Part shown: one piece after another, positions 1 to 64,000 of the stretch
Layout of the letters: each line of letters begins with the position of its first letter
Numbering within the stretch: the stretch's first letter is position 1
From: Pedobacter mucosus
GTDB taxonomy: Bacteria > Bacteroidota > Bacteroidia > Sphingobacteriales > Sphingobacteriaceae
Direction of reading: 5' to 3'
DNA length: 64,000 nucleotides
NCBI RefSeq assembly: GCF_022200785.1
Contig: NZ_CP087585.1
Coordinates: 3,224,001 to 3,288,000, forward strand
Notes under the pieces: model-generated
The model's input: only the letters and a program-made list of their open reading frames with translations
Databases searched by the model: none
Told to the model about the DNA's origin: nothing
Made by a program: the position numbers and the translations under genes

Positions 1-277
1 AAGAAATTCCATGTTTATAATCGAACGGACCTGGAATGGCAATACCAATAATTTTTTCTTCAATATTATAACCTTCAAAAGATTCGTTTATAACATTGCA
101 CCAACCATTTAAAATACTTTCAGCAGAACTATTAGAATCTATAAATTCTCTTCTAACTGATTTTTGAATTAAACGTTTCTGTTCAATATCTACTATTCCT
201 GTGGTGATATGAGAACCACCAATATCAATACCCAATGCAATGGGACTTGATTTCACTATTAAATTACCTTCTTTCAT
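1..277 (-). CDS. ROK-family sugar kinase, N-terminal part (cut by window edge)
   Basis: The gene runs off the left edge, so only the first 92 residues are visible. I take the ATG at 277 as start because the next residues align with the complete paralogue at 9192-10076: both have ALG(I/V)DIGGSHIT, the ROK phosphate-1 loop, and later a GIA(I/M)PGPF(D/N)Y segment. ROK kinases phosphorylate sugars such as glucose, mannose or N-acetylmannosamine with ATP in the cytoplasm; the substrate cannot be read here. It lies 149 bp after the stop of the BSP-type peptidase on the same strand, at the end of the SusCD unit that begins at 8360. The neighbouring mannan unit also ends in a ROK gene. A sugar kinase acting on imported glycan products is inferred; a ROK regulator is less likely because no helix-turn-helix precedes the kinase motif. 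Confidence 0.85.
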   Translation of the reverse strand, partial: MKEGNLIVKSSPIALGIDIGGSHITTGIVDIEQKRLIQKSVRREFIDSNSSAESILNGWCNVINESFEGYNIEEKIIGIAIPGPFDYKHGIS

Positions 278-426
278 TAAAAATTCCGAGCTCCGCTATT
301 TCAACCTGTTTATCAAATTTATCTTTTTTAAAAGTTTTCGGCGCATAATTATCAATTATACCAATATGATTACTGTAATATTCAAAATTACAACTGCTTA
401 CTAACACTTCAAACGTGAAATAAAAA

Positions 427-1404
427 TTATGATTTTTTATCACTGTATTTCAATTTAACCTCTGGCTTTTTGCCGTAATCAGCCCAAAGTTCATCAATGC
501 TTTTTCCTGTTAAAGTAACCCAGGATTGTGCAGTATATTGATGCGCCCTCAACTGCAAATCCAAAGTTGGTATTAGCCCTGGCTTTACATTTTGTTCCAA
601 CCATTCGAAAAAACGAGCAGTAATCCGATAACTGTTGGTGTAACTTTGCTTTTCATTATAAGCTGGCAAACTCCATTTTGATCCCACATTATCTACGCCA
701 TATTTGTAGCGAACATAATCTGCAATACCTTCTGTTAACCATACCGGACCAGCAGAATAACCATATCCTTGAACAATGTGCATGGTTTCGTGGGTAACCA
801 CATCTATATCTGTTGGGTGCGCTTTCATATAACCAGCGCTAAACAAAATGCGATTTCCACTTGCTTCTGCAACGGCTTTATACGCGGTATCCACTACAAA
901 AAGAACATCATGTGTTGATTTATCATTGAAAGTTTTTACCAGCGTTGGATAAATCTCGAAATAGGTAGCGATTAAATTTTTCCGCACCGCGGGATCAAGA
1001 TTTGGATCTTTACTTATGAAAGTTAACGTGTAACCTTTTTTCTTATCAACACTATAAGAAACCCAATTTTTAGCCAATGCAGTTTTAAGTTCTTTCTCAA
1101 TTTTTTGTTGAGATTTATTTTTAACCCATTCACTATTCACCTTTATTTCTCCAGCTTTGGCGATAATTTTAGGCGTTTGATCCATTACTAAATCCAACAT
1201 TACTTTTCTTTTAGTTCTATAACCATCAGCTTGTGCAAAATCTGGGTAGACTTTAAAAAACGCTGCTTTTAGTTTCGCATCAACAATGGCATTGGTTGCA
1301 CTGTCTTTATCGTTTATGGTAATTTGATAGCCTTTTTTATCTTGAGCAAAAACACTTGCAGCTACTAAGGAAATCATGGTGATGGTGAAAATTCTTCTAA
1401 TCAT
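427..1404 (-). CDS. Secreted basic-secretory-protein (BSP) family metallopeptidase
   Basis: A 325-residue exported protein with a signal peptide ending near ASVFAQ (about residue 21). The C-terminal half carries HETMH (H205 to H209) followed by GPVWLTEGIADYVR, the signature of the plant basic secretory protein family (PF04450), thought to be a zinc peptidase with the later Glu or Asp as third ligand. The N-terminal part is unusual: residues 25-98 resemble residues 123-195, the segment just before the active site (GYQIT..KVYPDF against GYTLT..EIYPTL), so the protein seems to contain a degenerate extra copy of the family's N-lobe without HExxH. It follows the other HExxH gene by 48 bp in a SusCD operon. 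A role in cleaving the protein part of a glycoprotein target is inferred. The family call is firm, the substrate unknown. Confidence 0.8.
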   Translation of the reverse strand: MIRRIFTITMISLVAASVFAQDKKGYQITINDKDSATNAIVDAKLKAAFFKVYPDFAQADGYRTKRKVMLDLVMDQTPKIIAKAGEIKVNSEWVKNKSQQKIEKELKTALAKNWVSYSVDKKKGYTLTFISKDPNLDPAVRKNLIATYFEIYPTLVKTFNDKSTHDVLFVVDTAYKAVAEASGNRILFSAGYMKAHPTDIDVVTHETMHIVQGYGYSAGPVWLTEGIADYVRYKYGVDNVGSKWSLPAYNEKQSYTNSYRITARFFEWLEQNVKPGLIPTLDLQLRAHQYTAQSWVTLTGKSIDELWADYGKKPEVKLKYSDKKS

Positions 1405-1452
1405 TATTTTATATTTAGGTAATCAAATCGAGCTTAAACCCGTTACTTTGAT

Positions 1453-2421
1453 TTAATAGGTAACATTTGGAAAATCTTTTTTTGCTTGAATAAGTTGTGC
1501 AGCCCAAGCGTTTCCTTGCTCATCTTTTGGTCCGAAAGCAGTAACTGCAAGCGTTTCTAAATTAGTTCCGGCGGCGCCGCTCCAGAAGTGAATAAATTCT
1601 CCCATATTCATTCCTCTGCTATATTCCGGATAGGTGGTTACTCCGTTATTATAGGTTCTTTGCGGGAAATTTTTTGATAACAAGGTAAAAAAATTATTGA
1701 GTGCCTTTGTTTTTCCATAGCCATTATAAATTGGATAAAACCAATTTTTAAACCATTGGGTATTCGCTTTCGGAAAATTATCCGTAGTTGCCATCATCTT
1801 ATCATACCAACGCAATGCATCATCATTTCGACCAAGCCCAAGATAAACATCATACTGATAAATCTCCATCCATTTGCTATCATGCCAAATGCCAAAAGCA
1901 GGCGAACTGTGAATGCCTTTAGCAGCACCTTCTACAATATGCCCAATTTCGTGTGTAGATAAATCGATATCATTCCCGGTGCCAGTTATCCATGCATTTG
2001 CATCGTTTGATCCGCAATCAGTTACGTTTCTAAAATCATGACTTGCATCCATATAGGTTGAAGGATGACCGCCGCCGTATTTGCCTGAATGATAAATTGC
2101 ATACAATCGAGAATCTGTACCGAATTTACCGTAAGTTTTTTTGGTATAATTCCAAGCTTCAGCCATATATGTTTTTGGCCAAACAATGGACGATTTTACA
2201 TCGCCATCATAATAAATAACAACACTGGTATCATAATAAACACGATTAAGCAATTGAACATGTTCAAACCAATGTTCTTTCCATGTTGCTGGTGGCGCAC
2301 CCGGTGGATCTACAGTTTCAACAAGCGGGGGTGCTGGTTTTAGGATATCCACTTCTTTTTTATCATTGCATGCAAGTACAGCGAATATGACAATTACTGA
2401 AAAAGGAAAAATGTTTTTCAT
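1453..2421 (-). CDS. Secreted HExxH putative metallopeptidase lipoprotein
   Basis: A 322-residue protein with a lipoprotein signal (hydrophobic stretch, then LACND near residue 18), so probably attached to the outer membrane. The only clear catalytic signature is HEIGH at residues 157-161 followed by IVEGA, a zincin-type zinc site; a third ligand is not obvious, though Glu and Asp residues in the KWMEIYQYD region about 25 residues later are candidates. I do not recognise a named family. It sits between SusD (178 bp upstream) and the BSP-type peptidase (48 bp downstream) in the same direction, so a role in digesting the peptide part of a glycoprotein is inferred. The HExxH site is seen directly; peptidase activity is not proven, since some HExxH proteins act on glycans or are inactive. 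Confidence 0.65.
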   Translation of the reverse strand: MKNIFPFSVIVIFAVLACNDKKEVDILKPAPPLVETVDPPGAPPATWKEHWFEHVQLLNRVYYDTSVVIYYDGDVKSSIVWPKTYMAEAWNYTKKTYGKFGTDSRLYAIYHSGKYGGGHPSTYMDASHDFRNVTDCGSNDANAWITGTGNDIDLSTHEIGHIVEGAAKGIHSSPAFGIWHDSKWMEIYQYDVYLGLGRNDDALRWYDKMMATTDNFPKANTQWFKNWFYPIYNGYGKTKALNNFFTLLSKNFPQRTYNNGVTTYPEYSRGMNMGEFIHFWSGAAGTNLETLAVTAFGPKDEQGNAWAAQLIQAKKDFPNVTY

Positions 2422-2598
2422 AGCAGGAGTATTAGTTGGTTAAAAATAGGATGGCTTTAATTAAACGCTAGTCCGATGTAGGATTTAAGCTTTTGTCTCT
2501 TTTGTAGTTATAAAACGCACTACAAAAGAAACAAAAGAAAACAAACTTAATTGTTTACTGCCGTTCAAATCTAATTTAAGACAGCCTTAAAATTTATT

Positions 2599-4434
2599 TT
2601 ACCAGCCTATATTTTGAACAATTACTGGTACTTTTTGAATTTCACCATTTGGTATTGGCCACAAATAATGTTTCTTTTGGAAAACCCTGTTTTCAATCAC
2701 CACTGGTGTAAAAAATGCTGGTGCATTTTGAGTAATATTTAAACCTCTAATTTGAGTATCAGTGGTTTCTGCAATCTTCCATTCTCTGGTGTAAAAATAA
2801 CGATCTAATTCAAAAGCTAATTCAACACGTCGCTCACGGCGAATCGCATCCCTCATATCTGTAGGTATTGGAAGTCCGCCGTTACCATAATTTGCAACGC
2901 CTGCACGTGTACGGATTTTATTTAAATAAAGCAAAATATCAGGATCAGAAGGATTAGATTCCTGTAAAGCTTCTACATAATCAAGGTAAATTTCTGCTAA
3001 CCTGATTGTGGTAAAAATAGTTCTTCCTGATGTCCAACCTGCAACCGTTAAGTGCTTTCTTGAACCATAGCCTGTTTTAGAATAATCAGTATTTGCTATT
3101 GCTGCTTTACCTGCATTACCGTTAAATTCGTAACTTGTGATAATATTTGACGAAGTATTAATCCATTTCCGACCGCTATAAGTGATATTTGCATAAAAGC
3201 GTGGCTCGCGATTAACAAACATATTACTAATTAACCTTGGCGCAGACTGATCATTTGGATCTGGTGCCTGATAACTAGAAGTTCCGCTAGAAGAGTAAGT
3301 TGGATCACTTTCGATTGGCAAACCATTGGCAGTAAAATAAGCATCTACTAATTGTTGCGATGGTGATAAAAATGAACCGCCTTTATCTCCTCCTGCAGCA
3401 CCACTATGGTTAGGCGCTAATGAATATTGATAATAAGTAACATCTCCTCCTCTGCCAAAAATGATTTCTGAATTCCAACCGTTTAAAAACACATCTCTCG
3501 TTGCGATGAATGCCCTGTTAAAAGCCGTATTTGGAGTTGCAGGGTTAGTCGTTGGGGTTGTAGTTACGCTGTAAAGTGCATAATTGGCATAATTAGGATT
3601 GTTTAAAAATGCTTTTGCGGCAGTTGCTAATCTAGTCCATTTTGCTGCACTAGCAGTTTGACTAATTAATTGCTTTCCATCCTGATTTTTAAGCGCTGCG
3701 TAATCCGTATTTCCGTTAAAAAGTGGGCGAGCGGCTGTTAACAACACTTTAATTTTATAAGCATCAGCAACTGATGCTGTTATATGTCCATAATCTTCAC
3801 TTGCCTGCGGTGTAGCTGGAAGGCGTGAACTAGCAGCTTCCAATTCACTTACCACATAATCTACACATTCATCCATGGAATTACGTGGTTTACTAATTTC
3901 TGCAAGTGGCGCATCAGAAGCAATTGGATCATTACCCAATAAAACTACCGGGCCATATTGCCTAATTAAATGGTAGTAATAAATAGCCCTTAATGCCCTG
4001 GCTTCGTTTAAATAACGACTAACAATATCTATACCGCCAAGATTACAATCTGTACAACGACTAACGTTAGCGATAAATGAACTTGCCGCTTGTATGCCTC
4101 GGTAATAGTTTTGCCAGTGGTAATTTACTTGATTACTGGTCGCATCCCATGCACCAGTATTTACATTTTCACTAAAGTTTGGCAAAGTATAATCTGCCTC
4201 ATCAGAAGCTGCTGTCCACGGACCGATATTACCTAATCCACTTGCTGATCGATCAAAATTTTGATCCGGCAGGGTAGAATAAACATTTGCCAAAGCTTGC
4301 TCAACTGTAGCCTTTTTTTCATATACCTGATCAAAAGTAAGCCGATCATCGGGCACTTGATTTAAAAATTTTTTGCAGCCGTAATTACCAATCATCAGTA
4401 ATGCGCAAGCTGTATATATTAATATTTTTTTCAT
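2599..4434 (-). CDS. SusD/RagB-family glycan-binding outer-membrane lipoprotein
   Basis: A 611-residue SusD-like protein. The N-terminus has a lipoprotein signal with Cys at about residue 20 (YGCKKFLNQ), followed by the SusD-like TPR region (LNEARALRAIYYYHLIRQYGPVVLL) and a C-terminal SusD domain ending in the usual IRRERRVELAFE..R and IPNGEI..NIGW motifs. SusD proteins form the lid on a SusC TonB-dependent transporter and help bind oligosaccharides at the cell surface. It starts 11 bp after the partner SusC stop. It is clearly paralogous to the SusD at 15841 (NQVPDDRLT against DQVPNDRLT; shared ERRVELAFE), suggesting the two SusCD pairs arose by duplication and may bind related glycans. A gap of 178 bp separates it from the metallopeptidase downstream. 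Confidence 0.95.
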   Translation of the reverse strand: MKKILIYTACALLMIGNYGCKKFLNQVPDDRLTFDQVYEKKATVEQALANVYSTLPDQNFDRSASGLGNIGPWTAASDEADYTLPNFSENVNTGAWDATSNQVNYHWQNYYRGIQAASSFIANVSRCTDCNLGGIDIVSRYLNEARALRAIYYYHLIRQYGPVVLLGNDPIASDAPLAEISKPRNSMDECVDYVVSELEAASSRLPATPQASEDYGHITASVADAYKIKVLLTAARPLFNGNTDYAALKNQDGKQLISQTASAAKWTRLATAAKAFLNNPNYANYALYSVTTTPTTNPATPNTAFNRAFIATRDVFLNGWNSEIIFGRGGDVTYYQYSLAPNHSGAAGGDKGGSFLSPSQQLVDAYFTANGLPIESDPTYSSSGTSSYQAPDPNDQSAPRLISNMFVNREPRFYANITYSGRKWINTSSNIITSYEFNGNAGKAAIANTDYSKTGYGSRKHLTVAGWTSGRTIFTTIRLAEIYLDYVEALQESNPSDPDILLYLNKIRTRAGVANYGNGGLPIPTDMRDAIRRERRVELAFELDRYFYTREWKIAETTDTQIRGLNITQNAPAFFTPVVIENRVFQKKHYLWPIPNGEIQKVPVIVQNIGW

Positions 4435-4445
4435 TCTTTTGAAGT

Positions 4446-7400
4446 TTAAAAATTAGCGGTAAGACCTAAAGAATAATTAGATGTTAATGGATATCTAGTA
4501 CCATTATTGGTACCTAGCTCTGGATCCCAAAGCTTAAATTTACTGATGGTGAAAACGTTGTAGCCCGTTGCATAAATCCTCAAACGTTTAACACCGATAG
4601 CCTGAATGCCTTCTTTAAGTGTATAACCTAAATCTGCATTTTTTAACCTTAAGAAACTGATATCGCGTTTCCACCAAGTACTCGCTTGATAGTTATTGTT
4701 GTTGGTACCACCATAAGATAAACGTGGATAAACAGCATCCTGACGAGGGTTTGTTGGCGTCCAACGATCTGAAGCAACCGCCAGCATATTTCCTAAACCA
4801 CCAGAACTGGCAAATGAAGGAATATTCATAATGATATCTGCATTGTCTTGTCCTTGGAAAAACATGCCGAAATCAAAATGTTTATAAGTTAAGGAGAAGC
4901 CAAAACCATAAGTTGTACTAGGAATATCGCCTCTACCAATAATGGTTTGATCAAATGAATCGATTTTACCATCTCCATTTAAATCTTTATACTTGATATC
5001 ACCTGGCATTAATGTTCCAAACTGAGTTGCACTGCTGTTTATTTCTGCTTGAGTATCAAATAATTTTTCTGCAATATAGCCTACACGAGTAGCAGCTAAA
5101 ACATTAAAACCACGTTGTTCCATCCAAGGATATGCTTTTGGCGCCTGATCATTCTCGATTACCTTGTCTTTGTTGAAAGTAATATTTGCTCTTAAATTAA
5201 GCGACCAATCTTTACCCAATTGCGCATCGTATTGCAAAGTTCCATCTATCCCTTTATTTTCTACAACACCTAAGTTACCGATTGGCGTATTGGCTAAACC
5301 AATAAAATTTGGAACTGTACCCCTACTAATAAACTGATCTTTTCTTCTTTCTTTAAAGAAATCTACAATTAACGAAAGATTGTTATTTAAAGTTTTTAAC
5401 TCAAAACCTAAATCTTGTTTGCGGGTTTCTGCCCAGGTTACATCAACACCATAAGCAGTTACGCCAAGGCCACCCGTTGAAGTTGAACCACCTGGTAAAA
5501 TGTTTCCGTTCTGGCCAAATGTGTAACTTGGAGAACCACCTACTTTTGTTAAATAATAAAAACGATCACCTTCACCTGCAGCATAACCAGAACCACTTCC
5601 ACCACTACCCACAATACCATCCGAATAACGGAATTTAACCATTTGGATTGCATCTTTTAACGGTTCGAAGAATTTCTCGTTTGATAATAACCACCCCACA
5701 CCAAGCGCTGGGAAAAAGCCATAGCGTTTCTCTGGCGCAAAATTTTCTGAGCCATTATAGCCTACATTAAATTCGAAAAAGTATTTATTATCATAAGCAT
5801 ATGTTGCACGACTCGCAACACCTTGCAAACGATAAGGAAGTGACAGGGTTAAATTACCTGCAAATGGGTTAGAGTTATCATTTTGATTATACAAAAACAA
5901 ACCACTTACCGCATGTTTTCCAAATGTACGGTTGTAATTAATTGCAGCCTCGAAATACATTTTCTTATCGCCACCATTATTAATGCTGTAGTTTAAAAAG
6001 TCTTGTCCTTGTAAAACTAAGCCATATTTATAACCCGATGCGGCATTGCCTGCAACATTATAAGGATCGTTTGGATTAATTCTATAAATGGTTTCCCTTT
6101 TAGTTCTGTTGATCGAATTGCTGTTACTAACATCAAAAGAATACATGGTTGTAACGGATAAACCAGGAGTAACTGCCTTTAAATCTTGCGTTAAACGCAT
6201 GTTAGAATATAATTGGGTATTGTAACCTATTCTGTAACCGTTTCTTGTAATATCTCCATATGGATTTCGCTGATCAGATTGTGGACTGATACCTGGCAAA
6301 CTTCCGTTAGGATATAGAATTGGAAAAGAAGTTGGGTTAATTAAAAAAGCCTGACTAAATATATCCTGAGCGTTAAAACTACTTGGATAATTATTTTGAC
6401 CTAAAATTCCTTTAATCCCTAAATCTAATTTCGTAGTACCTGTAATATCCCAGTTAAGGTTTGCGCTAATGTTATAACGGCTATAGTTTTGTTTTACTGC
6501 AGAATTTACGGCTTCATCAGTTTTAAACAAACCATCTTCTCCATAATACCCTAATGAAACATAGTATTTCGCATTGCTCACACCACCAGATAAGTTAGCT
6601 GTTGCAGATCTGTTTCTACCCAAATCATTATAAATGGCATCAAACCAATTTACGTTTGGATATAGAATTGGATCTGTACCTGCAGCAGTTTTTTGAACGG
6701 CATCGATGGAATACGCAGGTGTAAATGCACCCGCAGCGCCACCTCTTAAATAATCTGAATACTTAGCCTCATTAGCTAAGTTCATATAATCTACACCATC
6801 TATTAAATCTGGTCTTTTAGTAAACCGGCTTATGCCTTCAAAATATTCCACATTAATTTTTGGTGTACCAATTTTTCCTTGTTTCGTATTGATTAAGATT
6901 ACTCCATTTGCTCCACGAATACCATAAACAGCAGTTGCTGCTGCATCTTTAAGTACCGTAAAATTATCAACATCATAAACGCTTATATCATTTAAGCTTC
7001 GGTTTGGAACACCATCAATAATTACAAGCGGGCCTCTATCGCCAGCTGTTAGCGAAGATATACCACGAATAAAAATATCTGAACCTGTTGCACCCGGCTC
7101 ACCGTTTCTACTTACGTTTACAATTCCTGGAATACGACCAGCCAATAACTGACTCATACTAGAAACTGGTTGTTTTAATTCATCAGCTTTTATTGATGAT
7201 TGTGCGCCTACTAAACTCTCTTTTTTCTGCGTTCCGAAACCCACAATAGCGACTTCTTGAAGGTCGGCTCCGGTTGTTTCCTTTAAAACAATATCCAATA
7301 CGGTTTGAGTTCCAACCGTAATTTCTTTTGTATCATAGCCTACATAAGTTACAATTAATACCGTATTTTGATCTGGAACGGTAATGGTAAATGCACCATT

Positions 7401-7667
7401 TACATCGGCAGCAGCACTTGTAGAACTGCCTTTTACTTTAACACCTGCACCTGGTAATGGCAAGCCTTTTTCATCTTTTATTATTCCACGGAGCACAATA
7501 TCAGCCTTGGTTTGATTAACCGAAACTGAGCTGTTTATATTAATGGCAGAAGCATTAGCCGTAGTATAAAAACCGCTGCTTAGCGCTAACGTTAAAGCGA
7601 TAGCCTTCAAAGCACAATCTTTAAGCTTGAGTTTGCCTCTAGTTAAATTTGTAATTTTTTTCATCAT
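4446..7667 (-). CDS. SusC/RagA-family TonB-dependent transporter
   Basis: A 1073-residue outer-membrane transporter. Order of parts: signal peptide (to about residue 40, TTANASA), a carboxypeptidase-regulatory-like beta-sandwich (about 60-130, GIIKDEKGLPLPGAGV), the TonB plug (VAIVGFGTQKKESLVGA; RGISSLTAGDRGPLVIIDGV; YGIRGANGVILINTK) and a 22-strand-type barrel ending in LTANF. It imports oligosaccharides using TonB energy with the adjacent SusD. It is most like the SusC at 17672 in this window. Two ATG codons are in tandem at the start; either could be used. It begins 132 bp after the stop of the F5/8C lipoprotein, a gap that contains a 16-bp palindrome at 7681-7696. Regulation is probably through the two LacI-type sites near 8863-8949, if the lipoprotein and SusC are co-transcribed. 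Confidence 0.95.
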   Translation of the reverse strand: MMKKITNLTRGKLKLKDCALKAIALTLALSSGFYTTANASAININSSVSVNQTKADIVLRGIIKDEKGLPLPGAGVKVKGSSTSAAADVNGAFTITVPDQNTVLIVTYVGYDTKEITVGTQTVLDIVLKETTGADLQEVAIVGFGTQKKESLVGAQSSIKADELKQPVSSMSQLLAGRIPGIVNVSRNGEPGATGSDIFIRGISSLTAGDRGPLVIIDGVPNRSLNDISVYDVDNFTVLKDAAATAVYGIRGANGVILINTKQGKIGTPKINVEYFEGISRFTKRPDLIDGVDYMNLANEAKYSDYLRGGAAGAFTPAYSIDAVQKTAAGTDPILYPNVNWFDAIYNDLGRNRSATANLSGGVSNAKYYVSLGYYGEDGLFKTDEAVNSAVKQNYSRYNISANLNWDITGTTKLDLGIKGILGQNNYPSSFNAQDIFSQAFLINPTSFPILYPNGSLPGISPQSDQRNPYGDITRNGYRIGYNTQLYSNMRLTQDLKAVTPGLSVTTMYSFDVSNSNSINRTKRETIYRINPNDPYNVAGNAASGYKYGLVLQGQDFLNYSINNGGDKKMYFEAAINYNRTFGKHAVSGLFLYNQNDNSNPFAGNLTLSLPYRLQGVASRATYAYDNKYFFEFNVGYNGSENFAPEKRYGFFPALGVGWLLSNEKFFEPLKDAIQMVKFRYSDGIVGSGGSGSGYAAGEGDRFYYLTKVGGSPSYTFGQNGNILPGGSTSTGGLGVTAYGVDVTWAETRKQDLGFELKTLNNNLSLIVDFFKERRKDQFISRGTVPNFIGLANTPIGNLGVVENKGIDGTLQYDAQLGKDWSLNLRANITFNKDKVIENDQAPKAYPWMEQRGFNVLAATRVGYIAEKLFDTQAEINSSATQFGTLMPGDIKYKDLNGDGKIDSFDQTIIGRGDIPSTTYGFGFSLTYKHFDFGMFFQGQDNADIIMNIPSFASSGGLGNMLAVASDRWTPTNPRQDAVYPRLSYGGTNNNNYQASTWWKRDISFLRLKNADLGYTLKEGIQAIGVKRLRIYATGYNVFTISKFKLWDPELGTNNGTRYPLTSNYSLGLTANF

Positions 7668-7680
7668 AATTAATTTGTGT

Positions 7681-7696
7681 TAACAGCGTGCTGTTA
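7681..7696. repeat. Short perfect palindrome ahead of SusC
   Basis: TAACAGC and GCTGTTA flank a 2-bp centre, giving a near-perfect 16-bp dyad 14 bp upstream of the SusC start at 7667. With so small a centre it is more likely a protein-binding dyad than an RNA hairpin. It does not match the LacI-like motif found elsewhere in the window, so a different regulator or chance is possible. Confidence 0.4.
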
Positions 7697-7799
7697 TAAG
7701 GTCTGTTGATCGGTTGAAATAATGGTATTGCCCAACAGTTAATTGGGCCGTATAAATCTTAAGGTATCTAAGTTCAAAAGCGAAGATTATCACAATACA

Positions 7800-8360
7800 T
7801 TATTGTTGCTCTTCTGGTACTTCAATTAATCGCCACTCTGATAACTGAAATAATGAACCACTACCAACTGCCGAAATACTGATTCTATAAAATTTGTAAA
7901 GAACCTTATTTTTGAAGTTGTAAGTTTTAGTCATGTTGCGACCAGAGAATGTTTCACCAGTTTTTGTATCTAAATCAACCCAAGTGGTACCATCTAAAGA
8001 ACCACTAAACTTCCAGTCTTTTGGATCTCTACCTGGTGAGTCATTTCCAGAGGTTAATGTATAAGATGCTACTTGCTGAGGTGCAGCAAACGATAACTGC
8101 ATGTAAAAGTTTGATGAATAAGGATTGATCAAAAATTTTGTAGAAAAATCATTATCAACAACTTTGGCAGACCCCTCAGATCCTGCAGCACCACCAGAGC
8201 TTTCGATATTTGTAGACAATGTGGCTTTCGCAGTAACATCTACCTTAGCTTTCCAGGTAAAAAGTTCTACAGATGGATATTCTTCTTTTTCACATCCAAG
8301 AAGTAAGACCATGGCAGCGCAGAGACCAATAGCGCTCCGGGTAATTTTTAAAAGATTCAT
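7800..8360 (-). CDS. Surface lipoprotein with F5/8 type C (CBM32-like) domain
   Basis: A 186-residue lipoprotein: hydrophobic leader and LLGCEKEE lipobox (Cys about residue 23), then a single galactose-binding-like beta-sandwich. The signature runs from about residue 45: ATLSTN, KVVDNDFSTKF, LSFAAPQQVASYTLTSGNDSPGRDPKDWKFSGSLDGTTWVDL is the pattern of F5/8 type C or CBM32-like domains, closing with YRISI and LSEWRL. No catalytic domain is attached. It is the first gene of the SusC-SusD-peptidase unit and is probably a surface glycan-binding protein that feeds ligand to the transporter. Similar small F5/8C lipoproteins stand next to mannan SusCD pairs in other Bacteroidota, which I recall but cannot check here. 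Ligand is not deducible. Confidence 0.85.
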   Translation of the reverse strand: MNLLKITRSAIGLCAAMVLLLGCEKEEYPSVELFTWKAKVDVTAKATLSTNIESSGGAAGSEGSAKVVDNDFSTKFLINPYSSNFYMQLSFAAPQQVASYTLTSGNDSPGRDPKDWKFSGSLDGTTWVDLDTKTGETFSGRNMTKTYNFKNKVLYKFYRISISAVGSGSLFQLSEWRLIEVPEEQQ

Positions 8361-8862
8361 AAATAATTAATTTTTGGTTTGTTGGTTGTTTAAATGTGTG
8401 ATGGTTAATCGCACAGTAGTTAAAACGCGAAGTTTTTAACCTGCTTTTAGAAATGGTTAATTTCTTAAATCGGCCTTTTTGCTTGCCTTTAAAAATGATT
8501 TACTATTCTACTATCGCTAAGGCTATCTTCATTGCTTTAATTTTATTTAAAGTTTTAAGATGTGTTTAACGAAAACTTATATTTCATTACAATTTATTCA
8601 AAACAGATCCCTGCCACCCTAATATCAGGCAGCCATATAATTGCAACATTGTTTTAGATAAGTTTTATTTCGTTTTAAGTAGAAGCAGTATTACCAATTG
8701 TAATAGGCAAAATGAAAGCGATTGTGGAGTAAAAATGAGTAGTTCTTATTTAATCATAGCGTTGGGTTAAGGATGAAAATATAGTATAGTTGATGGGTTG
8801 ATTACGTTATTATTTTAATTACTTAATAGGATTAAAATCACAATAGCACTTCTAATAGCTCT

Positions 8863-8878
8863 AATAAAACGTTTTACT
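8863..8878. promoter_or_regulatory. LacI-type operator candidate (site 1, unit e)
   Basis: AATAAAACGTTTTACT, with a CG centre and inverted half-sites. It fits the shared consensus AGTAAANCGNTTTACT in 11 of 12 specified arm positions and is the exact reverse complement of the second site at 8934-8949. Central-CG dyads of this kind are typical of LacI-family operators, and a LacI-family gene lies at 28678. Confidence 0.6.
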
Positions 8879-8933
8879 AAGCATGTTTAAAAAAAAATAC
8901 TTGTTAAAGCATTAAAATTAGAAATCTATAACT

Positions 8934-8949
8934 AGTAAAACGTTTTATT
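8934..8949. promoter_or_regulatory. LacI-type operator candidate (site 2, unit e)
   Basis: AGTAAAACGTTTTATT, the exact reverse complement of the site at 8863-8878, centred 71 bp from it. Paired sites at this distance would allow looping by a tetrameric regulator or a dimer pair, but that is inference. Confidence 0.6.
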
Positions 8950-9191
8950 ACGCAATTATATAAATAATTTTAGATAAAAAAGTATCAAAAAAGAAAAGTG
9001 CGAGATTTATTTAAAGAATACTATTAATATAAGTCAATAAAAATACATCAACAGGTATTTTCATTGCAGATTCATTAAAATTTGCATCATGAATTATTGA
9101 ATAATAGAAAATCCTTTAATGGTTGGTCGTTATTATTATGACTTTTGAAAAGATGTTGAACAACATAACTATATTAAAATACTTATCAGTG

Positions 9192-10076
9192 CTAGGCAAT
9201 ATTATTGAAACTTAAATCACAACAACTTGCTGCTCCAATTAAAGCGGCTAATTCTTTAAGTTCAGAAATTTTAACTGTTGCGTTAATATCATTTCCTTTT
9301 AACGTTGCAATTAATTCGGGAGAGAACTCACTAAAAGCCTGTGCAATATTTCCACCGATAATGATACTATCAATTTTATATTTTCTAACCAAAGGAATTA
9401 AAAACTGAGCCAAATTATAACCAAATTCCATAAAAACGCGTGTAACGAGGTAATCACTTTCAATATAGGCTACAAGTTCTTTAACACCATCCAATTTAAT
9501 TCCGCTCAATTCTTCATAGCGCTTTAAAAACCAACGGGTAGATAAATAATCTTCGGCAATGCCATCTAAAAATTCTGAATTCCATAAGTCGGCATCGGTA
9601 GCTTTGTGCTGAATACATATAGAAGAGCCCAAGCCAGTACCTAATGTAAGGCCCAAAACATTGGGATTGCCTTTGGCTGCACCTGCAAAAACCTCGCCTT
9701 GTAAAAAGCCTGCTGCATCATTTATAAAGTGAATATTTTCTGCTGGTATGTTAAGCCTTTTAGATAATTCATGCTTTACATTAACACCATATAAACTTTT
9801 AAATTTATCCTGGTCTTTTATAAGGCAAATTCCATCTTCGTAATTAAACGGTCCGGGCATTGCAATGCCAACATACCTGGAAAGATGCGCTATTCCATCA
9901 AATGCTTTGTTAATAATTGCACACCAAGCAAGCAAAATAACTTCCATGCTTTCTTGCGAATCAACTGCGTTTCTACTAATTGAATGCTCAATAATGGTTC
10001 TTGTTTCAAGATCGACCAAAGCGGCCGTAATGTGCGAACCTCCAATATCTACACCTAATGCAACAGGTTTTTCCAT
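9192..10076 (-). CDS. ROK-family sugar kinase
   Basis: A complete 294-residue cytoplasmic ROK protein starting at the ATG at 10076. It shows the N-terminal ATP loop (GVDIGGSHIT, about 8-17), the AMPGPFNYE segment, the INDAAG motif (catalytic Asp in NDA), GLTLGTGLGSSI and IIGGNIA. What is missing is the zinc-binding GHx(11)CxCGxxGCxE motif typical of many ROK kinases: its place is taken by LWNSEFLDGIAEDYLS, with no cysteines. Zinc-less ROK proteins exist, so it may still be active. It is the last gene of the mannan unit, 46 bp after GH92, which suggests phosphorylation of mannose or a related sugar released in the cell; this is inferred. It is paralogous to the truncated ROK at 1-277. Confidence 0.88.
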   Translation of the reverse strand: MEKPVALGVDIGGSHITAALVDLETRTIIEHSISRNAVDSQESMEVILLAWCAIINKAFDGIAHLSRYVGIAMPGPFNYEDGICLIKDQDKFKSLYGVNVKHELSKRLNIPAENIHFINDAAGFLQGEVFAGAAKGNPNVLGLTLGTGLGSSICIQHKATDADLWNSEFLDGIAEDYLSTRWFLKRYEELSGIKLDGVKELVAYIESDYLVTRVFMEFGYNLAQFLIPLVRKYKIDSIIIGGNIAQAFSEFSPELIATLKGNDINATVKISELKELAALIGAASCCDLSFNNIA

Positions 10077-10122
10077 TCTATATTTCTTAAAATTTGAAAC
10101 TGTTTCCAGTCAATTATAAATA

Positions 10123-12390
10123 TTACTTACTTAAAGAAAACGGCTTGTCCTCATCAGCTAATCCTCTGTTTAAAGCCGGTTGATTATCCATTTCTAATTT
10201 CAAAACGCCACCTTTTAAAATATCAGCATGTGTTAAAAAATTATGAAAGTAAGGTTTTCCATTTAAAGTTGCCGATTTGATGTAAACATTTTCATCGTTA
10301 TTAGTTGCGGCATCAATTATAAATTTCTGTCCATTTTCTAAATTGATAGTGGTCTTTTTAAACTTCGGGCTTCCTATAACGTACTCTCCTGTGCCTGGCG
10401 TAACGCTGTAAAAACCAATCGCACTTAACACATACCAAGATGAAGTTTGCCCTTGATCTTCATCACCAGGATAACCATTTTCAGTTGCATCGTAAAGTTT
10501 TTTCATTACTTCGCGGGCATGAAACTGAGCTTTCCATGGCTGCTTGGCATAATTATATAGGTAAACCATATGTTGGATGGGTTGGTTTCCATGTGCATAT
10601 TGTCCCATATCCGCAGCTACCATTTCCGTCATTTCATGGATCATCCCACCATAACTACCCACATTAACCTTATTTGGTTCTGTAAAAACAGAATCTAATT
10701 TTGAAGTGAAATTTTTATCTCCGCCCATCATGTTTATCAAACCTTTGGTATCCTGAAAAACAGACCATTGCCAATGCCAGGCGTTTCCCTCAGTAAAGGC
10801 ACCACCCCACGCTATCGGATCAAAATTTGGAGCCCACTTTCCAGATTCTAATTTGCCTTGCATAAATCTCGTAGCCGGATTGTAAACATTTTTATAGTTA
10901 TACATCTGGCGCTCAAAAATATCCATATAGAACTTATTTCCCGTCATTTTTGCAAGCTCATAAGCGCAATAATCATCATATGCATACTCCAAGGTTTTAG
11001 CCGTCGCTTCTCTGTATTTTGGATAAGGAACATAACCCAACTGGTAATATTCTCGCCAACCATCGCGACCATTTGCTGGCCCCCAAGGACCTTTATTTGT
11101 AGCTTCATGCAAGTATGCTTGCAATGCTTTATTTGGGTCGAATGTTCTAATTCCTTTTGCCCATGCATCTGTTAATAACGAAATCGCATGGTTTCCAATC
11201 ATACTTCCAGCCTCGCTTGGAAAAGACCAAGATGGCAACCAACCGCATTGATCATATGCATCGAGCATGGCTTGCATATATCGCCCATGCATTTCAGGTT
11301 GCAATAAACTATTTAATGGAAACTGGGCCCGAAAGGTATCCCAAAACCCCGTGTCGGTGTACATATAACCTTCATGCACTTTCCCATCATAAGGACTAAA
11401 ATAATAAGGTTTTCCGTTTTTATCGAGTTCGTAAAATTTGCGAGAAAACAAGCTTGCTCTAAAGAAGCAAGAGTAGAAAGTTTCCATATCAGCCTGTGAG
11501 CCACCTTCAACAACAACTTTTCCTAAAGATTTATTCCAGACTGCAGCGGCATTAGCTTTAGTTTGTTCTAAGTTTTTATCTTTTCCTAATTCTGTTTTAA
11601 GGTTCAATTCTGCTTGTTCTAAACTGATGTACGATGACGCTGTTTTAACCTGAACTTTTGCACCGGCTTTAAACTCAATGTACGCTCCTTTACCTAAACC
11701 TTCTGCAGAAACTGAATCTGGATTGATGGTATTTTTCTTGTTTTCCCAAGTTCCATAAGCTTTAATTGGCTGATCAAATTGGATTACAAAATAACTTTTC
11801 CAACCTTTTTTGAAACCTTCGCCATTATTAACCCATCCGGTAATTTTGTTTTCCTTTGGATGAATTTGAATGCCACTTAAACGAATATATCCATCTAAAA
11901 CTAAAAAACTTTTCTTGCCTTTTGGATAAGTAAAACGAAGATGAGCACCTCTTTCTGAAGGAGAAATTTCGGTAATCACCTCGTTATCAAATTTTACCTT
12001 ATAATAATTTGGCTTAGCAACTTCATTGGCATGAGAAAATTTAGTTTCCCTTTTATCTTCATCAACAACCAAATTATCAATCATTGGCATTAACGAAAAA
12101 ACGGCGTAATCTCTTGTCCACGAGCTACATTGATGCGCCTGCTGGAAACCACGGATTTTATCCTTAAAATATTGATATTTCCAACCGTCGCCATTTTTGC
12201 CAGTTTGTGGCGACCAAGTGTGCATTCCAAAAGGTAATGCAGTAGTTGGATAAGTATTGCCTCGTGTAAGTTCGTGTTTAGAGTTTGTGCCTTGTAATGT
12301 GTTTACATAATGAACCAAATCCCGCTCTTGAGCAGACAAGTTTTTGGCGAGAAAACAGATAAAAAGAAATGCAATAAATTTAATTTTCAT
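10123..12390 (-). CDS. Exported GH92 alpha-mannosidase
   Basis: A 755-residue GH92 enzyme with a signal peptide ending near AKNLSAQ (about residue 20). The N-terminal beta-sandwich opens with NTLQGT..GNTYPTTALPFGM, the (alpha/alpha)6 part has YTDTGFWDTFRAQFPL and HEMTEM (585-590). The catalytic set is complete: E534 in EGNAWHW is the expected general acid, and D643 and D645 in GDEDQG are the expected base pair, almost the same numbering I recall for B. thetaiotaomicron BT3990 (E533, D642, D644). GH92 enzymes are calcium-dependent, inverting exo-mannosidases; alpha-1,2 is the commonest specificity, but 1,3, 1,4 and 1,6 also occur. It starts 10 bp after the upstream hydrolase gene. With GH76 it points to yeast-type alpha-mannan or high-mannose glycans. 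Confidence 0.95.
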   Translation of the reverse strand: MKIKFIAFLFICFLAKNLSAQERDLVHYVNTLQGTNSKHELTRGNTYPTTALPFGMHTWSPQTGKNGDGWKYQYFKDKIRGFQQAHQCSSWTRDYAVFSLMPMIDNLVVDEDKRETKFSHANEVAKPNYYKVKFDNEVITEISPSERGAHLRFTYPKGKKSFLVLDGYIRLSGIQIHPKENKITGWVNNGEGFKKGWKSYFVIQFDQPIKAYGTWENKKNTINPDSVSAEGLGKGAYIEFKAGAKVQVKTASSYISLEQAELNLKTELGKDKNLEQTKANAAAVWNKSLGKVVVEGGSQADMETFYSCFFRASLFSRKFYELDKNGKPYYFSPYDGKVHEGYMYTDTGFWDTFRAQFPLNSLLQPEMHGRYMQAMLDAYDQCGWLPSWSFPSEAGSMIGNHAISLLTDAWAKGIRTFDPNKALQAYLHEATNKGPWGPANGRDGWREYYQLGYVPYPKYREATAKTLEYAYDDYCAYELAKMTGNKFYMDIFERQMYNYKNVYNPATRFMQGKLESGKWAPNFDPIAWGGAFTEGNAWHWQWSVFQDTKGLINMMGGDKNFTSKLDSVFTEPNKVNVGSYGGMIHEMTEMVAADMGQYAHGNQPIQHMVYLYNYAKQPWKAQFHAREVMKKLYDATENGYPGDEDQGQTSSWYVLSAIGFYSVTPGTGEYVIGSPKFKKTTINLENGQKFIIDAATNNDENVYIKSATLNGKPYFHNFLTHADILKGGVLKLEMDNQPALNRGLADEDKPFSLSK

Positions 12391-12400
12391 TTGTATTGAT

Positions 12401-14578
12401 TTACCAGTTAATATTTAGCGTTACGCCTTCACTATAGTTTTCGAAACCCAATAGCAAGGTTTTCGATTTTTCATCCCAATCATTTTTAGTAATTGATAAA
12501 TTTTTTCCTCCAGTTTGAGCCGTAACCTTTGCTGGCTTTGCTTTTAGCAAAATTCGCATCATGTTATTGGTTTTAGCCGGACTTTTAGCAATGAAACCAT
12601 AACTGTTCTGCGTTATAACTTCATCGGTAATTCTTGCCGCAGCCGCCAAAACCTGAGGTTTGTTCTTATTTTCGACTTTTGCAACATCAAATAAATATGA
12701 TTGTGTTCCAGGTTGAATCACTTTTTCGTTTATAAGTGGCAGCGCAGGATCAAAAAGATCAATAAAAGTTCCATTTAAAATTAAAGGATCTTTATTCGGA
12801 CTTTCATCTAAAACAGCAGCGATAATGAACGGCCCGCGGTCTAAAATGAAGTTGTTTTTAATCATAAAATCACCAGCTTTTGCATCTGCTTCGTAAGCAT
12901 TTTTTATAGTTGAGATGAAATCTTTATCGCCGTTAGCTTCCATAATCAGCTCTTTTGGATCTTTTCTTATCAAGTAAAACTTGCCTTTCCCAACCGGATA
13001 AACAGATTGATTGTCATTAAGCGTCAACCCTAAAAGCTTAAATAAGTGCTCAGATGGTGCTTTGAAAGTATTTCCTTTGGTGTTCCACCATTCCTGTACA
13101 TTTTGAAAAGGGTCATTGTCTCTTCCATAATAAACCAAAACACCACCGTTTTTTACCCATTTGCTTAATTCTTCATGGTAAGTTGATGATAAAGGTTTCA
13201 TATTGGAATAGCTCATAATTAACACTTTAATATCTTTCAAAGTATTTTTATTGGCGAGGTTTTCAATATGAACCGTTTCTACTGGAATTCCATATTTTAA
13301 TAGTGGAATAGCCAAGCCGTAAGTATTCGATAGATACGGATCACTATAGCCCTGATGCACTGGAAAATTTTGAAACATTAAAGAATTTGAAAGCAAAACA
13401 CCAATACCCTGAGTACCGTTCAATTTGTTTTTTGAAAGCGGCATTTGGTTTAGCGAATTTACCATAACCTGCATTTGCGTTGCGTAAGCTGGAGAAATTG
13501 GTTGTTTATCGGCTTTGCCTTCCACTAAAAATTTACCTTTATAAATGCGGTTTGGCCAAGGCATAACTTCATAATTATCAACCATTGGGTACAATAGTTC
13601 TGCTGCAAATGTTGCCTGATAATTAATTTTATAGTCATCCCAAGATTTTGCCCGGTCTTCTATCGGATCCGTTAAAAAGTAAATTTTTCTGCCGGTTGGC
13701 GCCGTCATGGAAACCATGGAACCATACTCTAAAAAGGCATTTTCGAAAACCCGTTCCTTACTTTTTCCATTGTAAAAAACTGGCTCACGAGCGGTTCCCG
13801 TCCATACTTGGGCAATATAACCATCCATCCCATCGAGGTTTGCAAGGCTGGCCTCCGGACTCACAATATGCCATGAAGAATAATTTAAAAGTGAGTGCGT
13901 GGGCACGAAACATTTTACTCTTTTTCCTTTGCTTAAGCTATAAGTTTTAACATAACTAAAAACTTCTTTTAAGGCATTAAAGTAAAGCTGATATTTTAAT
14001 TTTGAAGATAAATAAGTTGCCTCTGGCGATTCATGTTGCGCCATCCAAGGGAAGCCATAATATTTTTGCCATTCATTTTTGAAGGTTTCGCCATAACCTG
14101 CTCTTGCCCAAAACTCAGGTTCTTCTAAATAAATTGCTGTAACGCCCGCATCAATTGCTCGTTTAACGTGGGTTTTCATATAGGTTAAATAACTTGCAGA
14201 AGGCACAACATAAGGCACATTGTTTCCATGCCAAATGGTTTCTCCGTTCTGCATCACCTGGCCTTCATCTAAATGATTTTTGCCGTCATATTCGCCCAAA
14301 AAGTAATCTTTGTACTGCCCCCAGGCAATTCCTGTCATAAATTGAACTTCGTAACCTTTATCGCGATAGCCTTTTACACGCTCTTCAAACTTCCCGCCAT
14401 CATCGTTAATTCCATAAACCATTGCTATATCCGAACGTACATCGTAATCTGCACTCCATGGCGCCGACACTTGAAAGGAAGTTTTTTGTTTAGATTTTAG
14501 TTGGGCAAGCGCATCACCAGGGATGAAAAAAATTATTGAAAGTGCGGAAAGTGAAATACAAAGTCTGAGTTTTTTCAT
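12401..14578 (-). CDS. Exported putative TIM-barrel glycoside hydrolase, family unassigned
   Basis: A 725-residue exported protein (signal peptide to about residue 25, GDALAQ) that I cannot place in a named family. The N-terminal ~350 residues read like a (beta/alpha)8 barrel: AMVYGINDDGG near the start, YLEEPEFWARAGYG with acidic residues E152, E153 and E155 on what would be a strand end, then FVPTHSLLNY, MDGYIAQVWTG and KIYFLTDPIED. The middle part (about 420-560) resembles the trimerisation or glutamine-amidotransferase-like domain of GH42-type enzymes (GIPVETVHIENLAN, VLIMSYSNMKPLS, LSKWVKNGGVLVYYG). The C-terminus is a beta-rich tail. It lies 2 bp after GH76 and 10 bp before GH92, so it is translated with them. 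A mannan- or glycoprotein-active hydrolase is inferred; the acid and base residues are guesses. Confidence 0.55.
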   Translation of the reverse strand: MKKLRLCISLSALSIIFFIPGDALAQLKSKQKTSFQVSAPWSADYDVRSDIAMVYGINDDGGKFEERVKGYRDKGYEVQFMTGIAWGQYKDYFLGEYDGKNHLDEGQVMQNGETIWHGNNVPYVVPSASYLTYMKTHVKRAIDAGVTAIYLEEPEFWARAGYGETFKNEWQKYYGFPWMAQHESPEATYLSSKLKYQLYFNALKEVFSYVKTYSLSKGKRVKCFVPTHSLLNYSSWHIVSPEASLANLDGMDGYIAQVWTGTAREPVFYNGKSKERVFENAFLEYGSMVSMTAPTGRKIYFLTDPIEDRAKSWDDYKINYQATFAAELLYPMVDNYEVMPWPNRIYKGKFLVEGKADKQPISPAYATQMQVMVNSLNQMPLSKNKLNGTQGIGVLLSNSLMFQNFPVHQGYSDPYLSNTYGLAIPLLKYGIPVETVHIENLANKNTLKDIKVLIMSYSNMKPLSSTYHEELSKWVKNGGVLVYYGRDNDPFQNVQEWWNTKGNTFKAPSEHLFKLLGLTLNDNQSVYPVGKGKFYLIRKDPKELIMEANGDKDFISTIKNAYEADAKAGDFMIKNNFILDRGPFIIAAVLDESPNKDPLILNGTFIDLFDPALPLINEKVIQPGTQSYLFDVAKVENKNKPQVLAAAARITDEVITQNSYGFIAKSPAKTNNMMRILLKAKPAKVTAQTGGKNLSITKNDWDEKSKTLLLGFENYSEGVTLNINW

Positions 14579-14580
14579 GG

Positions 14581-15744
14581 TTAATTGGTTGGAGCAAACA
14601 ACTGCATAAAGGCAACTGCACTACTAGATTCGTAAGATTGTACAACACCCGTTGGACAAGGATTTTTATAATCACGATGCATAATTCCACGACTAAAATC
14701 GCGGTTATTCCATGCGGAAGTAGCATTAAAAACTGCCCACTTTTTGTAATCTCCTGCAGGGAAAACCTGATCTAGATCCACTAAATATTGAGCAAATATT
14801 GCTTTTAAAACCCCTTGTTCGTTATAATCACCTTCAGCAGGTAAAATACCTTTAGCATCGCTCATGGTTGCTTTTGTATAGTTTGCTGCTAGCTTTGCAT
14901 CATCTAAATAGCTTTGGGTGTTTGTGTTTTTATATAATAAAATTGCGGCACCAATTAGTGTTCCTTGGTTATAAGTATAATCTTCATAGCCTGGATTACC
15001 ATCTCCAATTTTATGATCGGCAACACGACCTTTTGAAATATCAAATAAATTCTCTCTAGACCAAGAATAAATACTTTTTGCTTTGGTGAGGTAGGTTTCA
15101 TCCTTCGTAACATTGTATAACCGCATTGCAGCAATTACTGTTGGATAATTAATGCAGGCATTTTTACCGCTGTGTTTAAAATCCCAAAACATACCACCTT
15201 TAACGGGATCATAGGAGCCGCTCCATACAAAGGCAAAACCCGTTTTGGCTTTTTCTAAATAGGCAGGATTTTTGGTTATTTCATAAGCCCGGGTTAAAGC
15301 CATAACCCACCACATCATATCATCGTAAATAAACCAGGTTACGGAATTAGACCAGTTGTAGTTATCGTATCGCTTTGCGCCACCATCGTACATATCTGTA
15401 ACCATTTTAAGATATACAGGATCTTTTGTTCGCTCGTAAGCATCCATAACAATATCCCAATATATGGCTTGAGTCCATATTGCACCGATATCTTTCTTTT
15501 CAGTATTGCTATAATAAAGTTTATCATTTTGGCTGTAGTAAGCCATATTAAAGGAATTGAATGCGGATGTAGCTTCGGAAGCTGTAAATGTTGGCGCTAC
15601 AGTTGGTGGTAAAATCGGACCTGTAGTAGGAATTTCTGTTTCCTGTTTGCTACAGGAACTGATAAAAACCAATAATGATAGAAGTGTGGCGATAATTAAT
15701 TTACCCGATTTAAGCAATCGACCAAACGTATTTAGGTTTTCCAT
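14581..15744 (-). CDS. GH76 alpha-1,6-mannanase lipoprotein
   Basis: A 387-residue lipoprotein (long leader, FISSCSK lipobox, Cys about residue 31) followed by a linker rich in Pro and Thr and a GH76 (alpha/alpha)6 domain. The catalytic Asp pair is D141-D142 in FIYDDMMWWVMALTRA, the family hallmark; GGMFWDFKH and NACINYPTVIAAMRLYN also match. GH76 enzymes cut the alpha-1,6-mannan backbone of fungal mannan by an endo, retaining mechanism. As a lipoprotein it may sit on the cell surface and make oligosaccharides for the SusCD pair. It starts 96 bp after SusD and ends 2 bp before the next gene, so it is well inside the unit. Lipid anchoring to the outer face is inferred, not seen. Confidence 0.93.
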   Translation of the reverse strand: MENLNTFGRLLKSGKLIIATLLSLLVFISSCSKQETEIPTTGPILPPTVAPTFTASEATSAFNSFNMAYYSQNDKLYYSNTEKKDIGAIWTQAIYWDIVMDAYERTKDPVYLKMVTDMYDGGAKRYDNYNWSNSVTWFIYDDMMWWVMALTRAYEITKNPAYLEKAKTGFAFVWSGSYDPVKGGMFWDFKHSGKNACINYPTVIAAMRLYNVTKDETYLTKAKSIYSWSRENLFDISKGRVADHKIGDGNPGYEDYTYNQGTLIGAAILLYKNTNTQSYLDDAKLAANYTKATMSDAKGILPAEGDYNEQGVLKAIFAQYLVDLDQVFPAGDYKKWAVFNATSAWNNRDFSRGIMHRDYKNPCPTGVVQSYESSSAVAFMQLFAPTN

Positions 15745-15840
15745 AAATAGTGGTTTTTATATAAGTAGTAATCAGGCTGGTGCTTGCAATTATGATTAAC
15801 AAGCACCAACTGAAGAAATTCATTGCATATCCAATGCTGG

Positions 15841-17661
15841 TTACCAGCCTGGATTTTGCACCATTAAATTATCAGAATTAACATCTTTTGACGGAATTGG
15901 AAACAAGTAATGTCTTTTGGTAAAAACCCTATTTTCGAAAACCGTTTTTGTGAAAAATGCTGGAAGATTTTGAGTTACATTCAAACCATACATTGGTCCA
16001 TTATCTGTAGTTTCGGCGATTTTCCAACGTCTGGTATCAAAATACCTTACATTTTCGAAAGCCAATTCAACCCGGCGTTCTTTTCTAATGGCTTCACGCA
16101 TGGCATCTTGAGTGGTTGGCGCTGGAATTTGTCCGGCACCAGAACCATAAGTTGGAATCCCAGCTCTGCTTCTAATTTGATTTAAGTAAATAAGAATGTC
16201 TGCATCACCTGGGGTCGACTCATTCAAAGCCTCAACATAATCCAAAAATAAATTACCAACACGATAAAGAATACAAGGACGATTATTTTCACGCCAGTTG
16301 CCTAAGCCCATTGCTTTCCTTACAATATAACCGGTAACCGAATAATCATTTCCGCCAGTGGCTTTACCAGAGTTACCATTATTATTCATCTCTGTAATGA
16401 TATTTCCAAAAGTTGTATTTAACCAAACGCTGTTGTGGTAAGTAATGTTAACATAAAAGCGAGGTTCGCGATTAACCCATTGGTTAAAAGTTTCGGTTGC
16501 TTGCGGACTTCCAACTGGTTTATACATTGTTGTTCCTGCGGTTTGGTAGCCAGAACCTGCATCGGTAATGCTTAAACCATTTGCCATAAAAAAGGCATCA
16601 ACCTGACCTTGAGTAGCAGATAAACCACCAGAACCTCTTGTTTCTGAATTTTTACCATTGTGATAAGGTGTTAATTCATATTGTCTGCCTTCAATAGATG
16701 CATCCAATCTAGACATGATTACCTCACTGTTGAATTTATCAATAAACAAATCTCTACAAGATAAATAAGGACTGAAAACTCCAGCTCCATCATTCTTTCT
16801 GTATAAGCTATAGGTGCTCGGCACGAATTGAGTAATGTAAGCTTTGTAAGCATCAGAAGCTCTCTTCCATTTACTTTGATCTACAGTTTGGCTTACCAAT
16901 TGTTTACCATCTTTGTTTTTTAAGCTGGCTAAATCAGTATTTCCATTATATAACGGACTCGCTGCTAACAAGTAAGCTTGCAAACGGTAAGATAAAGCCA
17001 TTCCTTTATTTATACGACCATAATTATTATCATTGGCAGCAACGGTTGGTAAATTTGCGGCCGCAGCCTCTAATTCAGAGGCAATATAAGCCACACATTC
17101 TTCCATGCTACTTCTTGGCAATTGTACATCTTCCGAAGGTGCATCTGGTTCAACCACATTATCACCTAAAATAATAACCGGACCGAAAGCACGCACCAAA
17201 TAGAAGTAATAAATTGCTCTTAAAGCCCTTGCTTCGTTTTTGTATTGAACTGTAATTTGAGGAGTAATATCTTCAGTAACTTTATCAATGTTTGCCATAA
17301 AGAAACTTGCAGAACGAATTCCTCTATAAAAGTTGTTCCAATAGCTATTCACAAAACCCGTGTTTGCATCCCAGCTACCAATATTTACATTGTTTGCCTG
17401 GTTAAAACCCCAAACAAATTCAGCTTCATCGGCAGCGCCAGTCCAAACGCCAGCATTTCTGCCTTCATCCGGATTACGTTGTGCAAATTCATCTGGAATT
17501 TGACTATAGATATTATTTAAAAAGCGTTCTGCAGTAGATCTGGTTTTGAAAGTTTCATCAAGGGTTAACCTATCATTAGGTACTTGATCCAGAAAGCCTT
17601 TTTTACAAGATGTAGCGAATGTTAAACCGACTACAAGCGTTAGATATATAAACTTTTTCAT
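15841..17661 (-). CDS. SusD/RagB-family glycan-binding lipoprotein of the mannan unit
   Basis: A SusD-like protein of 606 residues using the ATG at 17661. A longer reading frame opens at 17685 inside the end of SusC, but MKKFIYLTLVVGLTFATSCKK is the lipoprotein signal and this start leaves a 10-bp gap from SusC, as in the other pairs here. It has the FLDQVPNDRLT opening, KNEARALRAIYYFYLVRAFGPVIIL, and the closing IRKERRVELAFENVRYFDTRRW. It should form the surface lid of the SusC encoded just upstream. The protein is a paralogue of the SusD at 2599. The GH76 gene follows after 96 bp. Confidence 0.94.
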   Translation of the reverse strand: MKKFIYLTLVVGLTFATSCKKGFLDQVPNDRLTLDETFKTRSTAERFLNNIYSQIPDEFAQRNPDEGRNAGVWTGAADEAEFVWGFNQANNVNIGSWDANTGFVNSYWNNFYRGIRSASFFMANIDKVTEDITPQITVQYKNEARALRAIYYFYLVRAFGPVIILGDNVVEPDAPSEDVQLPRSSMEECVAYIASELEAAAANLPTVAANDNNYGRINKGMALSYRLQAYLLAASPLYNGNTDLASLKNKDGKQLVSQTVDQSKWKRASDAYKAYITQFVPSTYSLYRKNDGAGVFSPYLSCRDLFIDKFNSEVIMSRLDASIEGRQYELTPYHNGKNSETRGSGGLSATQGQVDAFFMANGLSITDAGSGYQTAGTTMYKPVGSPQATETFNQWVNREPRFYVNITYHNSVWLNTTFGNIITEMNNNGNSGKATGGNDYSVTGYIVRKAMGLGNWRENNRPCILYRVGNLFLDYVEALNESTPGDADILIYLNQIRSRAGIPTYGSGAGQIPAPTTQDAMREAIRKERRVELAFENVRYFDTRRWKIAETTDNGPMYGLNVTQNLPAFFTKTVFENRVFTKRHYLFPIPSKDVNSDNLMVQNPGW

Positions 17662-17671
17662 GTCTTTACTT

Positions 17672-20600
17672 TTAAAATTTAACATTTAAACCCAATGATA
17701 AGGTCGCTGTTTGTGGATACCTGTTTCCATTTGCTCTACCACCAGTATTTAATTCAGGATCCCAAAGTTTCCAGCTACTAAATGTTGCTAAATTGGTTCC
17801 GATTAAATAAACCGCAGCATTTTTAAGCTTAACTTTTGATACAAAACTCGTTGGCAAATTGTAACTAAGCTGTGCTGTTTTTAAACGAAGAAAATTTACT
17901 CTCTTAACCCACCAAGAACTTTCTAAAGTGTTATTGGTATTATCAGCTTCCCCATAAGCCAAACGAGGGTAAAATGCATCTTGACGAGGGTTTTCTGGAG
18001 TCCAGCGATCAACAGCAATATCATAAGCATTACTTAAACCGCCACCACCATTAAATGGAAAAATACCAGATCCGCCTAACATAATATCTGCGCCTTTAAC
18101 CCCTTGAAAAAAGGTACTTAATGCGAAACCTTTGTAAGAAATGTTTACGCCGAAACCATAAACTTTATTTGGAACATCGCCACGACCGATTTTAGTTTTA
18201 TCATAATCATTGATTAATCCATCTCCATTTAAATCTCTATATTTAATATCGCCTGGGCGGATAGATGCTTTTGAGCCCGGAGTTGCACTGGCATTTATTT
18301 CTGTTTGAGTATCAAATAATTTATCAGCGATATAACCGTAGCGAGCCAAAATATTATCGCCAATATGGCTCATCCATGGATAAGGCTGATCAGGGCGATC
18401 ATCTTCTATAACCTTATCATTATTGTAAGTAAATGTTCCCCTGAAACCAAGATTTACTTCGCCAGCTTTAACATTATACTCTAAAGTAGCATCAACACCT
18501 CTGTTACTTACTATTCCTAAATTGCCATAAGGTTGGTTGGTTAAACCCACATAACCCGGAATAGATTGGCGTTGCAAAAAGATTCCTGTGCGATTTTCTT
18601 TAAATAAATCGACTATCAAATTTAGGTTGTTATTAAGCGTTCTCACTTCCATCCCTAAATCTTGTTTTCTGGAACTTGCCCAAATTACATCGATACCATA
18701 ATCTGTAACGTTAATACCACCCGTGTTTGGGTTGTTGTAATTTTTACTAAGTTGATAACCATTTACACCATCAGATACTAGAGTTAAATAAGCGAATCTT
18801 CTCCCAACGATATCTCCGATACCTGTTTTACCATCAGAATATCTAAATTTTAAGAAATTGATGGTATTTTTTAATGGCTCAAAGAACTTTTCATTTGATG
18901 GAATCCATCCAATACCAAACGCTGGGAAAGAACCATATCTTTTACTTGGAGCAAACGTTTCAGATCCGTTATAACCGAAATTAGCCTCAAAGAAATAACG
19001 ATCATCATACGAATAAGTAGCACGAGCGGCAATACCAACTTGTCTGAATGGAATTGAATTAGTAAAATCGCCAGCAAATGGTTCTGTTCTATCTTCTGTA
19101 TAACCCAAAATTAAACCACCAACACGGTGTTTGCCAAATGCCCTATCATAATTAATTGCACCTTCTGTATAAAATTTACGACTTCCGCCCCGAGCTGGTT
19201 CGTAACTTAAATAATTAGCATTACTGGTAAATGAGGTTACCAAATCTAAAGTGCCATCAGCTTTGCGAGGATTATTTACATCCCTTAAAAAGTAAGTACT
19301 TTCTCTTTTAGATCTTCTGATGGAGTTGGTATTTAATCCATCAAAAGCAACCATAGCGGTAGCTGTTAAACCCTGTACCAATCCACCTAAATCTTGTGTA
19401 AGCCTTAAATTACTATAAAGCTGATTGGCAAATTCGGTTCTATAACCTCTGCGTGTTAAATCTGCATATGGATTACGAAAACCACCGTTTGATGATCGGC
19501 CAGGAATTAAACCACCTGGATATAACACTGGATATTCTACTGGAGAAACATCAAGCGCCGAGCCGAAAATGCTCTCTGTAGTTTCGCCTGGATAATTTCC
19601 ATTTGATGCATAACCCTGAATCCCCAAATCTAATTTTGTTGTATTTGTTAACTTAAGGTTTAAATTACTGGTAAAGTTATATCTGTTAAAAACCATCGCT
19701 GAATTATATTGCGCCAGATCATCTGTTTTCAAAAACCCACCTTCATTATAATAAGCTAATGAAACATAATACTGCGCATTTTCTACACCACCACTTGCAT
19801 TTAAATTTGCCCTGCGGATGCTGCTATAATCCTTAAAAATCTCATCCATCCAGTTTACGTTTGGATAAACCAGCGGATCTACACCAGAGGCGGTTTTGTT
19901 AATATAATCTTGTGAATATTTCGCTGCTTGTCCTCTGCCCGTTAATGCCTCATTGGCTAAATTCATGTAAGTGATTCCATCTAATGCTTCAGGATGTTTT
20001 GTAAAAGTGCTTAAGCCTTCATTGTAATCGAAGAAAATATTTGGTTTGCCAACTTTACCTGTTTTGGTTTTTACCAAAATTACACCGTTAGCTCCACGTG
20101 CGCCATAAACTGCAGTTCCTGATGCATCTTTAAGTACCGTAAACGATTCTATATCTTCCGGATCGATGTTATTAATACTTCTTGTTACCCCATCTACTAA
20201 AATTAGCGGTGCGCTAGAACCACCACCGAAAGTCGCAATTCCGCGAACCCAAATGTCAGCAGAACTTCTGCCCGGTTCGCCACTTCTTTGTACGCCAACT
20301 ACCCCAGCAATTCTTCCTGCCAATGATTGAGTAACACTTGCAACAGGAACTTTAAGCTCCTTCGCATCTACGGTAGATTGTGCACCAATTAAGGAAACTT
20401 TCCGTTGTGTACCGAAACCTACAACGGCAACTTCTTCCAAAGCATTTGAGCTAGGTTCTAATTGAATATTAATGTTTTTTTGATTACCAACGGTCACTTC
20501 TTTTGGTAAATAACCAACATAAGTAACAATTAAAACAGCAGATTCAGAAGGGACGGTAATGCTAAAGGAGCCGTTTATATCTGTTGCAGCAACGGCTATA

Positions 20601-20851
20601 GATCCCTTTACCCTAACACTCGCTCCCGGAATTGGGGAACCAGTTTCATCTTTAACAATACCCCTGATTACAATATCTGCAAGCGGGAGTTTTAGTTCAT
20701 TAAGTATTGATGGCGTAATGGAAGGAACATTTATTGCATATGCCGATGCGGTAAATGTTATTCCAAAGGCCAGAGAAATTGCGCTTATTTTAAGCACACT
20801 TCTCTTGATCATAAGCTTAAGCTTATGAAGCCGAGTAAATCTTTTGTTCAT
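17672..20851 (-). CDS. SusC/RagA-family TonB-dependent transporter of the mannan unit
   Basis: A 1059-residue outer-membrane transporter with signal peptide (to about residue 39, FTASAYA), a carboxypeptidase-regulatory-like domain (DIVIRGIVKDETGSPIPGASV), plug motifs (VAVVGFGTQRKVSLIGAQS, YGARGANGVILVKTK) and a C-terminal barrel ending in GLNVKF. Its closest relative in the window is the SusC at 4446: the N-terminal extension, the LVGAQS-like plug motif and the PYPWM segment are shared. It starts 51 bp after the GtaA-like gene. Its stop lies 10 bp before the SusD start. The expected job is uptake of mannan fragments made by the GH76 and GH92 enzymes of the same unit. Confidence 0.95.
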   Translation of the reverse strand: MNKRFTRLHKLKLMIKRSVLKISAISLAFGITFTASAYAINVPSITPSILNELKLPLADIVIRGIVKDETGSPIPGASVRVKGSIAVAATDINGSFSITVPSESAVLIVTYVGYLPKEVTVGNQKNINIQLEPSSNALEEVAVVGFGTQRKVSLIGAQSTVDAKELKVPVASVTQSLAGRIAGVVGVQRSGEPGRSSADIWVRGIATFGGGSSAPLILVDGVTRSINNIDPEDIESFTVLKDASGTAVYGARGANGVILVKTKTGKVGKPNIFFDYNEGLSTFTKHPEALDGITYMNLANEALTGRGQAAKYSQDYINKTASGVDPLVYPNVNWMDEIFKDYSSIRRANLNASGGVENAQYYVSLAYYNEGGFLKTDDLAQYNSAMVFNRYNFTSNLNLKLTNTTKLDLGIQGYASNGNYPGETTESIFGSALDVSPVEYPVLYPGGLIPGRSSNGGFRNPYADLTRRGYRTEFANQLYSNLRLTQDLGGLVQGLTATAMVAFDGLNTNSIRRSKRESTYFLRDVNNPRKADGTLDLVTSFTSNANYLSYEPARGGSRKFYTEGAINYDRAFGKHRVGGLILGYTEDRTEPFAGDFTNSIPFRQVGIAARATYSYDDRYFFEANFGYNGSETFAPSKRYGSFPAFGIGWIPSNEKFFEPLKNTINFLKFRYSDGKTGIGDIVGRRFAYLTLVSDGVNGYQLSKNYNNPNTGGINVTDYGIDVIWASSRKQDLGMEVRTLNNNLNLIVDLFKENRTGIFLQRQSIPGYVGLTNQPYGNLGIVSNRGVDATLEYNVKAGEVNLGFRGTFTYNNDKVIEDDRPDQPYPWMSHIGDNILARYGYIADKLFDTQTEINASATPGSKASIRPGDIKYRDLNGDGLINDYDKTKIGRGDVPNKVYGFGVNISYKGFALSTFFQGVKGADIMLGGSGIFPFNGGGGLSNAYDIAVDRWTPENPRQDAFYPRLAYGEADNTNNTLESSWWVKRVNFLRLKTAQLSYNLPTSFVSKVKLKNAAVYLIGTNLATFSSWKLWDPELNTGGRANGNRYPQTATLSLGLNVKF

Positions 20852-20902
20852 AAAATTGGTTTGTACTTGGTTAGTTATATTTTGTTGATGATGTTTGTGT
20901 GT

Positions 20903-23347
20903 CTATTTAATATTCCATTTATCTGCGAGCATTTTAATAAAATATCCACCTACAACGCTTCTTGCCTGGAAGCCGACCATTTTACCTGTAGTGGTTTCGT
21001 GCCAGTCGCTTATGGGCACTTTACTTGTGGTTTCTTGTGAATATTTATAAATGGGTTTAATAAATTTTTGGAAATCCGCCTCATTATCTGTCAGTGTTGC
21101 AGTCCACATAATCCAGTCGGATTTTGTGTAAGTTTTGCGACTATCCAACGGTAAACCGAATTCATTTTGTTTGGTGAGGTAATAATTTATTTCTTTTTTA
21201 TAAACCTCAGCTGGGAAAAGTTTAAGATCTAAAAGTTTATCCCATACAAGATTATACTTTTGACTCCAGGTTGTTTTATCATTAAAAGTTAAAGCAAAAT
21301 GGTTACCACCGTCGGCAAGTTTTTGCCATTCCTGAGCCATAGCCAATGCAGCAGTTCTATATTTGGTAGCAATATCGGTTTTACCTAATTTTTGCGCCAT
21401 TTGTGCATAACCGCCCAAGGCTACAATAGCTTTAACTGATAAATTTGCGTTTCTTGCTAAATGCCCGGCAAAATCATCAGTACACAATTGATTTGCGGGA
21501 TCCAAACCCTCCTTTAAAAGGTAATCGGCCCATATCGACATTACTGCCCAATGTTTTTCTGCATACTTAGGATTGCCATCGGCCTTGGTTATTGCTGCAG
21601 CTAAAATGATCATGTTTCCAGCTTCTTCCACTGGCATGTCTTCACCGTAAGTTTGTCCGTTAGCCTGTGGATATACGCCTATATCATGCGCTGGATAAGG
21701 TTTTTTCCATTTTCCACTTTCAGCATAATAGAAGATTCCATTTAACATCCCCTTTAATAACTCTGGGTTATAAACCAAATATTCGGGTGCAGAAGGGTAA
21801 GTAACATCAACAGTATTGATAAAACCACCACTAAAATTTTCTTTTGATAGAAATAAAATGTCGCCATTTGGCGCATAAACAATTTTATGGGCAGCAATAC
21901 TTTGTCTGTAAGCGAGTTTACATAAGTTTGCATATTCCTTGCCACCAGATTTTAAAGCATCAGCATAAAGTTTAGTATCAAAAGCTTTTGTTTTACTGAA
22001 GATGGATGGATATTCGGTATTAGCTAAAACCAGTTGATCTTCAAAATTTTTAGCACCATTTTTTTTCCAAATGGGCAATAACTGTTCGCCAAAATACTCG
22101 ACTGATTTTACATCGTCGTAACCCAACATTATGTATTTTTCTATGGGTTTAGCGGTAACAGTTCCAAAAGGAATTACGCTGCTTAAATCCATTTCTTTGG
22201 TATTTAAAACTTGTGCGGCCGATGGATATTTAGACGATTTGAAACCGTTTAAGTTGGCGGCTTGCTTACCAATAAATTGTTTTGCGTTAAATTTAGCAGG
22301 AATAGCAACATATAAATAGCCCCAATCAATTCTTAAATCATCATTCTTTTTTTGAAGAATTGGTTGCTCAACAGTTCCTGCTTTTAAAATAGAAAGGTTG
22401 TTTTTCGAGCTTTTCCAAATGGAAACGGGTTGGTTAGTGGTATTAACAGCAAGGTTTGAGGATGCACTAAAATATACATCAACTTGATGTGGTTTTGCAT
22501 CGTCAGATTTAACTGTATACGTAATGTAGCTAATTGGACGAGCCGTCAGCTTTATATCATCAAGCAATAGTGGTGAAGTAAAAGTTACATCGAGATTAAC
22601 ACCTCCGGCTGTAAAAGTGTACTTCGTATTGGTAGCCTGTATGGAAACATTGGTTTGTTTAGCCAATAAAATTTTTGCACCCTGCGGAATTTCCTCCACA
22701 AGACCTGCATCTAAATGCCTTCCGCCAGCTGTATTCTTACAATCTATTGCTAAAATATTCTCTCCAGCTTTTAAACTCCCATCTGCTAATGGAATATAAA
22801 TGTAATCGTGTACCCAACCTTCTTTCTCATAAATCGTTTTACCATTTAGATAAACAATAACATTGTCATCGTGGCTAAGCTTTAGATATTTTTTTGCCGA
22901 TGAAGTTTTTGCGATAGAAAATTTTCTTCGGTAAAAAATTTCATCTGTGTTCCACTTTGTTTTGGCCGTTTTATCATCGCCAAAAGGCGCATAATCTTTT
23001 TTCCAGCTCGCATCATTAAAAGATATATTATTCCAGTTATTTGCTGGTTTATCAAATGTATAACTTGCCTGGTAGTTGGCTTCATCTGTGGCAGGTAATA
23101 TCTGTTTGTAGGTTTTAGATTCAGATCCTAAAAATCTGTAAAACTGGTTATCAACTTTTATTATACCTATAAGGGATTGCTCTTTGCCTGTCCAGTGTTT
23201 GGTTACAGATTCATTTAATTCATTACTGAAAGACCAGATACTGAAATAAGTATCATGTGAAATAAGTGGATAAGCTGATGCTTTATCTTGTCCGTTGGTG
23301 CTAAAAAAAACGAACAGACAAATGGCTAGTACGTAGAATTTTCTCAT
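20903..23347 (-). CDS. Exported GtaA-like (DUF4964/DUF5127/DUF4965/DUF1793) protein
   Basis: An 814-residue exported protein (signal to about residue 19, FSTNGQ). The opening PLISHDTYFSIWS...TKHWTGKEQSLIGIIKVD is the DUF4964 signature, and the later blocks fit DUF5127, DUF4965 (IMLGYDDVKSVEYFG; LANTEYPSIFSKTKAFD) and DUF1793 (LCTDDFAGHLARNANLSVKAIVALG; PLDSRKTYTKSDWIMWTATL), the set found in fungal glutaminase A. Between DUF4964 and DUF5127, about residues 95-190, there is an inserted jelly-roll-like segment (FNDASWKKDYAPFG, LKLSHDDNVIVYLNGK, AGENILAIDCKNTAGGRHLDAGL) of the kind seen at the N-terminus of GH2 enzymes. It is the first gene of the mannan unit, directly after two LacI-type sites. 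Glutaminase activity in bacteria is unproven; a glycosidase role is just as plausible from the operon. Confidence 0.8.
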   Translation of the reverse strand: MRKFYVLAICLFVFFSTNGQDKASAYPLISHDTYFSIWSFSNELNESVTKHWTGKEQSLIGIIKVDNQFYRFLGSESKTYKQILPATDEANYQASYTFDKPANNWNNISFNDASWKKDYAPFGDDKTAKTKWNTDEIFYRRKFSIAKTSSAKKYLKLSHDDNVIVYLNGKTIYEKEGWVHDYIYIPLADGSLKAGENILAIDCKNTAGGRHLDAGLVEEIPQGAKILLAKQTNVSIQATNTKYTFTAGGVNLDVTFTSPLLLDDIKLTARPISYITYTVKSDDAKPHQVDVYFSASSNLAVNTTNQPVSIWKSSKNNLSILKAGTVEQPILQKKNDDLRIDWGYLYVAIPAKFNAKQFIGKQAANLNGFKSSKYPSAAQVLNTKEMDLSSVIPFGTVTAKPIEKYIMLGYDDVKSVEYFGEQLLPIWKKNGAKNFEDQLVLANTEYPSIFSKTKAFDTKLYADALKSGGKEYANLCKLAYRQSIAAHKIVYAPNGDILFLSKENFSGGFINTVDVTYPSAPEYLVYNPELLKGMLNGIFYYAESGKWKKPYPAHDIGVYPQANGQTYGEDMPVEEAGNMIILAAAITKADGNPKYAEKHWAVMSIWADYLLKEGLDPANQLCTDDFAGHLARNANLSVKAIVALGGYAQMAQKLGKTDIATKYRTAALAMAQEWQKLADGGNHFALTFNDKTTWSQKYNLVWDKLLDLKLFPAEVYKKEINYYLTKQNEFGLPLDSRKTYTKSDWIMWTATLTDNEADFQKFIKPIYKYSQETTSKVPISDWHETTTGKMVGFQARSVVGGYFIKMLADKWNIK

Positions 23348-23373
23348 AAAATAAATTTAATATCTGGTTATTT

Positions 23374-23389
23374 AGTAAATCGTTTTACT
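23374..23389. promoter_or_regulatory. LacI-type operator candidate (unit d, proximal)
   Basis: AGTAAATCGTTTTACT matches every specified position of AGTAAANCGNTTTACT. It lies 27 bp upstream of the ATG at 23347, where it would overlap the promoter or transcript start and act as a repressor site. Confidence 0.65.
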
Positions 23390-23472
23390 TTTTTGGTTTA
23401 AAAAAAATAAATCCTGATACCCATTTTAATAAAACTAGGATTGAGATTTAAACGTTCAATTTAGCTTCAGCA

Positions 23473-23488
23473 GCTAAATCGATTTACT
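23473..23488. promoter_or_regulatory. LacI-type operator candidate (unit d, distal)
   Basis: GCTAAATCGATTTACT, with a perfect 12-bp palindrome (TAAATCGATTTA) at its core, 99 bp centre-to-centre from the proximal site. It fits the shared consensus in 10 of 12 arm positions and could pair with the proximal site. Confidence 0.55.
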
Positions 23489-23559
23489 AATCAATATTAA
23501 AAAAAATAAATCATTATTTCTAGTACATCATTTGTAAAAAATTTATTACAAATCGTGTA

Positions 23560-23592
23560 AAAAAAAAGGGTGCCAATCAGACACCCTTTTTC
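23560..23592 (-). terminator. Rho-independent terminator after SusD of unit c
   Basis: GGGTG (23568-23572) pairs with CACCC (23582-23586) around a 9-base loop. A runs and T runs flank the stem, so on the minus strand it ends in a U-rich tail. It starts 19 bp after the SusD stop at 23611, which ends unit c and isolates it from the mannan unit. Confidence 0.8.
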
Positions 23593-23610
23593 AATCGCAT
23601 ATTTTAATGG

Positions 23611-25167
23611 TTAATAACCAGTGTTTTGCGTTAATTTTGGATTGTTTTTAATTTCTGGAGTCGGGATAGGGAATAATAAATTTTTTGTTTGTAAAGCTTG
23701 ATTTACGCTTTTGTTAACATGACCAACAAACTCATCGAAATTATTGGTGCTTTCATTATAAGCTTTCCGTAAACGCAACATATCAAACCAGGTTATGCCC
23801 TCATAACACAGCTCATGCCAGCGTTCTCGCCATACAGCAACTTCAAATTGAGTTTGCGCCAAGCCAGAAAGCGCAGGCAATTGCGCACGTGTTCTAATGG
23901 CATTAACAGCTGCATAAGCTGCTGCATTTGGTGCTCCATCTGCCCTATTTTGCGCTTCCGCATAAACTAATAAAATATCTGCATACCTAATTTGAGGAAT
24001 ATTTAAATCGCTTCTACTCGTTCCCTCGGTACCTAGCGTTCCATTTGCAATTAAATCAAAATGTTTAAAAATATATGGCTTACCACGGTTTACCAATGGA
24101 AGGCTTGATCCATTTGTGTAATAATCCGTAAAGAAAAATCCTTCTCTGTTTTTTGCCCTTAAATCGCCAGTTTGATAAGAAGCAAAAAATTCAGGTGTTG
24201 GAATAGATGTACCAATCCCATCAATTTTTGATACCAAAGGCTGATGCAACGGTAAATAAATAGATTGTAATGGATTACCTGCTCCAGCCGCATCATTGTA
24301 CTGGATGCCAAAAATATGCTCCACCTTATTGTCGTTTTTCGCGTCATGCAAGGCTGCATATGTAGGAAAGAGGCCAAGCGTAGTCGGATTACTGGTAGAA
24401 TAATCTACCACTTCTTTTGCTTTATCTGCCGCCAATTTATAATAGGCAACGCCTTTGTTTAACGGCTGACCGGCCATTGTTAAATAAACCTTCGCCAATT
24501 CTGATTTTATAGCTGCCGTAGAAACACGTCCACTAGCATCCATAAAAGGCAAACCAGCCGCTTCAGCAGACGTTAAATCACTAACAATCTGATTATACAC
24601 CTGTTCTTGTGGTGTTCTCGAAGGAGAAAAATTCGGATCATTAGGACCAGAAATGGGTTGTAAAATCAAAGGAACATCACCCCACAAACGCACCAAATAA
24701 AAGTAAGACCATGCCCTTAAAAAAGAGGCTTCACCTAAAATTCTTTTCTTTTGGGCAGCATCCATTGGGTTAATACCTGGTACTTTATCCAAAACCAAGT
24801 TGGCTTGCGCAATCACTTTATACCAGCCATTCCATGTTTGGTTGATGTGGAGATTACTTCCATCATAAATTAAAGAATACAGGTTATTTAAATCAGAGTT
24901 TTGAGCGGTTTCCGTAATCTGGATTCCGGAAGGCGCATCAAGCATTTGCCAATTGTTAGAAAATATACCTGCTCCATTGCCTATAAACCTAATTTCAGAA
25001 TATACAGCTGCAATGCCAGCCTCAGCATGTTCTGGTAAAGTATAAAAACTTTGTGGTGAAAGATTGGTTGGATCCTTCTCTTCTAAAAACTTTTTACATC
25101 CCGAATTACTCATTATTGCCCCTCCAAGAAGCAATAATATGGCGATGCTTTTTATATTTATTTTCAT
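23611..25167 (-). CDS. SusD/RagB-family glycan-binding lipoprotein
   Basis: A 518-residue SusD-like lipoprotein: leader with SNSGCKKFLEEKDPTNLS (Cys about residue 24), TPR region (RILGEASFLRAWSYFYLVRLWGDVPLIL) and C-terminal ERWHELCYEGITWFDMLR and FPIPTPEI..NTGY motifs. It belongs to a different SusD subgroup from those at 2599 and 15841: shorter, with the LRLWGDVPL type of TPR. It starts 26 bp after SusC. The pair is followed by a terminator and no enzyme, so any glycan it binds must be processed by enzymes of other units; the shared operator motif suggests the mannan unit. Confidence 0.95.
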   Translation of the reverse strand: MKINIKSIAILLLLGGAIMSNSGCKKFLEEKDPTNLSPQSFYTLPEHAEAGIAAVYSEIRFIGNGAGIFSNNWQMLDAPSGIQITETAQNSDLNNLYSLIYDGSNLHINQTWNGWYKVIAQANLVLDKVPGINPMDAAQKKRILGEASFLRAWSYFYLVRLWGDVPLILQPISGPNDPNFSPSRTPQEQVYNQIVSDLTSAEAAGLPFMDASGRVSTAAIKSELAKVYLTMAGQPLNKGVAYYKLAADKAKEVVDYSTSNPTTLGLFPTYAALHDAKNDNKVEHIFGIQYNDAAGAGNPLQSIYLPLHQPLVSKIDGIGTSIPTPEFFASYQTGDLRAKNREGFFFTDYYTNGSSLPLVNRGKPYIFKHFDLIANGTLGTEGTSRSDLNIPQIRYADILLVYAEAQNRADGAPNAAAYAAVNAIRTRAQLPALSGLAQTQFEVAVWRERWHELCYEGITWFDMLRLRKAYNESTNNFDEFVGHVNKSVNQALQTKNLLFPIPTPEIKNNPKLTQNTGY

Positions 25168-25193
25168 TATAATATCTTTCAGTTAAGTAATAT

Positions 25194-28100
25194 TTACAAT
25201 CCAATATTTAAGCCCACCATAAACGTAGTTGGTTTTGGATAATCAAAAAATGTTTGTCCCTGTGCAAAAGCATTGCCATAAGTGGTTACTTCAGGGTCGT
25301 TACCCGTGTATTTTGTCGCCAGGAAAAAGTTTTGAACCGAGGCATAAACACGTAACCTGTTCAGGCGCAATTTTTCGACCAATGTGCTATTAAAAGTATA
25401 ACCTAAAAGCAAATTTTTACCTCTGATAAAAGAGCCGTCTTCCAGCCAATGTGTATCTACATTGGTTACATAACCAGCAGATTGATCACGAATAGCGGCA
25501 ATAGGTGTATTTTGATTTTGTGGTGTCCAAGCATCTAACACACTCGAAAAACTGTTGGCCTGCACTTGTCTATCCTCGCCAGAGTGATGCGTCATATTTA
25601 GCACATCATTACCGTATGAATATTGAAGTTCGACAATTAGATCTAAATTTTTATACCTGAAATTATTCGATAAAGAACCCCAACCCTTTGGCATTCCATT
25701 TCCAATAATCTGGCGATCTGCATCTGTAATGGCATGGTCGCCATTTACATCAAGGTATTTTATATCGCCAGGTAAAATTGGTTTTCCACCGCGGTAACTT
25801 ACAAACTTAGCTGCTTCAGTTCTTTCAGCTTCACTCCAGGTACCCAAACGAACCAAGCCCCAAAAAGAGCCTACTGGTTCGCCAACCCGTATAATACCGG
25901 TTTGATTGGTGAAATTTGGATTTCCCACGCCAAAAATATCATCAGGCGTTGCTAATGAAAGCACTTTATTTCTGTTCATTGAAATATTGAAACTGGTTTT
26001 CCAGGTAAAATCTTTGCTTTGAATGTTGATGGTATTAATGCCTAGATTTAATCCCTTATTTTCCATTGAACCAACATTTTGTCTGATTACAGCATAACCT
26101 GTAGTTCGGGGAACGGGAGCATCCAACAACATATCAGTCGTTTTTCTATAGTAGATATCCGCTTCCAGATTTACCCTATTATTGAATAATCCTAGTTCCA
26201 AGCCACCATCAAACTGGGCAGTTTTTTCCCAAACTAAATCTGGATTTGCCAATCGGCCGATTCCAATTCCAGTTACTCTTGTATCGTTAATAATTGCAAA
26301 ATTATTAGCCAAAATGGCTAAAGATTGATAAGCTGGAAGTTCGGAATTACCGCTTAAACCATAACTGGTACGTAGTTTTAAATTTGAAACTGTGGTATTG
26401 CCCTTAAGAAAATCTTCATCTGATACCTTCCAGGCTAATGCTGCTGATGGGAAAAATGCATACTTATTGTTCGAACCAAATTTTGATGATCCATCGGCCC
26501 TGCCTGTAAAGGTTACCAAATATTTATCTTTAAAACTATAGTTTATCCTTCCAAAATAGGAATTAAACGCATACCTGTTTCTATTGGATCCAACGGTGAT
26601 GGATTTACTTCCAGACCCTAAATTGTTATCACCAAAAAAATCGGTTACGAAATTTTCTGCATGACCTGTAGAGCTAAAAAAGTTTGTAGCCTGCCAAGAA
26701 AGACCTAATAAAGCATTAATAGAATGATCTTCTGCAAAGCGTTTTTTATAGGTTAAATAATTTTCAAAAGACCAGAAGGTTTCCCGATCATTGGTCACAT
26801 TTGCAGTTCCGTTTTGTCCATCAGAGATACCGTACAACTGTTTTGCATTGTATTCGTTAATATTTCTGCTTACAATATTAGCGCCCAACTGAGAGCGGAA
26901 TTCTAAATCCTTCGTAAAATTAATTATCGAATAAACGCTTCCAAGTGAGGTTTGCGTGATCATTCCATATTTCTGATCGGTTAAAATGTGAACCGGATTT
27001 GAGCCACCTTCGGCCCATGGGATAAGCTTATTATCACCCCAGGTTCCATTATCCAGTTTTACCGGCAGAAAAGGAAAAGCTTCCGTAATCATTCTTACTG
27101 AGTTTAAACCACCAGTTCCTTGATCTACAATATTCTCATCCTGATTATTGTAACTTAAATTTCCACCTACTTTTAGCCAAGGCTTAATTTTACTATCAAA
27201 ATTGAAGCGGCCAGAATAACGTTTTAAATAAGAGTTTAACAACAAACCCTGATCATCACGATAACCTACAAATACGCCATACGTATTGTTATCATTACCA
27301 CCGGTAAATCCAACTTGATGATTTTGGGATAACTTGTGCTGAATTGATTCTTGCAACCAATCTGTATTGTACAAAGGGTCGCCATTGCTATTAAAAAACT
27401 GTGGCAATGAAGCCCTTAATGTTTTTGGTACGGGCGTAGATGCATAAGCACCAGCTGCCCATCCTACCGGATCATAAACCTTAATGTTTTGATAAGCCAA
27501 ATCCTGAACTTTTACATATTCAAAGGCATCTAACATTTCAACATGGTGTGGCGCCAAGGTATTGATACCAAAATCAGCATCGTAAGTAATGCGCTGACTA
27601 TTTGGTGTACCTTTTTTTGTTGTGATTAAAATTACGCCATTTGCACCCCTTGCACCATAAATAGCTGTAGAAGATGCATCTTTTAAAACCTCAACCGAAG
27701 CAATATCGTTAGGATTAATATAATCAATAGCACTACTATTTTGGGTTTGCGTACCAACAGGCAAGGCAATACCATCAATTACATATAATGGATTATTACT
27801 GGTGTTAATGGAACTAAAGCCCCTAATTTTGATGTTTGTTTGTCCGCCTGGTCTACCAGAATTGGTATTAACCTGTACGCCGGCAATACGACCAGCCAAA
27901 GCCTGGTTAAGGGATGAAGCCGGACGTTCTTGTAATTCCGTTGCTTTAACAACGCCTACAGATCCCGTTAAATCAGACTTCTTCACCGTACCATAACCCA
28001 CAACAACTACATCATCTAAATCTGTGTTTGATGATTGCACAAGTTTAATGTTGTAGCTACTTTGATTGCCAACTGTAACAGTTTGTGTTTTGTAGCCGAT

Positions 28101-28394
28101 GTAACTAAAACGAAGTATTTCAGCTGGATTTGCCTCGATACTAAACTTACCACTTCCATCCGTTACGGTTCCTTTGCCTGAAGTTTCATTTTTTACACCA
28201 ACACCAGGAACGGGTTGATTTTTTTCATCGAGGATGATCCCTGTAACTACTTTTTGCACCTGAACTTGCTGCCACAGCATGTTTCCTTTCAATAGCTCCC
28301 CTGATCCTCCCCACTTTGCATCCATTGAAAACGCAGGACTATCCAACAATATTATTGCAGATATGCCCATGATCTTAAGTAAATTAATTCTCAT
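25194..28394 (-). CDS. SusC/RagA-family TonB-dependent transporter
   Basis: A 1066-residue outer-membrane transporter with signal peptide (to about residue 23, SPAFSM), carboxypeptidase-regulatory-like domain (GIILDEKNQPVPGVGV), plug motifs (VVVVGYGTVKKSDLTGSVGVV; YGARGANGVILITTKKG) and a barrel ending in GLNIGL. The DLTGSV plug signature marks a different subgroup from the SusC proteins at 4446 and 17672. It starts 26 bp upstream of its SusD in the same direction and is preceded by a LacI-type site 198 bp upstream of the ATG, followed further up by the LacI-family gene itself. Import of oligosaccharides is the expected role; the substrate is not readable. Confidence 0.95.
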   Translation of the reverse strand: MRINLLKIMGISAIILLDSPAFSMDAKWGGSGELLKGNMLWQQVQVQKVVTGIILDEKNQPVPGVGVKNETSGKGTVTDGSGKFSIEANPAEILRFSYIGYKTQTVTVGNQSSYNIKLVQSSNTDLDDVVVVGYGTVKKSDLTGSVGVVKATELQERPASSLNQALAGRIAGVQVNTNSGRPGGQTNIKIRGFSSINTSNNPLYVIDGIALPVGTQTQNSSAIDYINPNDIASVEVLKDASSTAIYGARGANGVILITTKKGTPNSQRITYDADFGINTLAPHHVEMLDAFEYVKVQDLAYQNIKVYDPVGWAAGAYASTPVPKTLRASLPQFFNSNGDPLYNTDWLQESIQHKLSQNHQVGFTGGNDNNTYGVFVGYRDDQGLLLNSYLKRYSGRFNFDSKIKPWLKVGGNLSYNNQDENIVDQGTGGLNSVRMITEAFPFLPVKLDNGTWGDNKLIPWAEGGSNPVHILTDQKYGMITQTSLGSVYSIINFTKDLEFRSQLGANIVSRNINEYNAKQLYGISDGQNGTANVTNDRETFWSFENYLTYKKRFAEDHSINALLGLSWQATNFFSSTGHAENFVTDFFGDNNLGSGSKSITVGSNRNRYAFNSYFGRINYSFKDKYLVTFTGRADGSSKFGSNNKYAFFPSAALAWKVSDEDFLKGNTTVSNLKLRTSYGLSGNSELPAYQSLAILANNFAIINDTRVTGIGIGRLANPDLVWEKTAQFDGGLELGLFNNRVNLEADIYYRKTTDMLLDAPVPRTTGYAVIRQNVGSMENKGLNLGINTINIQSKDFTWKTSFNISMNRNKVLSLATPDDIFGVGNPNFTNQTGIIRVGEPVGSFWGLVRLGTWSEAERTEAAKFVSYRGGKPILPGDIKYLDVNGDHAITDADRQIIGNGMPKGWGSLSNNFRYKNLDLIVELQYSYGNDVLNMTHHSGEDRQVQANSFSSVLDAWTPQNQNTPIAAIRDQSAGYVTNVDTHWLEDGSFIRGKNLLLGYTFNSTLVEKLRLNRLRVYASVQNFFLATKYTGNDPEVTTYGNAFAQGQTFFDYPKPTTFMVGLNIGL

Positions 28395-28591
28395 TAGCGG
28401 TTTTGTTAAAATTATATTTGATTAGTAATTAGTTTCTGTTTAGGAGTACTAGCTTGCGAAAACATGGGATGCACAAAACATAATGCTCATTTTTGAAATT
28501 GCATTTTGCTTAAGGATTTGTTTAACGAGAAAAATTGGGTACAACGGAAATATGGCGGAAGCCAGTTGAAAAGTCTCATAAAAATATATCT

Positions 28592-28607
28592 GGTTAAACG
28601 ATTTACT
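28592..28607. promoter_or_regulatory. LacI-type operator candidate (unit c)
   Basis: GGTTAAACGATTTACT, with one strong half-site (TTTACT) and one weaker one (4 of 6). It lies between the LacI-family gene and SusC, 198 bp before the SusC start and 71 bp after the regulator stop. Confidence 0.5.
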
Positions 28608-28677
28608 AATCTAAGATAAGAGAATATACAGTCATTTAAAAAGAAGCCTTAGGTAACTTATTTGTTACTAAGCAATA

Positions 28678-29682
28678 TTATTCTCTGATGATTAACTTAG
28701 CGGGGATGATAACATGTTGATTATCAATCTTTGTTTTTGAGGAAAGTTGTGTTAAAATCATCTGAATTACCGTTTCGGCAATTTCTTCTAAAGGCTGTTG
28801 TACCGTAGAAATACTGGGCGTATGTAGCTCAAAAGCTTCATGCCCATCATAAGCAATAACAGAGAAATCCGGTCCGATTTTTTTCCCGATCTCTTTAAGC
28901 ACTTTTAATCCGCTTAAGCCTAAATAATTAGTAGAAAAGAAAACTGCATCAATTTTTTGATTTAAAAAAAGGTTTTTAATCTGTTCCCTTGTCGTTATTT
29001 CATCCTGATTGAAATGGATTTTCAAGACTAAATCCTCATTATAGGTTACCCCATTATCATTTAAAGCCTTTTTATAACCCTCATAGCGCTCTATAATCTG
29101 CTCTACATTAACATCTGTAGTAACCAATGCAATATTTTTTTTGCCTGATTTAATAAAACTTTCTACAGATTGATAAGAAGCATTTAAGTGATCTGCACCA
29201 ACATAATTGGTATCAAGACCAGGCAGATTTCTATCAAACAAAATTACTGGCTTATTCTCGTTTAGTAATATCTGAATATCTTCTTCTATACCTTTAGTTG
29301 GTGAAATAATGTATGCATCCACTTTACGGGACTTAAACATGTTAATTAAATCCTTTGCTTTTTCTACATCATTTTCCGTACTTGAATAAATTATTTTGTA
29401 GCCTCTTTTATAGGCTTTATCCTCAATTAATCTGGCTATTGTAGAAAAAAATGAGTTGGAAATGTCTTCAACAATTAATCCGATAATATTAGAATTTCCT
29501 GTACGTAAGCTTCGGGCAATCTGATTTGGCTTATAACCACTTTCCTTAATAATGGCTTCTACTTTTTTGATTACCGCCTCACTAATAGATTTTTCTTTTG
29601 CCTTGCCATTGATGATAAACGAGACAGTTGTAATGGAAACATTGGCTTTTACGGCGATATCTTTTATAGAGAGCGATTTCAT
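28678..29682 (-). CDS. LacI-family transcriptional regulator
   Basis: A 334-residue LacI/GalR-type regulator. The first ~45 residues are the helix-turn-helix and hinge (SIKDIAVKANVSITTVSFIING, then VEAIIKESGYKPNQIARSLRTG), followed by the periplasmic-binding-like effector domain (IGLIVEDISNSFFSTIARLIED; ALVTTDVN; DAVFFSTNYLGLSG; SVIAYDGHEAFELHTPSISTVQQP). The effector is normally a sugar or sugar phosphate that releases DNA. It is monocistronic, lying between two SusCD units on the same strand. Six copies of one CG-centred dyad occur upstream of all four SusCD units in this region, which makes this protein the obvious candidate to bind them. Negative autoregulation is not evident: I see no such dyad in its own upstream gap. 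The LacI call is firm, the regulon inferred. Confidence 0.95.
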   Translation of the reverse strand: MKSLSIKDIAVKANVSITTVSFIINGKAKEKSISEAVIKKVEAIIKESGYKPNQIARSLRTGNSNIIGLIVEDISNSFFSTIARLIEDKAYKRGYKIIYSSTENDVEKAKDLINMFKSRKVDAYIISPTKGIEEDIQILLNENKPVILFDRNLPGLDTNYVGADHLNASYQSVESFIKSGKKNIALVTTDVNVEQIIERYEGYKKALNDNGVTYNEDLVLKIHFNQDEITTREQIKNLFLNQKIDAVFFSTNYLGLSGLKVLKEIGKKIGPDFSVIAYDGHEAFELHTPSISTVQQPLEEIAETVIQMILTQLSSKTKIDNQHVIIPAKLIIRE

Positions 29683-29794
29683 TTTGATGGATTCTACAGG
29701 TTATGGAACATTCAAATTTTGGCTAAGATAAAATTAGTTTTCTAAAATTAACGAAACATTGCATCGTATTTATATTGCCTAAAATTTACTTTAT

Positions 29795-29829
29795 AAATCA
29801 AAAGGCACCTTTCGAGTGCCTTTTGATTT
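29795..29829 (-). terminator. Strong hairpin terminator after SusD of unit a
   Basis: A perfect 14-bp stem (29795-29808 with 29816-29829) closed by a 7-base loop, beginning 2 bp after the SusD stop codon at 29832. The stem base is AT-only, which provides the U-rich tail. It should separate unit a from the LacI gene. Confidence 0.85.
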
Positions 29830-29831
29830 GG

Positions 29832-31502
29832 TTAATAACCAGGGTTTTGCGTAAGTTTTGAGTTTAAATCAATTTGCCTTTGCGGAATTGGATACAAGGT
29901 TTTAGGTGCTGAAGATGCAGCATGATCCCACCAGGTGCCCGTAGTAAACTTTCCAAAACGAATTAAGTCATCTCTCCTAAATCCTTCGAAGATAAATTCT
30001 CTTCCGCGTTCTGCTAAAAGTTCATTTAATGTTAACGTAGTGGTTGTGTATGCTTTTGATGGCCAAACCGCATCAGTAAAGGCTCGTTTTTTCACCGTAT
30101 TAATTAAATTAACCGCATCAACAGTAGCAACACCACCACTTTTGCGCATTAAAGCTTCTGCTTTAGCAAAATATATCCAGGTTAAACGGTAAATATTCCA
30201 ATCGGTATTGTTGTAATTTGGATCAGGTTGAACGGCTGTTGTATCTGAGCCATTTACCACAAAACCAGCAATTGAATTCCCTAATCGATATTTATTAAAA
30301 CGAACTCCACTGTTTTCTTCACCTTCACTCATATTCGAAACGGTAGAATTTGATTTATTTTTTCTGATATTATCTACAAACACCAATGGCAAACCTGCAT
30401 ATTCTACTGTACCTTTAACACTAACTTTAGGGTTCGAAAACATGCTTTGTGCTCCAATTAATAACCACTCTTTCCTGCGTAAATCTTGCGCATCATAAGT
30501 TTCATAAACACCTGGAATAACCACCACGCCATCATTACCATTTCTACCACCACCGTAAATATCTCTTTGCGCAAAGTGGAAAAAGTCGGCTGCAAATCCA
30601 GGTTCAAAATTAGCCCTCGTATAATCGTAAGCGATAGAAAATATAACTTCTTTTGATAAATCGTTTGTATTTTTAAACTGATCTAAAATGTTAGGATCAA
30701 GTGCCATGTTACCATTCTGACCACCGCCTTCATTGTTAATTAATTTATCCGCAGCTGCGATACAATCATCCCAACGTGGTGTGCCTATCCAAGTTTCAGC
30801 ATTTAAATACAATTCTACTAGCATGGCGTAACCGCCTGCCTGCGTCATTCTACCCAACATTGCTCTTGATAATTTGGGTGCTTTATCGATGTTTTCCCTT
30901 ATTTCTTTTTCTATAAATGCAAACACATCTTTTCTGCTGGTGGTTGCCGGATAATCAGAAGGAGGTACAGTACCAATTGGGACAGCAGTAGTTATCGGAA
31001 TATTGCCAAAAAGATCCATTAACTTTAAATAATGAAAAGCCCTTAACAATTTAAGTTCTGATAAATATGAATCTTTCTCAACCTGAGTAATACCCATTTC
31101 TGCAATACTTCGAGTTTCTAAGTTTTGAATTGGACTGTTACACAATCCCATTCCCCAATACATCAAATTCCAAGCATTATTATACCCATCTTCATCAACC
31201 GTCCAAGTATGGTAATGCAATCTTTTCCATTGCCCACCATCTTCGCCATGCGGTCCTTTTGTTGGCCAAGCCAGCTGATCGCCAGATAGTTCGGCCATTC
31301 TCCACCAGCCATTTTGCCCAGCAGGTGCTACCCAAGCATTAGCATGTGTATAAGGTCTTAAAACTGCAGATAAAACTTCGTTTTTATTGGTATAAAATTG
31401 ATCTGCAGGAATAACATCGTATGCATTTTCATCTAGCTTTGTACAGGAAAATCCTAACCCAACAAGCATAAACAATGCAATATATTTTATATTATTTTTC
31501 AT
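29832..31502 (-). CDS. SusD/RagB-family glycan-binding lipoprotein
   Basis: A 556-residue SusD-like lipoprotein with a clear lipobox (LGFSCTKLDENAYD, Cys about residue 20), TPR segment (SYLSELKLLRAFHYLKLMDLFGNIPI) and C-terminal ERGREFIFEGFRRDDLIRFGKF and IPQRQIDLNSKLTQNPGY. This subgroup (WYWGMGLCNS-like middle, FEGFRRDDLIRF) differs from the other three SusD proteins of the region. It starts 10 bp after the partner SusC and is followed at once by a strong terminator, so unit a is only a transporter pair without enzymes. The ligand is unknown. Confidence 0.95.
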   Translation of the reverse strand: MKNNIKYIALFMLVGLGFSCTKLDENAYDVIPADQFYTNKNEVLSAVLRPYTHANAWVAPAGQNGWWRMAELSGDQLAWPTKGPHGEDGGQWKRLHYHTWTVDEDGYNNAWNLMYWGMGLCNSPIQNLETRSIAEMGITQVEKDSYLSELKLLRAFHYLKLMDLFGNIPITTAVPIGTVPPSDYPATTSRKDVFAFIEKEIRENIDKAPKLSRAMLGRMTQAGGYAMLVELYLNAETWIGTPRWDDCIAAADKLINNEGGGQNGNMALDPNILDQFKNTNDLSKEVIFSIAYDYTRANFEPGFAADFFHFAQRDIYGGGRNGNDGVVVIPGVYETYDAQDLRRKEWLLIGAQSMFSNPKVSVKGTVEYAGLPLVFVDNIRKNKSNSTVSNMSEGEENSGVRFNKYRLGNSIAGFVVNGSDTTAVQPDPNYNNTDWNIYRLTWIYFAKAEALMRKSGGVATVDAVNLINTVKKRAFTDAVWPSKAYTTTTLTLNELLAERGREFIFEGFRRDDLIRFGKFTTGTWWDHAASSAPKTLYPIPQRQIDLNSKLTQNPGY

Positions 31503-31512
31503 ATTTTAATGA

Positions 31513-34500
31513 TTAAAAGCCAAGATTTAGGCCGAACATAAATGATCTGGTACTTGGATAAGCATTTCTATTATCTACCCCAGGACCTAATCCTGTATCC
31601 AAAACAAAATCAGGATCGTTACCTGTATATCCTGTTATGGTAGCTAAATTTTGCCCAGTTGCATAAACTCTAAAATTTCTAATCACCTTGCTTTTTAACT
31701 TAAAGTTATAGCCAATGGTAACTTCATCAATTTTTAGGTTGGTACCATTTTCCAGGTAATAATCAGAATACATATAAGTATCATTGATTTGGCTATATTT
31801 TGTAAAGGCTGAACTTAAAAAGTTATTACCACCAATAGAAGGATTGCCATAAGAAAGTGCCGTAGTATTCAAGATTTGGTAATCAAATTTACCTCGTAAA
31901 AACACCCTTAAATCCCATTTTTTATAAGCGAAATTGGCTGTATAAGAAGCATAATATTTTGGAATGGCATTACCAATTAAAGCTAAGTCAGTAACATTTG
32001 GGTCTTTTGAATTGTTAATTTGATCGTTTTTAACTGCCTGTCCGTTTCTATTAAAAAACAACCATTTACCGTCATTATCAAAACCTGCGAAACGTTTTCC
32101 CCAGAATTCACCAAGTGGAGCGCCTTCGTAAGTAGTAATTGCATCGCCTAAAGCACCATTACCACCAATCCCAGCAAAAGTTTTATAACGAACATCAAAA
32201 ACATCGTTAGAATAGCTAACCAATTTATTGCTTAAAGTACTTCCTGTAAAGTCCATACTAAAGGTAAAATTATCAGTTTTAATGGCCTGATAGCTTAGCG
32301 CCAACTCAATACCTTTTGAAGAAATGGTACCAACATTTGCATAAATACCTGATAAAACATAAGGTGGTTGCGGTGTGGTGTATAAATCTAAAAGATCTTT
32401 AGTTGTTCTGTTAAATACATCTAAAGCACCAGTTAGTTTACTATTAAACAAGGTAAAATCAGCACCAATATTTATTTCTCGCTTAGTTTCCCATTTCAAA
32501 TCAGGGTTAACATTAGTTGTAGGTCCGTAGGTTTCTCGGTAGGTATTATCAGGATAAATATACCTTCCACCGCCTCCAAGCACCACTCTTGATGCATTAT
32601 TGCCAAAGCCAGAGTTTCCGGTTACGCCATAACCAGCACGAAGTTTTAAATAATTAACCCACTTAATATTTTTCATAAAACCTTCGTCTGATATATTCCA
32701 ACCGGCAGATATTGCTGGGAAATTTCCCCATTTGTTGTTTACGCCAAACCTGGAAGAGCCTTCACGTCTTAAAATTAATTGCAGTAAGTATTTATTATCA
32801 TATGAATAATTTACTCTTCCAAAAAAGGCAATTAACGTATTATCGTTTTTAAAACTGGTCGCTGTTGCTCTACCATCCGTTAAAGCCAAACCTGTGGTTA
32901 AATTATCTTCATGAAATTGATCATTTATGAAGCCGCGGTTGCTAGCCGACTGACCTTCTTCTACATTATACCTGTAACTATAACCTGCTACAGCGGCAAT
33001 AGAGTGCTTTTCGTTGATGACCGTATTATATTGTAAAGTGGGTTCGAAAGCAAAAGCCTGCGAAAGAAAGTTCCCTTTACTTGCAAAACCGCCACCTGGA
33101 TAATCAGAATCTTCTACAGAACGCTCCGAGAAAATTGAAGCCCATGCGCCATCGATATAGCTATCTCGCTGAACAGATCCAAAAACAGAACCTCTTAATC
33201 CTTTAACAATATCTAAATCTGCTTTAATATCTGCAGAGCTGGTTTGCTGTTGTCGTTTATTTCTTTCCTGCTGCAAACGAGCGAACTGATTGGTACTTTG
33301 ATTATCAAAATAATAACTTCCATCAGGATTGGTAATTCTTTTAGTTGGATTTTTAACCAGCTCCTCTTCCCATCCACCTCCACCTAAAGTATTGGCGTTA
33401 TTAAAGTTGGAAGCAAGGTTCATTTGAACATTTAATTTATCGTTTAAACCTTTTTGATTTACGTTTAACCTTACTGTATATTCTTTTCTACCGTTCTCTA
33501 AACCAATACCTTGCAAATCTCTATAATTTAAACTTGCCCGATAATTGGTTTTATCTGTACCTCCTGATAAGGAAATGTTATGATTTTGAGAGAGGTTATC
33601 TTTATTGACTAAACTTCCGTACAAATCTTCATTACCACCATAATCTACGGCATCAAGTTGGCCAGAATTTATGCGTGCTCTAAATTGATCTACTGTTAAA
33701 AAATCTAATCTATTCTGAATAAATTCCTTTCTGAAATAGGAGGAGTAATTAAATTGTGGCGCTCCAGGCTTTCCCTTTTTTGTGGTGATTAAAATTACAC
33801 CTGCGTTTGCACTGGTACCATAAATTGCCGCTCCAGATCCATCTTTCAATACATCGACCGATAAAATATCATCTTGTTGCAAAAGATCTGGGTTACCACC
33901 AGGAATACCATCAATAACAAATAACGGACTTGAACTACCGGTTACCGTAACGGCTCCCCTTAATTGTACGTTAACGCCCGAATTCGGATTGGAACCACTT
34001 GTACGGGTTAAATTTAAACCCGCAACTTTTCCTTGTATCAAATCCAGCGGGTTTCTGGCTCCACTTTGTCTAAACTGCGCAGTATCAACATGGGTAACGG
34101 ATGAGGTAACCTCCTTAGTTTTCAGCGTTCCATAACCAACCACCACTACTTCATCAAGCTTTTGCGTTTCAGATGGAACAAGATTTACGACTAAAGGTGT
34201 AGCGCCAGTTCCTGCTGGTACTGATTTTGATTGATAACCAATATAACTAAATACCAAAATATCAGTTGGAGAAGTTACATTGATACTAAATTTTCCATTC
34301 TCTTGAGTTACAGAACCACCTGTTTTCCCTTGAATTTTTATTCCAACGCCAGGTAAACCCAATTTTTTTTCGTCGAGAACTGTACCTGTAATTGCCTTTT
34401 GTCCTGCAGGCGACGAAGGTGCTGCACTTGGCGTTGTTGTAGCGGCCGGCGTTGCTGGTGCTGCTACCGGACTTGCGCCGCCCAATGGATTAGCAGGAAC

Positions 34501-34680
34501 GCTAACTGAATCCGCAGGTTTTGCAACTGGTGTTTTTTTTGTTGTATCTTTTTTTGTGGTGTCTTGCTGAAAGTAAAAACTCAAACTTTTACTTTCAGTC
34601 TTTGCTTTCGCATACAAGGGGGGGCTTATCAATAGGATCAGGCATAGAAATCCTGATAACCCGAATAGAATCTTCTTCAT
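31513..34680 (-). CDS. SusC/RagA-family TonB-dependent transporter with Pro/Ala/Thr-rich N-terminal linker
   Basis: About 1055 residues from the ATG at 34680; a GTG two codons upstream (34686) opens the same frame but MKKILFGLSGFLCLILLISPP is the expected signal start. Between the signal and the carboxypeptidase-regulatory-like domain lies an unusual ~60-residue low-complexity stretch: two DTTKK repeats and then a run rich in Pro, Ala, Ser and Thr (residues ~40-95). The rest is standard: GTVLDEKKLGLPGVGIKI, plug motifs VVVVGYGTLKTKEVTSSV and YGTSANAGVILITTKKG, and a barrel ending in GLNLGF. The plug has TSANAGV where the others have RGANGV. The linker may lengthen the reach of the N-terminal domain in the periplasm; that is conjecture. 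A LacI-type site lies about 100 bp upstream. Confidence 0.95.
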   Translation of the reverse strand: MKKILFGLSGFLCLILLISPPLYAKAKTESKSLSFYFQQDTTKKDTTKKTPVAKPADSVSVPANPLGGASPVAAPATPAATTTPSAAPSSPAGQKAITGTVLDEKKLGLPGVGIKIQGKTGGSVTQENGKFSINVTSPTDILVFSYIGYQSKSVPAGTGATPLVVNLVPSETQKLDEVVVVGYGTLKTKEVTSSVTHVDTAQFRQSGARNPLDLIQGKVAGLNLTRTSGSNPNSGVNVQLRGAVTVTGSSSPLFVIDGIPGGNPDLLQQDDILSVDVLKDGSGAAIYGTSANAGVILITTKKGKPGAPQFNYSSYFRKEFIQNRLDFLTVDQFRARINSGQLDAVDYGGNEDLYGSLVNKDNLSQNHNISLSGGTDKTNYRASLNYRDLQGIGLENGRKEYTVRLNVNQKGLNDKLNVQMNLASNFNNANTLGGGGWEEELVKNPTKRITNPDGSYYFDNQSTNQFARLQQERNKRQQQTSSADIKADLDIVKGLRGSVFGSVQRDSYIDGAWASIFSERSVEDSDYPGGGFASKGNFLSQAFAFEPTLQYNTVINEKHSIAAVAGYSYRYNVEEGQSASNRGFINDQFHEDNLTTGLALTDGRATATSFKNDNTLIAFFGRVNYSYDNKYLLQLILRREGSSRFGVNNKWGNFPAISAGWNISDEGFMKNIKWVNYLKLRAGYGVTGNSGFGNNASRVVLGGGGRYIYPDNTYRETYGPTTNVNPDLKWETKREINIGADFTLFNSKLTGALDVFNRTTKDLLDLYTTPQPPYVLSGIYANVGTISSKGIELALSYQAIKTDNFTFSMDFTGSTLSNKLVSYSNDVFDVRYKTFAGIGGNGALGDAITTYEGAPLGEFWGKRFAGFDNDGKWLFFNRNGQAVKNDQINNSKDPNVTDLALIGNAIPKYYASYTANFAYKKWDLRVFLRGKFDYQILNTTALSYGNPSIGGNNFLSSAFTKYSQINDTYMYSDYYLENGTNLKIDEVTIGYNFKLKSKVIRNFRVYATGQNLATITGYTGNDPDFVLDTGLGPGVDNRNAYPSTRSFMFGLNLGF

Positions 34681-34779
34681 CGGCACTCGCTAGTTTAGTT
34701 TATAATCAGTTAAAAAATCGCGTATTAACAACTACCCTATTAAACAAATTGCAATGAATAATTTGGACATTGATGTGTA

Positions 34780-34795
34780 CGCAAAACGATTTAGT
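34780..34795. promoter_or_regulatory. LacI-type operator candidate (unit a)
   Basis: CGCAAAACGATTTAGT, the weakest of the six sites: the CG centre and AAA/TTTA core are kept, with 8 of 12 arm positions matching the consensus. It lies 100 bp upstream of the SusC start at 34680, between SusC and lpxB. Confidence 0.4.
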
Positions 34796-34860
34796 AACGC
34801 TTTAAACGCATTTTTGTTATGAACTAAATGAAGAAAAGTGAAATTAGGTATAGTTGAAGA

Positions 34861-35970
34861 CTAAAATTCAGCTACGTATTTAACGATTAATTTTGCGGTT
34901 TTTGCAGATGCACCTGGCTTTCCCATTAAGCTTAAAAGTTCCTTGTAGTTTCTCAGCATCAGGTTTCTACCCTCGCCATTAATAATATCTTTCAGCTCCT
35001 TGTCTACTTTTAAGGTAGTGCAATCTTCCTGAATAAGTTCGGTTACAATTTTTTTGTTTACAATGAGGTTTACCAGCGAAATAAACTTAATATTAACCAA
35101 CATTCTGGCAATTGCAATAGAAATTCGACCTCCTTTATACACCACAACCTGTGGAATTTCAAATAATGCTGTCTCTAAAGTCGCTGTACCGGAAGCTACG
35201 ATTGCGGCATCAGCATGGTATAATAAATTGTAAGTGTTATTGAACAAAAGATTGATTTTTTTGCCAGCAGCAAGCTGATGATAATAATCTTCTGAAAAAG
35301 TTGGTGCCGCAGCAATTGCAAACACATGATCAGGAAATTTTTCGGTTATACTTAACATCACGGGTAAAAGCCTTTCGATCTCTTGCTTCCTACTTCCAGG
35401 TAACAAAGCAATAATCTTTTTCTCTCCTAACTGATGTTTAACCCTAAAATCATTGTCAGGAACAAATAGAGCAATTTCATCTAAAAGCGGATTACCGATA
35501 TAATCCACTTCCATACCCCATTTATGGTAAAAATCTACTTCAAATGGCAGTATACAAAACATTTTATCTACATCTCTTTTTATTTTAAGCACTCTTTTTT
35601 GGTTCCAAGCCCAAACTTTTGGAGATATATAATAGAAAATCTTTATCCCATTCTTCTTTGCAAATTCGGCTATTTTTAAATTGAAACCAGGGAAATCAAT
35701 TAAGATTAAAACATCAGGCTTCCAGGCAGAAATGTCTTCTTTACAAGCTTTTAAATTCTTAAAAATTGTTCTTAAATTTAATACCACTTCCGTGAAACCC
35801 ATAAACGCCATATCAGCATAATGTTTAATGAGTTCACCACCTTCAGCTTGCATTTTTTCCCCACCATAATACCTGAAAACAGCATCCTTATCTTCAACCT
35901 TTAACGCTTTCATTAAGTTGGCGCCATGTAAATCGCCTGATGCTTCTCCAGCTACGAGGTAGTATTTCAT
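34861..35970 (-). CDS. lpxB: Lipid-A-disaccharide synthase
   Basis: A 369-residue LpxB, GT19 family. It joins UDP-2,3-diacylglucosamine and 2,3-diacylglucosamine-1-phosphate to make the lipid A disaccharide on the inner face of the inner membrane. The sequence shows the N-terminal YLVAGEASGDLHGANLM, then DFPGFNLKIAEFAK, YYISPKVWAWNQKR, FCILPFEVDFY, LLPGSRKQEI and ASGTATLETALFEIPQVVVYK, all standard for the family, and normal length. It is the third gene of a surE - small membrane protein - lpxB group on the minus strand. A four-copy 14-bp tandem repeat sits 4 bp upstream of its ATG, where translation or transcription signals would be expected. Confidence 0.96.
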   Translation of the reverse strand: MKYYLVAGEASGDLHGANLMKALKVEDKDAVFRYYGGEKMQAEGGELIKHYADMAFMGFTEVVLNLRTIFKNLKACKEDISAWKPDVLILIDFPGFNLKIAEFAKKNGIKIFYYISPKVWAWNQKRVLKIKRDVDKMFCILPFEVDFYHKWGMEVDYIGNPLLDEIALFVPDNDFRVKHQLGEKKIIALLPGSRKQEIERLLPVMLSITEKFPDHVFAIAAAPTFSEDYYHQLAAGKKINLLFNNTYNLLYHADAAIVASGTATLETALFEIPQVVVYKGGRISIAIARMLVNIKFISLVNLIVNKKIVTELIQEDCTTLKVDKELKDIINGEGRNLMLRNYKELLSLMGKPGASAKTAKLIVKYVAEF

Positions 35971-35974
35971 TTTT

Positions 35975-36030
35975 TTAGTATCAAGTAGTTAGTAGCAAGT
36001 ATTTAGTATCAAGTAATTAGTATCAAGTAG
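35975..36030. repeat. 14-bp tandem repeat, four copies, just upstream of lpxB
   Basis: Units at 35975-35988, 35989-36002, 36003-36016 and 36017-36030, consensus TTAGTATCAAGTAG; each unit differs by at most two bases. A partial fifth copy (CAAGTA) follows. The array occupies most of the 92-bp gap between the small membrane protein and lpxB. Copy-number change by slippage would alter the leader length in 14-bp steps. Confidence 0.85.
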
Positions 36031-36062
36031 CAAGTATGATGCAATCGACACTGCGAGCTATT

Positions 36063-36335
36063 TTACAACACTTTATAGAAAAAGAATACAAAAGCGCACA
36101 AAAATGTAGCGGCTAAAATTCCTCTTCCTATATTTTCTTTGTTGTATTTAAAAAAATATTGCATGGTATAAGCATTTATTGCAATCCCGCCGATGTATAA
36201 CAAATCAGCTTTTGCTAAATAAACAAAATGTGTGATTATAAAATATGCAATGCTACACAAAGTGGCAGGTAAAATCAGCCCAATACCTAAGCCAACCCAA
36301 ACAGAATTATTTAATTTATGCAGTTGATTATTCAT
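36063..36335 (-). CDS. Small integral membrane protein of unknown function
   Basis: A 90-residue protein with two or three predicted membrane segments (about 13-35, IGLILPATLCSIAYFIITHFV; 45-58; 70-88, GILAATFLCAFVFFFYKVL). I do not recognise a family or catalytic residues. It starts 10 bp after the surE stop and lies ahead of lpxB, so it is probably co-transcribed with both. Small membrane proteins between surE and lpxB occur in related genomes, as far as I recall. A role in envelope biogenesis is only suggested by the neighbours. Confidence 0.75.
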   Translation of the reverse strand: MNNQLHKLNNSVWVGLGIGLILPATLCSIAYFIITHFVYLAKADLLYIGGIAINAYTMQYFFKYNKENIGRGILAATFLCAFVFFFYKVL

Positions 36336-36345
36336 TCTTAAAAAA

Positions 36346-37191
36346 CTAACCTAAATTTAGTCCATCTGGAGCAGAAATTTTGTTCGGCTTGCCCGCACTT
36401 TTTGATTGCTCAACATCATCGAACTCCCAGCCGTTAAGCATTTGGATAGCGTGGTGCGCTGTTAAATCAAACTGAACAGGAACGATCGAAACATAATTAT
36501 GATCTAAAGCCCAAACATCGGTATCTTCTCCTTTATCAAAATTTTGAAAAACTCCCGTTAGCCAATAATATGGACGTTTATAAGGATCAATTCGCTCTTC
36601 AAATTCTTCAGCCCATTTCGCATTTGCTTGTCGGCATATTTTAATTCCTTTTATTCCATCGCCCTTCGGGAAGTTTACATTTAACAAAGTACCTACTGGC
36701 AAACCATTTGCTAAAACCTGTAGACAAATACTTTTTATAAACTTTTTGGTGTGGCTAAAATCAGCATCAGCAGCAAAATCATCCATAGAAAAACCAATTG
36801 AAGGAATTTTTTCTATAGCACCTTCTACAGCGGCAGACATGGTGCCCGAATAAATAACGTTGATGGAGTTGTTAAGTCCGTGGTTAATTCCTGACACGCA
36901 TAAATCAGGTTTTTTTCCTTTGAAAATTTTATTAACGCCTAGTTTAACACAATCTACAGGTGTTCCACTGCATTTATACATTTCAACACCTTCGTAAAGA
37001 TCAACTTTATCAAAACGGATAGGTTTACCGATGGTAATGGCGTGTCCCATCCCACTTTGCGGACTATCAGGCGCAACCACTACAACATGGCCGATCTCCT
37101 GCATTACTTCAATCAGATTTTTTATACCAGTGGCGGTTATTCCATCATCGTTTACAACCAAAATAGTAGGCTTTGTATTTTGCTTCGTCAT
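36346..37191 (-). CDS. surE: 5'/3'-nucleotidase SurE
   Basis: A 281-residue SurE, a metal-dependent phosphatase that removes phosphate from nucleoside monophosphates, acting in the cytoplasm. The metal site is NDDG (D15, D16) in ILVVNDDGITATGI, with further motifs APDSPQSGMGHAIT, CSGTPVDCVKLG and the SGINHGLNNSINVIYSGTMSAA block including the conserved Asn. The C-terminus carries a ~30-residue extension after the usual domain end, without obvious motif. It is the first gene of the surE-lpxB group and is transcribed away from the M16 peptidase, with a 215-bp shared upstream region. Confidence 0.95.
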   Translation of the reverse strand: MTKQNTKPTILVVNDDGITATGIKNLIEVMQEIGHVVVVAPDSPQSGMGHAITIGKPIRFDKVDLYEGVEMYKCSGTPVDCVKLGVNKIFKGKKPDLCVSGINHGLNNSINVIYSGTMSAAVEGAIEKIPSIGFSMDDFAADADFSHTKKFIKSICLQVLANGLPVGTLLNVNFPKGDGIKGIKICRQANAKWAEEFEERIDPYKRPYYWLTGVFQNFDKGEDTDVWALDHNYVSIVPVQFDLTAHHAIQMLNGWEFDDVEQSKSAGKPNKISAPDGLNLG

Positions 37192-37406
37192 GCCGGTAAA
37201 AGTACAGAATATAAAATTTAAGGCCTAAAAAACATCAACATATATAGCACGATCAATATTGACGTAAGTTTTAGTTAAAAAACTGTTAAAAGCATTTCTT
37301 TAACAATGAGAAACCATATATATTTGAAATAATAACTTATTTTTAGCTATTTGGCTGTAACTAAAAGCTACAAAACCTTCTTATCTTCATAATCAAAACC
37401 AACTAA

Positions 37407-40340
37407 ATGAAATTTAAATTATTTACGCTAGCCTGTATTTTAATTTCTAGTTCGTTTGCAAAAGCGCAAACTAGCTATCAATGGAAAACAGGCAATTCTG
37501 GTGGCTTTACCTACAAGTATGTTACCAACGACCCTACAAAAAGCCGTTTCTATACGCTGAAAAATGGCCTAACTGTTATTCTTTCGCAGAATAATAAAGA
37601 ACCAAGTATTACTTATAAAATGGCAATTAGGGCAGGTAGCAACACTGATCCTAGAACAAATACTGGTTTAGCACATTATTTAGAGCATTTATTGTTTAAA
37701 GGAACAGATAAATTTGGAACCTTAGATTACGCAAAAGAAAAGCCACTTTTAGATAAAGTTCAGGCACTTTACGAAACCTATAATAAAACAACGGATCAAG
37801 CGAAACGTAAAGAAATTTATAAAGAAATAGATAAAACTTCTGGTGAAGCATCGAATTATTCTATCGCAAATGAATACGATAAAATGATGAAATCTATAGG
37901 AAGTAACGTTACCAATGCGCATACATCTGTGGAAGAAACGGTTTATGAGGAAGATCTTCCTTCAAATGCAATCGATAAATTTTTATCAGTACAAGCAGAA
38001 CGTTTTCGTGCACCTGTATTTCGTATTTTCCACACGGAATTAGAAGCTGTTTATGAAGAGAAAAACATCGGAATGGATAGCGATCCTCGTAAAATGTACG
38101 AAAAAATGCTGTTCTCCTTATTTCCAACCCATAATTACGGTCAGCAAACAACTATAGGTACCATTGAGCATTTAAAAAATCCATCACTGGTTGAAATAAG
38201 AAAATATTACGATAAATATTATGTGCCTAATAACATGGCTTTAATAATGAGTGGTGATATAAATTACGATGAATTAATTATAAAAATCGATAAAAACTTT
38301 GCTTACATGGTTCCTAAACCATTCGCATTGTATAATCCTGCTGCTGAAAAACCTTTAACGCAGATACAAAAGGTTGATATTTACGGACCAAGTGCCGAAA
38401 GCCTTTATGTTGCTTATCGTGGTTTTGCAGAAAACACCCATCAAAGTTTACTGTTAGATTTAATTGGAAGTATTTTAGCTAACGGCAAAGCCGGATTAAT
38501 GGATATCAACATTAATAAACAACAAAAAATGTTGAGGGCAAGTGCTGGCTATAATCAAATGAAAGATTATGGTATTTTTATTTTATCGGGTTCACCTAAA
38601 ACCGGACAAAGCCTGGAAGAAGCGCAAAAGCTTTTATTGGATCAGGTAGATTTACTTAAAAAAGGTGAGTTTGATGAAAGCTTGATTAAAGCAACTGTTG
38701 CTAATTTAAAACTTGCTGAATTGCAAGGTTTCGATAACAATGATGTTCGTGCAGACGCAACAATGACAGCATTTATTCAAAATCGTGGCACAGAATGGGA
38801 TAAAACGTTAGCATCAACTGATGCGATGGCCAAAGTCACCAAAAAGGAAATTGTAGATTTTGCCAACAAATTTTTCATCAATAATTATGTTGCTGTTTTA
38901 AAACATAAAGGAGAAGATAAAAACATTGTGAAGGTTGAAAAACCAACCATTACTGCAGTTAAAACGAACGTTAATGAAGTTTCTCCATTTACAAAAGGGG
39001 TTATCACCGCACCAGTAAAACCAATTGCGCCTAAGTTTTTAGATTATACTAAAGATCTATCTTTTGGAAAGGCTGGCATTGCTGATGTTATTTCTGTTCA
39101 AAATACAGAAAATGGTATTTTCAGAATGTCATATCGTTTTGATATGGGTTCTTACAATAATAAATTATTGCCTTACGCTTCACAATATTTAACTTTTTTA
39201 AGCACTGATAAATATTCTGCAGAAGAGATAAGTAAAGCTTTTTACAACATTGCTTGTAGCTATAATGTAAATGTTGGTACTGATGTTACAACGGTTTCAA
39301 TTAGTGGTTTGCAGGAAAATTTTGATAAAGCAATTGCCCTTGTAGAAGATGTTTTGGCAAATTGTAAACCAAATGAAAAAGCGCTGGAAGATTTAAAAGG
39401 TAGACTTTTAAAGGCTCGAGAAAACGCTAAATTGAATAAATCATCAATCCTTAGTGGCTTAATGAGTTATGCACAATATGGCACTGATAATCCTTTTAAT
39501 TTCGGCTTAACAAACGAGGAAATTAAGAATATGAAATCAGCTGATTTGATTTCTATTCTACATAATTTAACCAATTATAAACATACCATCACCTATTTTG
39601 GTCCAAAAACTTTAGAGGCTTTTTCTACTGATATTACTAAAGTACATGCATTGCCAAAAGAATTTACCGCATTACCTGCGATAAAAAAATTCGCCTATAC
39701 CAAAACAGATTCTACAAAAGTTTTCTTTGCAGATTATGATATGGTTCAGGCAGAAATTCGTTGGGTGCGTAATGGTGGCTTGTATGATCCAACTAATTCG
39801 GCAAAAATTTCTTTATTCAACAACTATTTTGGAGGAGGAATGGGATCAGTTGTATTCCAAACCATTCGTGAGTCTAAGGCTTTAGCTTACTCTACTTTTG
39901 CGGTTTATTCTTCGCCAAACAGTAAAGACAAAGAAAATTCTGTAGTTGCTTATGTGGGTACGCAAGCAGATAAAATGAATGACGCAGTGGCTGGAATGAA
40001 TGAATTATTAACCACACTACCAGAATCTGATAAATCATTTGACTTATCGAAAAGCAATTCTCTAAATGGAATTGAAACTTCTCGCATCACAAAAGATGGA
40101 ATTATTTATACTTATTTAGCTGATAAAAAATTAGGATTTGATCATGATTCAAGAATTGATGAATACGCAAATCTTAAACCGCTTACTTTTGCTGATGTGA
40201 AGTCATTTCACCAAAGCAATTTATCAGGCAAATCATATAGTTATTGTATCGTAGCATCTGAAAAGAAGATTAATATGGCAGATTTAGCCAAATTTGGTCC
40301 AGTAACTAAACTTAATTTGGAACAGATTTTTGGATATTAG
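37407..40340 (+). CDS. Exported M16-family zinc peptidase (two fused halves)
   Basis: A 977-residue periplasmic or secreted M16 (pitrilysin/insulinase-type) peptidase with signal peptide to about residue 21 (SSFAKAQ). The inverted zinc motif is H90-YL-E93-H94, and the third ligand is among the glutamates of EAVYEEKN (213-218). About 40 residues are inserted between these motifs (LDKVQALYETYNKTTDQAKRKE...), larger than in typical members. The second half (from about 540) is an M16C-type inactive domain, with FGGGMGSVVFQTIRESKALAYSTFA. Role: peptide degradation in the periplasm, substrate unknown. A TATATTTG (37319-37326) in the upstream gap matches the Bacteroidota -7 element, but no good -33 TTG is present. 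It ends before a bidirectional terminator. Confidence 0.92.
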   Translation: MKFKLFTLACILISSSFAKAQTSYQWKTGNSGGFTYKYVTNDPTKSRFYTLKNGLTVILSQNNKEPSITYKMAIRAGSNTDPRTNTGLAHYLEHLLFKGTDKFGTLDYAKEKPLLDKVQALYETYNKTTDQAKRKEIYKEIDKTSGEASNYSIANEYDKMMKSIGSNVTNAHTSVEETVYEEDLPSNAIDKFLSVQAERFRAPVFRIFHTELEAVYEEKNIGMDSDPRKMYEKMLFSLFPTHNYGQQTTIGTIEHLKNPSLVEIRKYYDKYYVPNNMALIMSGDINYDELIIKIDKNFAYMVPKPFALYNPAAEKPLTQIQKVDIYGPSAESLYVAYRGFAENTHQSLLLDLIGSILANGKAGLMDININKQQKMLRASAGYNQMKDYGIFILSGSPKTGQSLEEAQKLLLDQVDLLKKGEFDESLIKATVANLKLAELQGFDNNDVRADATMTAFIQNRGTEWDKTLASTDAMAKVTKKEIVDFANKFFINNYVAVLKHKGEDKNIVKVEKPTITAVKTNVNEVSPFTKGVITAPVKPIAPKFLDYTKDLSFGKAGIADVISVQNTENGIFRMSYRFDMGSYNNKLLPYASQYLTFLSTDKYSAEEISKAFYNIACSYNVNVGTDVTTVSISGLQENFDKAIALVEDVLANCKPNEKALEDLKGRLLKARENAKLNKSSILSGLMSYAQYGTDNPFNFGLTNEEIKNMKSADLISILHNLTNYKHTITYFGPKTLEAFSTDITKVHALPKEFTALPAIKKFAYTKTDSTKVFFADYDMVQAEIRWVRNGGLYDPTNSAKISLFNNYFGGGMGSVVFQTIRESKALAYSTFAVYSSPNSKDKENSVVAYVGTQADKMNDAVAGMNELLTTLPESDKSFDLSKSNSLNGIETSRITKDGIIYTYLADKKLGFDHDSRIDEYANLKPLTFADVKSFHQSNLSGKSYSYCIVASEKKINMADLAKFGPVTKLNLEQIFGY

Positions 40341-40386
40341 GGAGAGTAAAGATTAAGGAGCAAGGATTAAAGACCATAGCTTAAAT

Positions 40387-40428
40387 AAAAAAAGGCGATT
40401 TTCGGAAACGGAAATCGCCTTTTTTGTT
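40387..40428. terminator. Bidirectional terminator between convergent genes
   Basis: GGCGATTT (40394-40401) pairs with AAATCGCC (40412-40419), with A-runs before and T-runs after, so it can serve both the M16 gene (plus) and the glycosidase-like gene ending at 40510 (minus). Confidence 0.85.
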
Positions 40429-40509
40429 TTTTGCTTGTGCTTGTTTATAACGAGTGTTTAAATAGCAAAGCGATTCTATCGCTGCTATTAAAGCTTGGTA
40501 CAATAGCAA

Positions 40510-42222
40510 TTATTTCTTCATGTAATCTATCACGATTCCATTAGCCAATAACTTACCTTTTGAAAGTGTAATTTTACTTTTAACGGGCGTTTCAACAACG
40601 ATAACCGAATTATTCCCTGCAATTTTTAAACTACTCTTCCCAGAAACATTTCTTGCAACAAACTTTTGCGCAAGCGCATCATAAAGATCAACTCGCATGC
40701 TACTTTTAATTACATAAACCACAGATTTTTCCTGTTTGTAGGGATTGTATATTAAGTAGCTTGGATAAGCATTATTTTTATAAAAATCAGTTGCCAAAAG
40801 ATCGAGTTTTAATACTCCATTGATATTGGTTTTTTCAACAATAGCACCAAAAATACCAACGTGGCCACTTCCATAAACACTAAATTGAGAAACGTTGGGA
40901 TTTTTACCTGGCACCCATTTAGGTCCATCGCCTTGAGCAACCGGACCTTTTTTATCTAGATATAAAGAATCGAATGTAGAAGTTTTTGCAAAACCCTCAT
41001 AAGCAATTACACCTTTTGTTACCTCCGCTAAATCAGGAATTGCTTGATGATCTCTTGGCGCATATTGCGGATAAAATAATCGGGAAGCATTAACAGCATT
41101 CAGCATCCATTTCCCAATGGCATTTGCATAAGCCGGATCATAACGAACAGTTGGAATTAGTGGCCAGGCAGCATCAAAAGTGTTCATTAAAAAACCATAA
41201 CCACCATGATCTACGGTACTCCCTACTACGCCAGAAATATCGTAACCATTCCATTTACCAGTTAAAACGCCCCAACCTTCCCGGCAAACAGCGGTACCAT
41301 CAAATGTCCAACCCATTAATTTTTGCACATCAAAATGAGTCCCCTGTTCTACATTCATCCTGGCAGCCAAATATGCACCGAAAGGCATCAATAACTCGTA
41401 AGTAGGATTTATTGTATTGCTTTCCAGAGCGGTCATGGCACTTATTGCACCTTTTAGATAACGTTTATCACCAAACTTTTTATAGGCAGCATACAAAACC
41501 CACGCATGTCCGGCAGCGGCATCTTGCTGCGCACAAATCTGGTTTTTCATAGGTTTCATTTGCCCGTAATCAAAATAAGAATAATTGTAATTGCCTTTTA
41601 ATATTGAATCGGCTTTATAAAATTTTTCTGCAATACTTTTCGCAATCCAATCAAAATCTTTTTCATTTGGGTACTTGTCATAAACAGCATAAAAAAGCAA
41701 ATTTGGATACACATCATACCACCAATCTCTGCCGTAGCCACCACCTAAAAGCGCCACTTCTGGTGCCGTATTATTCATCATGATATTCCATTTGGTATCC
41801 CGATTAAAATAATTTTTAAGCATCGAAACGTAGTTCAATCCTTTTTGATTGCTTTTATCAAGGCCAATTAAACTAGCACCTAAAACAGAACCCATGTTTG
41901 CTAAGGCCTCGTGAAACATCCCTTTATTGTTTTGTTTGCCTTGCCTTACATCGCCCACAGCAGTATAAATCCCCATTACTGGCTGCGCAAAATTCTTATT
42001 AGTACTATCCATCCATACCATGGGCCAATATTTACCCTTTGCATTAAAATCGTAAATGGTTTTATCGAAATTTTGGGCCATTAATTTCCAATCGATAATG
42101 TTTAATGGCTGAGGAAGGTTTGCCATCTCATCTACTCTCTTTAAATTAATTTGCTTTACTTGTGCATAGCTAAAGGCATAAATAAAGAAAAACGCAAGCG
42201 CTAAAAAGTGTTTAAGTCTCAT
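40510..42222 (-). CDS. Exported putative (alpha/alpha)-barrel glycosidase, family unassigned
   Basis: A 570-residue exported protein (signal peptide to about residue 20, AFSYAQ). The middle is helical and rich in aromatic and glycine motifs typical of alpha/alpha-barrel glycan enzymes: GGGYGRDWWYDVYPNLLFYAVYDKYPNEKDFDWIAK, QQDAAAGHAWVLYAAYKKFGDKRYL, FDGTAVCREGWGVLTG, GSTVDHGGYGFLMNTFDAAWPLIPT and ASRLFYPQYAPRDHQ. The last ~120 residues form a beta-rich tail. Candidate acids cannot be assigned from sequence alone. It is 99 bp or more downstream of GH130 on the same strand, so the two may form one unit handling a mannoside. No name should be trusted without a structure search; a lyase is a second possibility. 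Confidence 0.5.
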   Translation of the reverse strand: MRLKHFLALAFFFIYAFSYAQVKQINLKRVDEMANLPQPLNIIDWKLMAQNFDKTIYDFNAKGKYWPMVWMDSTNKNFAQPVMGIYTAVGDVRQGKQNNKGMFHEALANMGSVLGASLIGLDKSNQKGLNYVSMLKNYFNRDTKWNIMMNNTAPEVALLGGGYGRDWWYDVYPNLLFYAVYDKYPNEKDFDWIAKSIAEKFYKADSILKGNYNYSYFDYGQMKPMKNQICAQQDAAAGHAWVLYAAYKKFGDKRYLKGAISAMTALESNTINPTYELLMPFGAYLAARMNVEQGTHFDVQKLMGWTFDGTAVCREGWGVLTGKWNGYDISGVVGSTVDHGGYGFLMNTFDAAWPLIPTVRYDPAYANAIGKWMLNAVNASRLFYPQYAPRDHQAIPDLAEVTKGVIAYEGFAKTSTFDSLYLDKKGPVAQGDGPKWVPGKNPNVSQFSVYGSGHVGIFGAIVEKTNINGVLKLDLLATDFYKNNAYPSYLIYNPYKQEKSVVYVIKSSMRVDLYDALAQKFVARNVSGKSSLKIAGNNSVIVVETPVKSKITLSKGKLLANGIVIDYMKK

Positions 42223-42321
42223 ATGAAATTTGGTTAGTTTTTTTTATTAAGCCTCACTGGTACTAAATATTTAACGGCAGATCGCAATTAAAGCATTATC
42301 GCTATAAATGCATTAAGCTTG

Positions 42322-43371
42322 CTATTTATATTTTAATAATGACAAAATATTTTGAATTGAAAATTTGGCGCCACAAACAAATTCATCAGCTGCGCCATAG
42401 TAAATGGTAAGTTCATCACCTTTAATAATATGCCCATTTGTAAAAACAACCTGACCAAAAAAACCACACATTTCATACTCAGCAATGGGTTTCATAATCG
42501 GCTCGTCGCATTGCGCAATTACTTTCGATGGATCATTTAAATCCATTAAAAAAGCACCCAAACAATACTGGTGTTTTTTGTTTGCACCATGATAAATTTC
42601 TAGCCAGCCTTTTTCAGTTTTGATTGGGGCTGCACCTGCCCCAACGCGTTTGCTATCCCAATTATTTTTTCGGGTTTTAACTAAACATTTATGATTTCCC
42701 CAATGGATACCGTCTGGAGATTCGGCTAACCAGATGTAATTTCCGCCTAAATCTACACTACTTGGTCGATGTAAAGTGTAAAATTTTCCGTTAATTTTTT
42801 CTTCAAACAAAGCACAATCCTTATTATGCGGTGGCATAATCATTCCATGCTTTTCAAATGTTTTCCAATCTTTTGTGGTACGCATGCCAACACCAACGCC
42901 GTGATCAGAAACAGCGGTAAAAGTGAGGTAATAAGTTTCATCAATTAAGGCAACGCGACAATCCTCAATTCCAAAATTTTCATCTGGTCCTTCGCCTTGC
43001 AATATTGGATAGCCATCTGGCTGATAAAAGTTTATGCCATCATCACTACAAACTAATCGTAAATGCGAAAGTGTAGTTAAATAATCTACTCCTTTATAAG
43101 TAATCACCCGAGGATCTGTTGCAATTAATTCAGGATCATTTTCCTTTATTTCGATAATTTCTATTCCATCACCTTTCAATACTGGAAATGAAATGATGCC
43201 ATCAACTTGTGCAGGCCGTTCCGCCACCCGAATGAGTAGCCAAGTTTTATTTTGAAAAGTAAAAACACCTGGATTTAGCAAACAGGCAATTTCTAACCCT
43301 GGCCTACTTGGGGCTAAATCTTTTGGCGATAATAGTGGGTTTTCAGAAAATCTTATTGCAGTGTTTACCAT
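42322..43371 (-). CDS. GH130-family beta-mannoside phosphorylase or hydrolase
   Basis: A 349-residue GH130 protein, intracellular as no signal is present with the ATG at 43371. A longer frame to 43479 begins with a hydrophobic stretch rich in Leu and Phe, but MVNTAIRFSENPLLSPKDL begins the conserved domain. Five-bladed propeller motifs are visible: LNPGVFTFQNKTWLLIRV, LSHLRLVCSDDGINF, FGIEDCRV with D137 as the likely acid, HNKDCALFEE, YTLHRP and LEIYHG. GH130 enzymes phosphorolyse or hydrolyse beta-mannosides such as Man-beta-1,4-GlcNAc. Together with the GH92/GH76 region it would complete degradation of N-glycan or mannan, but it lies outside the operator-bearing units, so this is inference. 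Confidence 0.93.
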   Translation of the reverse strand: MVNTAIRFSENPLLSPKDLAPSRPGLEIACLLNPGVFTFQNKTWLLIRVAERPAQVDGIISFPVLKGDGIEIIEIKENDPELIATDPRVITYKGVDYLTTLSHLRLVCSDDGINFYQPDGYPILQGEGPDENFGIEDCRVALIDETYYLTFTAVSDHGVGVGMRTTKDWKTFEKHGMIMPPHNKDCALFEEKINGKFYTLHRPSSVDLGGNYIWLAESPDGIHWGNHKCLVKTRKNNWDSKRVGAGAAPIKTEKGWLEIYHGANKKHQYCLGAFLMDLNDPSKVIAQCDEPIMKPIAEYEMCGFFGQVVFTNGHIIKGDELTIYYGAADEFVCGAKFSIQNILSLLKYK

Positions 43372-43459
43372 GATTGTTAAAAAATAAATTGCCAGCTTAA
43401 TCGTATTTGCTAAGTATAAATTTAAATTAAAAAATCCCCAAAGCCACTGTAAATACCCT

Positions 43460-43500
43460 AAAAAAAAAAAGGCAATCAATAATTGATTGCCTGTTTTTTT
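43460..43500. terminator. Hairpin terminator between CsbD-like gene and GH130
   Basis: AGGCAATCAA (43470-43479) pairs with TTGATTGCCT (43483-43492), flanked by a 10-A run and an 8-T run. It most likely ends the minus-strand csbD-like transcript. Confidence 0.85.
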
Positions 43501-43512
43501 TTGTGAACGAAC

Positions 43513-43698
43513 CTATAAAGAGTTAATCCATTTAACTAGTTCGTCTCTTCCTTTGCCGGTTTTCTGCTGAAGTTTTCCCAATAATTCATCATCTTTTCCT
43601 TCTTCGTGAGCTAAATCATCTTCGGTCAAATCTCCATATGCTTGTTTAACCTTTCCTTTTAATTCATTCCACTTTCCTTTTATTTCTAACTTATCCAT
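43513..43698 (-). CDS. CsbD-family small stress-response protein
   Basis: A 61-residue hydrophilic protein matching the CsbD family across its length: [27 protein letters not shown] then a helical tail. CsbD-like proteins are general-stress proteins whose molecular role is unknown. It is monocistronic: a terminator follows 20 bp after its stop, and the upstream gap is shared with the divergent SusC at 43896. No link with the SusCD pair is seen. Confidence 0.9.
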
Positions 43699-43895
43699 GA
43701 CTTAGTGTTTTATATTTTTGAATACAAAATTGTTTAAAATATAACAACATCACTTAAAAAATGTTTACGCGAACTATATTTCATGATGGTTTATATAAAA
43801 TTGTGATATTTCTGATAAATGTTCTAAAAAAATTTATACTTTAATATTAACTCCAAATCCCTAATCAAACATTTACTAACTAAAACTAAAATTTG

Positions 43896-46800
43896 ATGAA
43901 AAAACTACTTTTAAGTATGATTTTATCTTTCGGTTTAATTTCATTTGCTTTCGCACAAGGCAAAGTTATTCGCGGAAAGGTTACCTCAAATAACGCTGAA
44001 CCATTGCCTGGGGTAAGTGTATTTGTAAAAGGCTCGCCTGGTTCTGGCACGCAAACAGATGCAACAGGTGCATATACATTAACGGCTTCAGATGAAGCAA
44101 AGACGCTCGTTTTCACTTTCATAGGTTTTCAAACAAAGGAAGTTGCCATAACAGGAACAACGATTAATACAAGCCTCGCAGAAGAGAACACAACACTTTC
44201 TGATGTAGTGGTGGTTGGTTATGGTACGCAAAACAGAAGAGACGTAACTGGATCAATCGCTAGAGTTACAGCCGCAGACATGAAAAATTTGCCCCTTACT
44301 ACTATAGAAAGTGCATTGCAAGGTAAGGCTCCTGGAGTTTTTATAAACTCTGGTAGTGGAAAACTTGGTCAGGCGCTTCAAATTCGAGTTCGAGGCATTT
44401 CTTCTATTTCCGCCAGTAATCAACCTTTATTTGTAATTGATGGTGTTCCAATTGTTAGCGATGCTTTAGGTACCTATACGGAAGCTGATAATCCCTTAGC
44501 TGCAATTAGTCCAGACGATATTGAATCTATGGAAGTATTAAAAGATGCCGCTTCTGCTGCTATTTATGGCGCAAGAGGATCAAATGGCGTTGTATTAATT
44601 ACGACAAAGAAAGGTAAAGCAGGTAGAACGAATATCGATTTCGGCTATTATGCAGGTTTCAGTGATCCAACAAGAAAAGGAGAATTCTTGAATGCCGCAC
44701 AATACAAACAATTAATGGAAGAATCTTTCAAGAATATACAATATGATGGTTACAACAACTCATCTGAATTGTGGGAAGATTATACCGGAACAACAGATTG
44801 GGATGGAAATACTGATAATAGTTGGGTAGACGCCTCTTTTAGGAGAGGGCATGTTCAACAATATAACATCAACATAAACGGCGGTGATGCCAAAACACGC
44901 TTCTTACTCTCGGGAAATTACAGCAATAACGATGGAATTATTGTAAGCAACCGATATGTTAGAACGGGCGGCAGAATGAGTTTGGATCATACGGTGTCAA
45001 AAATTTTAGATGTTGGTGGTGCTATCAATATTTCAAAAGTGGATAACTTTCGTATTCCTACTGATAATGCATTTTCAAACCCATTGCAGCTAAATGCATT
45101 GCCTCCAATTCAACCGATTTACGATGCATCAGGAGAATTAAATAACAATACGGTTTACTATAATTCGCTAATTGATATAGCCAACGGAAGCAATTTATCT
45201 ACAACTTACAGAACCTTTGCAAATGCTTATGCAAGTTTAAAATTTACGCCAGATTTAACCTTTAGAAGTGAGTATGGCTTTGATTTTAATAGCCTTGAAG
45301 AAGAGCAATACTTAGGATCAAAAACGCAAGATGGAGGTGGTACAGGTGGATACGGCAATGACTACAATGCAAAATCTATAAACTTCAACACCAACAATAC
45401 GTTAACCTATAATAAGGTTTTTAACCAAAAACATAGTTTAAATGTATTGGGCGGTTTCACTTTTCAAGATACTAAGTTTAGATATGGAACAGTTACCGGA
45501 ACCGGATTTCCATCAGATCGGTTTGTTAAAATTGAAAGTGCTGCAACCATTTCAGCAGGAAGTTCTTTTGAGACTGAATATTCCTTCGTATCATACCTTG
45601 CCAGGGTAAATTATAAATATGATGATAAATACTTAATAAGCGCATCAGTAAGAACAGATGGTTCTTCCAGATTTGGTTCGAATAACAGATACGGAACTTT
45701 CCCTGCTGCATCTTTAGGTTGGATTGCCACGAATGAAGATTTTTTAAAATCCAGTTCTTGGTTAAGCTTATTAAAAGTTAGGGGCAGTTATGGGCTAACA
45801 GGTAACGCTGAGATTGGAAATTTTGCTTCAAGAACACTTTATGGTGGCGTAAATTATGCAGGTACCGCGGGTACTTTGCCAAATCAATTGGGAGATCCAA
45901 ATTTGACTTGGGAAAATACTTCAAACTTTAACATTGGTATTGATTTCGGATTTTTATCAGATAGAATTACGGGTACCATCGAGGCCTATAAGAAAAAGAC
46001 AACAGATTTATTGTTAAATGTGCCTATCCCTGCAACTAACGGTTTCACTTCAATAACTCAAAATATTGGTGATATGCAAAATAAAGGATTGGAATTTTCT
46101 TTAAATACAAGAAACTTTGTTGGCGCTTTTACCTGGAGCACCTCGTTCAACATTGCTTTTAATAGAAATAAAATACTTCGCCTGGTTGATGGTCAGCCAA
46201 TATTTACAGGTGGTAGATTTTTAGGTAGAATAGCAGAAGGCGAACCTTTTGGTTATTTCTACGGCAAGGCTTATGCTGGTGTAGATGGAAACAATGGTGA
46301 TGCCATTTATTATGTAGATGCGAGTCGCACGGCTACAACCAATGATTATAATGTTGCACAAAATCAAAAAATTGGAGATCCAAATGCTAAATATTATGGT
46401 GGTTTTGGAAATCGTTTCACTTTTAAAAACTTTGATTTAGATATTCAAACTCAATTTGTTCAAGGCAACGACATTTACAATATGGCTGGCGGTTTCCAAT
46501 CTGCAAATGGAGATTATTTCGACAATCAAACCATTGATCAAATGAATTACTGGACAACTTCTAACAGCGTAACTTCGATACCTCAGCCGCGGTTTGATTC
46601 TGCAAATGGAACAAGACCATCATCGAGGTATATTCAGGATGGTTCATATTTAAGGGTTAAAAGTGTAGTATTAGGTTATAATATTCCAAAAGCATTAATT
46701 TCAAAGTACAAATTGCAAAATGTTAGAATTTATGCTTCTGCGCTTAACCTTTTTACGATAACCGGATATAATGGTTACGATCCAGAGGTTAATACACCTG

Positions 46801-46901
46801 CAGGTGCATCATTACAAACCAATAATATACAAATCGGTCATGACTTTTATACGCCTCCACAAGCTAGAACGATAACTTTTGGAGTAAACATTGGGCTTTA
46901 A
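43896..46901 (+). CDS. SusC/RagA-family TonB-dependent transporter
   Basis: A 1001-residue outer-membrane transporter. I use the ATG at 43896; the codon before it is TTG in the same frame. Signal peptide to about residue 21 (SFAFAQG), carboxypeptidase-regulatory-like domain (RGKVTSNNAEPLPGVSVFVKG), plug (VVVVGYGTQNRRDVTGSIARV; YGARGSNGVVLITTKKG) and barrel ending in GVNIGL. The SusD partner follows with stop and start codons overlapping. It is the shortest of the five SusC proteins in the window and is on the opposite strand to the mannan units. No LacI-type dyad is present upstream. It is transcribed away from the csbD-like gene, with 194 bp between. Confidence 0.95.
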   Translation: MKKLLLSMILSFGLISFAFAQGKVIRGKVTSNNAEPLPGVSVFVKGSPGSGTQTDATGAYTLTASDEAKTLVFTFIGFQTKEVAITGTTINTSLAEENTTLSDVVVVGYGTQNRRDVTGSIARVTAADMKNLPLTTIESALQGKAPGVFINSGSGKLGQALQIRVRGISSISASNQPLFVIDGVPIVSDALGTYTEADNPLAAISPDDIESMEVLKDAASAAIYGARGSNGVVLITTKKGKAGRTNIDFGYYAGFSDPTRKGEFLNAAQYKQLMEESFKNIQYDGYNNSSELWEDYTGTTDWDGNTDNSWVDASFRRGHVQQYNININGGDAKTRFLLSGNYSNNDGIIVSNRYVRTGGRMSLDHTVSKILDVGGAINISKVDNFRIPTDNAFSNPLQLNALPPIQPIYDASGELNNNTVYYNSLIDIANGSNLSTTYRTFANAYASLKFTPDLTFRSEYGFDFNSLEEEQYLGSKTQDGGGTGGYGNDYNAKSINFNTNNTLTYNKVFNQKHSLNVLGGFTFQDTKFRYGTVTGTGFPSDRFVKIESAATISAGSSFETEYSFVSYLARVNYKYDDKYLISASVRTDGSSRFGSNNRYGTFPAASLGWIATNEDFLKSSSWLSLLKVRGSYGLTGNAEIGNFASRTLYGGVNYAGTAGTLPNQLGDPNLTWENTSNFNIGIDFGFLSDRITGTIEAYKKKTTDLLLNVPIPATNGFTSITQNIGDMQNKGLEFSLNTRNFVGAFTWSTSFNIAFNRNKILRLVDGQPIFTGGRFLGRIAEGEPFGYFYGKAYAGVDGNNGDAIYYVDASRTATTNDYNVAQNQKIGDPNAKYYGGFGNRFTFKNFDLDIQTQFVQGNDIYNMAGGFQSANGDYFDNQTIDQMNYWTTSNSVTSIPQPRFDSANGTRPSSRYIQDGSYLRVKSVVLGYNIPKALISKYKLQNVRIYASALNLFTITGYNGYDPEVNTPAGASLQTNNIQIGHDFYTPPQARTITFGVNIGL

Positions 46902-46921
46902 TGGATATAAATATTAGAAAC

Positions 46922-48289
46922 ATGAAAAATTATAAAAATATATTGGCCGCCAGCATCTTTCTTTTAAGCATCTCATCATGTAAAAAGCAGTTGGAAATCG
47001 AGCCGAAACAATCAATATCATCAAGCGTTGCTTTATCTTCAACAGCTGATGTTCAAAATGCCTTAATTGGCGCTTATACCGTGTTGGCAAGAGGAGATTT
47101 ATACGGAACAAACCTGGTTTTTATTCCTGATGTATATGCAAGCAACAATTATTTAAACTGGACGGGGTCTTTTAGCACCTATCGGGATATATCAAATAAA
47201 GCAATTATATCAACCAATGCTGATGTTTTAAGAACTTGGGTATCTGCATATCGGGCAATCAATATTGCAAATACAGTTATTGGTGCTTTAAATGTGGTAG
47301 CAGATGCCAATACAAAAAGCACAATTGAAGGTAAAGCACTATTTGTAAGGGGAATTATGCATTTTGAATTGGTAAGATTATATGCCCAACCTTATGATGC
47401 AACGGGCGCAAATACTGGTTTAGGAGTTCCGATTATTACAAAACCAGTTCAAACTACAGGTGATGTAGTTTACACTGTGCCAAGAAATACAATTGCTGAA
47501 GTTTACCTTGCTGTAGAAAATGACTTAAAAGAATCAATCACAAAACTTACGTCGGTTGATGAAAAATATGCGTCTATGGCTTTTTTAGCAAGGGTTTATT
47601 TACAAGAAGGAAAATATGCTTTAGCAAGAGATCTTGCAAATGACATTATAACAAATAGTCCGTATACGCTTATCACAAATTCGCTTGAAGCGCCTTTCAG
47701 AACTAAAAAATCCAGTGAAGGAATTTTTGAAATTCCTCAAAACGAGCAAAGTAATGCCGGATCATCAAACGATGGTTTAGCTACTTTTTATGCAAGTTAT
47801 GAAAATTCTACAGGTGGAAATGTGGGTCGAGGCGATGCAAACGTAAACACTACTTTTTATAATTCATTTGAAGCTTTAGATAAGCGAAAAACAGATTTGA
47901 TTTACACTGGAACCGGAGCAAAAAGCGGTTTATTTACGCAAAAATGGACTGATTATTTTGGAAATATTCCTGTGGCTCGCATCACCGAACAATATTTAAT
48001 ACGTGCTGAATGTAATTTTAGGTTAGGTACTTCAATTGGTGCAACAGCGGCAAGCGATATCAATAGATTAAGAACTAGAGCGGGTTTGGGTAATGTAGTT
48101 CCAACGTTAACCCTTATTTTGAATGAGCGTGAAAAAGAATTGGATTACGAAGGTTTTAGGTTACATGATTATAAAAGAACCAAGCGTTCAATTGGTGCGT
48201 TTGCTTATAATGATCCGAAATTAGTTTTTCCTATACCTGATCGTGAAGTGAGTTCAAACAAAGCCTTAGTTCAGAATACTGGCTACTAA
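46922..48289 (+). CDS. SusD/RagB-family glycan-binding lipoprotein
   Basis: A SusD-like protein of 455 residues from the ATG at 46922, the first of MKNYKNILAASIFLLSISSCKK, a clean lipoprotein signal with Cys at about residue 20. A start at 46901, overlapping the SusC stop, would add seven hydrophilic residues before the signal. Motifs: GKALFVRGIMHFELVRLYAQPYD (TPR), DINRLRTRAGLG, LNEREKELDYEGFRLHDYKRT and FPIPDREVSSNKALVQNTGY. It is shorter than the other SusD proteins here. A terminator lies 22 bp after the stop, so the unit has two genes only, and no enzyme identifies its glycan. Confidence 0.94.
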   Translation: MKNYKNILAASIFLLSISSCKKQLEIEPKQSISSSVALSSTADVQNALIGAYTVLARGDLYGTNLVFIPDVYASNNYLNWTGSFSTYRDISNKAIISTNADVLRTWVSAYRAINIANTVIGALNVVADANTKSTIEGKALFVRGIMHFELVRLYAQPYDATGANTGLGVPIITKPVQTTGDVVYTVPRNTIAEVYLAVENDLKESITKLTSVDEKYASMAFLARVYLQEGKYALARDLANDIITNSPYTLITNSLEAPFRTKKSSEGIFEIPQNEQSNAGSSNDGLATFYASYENSTGGNVGRGDANVNTTFYNSFEALDKRKTDLIYTGTGAKSGLFTQKWTDYFGNIPVARITEQYLIRAECNFRLGTSIGATAASDINRLRTRAGLGNVVPTLTLILNEREKELDYEGFRLHDYKRTKRSIGAFAYNDPKLVFPIPDREVSSNKALVQNTGY

Positions 48290-48310
48290 TAATAAATTAT
48301 AATGCGATTA

Positions 48311-48342
48311 AAATGCCCTCTGATTTGAGGGCATTTTTTTTT
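48311..48342 (+). terminator. Rho-independent terminator after the fifth SusD
   Basis: AAATGCCCTC (48311-48320) pairs with GAGGGCATTT (48327-48336), loop TGATTT, then a T-run to 48342. It ends the plus-strand SusC-SusD transcript and may also serve the DUF6266 gene from the other side. Confidence 0.9.
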
Positions 48343-48361
48343 AATAATTGAAATAAAATTA

Positions 48362-48979
48362 TCAAAAGATAATCAATCCAGCGTACACACTATTGGAAAT
48401 GCTTTTCCGATCATCTGCAATAAAGGAAATCCAGGTATGAAATGTTTTGCCTTTCTCAATATATGGGATCTTTAATAGGTCTGTACCATCTTGTCTTCTT
48501 GCGCCGCTTAGGATAAAATAAGCTTCATTCGTTTCTTCTTGGTAGACAAGTAACATCACTTGATCCGTAGTTTTTTGAAGCCCATTACTCAGCTGATTAT
48601 TCCAAATAAATTGCAATCCGCTTTCATTGGTAGCAACTGTTGTTTCCTCCGCTCCTTGTAAACTTCCTTGGGTTAAACGAATATTTGAGTAAATGATTTG
48701 ACCATCATTGTCAAATGCATGCAGCATATTGTAGGATTTAGCTGCATTATGGGCCGAAATCATTTTCAATTTTCCCTCCAGGTTGAAACCTACCCGAACA
48801 AAATAAAGAACAGAGGAAAGGAAACCCTGCATAAGGCTAAACCTCTGCCTGCATTTTTTTTGATCAGCTGTACCCTTTTTATTCTTTTTGCTAGGCCTAG
48901 GTAAACCTTTAATTACCCATTTACCATTGAGTTGATAGCCAATAATGCTTCCAACTTTCCCGGTGAAACCACCGTTCAC
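48362..48979 (-). CDS. DUF6266-family protein with non-AUG start
   Basis: A 205-residue protein recognised as DUF6266 from the N-terminal GGFTGKVGSIIGYQLNGKWVIKG, the phylum-specific signature, and a C-terminal beta-rich body. I report the GTG at 48979. However the family usually begins about 7 residues earlier with a MA(x)I-like start, and the in-frame upstream codons here read ATT-ATT-GCA-ATA-TTA-AAA-GAC-GGA (to 49003) before an in-frame stop. So either initiation uses ATT at 48998-49000, which would be unusual, or the first residues are lost. No function is known; these proteins are often found near variable or phage-like genes. It lies convergent to the SusD gene and faces away from the defence-like cassette. 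Confidence 0.75.
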   Translation of the reverse strand: MNGGFTGKVGSIIGYQLNGKWVIKGLPRPSKKNKKGTADQKKCRQRFSLMQGFLSSVLYFVRVGFNLEGKLKMISAHNAAKSYNMLHAFDNDGQIIYSNIRLTQGSLQGAEETTVATNESGLQFIWNNQLSNGLQKTTDQVMLLVYQEETNEAYFILSGARRQDGTDLLKIPYIEKGKTFHTWISFIADDRKSISNSVYAGLIIF

Positions 48980-49341
48980 TCCGTCTTTTAATATTGCAAT
49001 AATTTTTTAGATTATGGGATGATTAATACTAAGATAACAAAAAGGCTATTAAAGATTGTTATTAATTTCATATTAATTCATACTTAAGTGATGGTTAGTT
49101 CGGATGGAATTGTCACTAGTCCGAACCAACCCCGACCCAGCTCCCTATTTACTCCGTTGCAATAGTTATATTAGCAATAAGTTTACATATAATTCCCCTA
49201 TACAATTAAGGTTTTCTGGCTTTCGTTAATATAATCCTTGTTATTTATCAATTAAGGAGATATTTTACAACAACTGTTTATCTAAACAAAACCCTATCTT
49301 GCTGGCTTAGTAAAACCGTTTACGCTCCAAATCATCATTTA
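48980..49341. other. 362-bp intergenic region with hairpin
   Basis: No ORF is convincing. The region holds an imperfect inverted repeat (49093-49131) and AT-rich DNA with a sharp local GC-rich patch (49117-49150) of different base composition from its neighbours. It may be a boundary of the accessory block or a regulatory element. Confidence 0.45.
49093..49131. repeat. Imperfect inverted repeat
   Basis: GGTTAGTTCGGA (49093-49104) pairs with TCCGAACCAACC (49120-49131) with one mismatch and a 15-base loop. It lies between the divergent DUF6266 and Cys-rich genes, near the left edge of the accessory block. Confidence 0.6.
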
Positions 49342-49674
49342 TTGAAAACGCTCCTATTTTTCCTTTTAGGCTTAACCTTATTCAACTTTACGCCAACAAA
49401 ACCCACACCTAAACCACCTGTAGCTACCTGCTATGGATATAGCCCTTGTTCTGCTTGTTCCAATTGTAGCCGTTGTAAGTATTGTGGTGCCGGAGGTAGC
49501 TGTGGCGCTTGTTCGCAAAAAACAAGTAGAACCACAAATAACTTAATAATTGGTAAAGCCGCGAAATTAAAAAGTGCAAATTATGTAGGCCAATGCAAAG
49601 GCATAACTCAAAAAGGCAGTAGATGCAAACGAAATGGGAATGGGAGTAGTTATTGCTGGCAACATGGGAAATAG
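49342..49674 (+). CDS. Small Cys-rich exported protein
   Basis: A 110-residue protein that starts at a TTG (49342); no ATG lies upstream in frame. The N-terminal LLFFLLGLTLFNFTPTKP is a signal or anchor, followed by a Cys-rich block (CYGYSPCSACSNCSRCKYC, then CGAC) with CxxC spacings, and a C-terminal QCKGITQKGSRCKRNGN..YCWQHGK. The last block resembles a short C-x(8)-C...C-x(2)-H knuckle seen in DUF5763-like proteins, which I recall with modest confidence. It is 95 bp before the NUDIX gene and on the same strand, so it may belong to the cassette. Metal binding is likely from the Cys and His spacing, function unknown. Confidence 0.6.
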   Translation: MKTLLFFLLGLTLFNFTPTKPTPKPPVATCYGYSPCSACSNCSRCKYCGAGGSCGACSQKTSRTTNNLIIGKAAKLKSANYVGQCKGITQKGSRCKRNGNGSSYCWQHGK

Positions 49675-49769
49675 GTAATGATTTACTTAGATAGTTCTAA
49701 AAAGCTTGCTGCTATATATTTACTCATTACTTGGCTTAATTTAATTAATATTGGCATTTGAAAATTTGT

Positions 49770-50192
49770 ATGGAGAAATTAAATCATATAAAAAGTAAAA
49801 GCATTCTAGTTGCTTGTGCAATTATAAAAGATGATTTCGGAAATATTTTAGTCGCTCAGCGAAGTGCTAACATGACTCTGCCGTTAAAATGGGAATTTCC
49901 GGGAGGTAAAGTAGAAAACGGTGAAACTTACGAACAAGCAATAGTGCGAGAAATAAGAGAAGAATTAAGTATCCTAATTACCATCTGCGATAAATTGTCA
50001 GTTTCTACCTATCGTTATCCAACCTTTAGCATTACTTTAATCCCTTTTTTATGCAAGATAAAAGAAGGAGAAATTAAACTCACCCAACATCAGACTTTCT
50101 GTTGGCTTAATTCAAATAACTTATTAGATTTGGATTGGGCAGAAGCTGATATTCCTGTTGCTCAACAATATTTAAACTCGCTCAACAAATAA
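49770..50192 (+). CDS. NUDIX hydrolase (MutT-like)
   Basis: A 140-residue cytoplasmic NUDIX protein. I chose the ATG at 49770; the frame extends to a TTG at 49758, but MEKLNHIKSKSILVACAII fits the family better. The NUDIX box is nearly complete: G46, E52, R60-E61, E64-E65 in GKVENGETYEQAIVREIREELSI, with Ser in place of the usual Gly after the EE pair. Upstream VAQRS and LPLKWEFPGG fit the MutT-type 8-oxo-dGTPase subgroup, but NUDIX enzymes act on many nucleoside-diphosphate-X substrates. The stop is 3 bp before the helicase start, so the two are surely co-transcribed. Within a defence-like cassette it could process a nucleotide signal or modified nucleotide; this is inferred. Confidence 0.9.
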   Translation: MEKLNHIKSKSILVACAIIKDDFGNILVAQRSANMTLPLKWEFPGGKVENGETYEQAIVREIREELSILITICDKLSVSTYRYPTFSITLIPFLCKIKEGEIKLTQHQTFCWLNSNNLLDLDWAEADIPVAQQYLNSLNK

Positions 50193-50195
50193 CAT

Positions 50196-53100
50196 ATGTC
50201 ATTCGAACTCGGTCTGTACGAACAATTGATCACTAAATTAATTGCTTCAAAACTAGACCAGATGGATGAAGAGAAATTCTTCATTCAAAAAACCGTGCTT
50301 GATAAATCTGAAGCGGCTAAATACCTAAGTCTATATCTTTCGGAAACCATTCAATTTGCTTTACAACAAGTTAAAGAAACTGAAAATGATGGTATTCATC
50401 AAAAGATTAAGCTTTCAAATCAGATTATTCAGTTGCTAATGAATGCTTTACCTAAGCTAGAATTAAGTAACAACCTTATCAATTCTGAAGGCCAATTATT
50501 AGAAGCCGTTTTATCAATAGAAGATTCACCTTTTCCTGATTTAAAAGCACGGGTTAAGCAAATTATGCCCTATACGCGACTAAGTCAGAGTGAGCTTTTT
50601 ACAGGCAGTAACGCGGGTATATCTTTAGAAAGCGAAATCAAAAAAGAAATTCTTTCTGCTGATGAAATCTGTTGGTTGGTATCTTTCATTAAGTTTTCAG
50701 GTATTAGAATTTTCAAGGATGAGTTGGAAACCTTTACCAATAGTGGCCGCAAATTAAAAATAATTACAACCACTTATATGGGTGCAACGGATGTAAAAGC
50801 GATAGAATTTTTATCCAGTTTGAAAAACACAGAAATTAAAGTTTCGTATAATACAGAACATGAACGCTTACATGCTAAAGCTTATTTGTTTTTAAGGAAA
50901 TCAGGCTTTGATACGGGCTATATTGGTTCTTCAAATCTTTCACGCTCGGCCCTCACGAATGGACTCGAATGGAATTTAAAAGTTACCCAAAAGGAAATCG
51001 GTCACATTATAGATAAGTTTAAAAAAACATTTGATACCTATTGGGCAGATAAGGAATTTGAGCTCTATACCTTTGGCGAAGATAGAAATAAATTAAGCAG
51101 TGCATTAAAACAGCAAAGCAACTACACTAATCGATCGATGTCTTTCTTTGATATCACACCTAAGCATTATCAGCAAGAAATTCTAGATGAGCTTGAATCG
51201 GAAAGGGTAAACCATAATCGATTTAGGAACTTAATTGTAGCAGCTACTGGAACAGGTAAAACCGTTATTTCAGCTTTTGATTATAAGAGGTTTCAAGCTA
51301 AAAACTCATCGGCTAAATTATTATTCATCGCTCATAGAAAAGAGTTATTGACCCAGGCGCAAGATACTTTCAGGCATGTGCTTCGAGATGCAAACTTTGG
51401 GGAACTTTGGGTTGATGGAATTGAACCGGCAAGTTATGATCATATTTTTGCTTCTATCCAAACGCTGAATAATCGGCTACCAGATTTAAAGTTAAGTGCT
51501 GGTTATTATGATTTTATAATTGTGGATGAAGTTCATCATATCGCTGCCAATTCTTATAGGTCTGCTCTTGGCAAATTTTCACCATCCATATTATTAGGCT
51601 TAACCGCAACACCAGAAAGGAATGACGGAATTGACATTTTAAAAGATTTCGACAATACCATCGCGGCAGAAATTAGATTGCCAGAGGCGCTTAACGGCAA
51701 GATGCTTACTCCATTTCAATATTTTGGCATTTCAGATTCGATAGATTTAAGTGTTGTAAAGTGGCGTAACGGTAGATATGAAGCTAGTGAACTAACCAAA
51801 ATTTATACCAGTAACGATCGCCGTGTGGGTGAAATTATTACGAATTGCGAAAAATACCTTACCGCTATCAATGAAGTTAGGGCGCTTTGTTTCTGCGTAA
51901 ATAAGGAGCATGCTAGCTTTATGGCAGAGAAATTTTGCATTAATAAATTGAAGGCTGATTATATCACTTCTGATAGCAGCCCAGACAAAAGAAATACGAT
52001 CAGGCATCGCCTTTTTACCAAAGAAATAAATTTTCTTTTTGTGGTAGATATGTTTAATGAAGGAGTAGACATTCCAGAAATTGATACCGTTCTTTTTTTA
52101 AGGCCAACAGAAAGTTTAACTATTTTTTTACAGCAACTTGGGCGAGGTTTGCGTTTAGCAGAAAATAAAGATTTTTTAACCGTGCTTGATTTTGTTGGAC
52201 AGGCAAATGTGGAGTACGATTTCGAACATAAGTTTAGGGCTTTGGTTGGGAAAACCCACACCCCAATTATAACTGAAATTGAGGAAAACTTTCCTCATTT
52301 ACCACTAGGTTGCAGCATCATTCTAGAGAAAAAAGCGAAGGCCATAATTCTAGCAAACATTAAAGCAGCAACGGGCTTTAACCGCAGGCAATTGATTAGT
52401 AAGTTGCAAAACTTTAAGCATCAATCCTCAGCAGCACTATCATTAAGCAATTTTCTAAGTTTTACGGGTTATGAGGTAGCAACGCTTTATGATAAGGATA
52501 GTTGGAAAAGACTTTGCGTTTCAGCTGGCTTGATTCCAGATTTTATAGAACCTTTAGAAAGCACCGTAACCAAATGCATCAAGAAGCTGATGCAGTCGAA
52601 TTCTATCTCTTATTTCAGATTTGTTCTACAGTTTATTGAAACAGACTTTGATTCTAAAGATCTTTCAGAGGAAAAGCAACTCATGGCACTTATGTTCTAT
52701 TATGATTTATTTCAGAAAGACGCTAAAAAAATGGGCTTTACCGATTTGAAGAAAAGTTTTGATGCGCTACATTCAAATCCTGTAATGATAAGTGAATTGA
52801 AAGAAGTGATTCATTATTTAATTCAGCAAGTCAAGTTTGTAGAGAAACCTATTGATTTGCCTTTTGCTTTTCCGCTACAAATTCATAGCCGCTATAATAG
52901 AGATCAAATTCTAGTGGCTATAAGGCTTCATCAGTTTAAAACAAGTTCTTCAAATCGCGAGGGTGTTGCCTTGAACAAAAAATTAAATGCAGAAGTATTG
53001 TTCATCACACTTAAAAAATCGGAAAAAGAATATTCGCCAACTACACTTTATGATGATTATGCAATAAATGATACGCTGTTTCATTGGCAATCTCAAAACG

Positions 53101-53345
53101 CCACAGCATCTGCCTCTGAAAAAGGTAAATCCTATATCGGCCACCATGTTCAAAATAAAGAGATTTTAATTTTTGTACGGGAGCAAAATAAAGATGAATT
53201 CAAAAATACAATGGGTTATGTATTTCTTGGAAAGGCGAATTTTCAAAAAACTTACGGAGAAAAACCTATGAATATCCAGTGGTTATTAGAAGAGCCTATG
53301 CCAGCTTATATTTGGAAAGATAGTGCTAAATTAGCCCAAGCCTAG
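50196..53345 (+). CDS. PLD-nuclease / DEAD-type helicase / DUF3427 protein
   Basis: A 1049-residue protein with three parts. Residues ~120-280 form a phospholipase D-like nuclease: H226-A-K in LHAKAYLFLRKSGF, then GSSNLSRSAL and GLEWN, with the expected acidic residue of HxKx4D replaced. Residues ~320-690 form a superfamily 2 helicase: Walker A GTGKT with K355, D444-EVHH, LGLTATPERND, and motif VI QQLGRGLR at 646-653. The C-terminal ~350 residues fit DUF3427 (RQLISKLQNF, LSFTGYEVATLYDKDSWKRLC, VREQNKDEFKN). This architecture is known from other bacteria and is often suspected in defence, but I know of no assigned function. It starts 3 bp after the NUDIX stop and ends 20 bp before the HNH gene. 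Motifs look intact, so activity is likely. Confidence 0.9.
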   Translation: MSFELGLYEQLITKLIASKLDQMDEEKFFIQKTVLDKSEAAKYLSLYLSETIQFALQQVKETENDGIHQKIKLSNQIIQLLMNALPKLELSNNLINSEGQLLEAVLSIEDSPFPDLKARVKQIMPYTRLSQSELFTGSNAGISLESEIKKEILSADEICWLVSFIKFSGIRIFKDELETFTNSGRKLKIITTTYMGATDVKAIEFLSSLKNTEIKVSYNTEHERLHAKAYLFLRKSGFDTGYIGSSNLSRSALTNGLEWNLKVTQKEIGHIIDKFKKTFDTYWADKEFELYTFGEDRNKLSSALKQQSNYTNRSMSFFDITPKHYQQEILDELESERVNHNRFRNLIVAATGTGKTVISAFDYKRFQAKNSSAKLLFIAHRKELLTQAQDTFRHVLRDANFGELWVDGIEPASYDHIFASIQTLNNRLPDLKLSAGYYDFIIVDEVHHIAANSYRSALGKFSPSILLGLTATPERNDGIDILKDFDNTIAAEIRLPEALNGKMLTPFQYFGISDSIDLSVVKWRNGRYEASELTKIYTSNDRRVGEIITNCEKYLTAINEVRALCFCVNKEHASFMAEKFCINKLKADYITSDSSPDKRNTIRHRLFTKEINFLFVVDMFNEGVDIPEIDTVLFLRPTESLTIFLQQLGRGLRLAENKDFLTVLDFVGQANVEYDFEHKFRALVGKTHTPIITEIEENFPHLPLGCSIILEKKAKAIILANIKAATGFNRRQLISKLQNFKHQSSAALSLSNFLSFTGYEVATLYDKDSWKRLCVSAGLIPDFIEPLESTVTKCIKKLMQSNSISYFRFVLQFIETDFDSKDLSEEKQLMALMFYYDLFQKDAKKMGFTDLKKSFDALHSNPVMISELKEVIHYLIQQVKFVEKPIDLPFAFPLQIHSRYNRDQILVAIRLHQFKTSSSNREGVALNKKLNAEVLFITLKKSEKEYSPTTLYDDYAINDTLFHWQSQNATASASEKGKSYIGHHVQNKEILIFVREQNKDEFKNTMGYVFLGKANFQKTYGEKPMNIQWLLEEPMPAYIWKDSAKLAQA

Positions 53346-53365
53346 CGATTAAATAATTATAACAA

Positions 53366-54325
53366 TTGAATTCAACGTTCCAAAAATACCTTAACGCTTT
53401 TACCCGCCTTAAACGTGGGGTAACACAATATGGCTTGGCACCACACAAACCTGTGTTGTTATTAAGCTTAATAGAACTTATCGAAAAAGGAATAGTGGAA
53501 AATAATCAATTTGAAGTTAATGCTGATCTTGTTGCCACCTTTAAAGAAAACTGGCTGCTGCTTGTGCCTACTATGCACCAACCTGATTTCACGCAACCAT
53601 TTTATTATTTACAAAGCGAAAAAGTAACAGGCAAACCCTTTTGGATCTTGCAGCCGAATGTTGGGATGCAAATTAATGCTCATATCAAATCGGTAATACG
53701 TTTAAGTGAAACATGTGCATTTGGCTATTTTGAGCCAGAACTCTTTTTACTCTTAAACGATTCACAAAATAGGGCACTTGCCAGTAATCTTTTGCTTAAT
53801 ACTTATTTTGAAACAAGCAAGGCTAATTTCATAACAGCCAAAAACAATGGAGAAGGTTACCTGCACGACCAAGAAGATTTTATTTTAAATGAACCAGAAG
53901 CGGTATATAAACGCGTCATCATTAATATCGAAGAAGATGTGTTTGTAAGAAACGGCTTATTTAAAAAGTTGGTACCTAAAGTATATGGCAATCAATGTAG
54001 TTTTACAGGTATGCAGCTGAGTAGTACCTTTGGCCACAGCTTTGTTGATGCCTGCCATATTGTTCCCTTCAGCCAAACCCATAATGATAAGGTGAATAAT
54101 GGTATTGCACTTTGTCCAAACCTGCATCGTGCTTTTGATCGTGGCTTGGTAAGTATCACTAATAATTACACCATTTTAGTTTCTCAACACCTTATTGAGA
54201 AGGAAAATCATGCTTATGGTTTGAAGGGATTAGCAGGAAAAAAAATTTTACTACCAAATAAGCAAAGATATTTTCCTGAAATTGCAGCAATTGAATGGCA
54301 TCGGGAGCAGGTGTATAAAAGTTAA
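53366..54325 (+). CDS. HNH endonuclease with ScoMcrA-like sulfur-binding N-terminus
   Basis: A 319-residue protein starting at a TTG (53366); no in-frame ATG serves. The C-terminal half holds an HNH site: VDACHIVPFSQTHNDKVNNGIALCPNLHRAFDRG (H of CHIVP, N of VNNGIAL, H of LHRAF), the HNH_2-type fold used by restriction enzymes. The first ~100 residues, with APHKPVLLLSLIELIEKG and later FYYLQ and WILQP, resemble the sulfur-binding domain of ScoMcrA-type endonucleases, which recognises phosphorothioate-modified DNA. The match is from memory of the family motif and should be checked. It is third in the cassette. A modification-dependent restriction function is inferred; no Dnd or Ssp modification genes are visible, so it may attack foreign modified DNA. 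Confidence 0.8.
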   Translation: MNSTFQKYLNAFTRLKRGVTQYGLAPHKPVLLLSLIELIEKGIVENNQFEVNADLVATFKENWLLLVPTMHQPDFTQPFYYLQSEKVTGKPFWILQPNVGMQINAHIKSVIRLSETCAFGYFEPELFLLLNDSQNRALASNLLLNTYFETSKANFITAKNNGEGYLHDQEDFILNEPEAVYKRVIINIEEDVFVRNGLFKKLVPKVYGNQCSFTGMQLSSTFGHSFVDACHIVPFSQTHNDKVNNGIALCPNLHRAFDRGLVSITNNYTILVSQHLIEKENHAYGLKGLAGKKILLPNKQRYFPEIAAIEWHREQVYKS

Positions 54326-54404
54326 TGGCAATAATTAGAGAGACTGATTAAATCACTACTGTACCTTTATATTACCCTCGAAAGTTTATTCTGACCACCA
54401 CTAT

Positions 54405-54440
54405 TTAAAAAAAATGCCCCCTGATATAGGAGGCATTTCA
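54405..54440 (-). terminator. Terminator for acs
   Basis: AAATGCC (54412-54418) pairs with GGCATTT (54432-54438), with CCT/AGG inside and one mismatch, and a run of A before it that becomes a U-tail on the minus strand. It may also stop the HNH transcript from the other side. Confidence 0.75.
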
Positions 54441-54459
54441 TATCTTAAAAATTAGAAAG

Positions 54460-56355
54460 CTAAATACCTTTCACCGCTGCTATAATTTCCTCAACAACAT
54501 TTGGATCCAACAAGGTTGAAGTATCCCCTAAATTCGTCGTTTCTCCTTCAGCAATTTTGCGTAAAATACGCCTCATAATTTTTCCTGAACGTGTTTTTGG
54601 CAGGCCTGAAACAAATAATATTTTATCAGGTTTTGCAATTGCTCCGATTACCCGGGTAACGGTTTGTAAAATATCCTTTTTTGATAATTCTACATCACCA
54701 TGCATTTCAGGATATATTACGAAAGCATAAATTCCTTGTCCTTTCACATCATGAGGATAACCCACAACTGCACTTTCTACCACACCAGCATGCATATTAA
54801 TAGCATTTTCTACTTCAGCTGTGCCAATTCTATGTCCAGAAACATTCAATACATCATCTACCCTACCGGTAATTCTGTAATATCCATCTTCATCGCGTAA
54901 GCAACCATCACCTGTAAAATAAAGATTTTCGTATGTAGAAAAATAGGTCTGTTTACAACGCTCATGATCTCCATAAGTGGTTCTTAACATGCCTGGCCAT
55001 GGAAATTTGATACAAAGATTTCCCATTACGCCATTTCCTTCAATTTCCTTTCCGTTTTCATCAACCAAAATAGGCTGAATACCAGGTAATGGTAATGTAG
55101 CGAAACTTGGTTTTGTTTTGGTAACTGTAGCAATTGGCGAAATCATAATTCCACCAGTTTCTGTTTGCCACCAGGTATCAACAATTGGGGCTTTACCGTG
55201 GCCGATTTTTTCATCAAACCAATGCCAAGCTTCCTCATTTATAGGTTCTCCAACAGATCCTAAAACCCGAATGGAGCTTAAATCTTTTCCGTTTAGCGGA
55301 TCATCACCATAACTCATTAACGAACGAATTGCCGTTGGCGCAGTGTATAATGTATTTACTTTGTGTTTTTCTACAATATCCCAAAAACGAGACGGACTTG
55401 GATAAGTTGGTATTCCTTCAAATAAAACAGAAGTTGCACCTTGAGAAAGCGGGCCATAAACAATGTAAGAATGACCGGTAATCCAACCAATATCTGCGGT
55501 ACAAAAATAAACTTCACCAGGTTGATAATTAAATACATTCGAAAATGTATAACCTGCATAAACCATATAACCACCACATGTATGCACTACACCTTTTGGC
55601 TTACCGGTAGAACCTGAAGTATATAAAATAAATAACATATCTTCAGCATCCATTTCTTCAGCTTCGCAAATATCATTAACGTGTTTAACTTCATCTTCCC
55701 ACCAAACATCCCGGCCTTTTAACATCGAAACTGGTGTACGAACATGTGTTAAAACGATGCACTTTTCTACAGTCGGACAACCAATCAGCGCATCATCAAT
55801 TACATCTTTTAATGGAATTTGTTTATTGCCTCGATAAGATCCATCGGCTGTAATCACTAATTTACATTGTGAATCATTGATGCGATCAGCAATCGATTTG
55901 GCAGAAAAACCTCCAAAAATTACCGAGTGAACGGCACCAATACGGGCACAAGCTAAAACTGCTATAGCCAATTCAGGAACCATAGGCATATAGATACAAA
56001 TGCGATCGCCTTTTTTTGCACCATTACGCTTTAAAACGTTCGCAAAGCGACAAACCCGTTCATGCAACATTTTATAGGTTAAGGTTACACTTTCTTCTTC
56101 AGGATTATTCGGTTCCCAGATAATGGCTGGCTTGTCTCCACTTAAGGCAAGATGGCGATCTAAACAATTTTCGGTAATGTTTAATTTTGCGCCTTCAAAC
56201 CATTTAATATTTGGCTCCGAAAAGTTCCATGAAAGCACTTTGTACCAAGGTTGTCGCCATTGAAAATTCTGTGCTACCTCGCCCCAAAATTGTTCAGGGT
56301 TTTCCACACTCTTTTTATAATCTTCTTCGTATTGCTTAAAAGATGTAATTTGCAT
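54460..56355 (-). CDS. acs: Acetyl-CoA synthetase
   Basis: A 631-residue AMP-forming acetate-CoA ligase, which makes acetyl-CoA from acetate, ATP and CoA in the cytoplasm. It has the AMP-binding motif LYTSGSTGKPKGVVHT, the acetate pocket region WWQTETGG and the acetylatable lysine site GLPKTRSGKIMRRILRKI near the C-terminus, and is of family length. It is monocistronic with its own terminator. The gap to the divergent 56496 gene is 140 bp. No regulator is adjacent. Confidence 0.97.
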   Translation of the reverse strand: MQITSFKQYEEDYKKSVENPEQFWGEVAQNFQWRQPWYKVLSWNFSEPNIKWFEGAKLNITENCLDRHLALSGDKPAIIWEPNNPEEESVTLTYKMLHERVCRFANVLKRNGAKKGDRICIYMPMVPELAIAVLACARIGAVHSVIFGGFSAKSIADRINDSQCKLVITADGSYRGNKQIPLKDVIDDALIGCPTVEKCIVLTHVRTPVSMLKGRDVWWEDEVKHVNDICEAEEMDAEDMLFILYTSGSTGKPKGVVHTCGGYMVYAGYTFSNVFNYQPGEVYFCTADIGWITGHSYIVYGPLSQGATSVLFEGIPTYPSPSRFWDIVEKHKVNTLYTAPTAIRSLMSYGDDPLNGKDLSSIRVLGSVGEPINEEAWHWFDEKIGHGKAPIVDTWWQTETGGIMISPIATVTKTKPSFATLPLPGIQPILVDENGKEIEGNGVMGNLCIKFPWPGMLRTTYGDHERCKQTYFSTYENLYFTGDGCLRDEDGYYRITGRVDDVLNVSGHRIGTAEVENAINMHAGVVESAVVGYPHDVKGQGIYAFVIYPEMHGDVELSKKDILQTVTRVIGAIAKPDKILFVSGLPKTRSGKIMRRILRKIAEGETTNLGDTSTLLDPNVVEEIIAAVKGI

Positions 56356-56495
56356 TGCTCGTTTATAAATTTGGACTTCTGCCGGCTAATTTAATTAAAT
56401 ATTGGAGTAATCGTATATTCAAATTGTATCAAAAACGCTGTCATAAGCTTATGATTATGTTTTAATTGACAAAAATTGAAGATATTTATAGCATT

Positions 56496-56981
56496 ATGAA
56501 AATACGCTATCTCTTAATATTAGGTCTGCTTCTTGCGGCATCATTTAACTCCTATTCTAAAAACATAACCTTTAACAGCAAGGTTGATACATTAAAAAAA
56601 ACTGATCAGTATATTCTTTTCAATAAAACTGCTAAAATTGAAAATGTCTCTTTTTTCAAGAACATAAAGTCGAAAGATCAAATTATTTATATCAAAATTG
56701 GTTATGGAAAAGAACAGACCGCTTCCAATACCATTAGAACTGCTATACAAGGAAATAGGCAATTCGGAGAACAAAGCCAACCATCAATATCTGATGTTTT
56801 AGTTATAAAAGGTAAATATGGTGATATGAAAGCTGAAACTACTTCTACAACATCCAGCCTTTATACTTTAACAGAAGTACAATTTCCGCTTCATTTAGAA
56901 ATAAAATCTATGGGTGAAAGTTTTTCATTTGAACTTTTACAAGGCGGAAAATGGAGCGTTGACTTAAATTTAAAAAATTAG
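56496..56981 (+). CDS. Small exported protein of unknown function
   Basis: A 161-residue protein from the ATG at 56496 (MKIRYLLILGLLLAASFNSYSK, a good signal peptide); a TTG-initiated reading frame from 56466 would add ten residues before it. The rest is beta-rich and hydrophilic (DQIIYIKIGYGKEQ, ISDVLVIKGKYGDMKAETT, LHLEIKSMGESFSFELLQGGKWSVDL). No Cys and no catalytic motif. I do not recognise a family. It lies 89 bp before rpmB on the same strand and divergent from acs. It may be a periplasmic or outer-membrane protein. Confidence 0.65.
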   Translation: MKIRYLLILGLLLAASFNSYSKNITFNSKVDTLKKTDQYILFNKTAKIENVSFFKNIKSKDQIIYIKIGYGKEQTASNTIRTAIQGNRQFGEQSQPSISDVLVIKGKYGDMKAETTSTTSSLYTLTEVQFPLHLEIKSMGESFSFELLQGGKWSVDLNLKN

Positions 56982-56990
56982 CGTAAACGC

Positions 56991-57021
56991 TTGTCTATTA
57001 CAATTATTTTTCAGATATTTG
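56991..57021 (+). promoter_or_regulatory. Bacteroidota-type promoter for rpmB-rpmG
   Basis: TTG at 56991-56993 and GATATTTG at 57014-57021, 20 bp apart, fit the phylum's -33 TTG / -7 TAnnTTTG promoter pattern (one mismatch in -7). The transcript would start about 57026, some 45 bp before the rpmB ATG. Confidence 0.5.
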
Positions 57022-57070
57022 CAGACTCTTAAAAAAATTAAGCGACGATATTTTAACAACTATATAAGTC

Positions 57071-57304
57071 ATGTCAAGAATTTGTGATTTAACAGGAAAA
57101 AAAGCAATGGTAGGTAACAACGTTTCTCACTCAAACGTTAAAACCAAACGCAAATTTTACCCAAACTTACAACTACAGAAATTTTATATTCCTGAGGAAA
57201 ACCGTTGGATTACGTTGAAAGTTTCAACTTCAGCGATTAAAACCATCAATAAAGTGGGTATTAGCGAGGCGATTAACCGTTTCGTAAAAAAAGGATTTTT
57301 GTAA
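57071..57304 (+). CDS. rpmB: 50S ribosomal protein L28 (bL28)
   Basis: A 77-residue bL28, matching along its whole length: [33 protein letters not shown] and ending in FVKKGFL. It is a large-subunit protein. It starts the classic Bacteroidota run rpmB-rpmG-DUF4295-ftsY, with 44 bp to rpmG. It lacks the zinc cysteines of some L28 forms (only one Cys), so it is the zinc-free type or nearly so. Confidence 0.97.
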
Positions 57305-57348
57305 AAAACATTAACTGTTGAGATTAACAGTTTTCAATTAATATTAAA

Positions 57349-57531
57349 ATGGCAAAAAAAGGTAACAGAGTTCAAGTTATTTTAGAATGTACTGAACATA
57401 AAGAAAGTGGCATGCCGGGTATGTCTAGATATATTTCTACCAAAAACCGTAAAAACACTACTGAAAGATTAGAATTGAAAAAATTCAATCCAGTATTGAG
57501 AAAAGTAACCGTACACAAAGAGATAAAATAA
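57349..57531 (+). CDS. rpmG: 50S ribosomal protein L33 (bL33)
   Basis: A 60-residue bL33: [60 protein letters not shown]. Only one Cys is present, so the four-Cys zinc site is absent; this is the C-minus form. It lies between rpmB and the DUF4295 gene, all in the same direction, and the gap to DUF4295 is 82 bp of AT-rich sequence with imperfect repeats. Confidence 0.97.
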
Positions 57532-57613
57532 TTGAGTGATAGATTGATTGAATGATTAAATAAAGTTCTATCATTCCAACATTCTCTAATTCGATCATTA
57601 AAATAAAAAGAAC

Positions 57614-57769
57614 ATGGCTAAGAAAGTAGTTGCAACCCTTAAAACAGGTACAGGTAAAGAATATTCGAAAGTAATCACTATGATTAAATCAGCTAAAACT
57701 GGTGCATATTCATTCAAAGAACTTATCGTACATAACGACCACGTAAAAGATGCTATTGCATCTAAATAA
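57614..57769 (+). CDS. DUF4295 small basic protein (ribosome-associated)
   Basis: A 51-residue, very basic protein starting MAKKVVATLKTGTGKEYSKV and ending IVHNDHVKDAIASK. DUF4295 proteins follow rpmG throughout Bacteroidota; I recall that one was seen in a Bacteroidota ribosome structure and called bL38, but that naming is from memory. Its place next to two ribosomal genes and its charge support a ribosomal role. It is followed by a terminator hairpin. Confidence 0.9.
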   Translation: MAKKVVATLKTGTGKEYSKVITMIKSAKTGAYSFKELIVHNDHVKDAIASK

Positions 57770-57796
57770 GGTTAATATTTTTAATACTGAAAATAT

Positions 57797-57834
57797 TAAA
57801 GGCCGTTCCGTTTTAACCGGGAGGGCTTTTTTTG
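57797..57834 (+). terminator. Terminator after DUF4295, before the toxin-antitoxin pair
   Basis: AAAGGCC (57798-57804) and GGGCTTT (57822-57828) with an inner TTCCG/CGGGA stem make an imperfect hairpin followed by a 7-T run. It should stop the rpmB transcript, so the toxin-antitoxin pair and ftsY would need their own promoter. Confidence 0.75.
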
Positions 57835-57889
57835 TTATAACATCGTATTAAACCTTAATTGCTTATCTTTAACATTAAGAAAAGATACT

Positions 57890-58117
57890 ATGGGAGCATA
57901 TAAGTTTAAAACAAAAGTTTCTGAAAATGGAACAATTGTTATTCCGGATAGATTTAATGTTAAAAATAAGGAGATCGAGGTTATTATTTCGGATGATATA
58001 AACTTAGACAAGCCAAAGAAAAACATTAAAGAATTCTTAGATAAGTTTTCTGGCATATTAGAAGGTATTGATCCTGATAAGGCAAAATATGATTACTTGA
58101 TGGAGAAACATAAGTAA
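57890..58117 (+). CDS. AbrB-like antitoxin of a PIN toxin pair
   Basis: A 75-residue protein: the N-terminal half is a SpoVT/AbrB-like swapped hairpin (YKFKTKVSENGTIVIPDRFNVKNKEIEVIIS), the second half a helical, acidic tail (NIKEFLDKFSGILEGIDPDKAKYDYLMEKHK) that should wrap the toxin. Antitoxins of this type neutralise the PIN toxin and repress their own operon. The stop overlaps the toxin start by one base (TAATG). It lies in the usually direct link between DUF4295 and ftsY. The name VapB-like is a family-level call only. Confidence 0.85.
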   Translation: MGAYKFKTKVSENGTIVIPDRFNVKNKEIEVIISDDINLDKPKKNIKEFLDKFSGILEGIDPDKAKYDYLMEKHK

Positions 58118-58527
58118 TGAATATTTTATTTGATACAAATGTATTTATAGATATTAGCCTTCGGCAACCATTTTATAGTGATTCTTTTGAGTCTTTAAAT
58201 AAAGTGAACGATTTAGATATTAAAGGTTTTATTTTAGCATCGACATTTACCGACATCTATTATATCTGTAAGAAAAACATTGGTCATGAGAAAACTGTAG
58301 ATATTCTATTTACGCTTATCAATGTTATACGGATCATTGGTGTTAATTATGATACAATAGTTTTTGCGCTCCATTCAAACTTTTCAGATTTTGAAGATGC
58401 TGTTCAGAATGCGGCGGCTGAATTAAATCAGATTGATATGATTATAACAAGAAATACTCAAGATTTTATTAATAGCAAAATTCGCATACTAACACCCACA
58501 GAATTCTTAGAAAAACATACAAAATAA
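58117..58527 (+). CDS. PIN-domain toxin (VapC-like)
   Basis: A 136-residue PIN-domain RNase with the first acidic residue D6 in ILFDTNVFID, a middle pair in FSDFEDAVQNAAA (about 90-102) and the IITRNTQDF block (about 112-120). Typical VapC toxins cut tRNA or rRNA in a metal-dependent way. It overlaps the antitoxin start by one base and its own stop overlaps the ftsY ATG (TAATG at 58525-58529), so translation of ftsY may be coupled to toxin translation. Integration between core genes suggests acquisition; no repeats mark ends. Confidence 0.88.
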   Translation: MNILFDTNVFIDISLRQPFYSDSFESLNKVNDLDIKGFILASTFTDIYYICKKNIGHEKTVDILFTLINVIRIIGVNYDTIVFALHSNFSDFEDAVQNAAAELNQIDMIITRNTQDFINSKIRILTPTEFLEKHTK

Positions 58528-59489
58528 TGGGTTTATTCGATTTTTTTAAAAAGAAAGAGACTGCACCTGAAGCTCAAGAAGCTTTGGATAAAGGTTTAGA
58601 GAAAACAGCAGCTGGTTTCTTTAATAAAATAACCAAAGCCGTTGCCGGAAAATCATCTGTTGATGATGAAGTTCTCGATAATTTAGAGGAAGTTCTGGTT
58701 ACTTCGGATGTTGGAGTAAGTACTACACTAAAAATTATTAAACGTATTGAAGAGCGTGTTGCTAAAGATAAATACCTATCAACATCAGAATTAAATTTTC
58801 TTCTTCGCGATGAAATTCAATTGCTATTATCCGAAAATAACAGCAATGATTTCCGTCAGTTTGAGTATGGCGACCATAAACCATATGTAATTATGGTTGT
58901 TGGCGTTAATGGCGTGGGTAAAACAACAACCATTGGCAAATTGGCTCATAAATTAAAAGAAGCAAATTTAAAAGTTGTACTTGGCGCTGCTGATACTTTC
59001 CGAGCCGCTGCTGTAGATCAGCTTAAACTTTGGGGAGAACGTGTTGGTGTTCGTGTTGTAGCCCAACCAATGGGCTCCGATCCTGCTTCTGTTGCATTTG
59101 ATACCTTACAATCTGCCGTTGCTAATGGTGAAGATGTAGTCATAATTGATACGGCTGGACGTTTGCATAATAAAATAGGTTTAATGAATGAACTTGGTAA
59201 AATTAAACAAGTGATGCAAAAGGTAGTTCCAAATGCTCCTCATGAAATTTTATTGGTTCTAGATGCTTCTACTGGTCAGAATGCTTTTGAACAATGCAAG
59301 CAATTTACCGAGGCAACTGATGTAAATGCATTGGCCATTACCAAACTTGATGGAACTGCAAAAGGTGGTGTGGTAATTGGCATATCAGATCAGTTTAAAA
59401 TTCCTGTAAAATATATTGGTGTAGGTGAAAAAATAAATGATTTACAGCTTTTTGATAAGAAGGAGTTTGTGAATAGTTTGTTTAAGTAA
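58527..59489 (+). CDS. ftsY: Signal recognition particle receptor FtsY
   Basis: A 320-residue FtsY, GTPase receptor that docks SRP-ribosome complexes at the inner membrane. The NG domain is complete: P-loop GVNGVGKT (K132), DTFRAAAVDQL, DTAGRLHNKIGLMNEL and TKLDGTAKGG. The N-terminal A domain is short (about 20 residues, MGLFDFFKKKETAPEAQE), as usual for this phylum. Its start codon is placed inside the toxin stop, a gene order that differs from the common DUF4295-ftsY link. Expression probably depends on the promoter ahead of the antitoxin at least partly. Confidence 0.97.
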   Translation: MGLFDFFKKKETAPEAQEALDKGLEKTAAGFFNKITKAVAGKSSVDDEVLDNLEEVLVTSDVGVSTTLKIIKRIEERVAKDKYLSTSELNFLLRDEIQLLLSENNSNDFRQFEYGDHKPYVIMVVGVNGVGKTTTIGKLAHKLKEANLKVVLGAADTFRAAAVDQLKLWGERVGVRVVAQPMGSDPASVAFDTLQSAVANGEDVVIIDTAGRLHNKIGLMNELGKIKQVMQKVVPNAPHEILLVLDASTGQNAFEQCKQFTEATDVNALAITKLDGTAKGGVVIGISDQFKIPVKYIGVGEKINDLQLFDKKEFVNSLFK

Positions 59490-59512
59490 CACAAGCGATT
59501 TATAATAAAAGT

Positions 59513-59576
59513 CGTCATGCTGAATTTATTTCAGCATCTGATTTCAAAAAGATCCTGAAATAAATTCAGGATGACG
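59513..59576. repeat. Dispersed-type palindromic repeat between ftsY and rimO
   Basis: Arms 59513-59539 and 59550-59576 are 27 bp with two mismatches around a 10-base loop; each arm begins or ends with CGTCAT/ATGACG and CTGAAT/ATTCAG. The pattern looks like an abundant intergenic palindrome of this phylum. It has no T-run; it may act as an mRNA-stability element. Confidence 0.8.
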
Positions 59577-59606
59577 ATAGCCAAAAGAAAAGAACAAGTG
59601 TAAACG

Positions 59607-60938
59607 ATGAATACGAAATTAGTAAAAAGCAAATCAGTAATAAAACAACCTAAAATCAATGTAATCACACTAGGTTGCTCTAAAAACATTTACGATTCGG
59701 AAGTGTTGATGGGCCAATTGCGTGGCAATAACTTAAATGTGGTTCACGAATCTGATAAAATGGGGAAGGATGATATTGTTGTGATCAATACCTGTGGATT
59801 TATCGATAATGCAAAACAAGAATCCATTGATACCATTCTTCAGTTCAGCGATTTAAAAGCCGCTGGGAAAATAGGAAAAGTAGTCGTAACAGGATGTTTA
59901 TCTGAACGCTACAAACCAGAATTAGAATCAGAAATTACTAACGTTGATGCCTTTTTTGGCACCAATGATTTACAAAATATATTGCTAGAACTTGGTGCTA
60001 ACTATAAACATGAGCTGATTGGCGAACGTTTATTGACTACACCTTCCCACTTCGCTTATTTTAAAATTGCTGAAGGTTGCAACCGCCCATGTTCTTTTTG
60101 TGCTATCCCATTAATGCGTGGAAAACACTTGAGCAAACCAATGGAAGAATTGGTGAATGAGGCCAAGATCTTAGCTAAAAATGGCACGAAAGAATTAATT
60201 TTAATCGCTCAAGATCTTACCTATTATGGTTTAGATTTATATGGCGTTCGTAAATTGGATGAATTAATGCGTCGCATTTCTGACGTTCCAGGGATTGAAT
60301 GGATCCGTTTGCAATACGCCTACCCTTCCGGTTTCCCAATGGAAATTTTAGACGCCATGAATGAGCGTGATAATATTTGCAATTATCTTGATATGCCCTT
60401 ACAACATATTACCGATAATATGCTGAAATCAATGCGCCGTGGTACAACTAAACAAAAAACCATTGATTTAGTAAATCAAATCAGGGATAAGGTTCCTAAT
60501 ATCGCCATGCGTACTACTTTAATTTGTGGTTATCCTGGAGAAACAGAACACGATTTCGAAGAAATGAAGCAATGGGTTGCGGATACTAAATTTGATCGTT
60601 TAGGATGCTTCACTTATTCTCACGAAGAAAAAACACATGCCCATTCTTTAATTGATGATATTCCTGATGAAGTTAAACAGCAACGTGTTGATGATATTAT
60701 GGAAATTCAACAAGGTATTTCATTTGATATCAATCAGGAAAAAGTTGGTCAGACTTTTAAAGTGCTGATTGATAAAAAGGAAGGTGACTTCTTTGTAGGT
60801 AGAACAGAATTTGATTCTCCAGAAGTAGATAATGAAGTTTTAATTGATGCTTCCACTGGATATGCCGCAAACGGAAGTTTTGTAAATGTTAAAATAAACA
60901 GAGCGGAAGACTTCGATTTATACGGAACTATCGTTTAG
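59607..60938 (+). CDS. rimO: Ribosomal protein S12 methylthiotransferase RimO
   Basis: A 443-residue RimO, a radical-SAM enzyme that adds a methylthio group to an Asp of ribosomal protein S12. N-terminal cysteines lie in LGCSKN, NTCGFI and GCLSER (the auxiliary 4Fe-4S cluster), and the radical SAM cluster is C158-x3-C162-x2-C165 in GCNRPCSFCAIP. Conserved blocks LILIAQDLTYYG, LDMPLQH and CGYPGETEHDFE are present, followed by a TRAM-like C-terminus (FKVLIDKKEGDFFVGRT). It is of normal length and lies 117 bp after ftsY, with a terminator after it. Confidence 0.97.
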   Translation: MNTKLVKSKSVIKQPKINVITLGCSKNIYDSEVLMGQLRGNNLNVVHESDKMGKDDIVVINTCGFIDNAKQESIDTILQFSDLKAAGKIGKVVVTGCLSERYKPELESEITNVDAFFGTNDLQNILLELGANYKHELIGERLLTTPSHFAYFKIAEGCNRPCSFCAIPLMRGKHLSKPMEELVNEAKILAKNGTKELILIAQDLTYYGLDLYGVRKLDELMRRISDVPGIEWIRLQYAYPSGFPMEILDAMNERDNICNYLDMPLQHITDNMLKSMRRGTTKQKTIDLVNQIRDKVPNIAMRTTLICGYPGETEHDFEEMKQWVADTKFDRLGCFTYSHEEKTHAHSLIDDIPDEVKQQRVDDIMEIQQGISFDINQEKVGQTFKVLIDKKEGDFFVGRTEFDSPEVDNEVLIDASTGYAANGSFVNVKINRAEDFDLYGTIV

Positions 60939-60960
60939 CAGAAAATTTATATTATTGAGT

Positions 60961-60992
60961 GCCATTAGTTAAACTAGTGGCATTTTTTTTTT
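60961..60992 (+). terminator. Terminator after rimO
   Basis: GCCATTAG (60961-60968) pairs with CTAGTGGC (60974-60981), one wobble pair, followed by a T-run to about 60992. Confidence 0.85.
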
Positions 60993-61074
60993 AGATTTAT
61001 TTTTTATGCAAATAATGATGTTTATTCCCTGTAGCGAATGGTAAAGTCATATCGTTTAAGTAATAAAATCAGCT

Positions 61075-61581
61075 ATGAAAAAAGTTCTACTTGTCTTCGC
61101 CTTAATGTTTATAATCAATGTGGGTTGTAAAAAGATTATTGATACCAATCCTGTATGTGCCTGTTCCCCAATTCAGGCCTCATTCTTAAGTTTGGTGATA
61201 AAAGATTCAAGTGGAGCCGACCTACTAAACCCCGCCACGCCAGGTTATTTAAATAAAGAAAAGGGTCAGATTCAATTATATGCTAAAGATGCAAACAACG
61301 CTATTAAACAGATTACTTTTGGCATCAGACAGCCTTTTTCCTATGGTTCAGATAAGTTCATTTACTATCAACTTACCTCAGATGAGATTAGTGCGCTGGC
61401 TAAAAGTATCGATCAGGTCTTTTATTTGAAACTTGGCGATGATAAGCTGCTCGAACTTAATTTAGAAGTAAAAAATATTAAAGTAGAAAAATTGCTTGTA
61501 AATAAGGTAGCAGCGCCGTTTGAGCATCCCACACCCAGTAATTTCACCTATGTGAATGAAATTTTCTCCTTAAAATTATAG
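61075..61581 (+). CDS. Small lipoprotein of unknown function
   Basis: A 168-residue lipoprotein with leader MKKVLLVFALMFIINVGCKK, lipobox Cys about residue 18. Beyond it there is a Cys pair (CACS about 29-32) and a beta-rich domain (QIQLYAKDANNAIKQITFGIRQPF, QVFYLKLGDDKLLELNLEVKNIKVEKL). I recognise no domain or catalytic residues. It is monocistronic, with terminators on each side (60961-60992 and 61590-61616). Confidence 0.7.
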   Translation: MKKVLLVFALMFIINVGCKKIIDTNPVCACSPIQASFLSLVIKDSSGADLLNPATPGYLNKEKGQIQLYAKDANNAIKQITFGIRQPFSYGSDKFIYYQLTSDEISALAKSIDQVFYLKLGDDKLLELNLEVKNIKVEKLLVNKVAAPFEHPTPSNFTYVNEIFSLKL

Positions 61582-61589
61582 CATAAAAA

Positions 61590-61616
61590 AAAGCAGCTAA
61601 ATAAGTTAGCTGCTTT
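61590..61616. terminator. Bidirectional terminator between convergent genes
   Basis: AAAGCAGCTAA (61590-61600) pairs perfectly with TTAGCTGCTTT (61606-61616) around ATAAG, with A-rich and T-rich flanks. It serves the 61075 gene (plus) and the 61635 gene (minus). Confidence 0.88.
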
Positions 61617-61634
61617 TTTTCAATGAATTAAGAA

Positions 61635-61979
61635 TTAATTTTTTGTCTCAACTCTAGTTTTTATCTGACTTGGTTTTAACCAAATCTTGGCGCCTTTAGC
61701 ATTAACGTAATACTTTTCGTTTTTCGCATTGATATAAACATCAGAACCATCTGGTGCCATTTTACCTTTCCAGGTTTTATCAGCTACTTTAGAACCACCT
61801 TTTACAGCAACTTCTGCAGTTTTATTACCAACAGATTTAGCGCCCTTTCCGATCGCTTTTCCTGTATGGTCTAATGCTTTTCCTACTTCTGTTTTCTTTT
61901 TTTCTTGAGCATTAACACTTAATGTTAAACCTCCGAATAATGCTAAGGTTAATAAACCCACTGCAAATTTATTTTTCAT
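61635..61979 (-). CDS. Small exported repetitive Lys/Gly-rich protein
   Basis: A 114-residue protein with signal peptide to about residue 25 (TLSVNAQ). The mature part starts with a Lys, Gly and Val-rich segment (KKTEVGKALDHTGKAIGKGAKSVGNKTAEVAVKGGSKVADKT) with a loose GxK-type helical repeat, then a domain with YINAKNEKYYVNAKGAKIWLKPSQIKT. I do not recognise a family. The first part looks amphipathic, perhaps binding membrane or cell wall; that is speculation. It is monocistronic. Confidence 0.7.
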   Translation of the reverse strand: MKNKFAVGLLTLALFGGLTLSVNAQEKKKTEVGKALDHTGKAIGKGAKSVGNKTAEVAVKGGSKVADKTWKGKMAPDGSDVYINAKNEKYYVNAKGAKIWLKPSQIKTRVETKN

Positions 61980-62224
61980 AACGGATATACTTTATTTAGT
62001 TATGTAACAGTTAAGTTGTAATATTGTTTTGTTTTTAGAGCTTCACCATTTGCTAATTGTGAAGCATATCTTCTCTCATTTAAGGCCTTTTTATTTGAAG
62101 CGCAAGGTCAAAGTATTTTATATGCGTCTTTTCCCGTTCTACACTATATCATTACGCTACGCTTCATGAATACCGTTTCGCCCGGGGCTAGAAACATCTC
62201 TGCTACACAAAAACCAAGTAGCTG

Positions 62225-63223
62225 CTAGTTTAGCTTTTCGGCAAGTAATTTCATTTCCGTAAGGGGAGATTTATTTCCATAAATGATATTATGTACGGCT
62301 TTGCAAATTGGCATATCAACATTATAAGCTTGATTTTTGATATGCATACATTTTACGGCATAATAACCTTCAGCAATCATATTCATTTCTAGTTGAGCAG
62401 ATTTTACGGTATATCCCTTACCAATCATGTTACCGAAAGTTCTGTTCCGACTAAACTGTGAATATGCTGTAACCAATAAATCACCCAAATATGCCGACTC
62501 TTTAATATCTCGATTTATAGGATGTATGGCATCTACAAAACGTTTAATTTCTCGAATGGCATTGCTAATTAATACCGCCTGGAAATTATCGCCATAACCA
62601 ATACCATGACAAATACCACTTGCCACGGCATAAATGTTTTTTAATACCGCAGCGTATTCTGTACCGAAAATATCATCCGATACATTAGTTTTGATATATC
62701 TTGTGTTTAAGAAAGAAGCGAATGTAGAGGCTTTTTCAACATCAGTACAGGCAATTGTTAGGTAAGAAAGTTTTTCAAAGGCTACTTCTTCTGCATGGCA
62801 AGGTCCACTAACCACTAAAATATCATGGTAGGGGATTCCATAATTTTCATGCATAAACTCTCCAATTATAAGATTGTCTTCCGGTACAATTCCTTTAATT
62901 GCTGAAACAATTTTCTTTCCCTTTAAATCGTTAGCTGTTAAATTTGCCAAGCTCGATTTCAAAAAGGCAGATGGAACATTCAAAATTACATAATCTGCAA
63001 TTTTTATAATGCCATGAATATCAGATGAAATGTGATCATCTGCCAACTTAATTTCTACTGAACTTAAGTAATGTGGATTATGTTTAAACTTTCTTATATG
63101 CTCAATGGCTTCTTCATTGCGCATCCACCAATAAATTTCTTTCTCAGATAAATTATCTGATAGCATTTTTAAAATGGCGGTAGCCCAACTGCCGCCCCCT
63201 ATCATTGCTATTTTAGTTGCCAT
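62225..63223 (-). CDS. gpsA: Glycerol-3-phosphate dehydrogenase [NAD(P)+]
   Basis: A 332-residue GpsA, which reduces dihydroxyacetone phosphate to sn-glycerol-3-phosphate for phospholipid synthesis in the cytoplasm. The NAD-binding start is KIAMIGGGSWATAILKML, followed by YVILNVPSAFLK, SAIKGI, VSGPCHAEEVA and the catalytic region EYAAVLKNIYAVASGICHG, whose Lys is the usual catalytic lysine. The start at 63223 is confirmed by this motif. It is on the minus strand between an inverted repeat (63238-63307) and an AT-rich gap with no ORF. Confidence 0.95.
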   Translation of the reverse strand: MATKIAMIGGGSWATAILKMLSDNLSEKEIYWWMRNEEAIEHIRKFKHNPHYLSSVEIKLADDHISSDIHGIIKIADYVILNVPSAFLKSSLANLTANDLKGKKIVSAIKGIVPEDNLIIGEFMHENYGIPYHDILVVSGPCHAEEVAFEKLSYLTIACTDVEKASTFASFLNTRYIKTNVSDDIFGTEYAAVLKNIYAVASGICHGIGYGDNFQAVLISNAIREIKRFVDAIHPINRDIKESAYLGDLLVTAYSQFSRNRTFGNMIGKGYTVKSAQLEMNMIAEGYYAVKCMHIKNQAYNVDMPICKAVHNIIYGNKSPLTEMKLLAEKLN

Positions 63224-63237
63224 GGTTATAAAAACAA

Positions 63238-63307
63238 AGTTTAAGGTAAAAGGTGTAAGGTTTAAGGTAGAAATTTAATCCAAACCTTAAGCCTTACACC
63301 TTAAACT
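63238..63307. repeat. Long imperfect inverted repeat upstream of gpsA
   Basis: The right arm (63283-63307) is nearly the reverse complement of the left (63238-63269), except for one extra AAAAGGT-like unit of 7 bp in the left arm and one base change. The arms have AAGGTGTAAGG-type repeats. It lies 15 bp upstream of gpsA and 36 bp after the adaptor gene stop. No U-tail, so it is not a classical terminator. Confidence 0.7.
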
Positions 63308-63342
63308 TGCGCAAGATAGTATTTCTTGCGATTAAATATACC

Positions 63343-64000
63343 TTACTTCTTAGCGTCTTTGCTAAACAATTGGTCCTTAGTTGTTTTTTCTACAATCATG
63401 CCATCTTTAAGCTTGTTTTGGATAGCAGAATATGGCCCGGTAACGAGCTCTTGACCGCTTTTCAACCCGGATTTAACAATGATAAACTGATCATTTTGAA
63501 TACCAGTAGTTACTTCTACTTTTTTAACCTTATTGGCATTTAATAAATAAACATACTGCTTTACCGTTTTATCGTTTAATTTAGATTTCTGCTTATCCGT
63601 ATTTTCTTGATTACCAGATTCTGGTTTAGCATCTGCAGGTTTACCGCTATCAGTAAAAACCGCTTGTATTGGAATAGCCAAGCCTGTTAATGATTCGCTT
63701 TCCACATCAACTGTTGCAGACATACCCGGACGGAAAATGGATTGTTGTTTACCAGCAAGTTGTTCAGTAATCCTTATTTTAACAGAAAAGTTTGTCACCT
63801 GATCCACGGATGTTGATGTAGTTGTTCCAACAGCTGTTGAAGAACTGGCGATTTCTGTTACTACTCCTCTAAATTTTTTATCAGAGAAAGCATCTACTTC
63901 GATTGAAGCTTTATCACCAACTTTAACCCTTGTAATGTCGTTTTCATTTACGTCTATATTTACTTCCATGGAAGACAGGTTGGAGATCCTCATAATTTCA
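63343..64000 (-). CDS. Efflux RND/ABC periplasmic adaptor, C-terminal part (cut by window edge)
   Basis: The gene is open at the right edge, giving about 216 residues of the C-terminal part. It fits the membrane-fusion (HlyD/MacA-like) family: ISNLSSMEVNIDVNENDITRVKVGDKASIEVDAF is the beta-barrel domain, then VKIRITEQLAGKQQSIFRPGMSATVDVE, IPIQAVFTD, and a membrane-proximal tail VTTGIQNDQFIIVKSGLKSGQELVTGPYSAIQNKLKDGMIVE. About 40 residues of Lys-, Asn- and Glu-rich insert (KPADAKPESGNQENTDKQKSK) follow IPIQAVF and are unusual in length. It is the periplasmic link of an efflux pump, MacA-type most likely; partner genes lie outside the window. Confidence 0.85.
   Translation of the reverse strand, partial: EIMRISNLSSMEVNIDVNENDITRVKVGDKASIEVDAFSDKKFRGVVTEIASSSTAVGTTTSTSVDQVTNFSVKIRITEQLAGKQQSIFRPGMSATVDVESESLTGLAIPIQAVFTDSGKPADAKPESGNQENTDKQKSKLNDKTVKQYVYLLNANKVKKVEVTTGIQNDQFIIVKSGLKSGQELVTGPYSAIQNKLKDGMIVEKTTKDQLFSKDAKK

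Follow-up and report, generated by a model that had tools for sequence, protein, structure and literature searches.

A SauUSI-type restriction enzyme and a NUDIX protein with a predicted 5-substituted (d)CTP substrate encoded side by side in Pedobacter mucosus

The window analysed was a stretch of 64,000 nucleotides from Pedobacter mucosus (contig NZ_CP087585.1, positions 3,224,001 to 3,288,000 of the forward strand), and window positions are used throughout. It carries a cassette of NUDIX, helicase and HNH genes (Table 1), and the ORF coordinates agreed with the first-pass annotation in placing all three in one direction, here the + strand, with gaps of 3 and 20 bp. The NUDIX, PLD/helicase/DUF3427 and HNH domains named there were recovered as Pfam matches, with E-values of 4e-17 for NUDIX, 6.8e-12 for PLDc_2, 1.5e-39 for ResIII, 1.9e-13 for Helicase_C, 1.1e-26 for DUF3427 and 4.6e-13 for HNH_2.

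Table 1. Position and basis of the features at the cassette locus (window coordinates)
Feature	Position	Strand	Basis and remarks
Insertion, about 6.1 kb, at the susD/acs junction	48269..54405		Same-genus genome alignments; holds the cassette and the DUF6266 and Cys-rich genes
DUF6266 gene, within the insertion	48362..48979	-	Pfam 5e-28
Cys-rich small protein gene, within the insertion	49342..49674	+	ORF list, Pfam scan
NUDIX gene	49758..50192	+	TTG start; inner ATG at 49770 taken as the start in the first-pass annotation; NudG/3GWY-type, with a 5-substituted (d)CTP as the predicted substrate
SauUSI-type PLD-SF2 helicase-SRA restriction enzyme, 1049 aa	50196..53345	+	Pfam, PADLOC, alignment
PLD nuclease domain, aa 149-283	50640..51044	+	Pfam; H226-x-K228 invariant in 45 rows
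SF2 motor, aa 320-654	51153..52157	+	Pfam; Walker A 349-356, DEVH 444-447
DUF3427/SRA-like reader, aa 795-1041	52578..53318	+	Pfam; SauUSI D858 and W868 correspond to D954 and W964
SBD-like + HNH endonuclease, optional third gene	53366..54325	+	TTG start; Pfam, profile comparison
SBD-like domain, about aa 1-146	53366..53803	+	H27, K28 and P78 the same in all 15 rows; P78 not preceded by Tyr
HNH_2 nuclease motif, aa 211-264	53996..54157	+	H231, N245, H254 invariant in 15 rows

The cassette is flanked by SusC/SusD and glycosidase genes and by acs (54460-56355, - strand), which is convergent with it. In a genome of the same genus (G556, locus L225), window positions 43514-48268 aligned with 7159-11911 and positions 54406-54561 with 11946-12100, so that susD adjoins acs there, and at a second locus (L229) positions 43461-48268 aligned beside the acs end of that stretch. 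PADLOC models, applied at a cut-off of 1e-5 to the 36 other non-overlapping window ORFs of at least 90 aa, matched none of them, and the setting described earlier 'as in a defence island' was therefore rejected: the cassette stands by itself, inserted between susD and acs.

The middle protein matched PADLOC mREase_IV at 3.9e-224 and scored 744 bits on PADLOC PDLC03659 and 287 on PDLC03658, its profile aligned with residues 30-920 of SauUSI (7clg) at an E-value of 2.6e-142, and it holds PLD nuclease, SF2 helicase and C-terminal reader in a single chain, which is the SauUSI-type architecture. SauUSI cleaves DNA containing 5mC or 5hmC, and its Asp858 and Trp868 were modelled on the flipped 5mC (PMC7913695); the equivalent D954 and W964, with positions counted on the printed alignment, were invariant in 45 of 45 rows. 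Elsewhere in the pocket, F841 corresponds to Phe and I842 to a Val/Ile position, M829 is replaced by Glu and Y831 by Val, and two of the six pocket residues named in PMC7913695 (M829, Y831) thus differ in the window protein. Judged by these sequence features, the middle protein is a Type IV restriction enzyme of the SauUSI group, and since it is recognisably of that group the restriction arm is of a known kind, for which specificity towards 5mC/5hmC may be expected by analogy. A search for the helicase in viral contigs returned no pattern match.

For the third protein, profile comparison gave a match to SBDHga1 (8h0l) at 8.3e-23, bearing out the SBD-like N-terminus proposed for it, and its score on NF045808 (PT-DNA restriction) was 102 bits, under the cut-off of 180. 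Of the sulfur-pocket residues whose roles (H, R/K, Y, P) are given in PMC6224610, the His, Lys and Pro of Table 1 were kept, equated with ScoMcrA by motif only, and the Tyr lid was replaced by Gln or Leu in the aligned rows; phosphorothioate reading by this protein is uncertain. Of the 62 NUDIX-first loci, 19 had the HNH gene (a different HNH in one case, a fragment in another), as against none of the 32 NUDIX-less loci. These counts include L011, with its different N-terminus, and two L010 fragments enter the count over 80 loci and an L100 fragment that over 112 helicases; the HNH gene lies upstream in L099 and on the opposite strand in L101. The earlier expectation that the three genes co-occur elsewhere was borne out: the same order (NUDIX, helicase, closely following SBD-type HNH) was found in 14 of 80 named loci, among them L022 with a split NUDIX and L018 with one cut by the contig end, but a strict three-gene system was rejected on the 19 of 62 above. 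The NUDIX and helicase pair is the core, to which the HNH gene is an optional addition.

Across the 80 named loci, a NUDIX gene was found within 300 bp of the helicase gene on the same strand in 55 (48 with NUDIX first, seven with NUDIX last), and the two genes overlapped by 4 bp in 32 of the 48 NUDIX-first loci. Direct adjacency was seen in 11 of 16 helicase-bearing genomes of the family and 12 of 32 of the phylum, against a crude chance of 0.0022 per genome, by which a chance neighbour was rejected. Any NUDIX of the window type was present in 14 of 16 helicase-bearing and 36 of 135 helicase-less family genomes (E ≤1e-10, p=3e-6), and in 15 of 32 and 51 of 363 phylum genomes, respectively (E ≤1e-20, p=3e-5), the p-values for co-occurrence and adjacency being ones that ignore kinship and the genome-search prefilter one that may miss distant NUDIX genes. 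The stricter phylum threshold was used since most weaker rows were frames of 350-400 aa, which presumably represent MutY. At the S. aureus locus (L192), the NUDIX gene ends at 3876 and the frame identical to 7clg residues 1-655 has its Met starting at 3878; comparison by eye showed its NUDIX to be identical to 5x1x over aligned residues 4-126. In S. suis, PADLOC PDC-S07 and RM type IV were independently reported to be co-localised in 23 of 23 occurrences (PMC12813430). The one paper found to mention NUDIX together with DUF3427, SauUSI or modification-dependent restriction deals with them separately.

The gene order varies between groups, with 10 state changes on a tree of 112 helicases, and the reverse-order loci come mostly from Clostridia by record title. 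No NUDIX lay next door in 32 of the 112 non-redundant helicases, which include all four of the initial full-length plasmid relatives (L001-L004), or in 20 of the 32 helicase-bearing phylum genomes, and in the family two near-complete genomes had no NUDIX of the window type at all, so that the NUDIX is not essential. When 14 genomes with NUDIX-less cassettes, drawn from 25 loci without a NUDIX within 300 bp, were checked, eight carried such a NUDIX elsewhere. C5-methyltransferases were not significantly rarer with the helicase (6 of 16 versus 76 of 135 family genomes, p=0.19), and the window genome itself has a C5-methyltransferase match.

In the NUDIX protein, catalytic E65, E68 and E69 were present in every aligned row ungapped there. 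The A-D motif carries Asp in the window protein, NudG and 3GWY and Asn in E. coli MutT, at a position which we take to be the base-contact residue, and this NudG-type Asp was kept in all 39 stand-alone rows and in all but one of the 73 cassette rows (72, with a gap in the last), where the rows of alignment and tree include the window gene copy (L085), a split gene as two rows (L022) and a partial gene (L018). Identity to 3GWY, a Bacteroides enzyme, was 37% for the window NUDIX and 54% for the cassette NUDIX of H. canadensis. For 3GWY (B. fragilis, Q5LBB1), kcat/Km is 4.8x10^6 for 5-Me-dCTP and 4.4x10^6 for 5-MeOH-dCTP, and 5-Me-dCTP is also a substrate of NudG (PMC5158307); by analogy with these enzymes, the substrate of the window NUDIX is predicted to be a 5-substituted (d)CTP. 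The genome context of 3GWY was sought in 86 genomes of one family with no match, perhaps because Bacteroides does not belong to it. On the NCBI MutT equivalog TIGR00586 the window NUDIX scored 99 bits with a cut-off of 97.9, so that its curated name would be MutT, and its best PDB match, 5x1x, is named 'Mutator mutT protein'. The plain housekeeping MutT that the first-pass annotation had set against its own proposal thus has this score in its favour and the Asp against it, and a MutT-type enzyme appears unlikely; its proposal of a restriction cassette, in which the NUDIX is the informative odd partner, is supported. PADLOC PDC-S07 matched the window NUDIX at 6.3e-49, and it also matched E. coli NudG (4.8e-44) and MutT (6.3e-39), which makes the model not defence-specific.

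L. plantarum, L. curvatus and H. canadensis also carry the pair of NUDIX and SauUSI-like genes on plasmids. In six of seven plasmid records with a window-like NUDIX, its neighbour was a gene or fragment of the SauUSI-like or VcaM4I-like kind, the partners being SauUSI (one), SauUSI-like (one), VcaM4I-like (three, one of them judged from coordinates) and a short VcaM4I-like ORF (one). Only three of 14 plasmid VcaM4I-like records had an adjacent NUDIX, and four further regions had none. Of seven SauUSI-like plasmid matches below full length that were viewed, H16-H19 had a NUDIX beside them, H10 and H12 had none, and H13, a record without annotation, was left out of the NUDIX count. The L. plantarum cassette also holds a MazG-like gene. 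There was no support for the idea that a MazG-type gene takes the place of the NUDIX where a cassette lacks it: a Pfam scan of 72 of 88 neighbour ORFs and the L. plantarum protein gave no MazG among the 25 of 83 families listed, most single-match families not being among them, and phmmer with the L. plantarum MazG-like protein against the ORFs of 189 loci gave 0.031 as its best E-value.

Type IV enzymes lack a partner methyltransferase, and to our knowledge the way in which a host avoids cutting itself when modified nucleotides are in its pool has been little studied. The kept D954 and W964 of the enzyme, together with the NudG-type Asp and 3GWY kinship of the NUDIX, indicate that the two proteins probably share a chemistry, one acting on nucleotides and the other on DNA. 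Domains, conserved residues, gene pairing and the insertion were observed here, and, with the substrates of 3GWY and NudG and the chemistry of SauUSI taken from publications, they lead us to propose, at an even chance of being right, a Type IV restriction cassette in which a partner working on nucleotides protects the host's own chromosome from modified cytosine. Incoming DNA with 5-methyl- or 5-hydroxymethylcytosine would be detected by the SRA-like reader of the SauUSI-like protein, whose ATPase would couple recognition to cleavage and whose PLD nuclease would cut. The NUDIX would hydrolyse free 5-Me-dCTP and 5-hm-dCTP to monophosphates, thereby keeping modified bases from salvaged foreign DNA or phage-made precursors out of the chromosome, which would then offer the restriction enzyme no target, and it would in this way replace the protective methyltransferase missing from Type IV systems. 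The optional SBD-HNH protein could serve as a second modified-DNA nuclease, perhaps against phosphorothioate DNA.

The main rival to self-protection, which we regard as unlikely while taking it seriously, is an anti-phage weapon in which the NUDIX destroys phage hm-dCTP and m-dCTP, starving replication, and the restriction enzyme cuts any DNA that carries the modification. It draws on the same substrate evidence (the 3GWY kinetics of PMC5158307 and the identity to that enzyme), and the kinds of enzyme that adjoin the NUDIX act on 5hmC DNA, VcaM4I having been assayed against T4gt (PMC7897488); a mobile, insertion-type location and, in L. plantarum, a second, unrelated pyrophosphohydrolase of the MazG-like kind would also suit a weapon. 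NUDIX relatives are, however, common as stand-alone genes, as expected of a sanitiser: around 20 stand-alone loci the Pfam families were mostly metabolic, and PADLOC families matched one to three of the 109 neighbours each (among the 25 of 80 families listed). The NUDIX-first order and the overlap likewise suit an antidote-first operon, which the reverse-order loci do not.

That a housekeeping nudG- or mutT-like gene rides with the restriction gene and has no joint function seems improbable. Most NUDIX genes of the window type do stand alone, the window NUDIX is the sole close one in its genome (the next being a 26.8-bit match) and passes the MutT model by little, and on the NUDIX tree (128 columns) the cassette forms are interspersed with the stand-alone ones. 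Their 15 changes on that tree nevertheless compare with a mean of 35 in shuffles, and adjacency far over chance in two genome samples, the 4-bp overlaps, gene orders that differ between groups and the presence of the NUDIX beside another class of modified-cytosine enzyme all argue against a mere passenger. Clearing of the enzyme's modified-base pocket, by removal of free 5-substituted dCTP that would otherwise inhibit it, is highly improbable: crystals of CMoRE, an unrelated modified-cytosine enzyme, had 5hm-dCTP bound in the recognition domain, so that such pockets can bind free nucleotides, but cleavage of ordinary DNA by CMoRE was not stimulated by 5hm-dCTP (PMC12923530).

The most likely role of the NUDIX, an inferred one, is self-protection, by which the host's own DNA stays free of modified cytosine. 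Its place beside a predicted modified-cytosine cutter in many bacteria suggests immunity at the level of both nucleotides and DNA, and it could, with as much to be said for as against, form a nucleotide-pool arm in which a 5-substituted-dCTP hydrolase has been repeatedly recruited beside unrelated cutters of the same base (SauUSI-like, EVE-HNH), either to supply the self-protection that these lack or to attack phage precursors as a further blow. If true, a same-base hydrolase encoded beside the nuclease would be a direct answer to Type IV self-cutting, and both the flagging of this NUDIX family by PADLOC as a defence candidate and the fact that many such calls are probably housekeeping genes would be explained.

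Among known systems, SauUSI shares with the window protein the PLD nuclease, SF2 ATPase, coupler and SRA-like reader with invariant D858/W868 equivalents, and in S. aureus it, too, is preceded at 1 bp by a NUDIX gene; the window protein differs in being about 100 aa longer at the N-terminus, in its scores on PDLC03659 and PDLC03658, in the two pocket residues and in sharing an operon with an HNH gene. NudG/Orf135 and 3GWY resemble the window NUDIX in the NUDIX box, the A-D motif Asp and, for 3GWY, sequence identity, whereas the window NUDIX sits in a restriction cassette, passes the NCBI MutT model and has a substrate that is predicted only. It also fits PDC-S07, with the difference that this model extends beyond defence genes. 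The SBD-HNH PT-dependent endonucleases (SprMcrA, EcoWI) have in common with the third protein an SBD-like N-terminus, HK and P by motif, and a C-terminal HNH, and are set apart from it by its lower NF045808 score and the Gln/Leu at the Tyr lid. VcaM4I (EVE-HNH, 6yex) is absent from the window, where a protein similar to it over the HNH part only is encoded, but its plasmid relatives adjoin the same kind of NUDIX.

The three cassette genes are encoded in one direction, with gaps of 3 bp (NUDIX–helicase) and 20 bp (helicase–HNH), and both this placement and the domains proposed in the first-pass annotation agree with the ORF coordinates and Pfam matches (see table). The acs gene is convergent and lies directly after the HNH gene; since acs directly adjoins susD in a same-genus genome (G556, locus L225; locus L229 concurs), window 48269-54405 is an insertion. 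Terminator-like stems with a common AAAATGCCC stand at both insertion ends, compared with a single such stem at the unoccupied site of L225, and a terminator may have been duplicated by insertion at a convergent terminator. The defence-island setting also proposed was not borne out, as PADLOC defence models matched 0 of the 36 other window ORFs.

Features with coordinates in the window or in fetched loci (L-numbers)
Feature	Sequence	Position	Strand	Basis or match
NUDIX gene	window	49758-50192	+	ORF call; ATG at 49770
Helicase gene	window	50196-53345	+	ORF call
HNH gene	window	53366-54325	+	ORF call
Terminator-like stems	window	about 48310-48342 and 54406-54440		
S. aureus NUDIX beside SauUSI	L192	3484-3876		
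L. plantarum MazG-like gene	L235	5308-5628		PF12643, 3.7e-11
Selenomonas pSRC2 gene row	L242	3998-5547		
R. phaseoli HNH and Vsr genes	L253	1534-2920		
Decayed cassette	L010	5971-9832		
E. coli nudG	L190	3491-3898		PDC-S07, 4.8e-44
E. coli mutT	L191	1045-1434		PDC-S07, 6.3e-39

PADLOC assigned the helicase protein to the Type IV methyl-directed restriction enzymes (PDLC03659, 3.9e-224), its best solved relative is SauUSI (7clg, 3.1e-82), and a 45-row helicase profile aligned to SauUSI residues 30-920, reaching the SRA-like reader (2.6e-142). SauUSI is reported to require S-5mC-N-G-S, where the modified base may be 5mC or 5hmC; in the model of its pocket, the base is contacted by Asp858 and stacked on by Trp868 (PMC7913695). 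Counted on the printed profile alignment, these residues correspond to D954 and W964 of the window protein, both invariant (45/45 rows), as are the PLD H-x-K (H226, K228) and SF2 motifs. Among the four further pocket residues named in that paper, Phe841 and Ile842 are aligned with like residues, whereas Met829 and Tyr831 are aligned with Glu and Val. On these grounds the helicase would most likely read 5mC or 5hmC, and details of its specificity could differ.

Among 80 named loci found via the helicase, 55 have a NUDIX gene on the helicase strand no more than 300 bp away, first in 48 (32 with a 4-bp overlap) and last in 7. The helicase was present in 16 of 151 genomes of a family sample (NUDIX adjoining in 11), and in 32 of 395 genomes of a phylum sample (paired with NUDIX in 12). 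A tree of 112 non-redundant helicases (62 NUDIX-first, 8 NUDIX-last, 32 without NUDIX, 10 at a contig edge) had 10 state changes, versus a shuffle mean of 35. The pair is plasmid-borne in L. plantarum, L. curvatus and H. canadensis; NUDIX was absent beside helicase homologues in the Spiroplasma and Rhodobacter plasmids examined, and beside four full-length plasmid relatives (L001-L004). In the S. aureus record L192, a single base pair separates the end of NUDIX (3876) from the start of SauUSI (3878), whose residues 1-655 are identical to those of 7clg. The L. plantarum plasmid cassette adds a MazG-like pyrophosphohydrolase after the pair, from a second, unrelated family with the same reaction class as NUDIX.

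The window NUDIX shares with NudG and the Bacteroides fragilis structure 3GWY an Asp at the position of an Asn in E. coli MutT, and this Asp was found in 39/39 stand-alone rows and in 72 of 73 cassette rows, with a gap in the remaining one. Counting against a NudG-type reading, the protein scores 99 bits with the NCBI MutT model (cut-off 97.9), and the top PDB hit, 5x1x, was deposited under the name mutator MutT protein. 5x1x carries the same Asp, and its letters over the aligned stretch, compared by eye, equal those of the NUDIX encoded beside SauUSI in S. aureus, which gives a likely restriction partner a solved structure. The second-best match is 3GWY (2.7e-21, 37% identity), with kcat/Km values of 6.7x10^6 for 5-Me-CTP, 4.8x10^6 for 5-Me-dCTP, 4.4x10^6 for 5-MeOH-dCTP and 8.5x10^4 for 5-OH-dCTP, the value for NudG on 5-methyl-dCTP being 1.3x10^6 (PMC5158307). 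Since 3GWY and NudG substrates are 5-substituted (d)CTPs, the predicted NUDIX substrates are the free-nucleotide counterparts of the DNA bases recognised by SauUSI. Around 20 stand-alone NUDIX loci (L193-L212), Glu/Leu dehydrogenase was the most frequent Pfam family (7 members in 109 neighbours), and gdhA also lies near E. coli nudG and a Priestia plasmid NUDIX.

As a reverse test, plasmids were searched with the window NUDIX alone (7 records at 1e-15), and in six of the seven a relative of an enzyme cutting modified-cytosine DNA adjoins: SauUSI in S. aureus, a SauUSI-like protein in H. canadensis (its NUDIX 54% identical to 3GWY), and relatives of VcaM4I, whose EVE domain binds 5mC/5hmC DNA (PMC7897488), in Sphingomonas (HNH, 4.9e-85), Priestia (divergent HNH, 1.3e-64), another Priestia record (for which coordinates alone were used) and Selenomonas (where a 176-aa ORF matches the VcaM4I-like protein at 1.2e-19). 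Paenibacillus was the exception, and a Butyrivibrio NUDIX, found by the 3GWY search instead, was without such a neighbour. Approached from the enzyme's side, the association is weaker, as NUDIX adjoins 3 of 14 plasmid VcaM4I-like records and is absent from 4 more regions examined (7 of the 14 covered in all), and 0 of 4 Bacteroidota VcaM4I-like matches had NUDIX in the fetched locus. On Selenomonas plasmid pSRC2, NUDIX, the short VcaM4I-like ORF and a nucleoside 2-deoxyribosyltransferase stand in a row, with macro-domain and DUF262 genes nearby. In Rhizobium phaseoli, a plasmid-borne VcaM4I-like HNH gene precedes one encoding a Vsr (very short patch repair) endonuclease, which is likewise associated with 5-methylcytosine.

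The claimed likeness of the third protein to a phosphorothioate-reading domain was upheld, its N-terminus matching SBDHga1 (8.3e-23); the HNH motif is intact (15/15 rows), and the protein scores under the NF045808 cut-off. When the described sulfur pocket (PMC6224610) was equated by motif, H, K and P were kept and the Tyr lid was absent. The HNH gene was found in 19 of 62 NUDIX-first loci (two of the 19 unclean) and 0 of 32 NUDIX-less loci (Fisher p=0.0002, kinship ignored; decayed locus L010, with HNH fragments and no NUDIX, left out); the HNH gene is thus an optional addition to the NUDIX-helicase pair. The helicase of L010 is likewise in pieces.

A chemistry shared between nucleotide and DNA is the idea with most support. 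Self-protection, by which NUDIX would guard its own cell from the restriction enzyme's target bases, is preferred over other roles because Type IV systems have, to our knowledge, no methyltransferase, NUDIX is usually first in order and overlapping, and stand-alone NUDIX relatives resemble sanitisers. Of 14 genomes checked whose cassette has no NUDIX, 8 carry such a NUDIX elsewhere, the remaining 6 being MAGs or uncultured, per record title. Counting against self-protection, the helicase occurs in two near-complete family genomes that have NUDIX of this type nowhere, so NUDIX is dispensable; phage starvation is a strong rival for its role.

Among the literature matches listed, with subscription papers mostly and bioRxiv preprints wholly outside scope, the nucleotide/DNA link was not found stated. 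Since the PADLOC NUDIX model PDC-S07 picks up the housekeeping genes nudG and mutT of E. coli as well, its 99% prevalence in Enterobacter (PMC12851794) probably counts housekeeping genes, and published PDC-S07 prevalence may largely represent housekeeping NUDIX genes. In S. suis, in a report whose main text is without the word Nudix, PDC-S07 and RM type IV were co-localised in 23 of 23 occurrences (PMC12813430).
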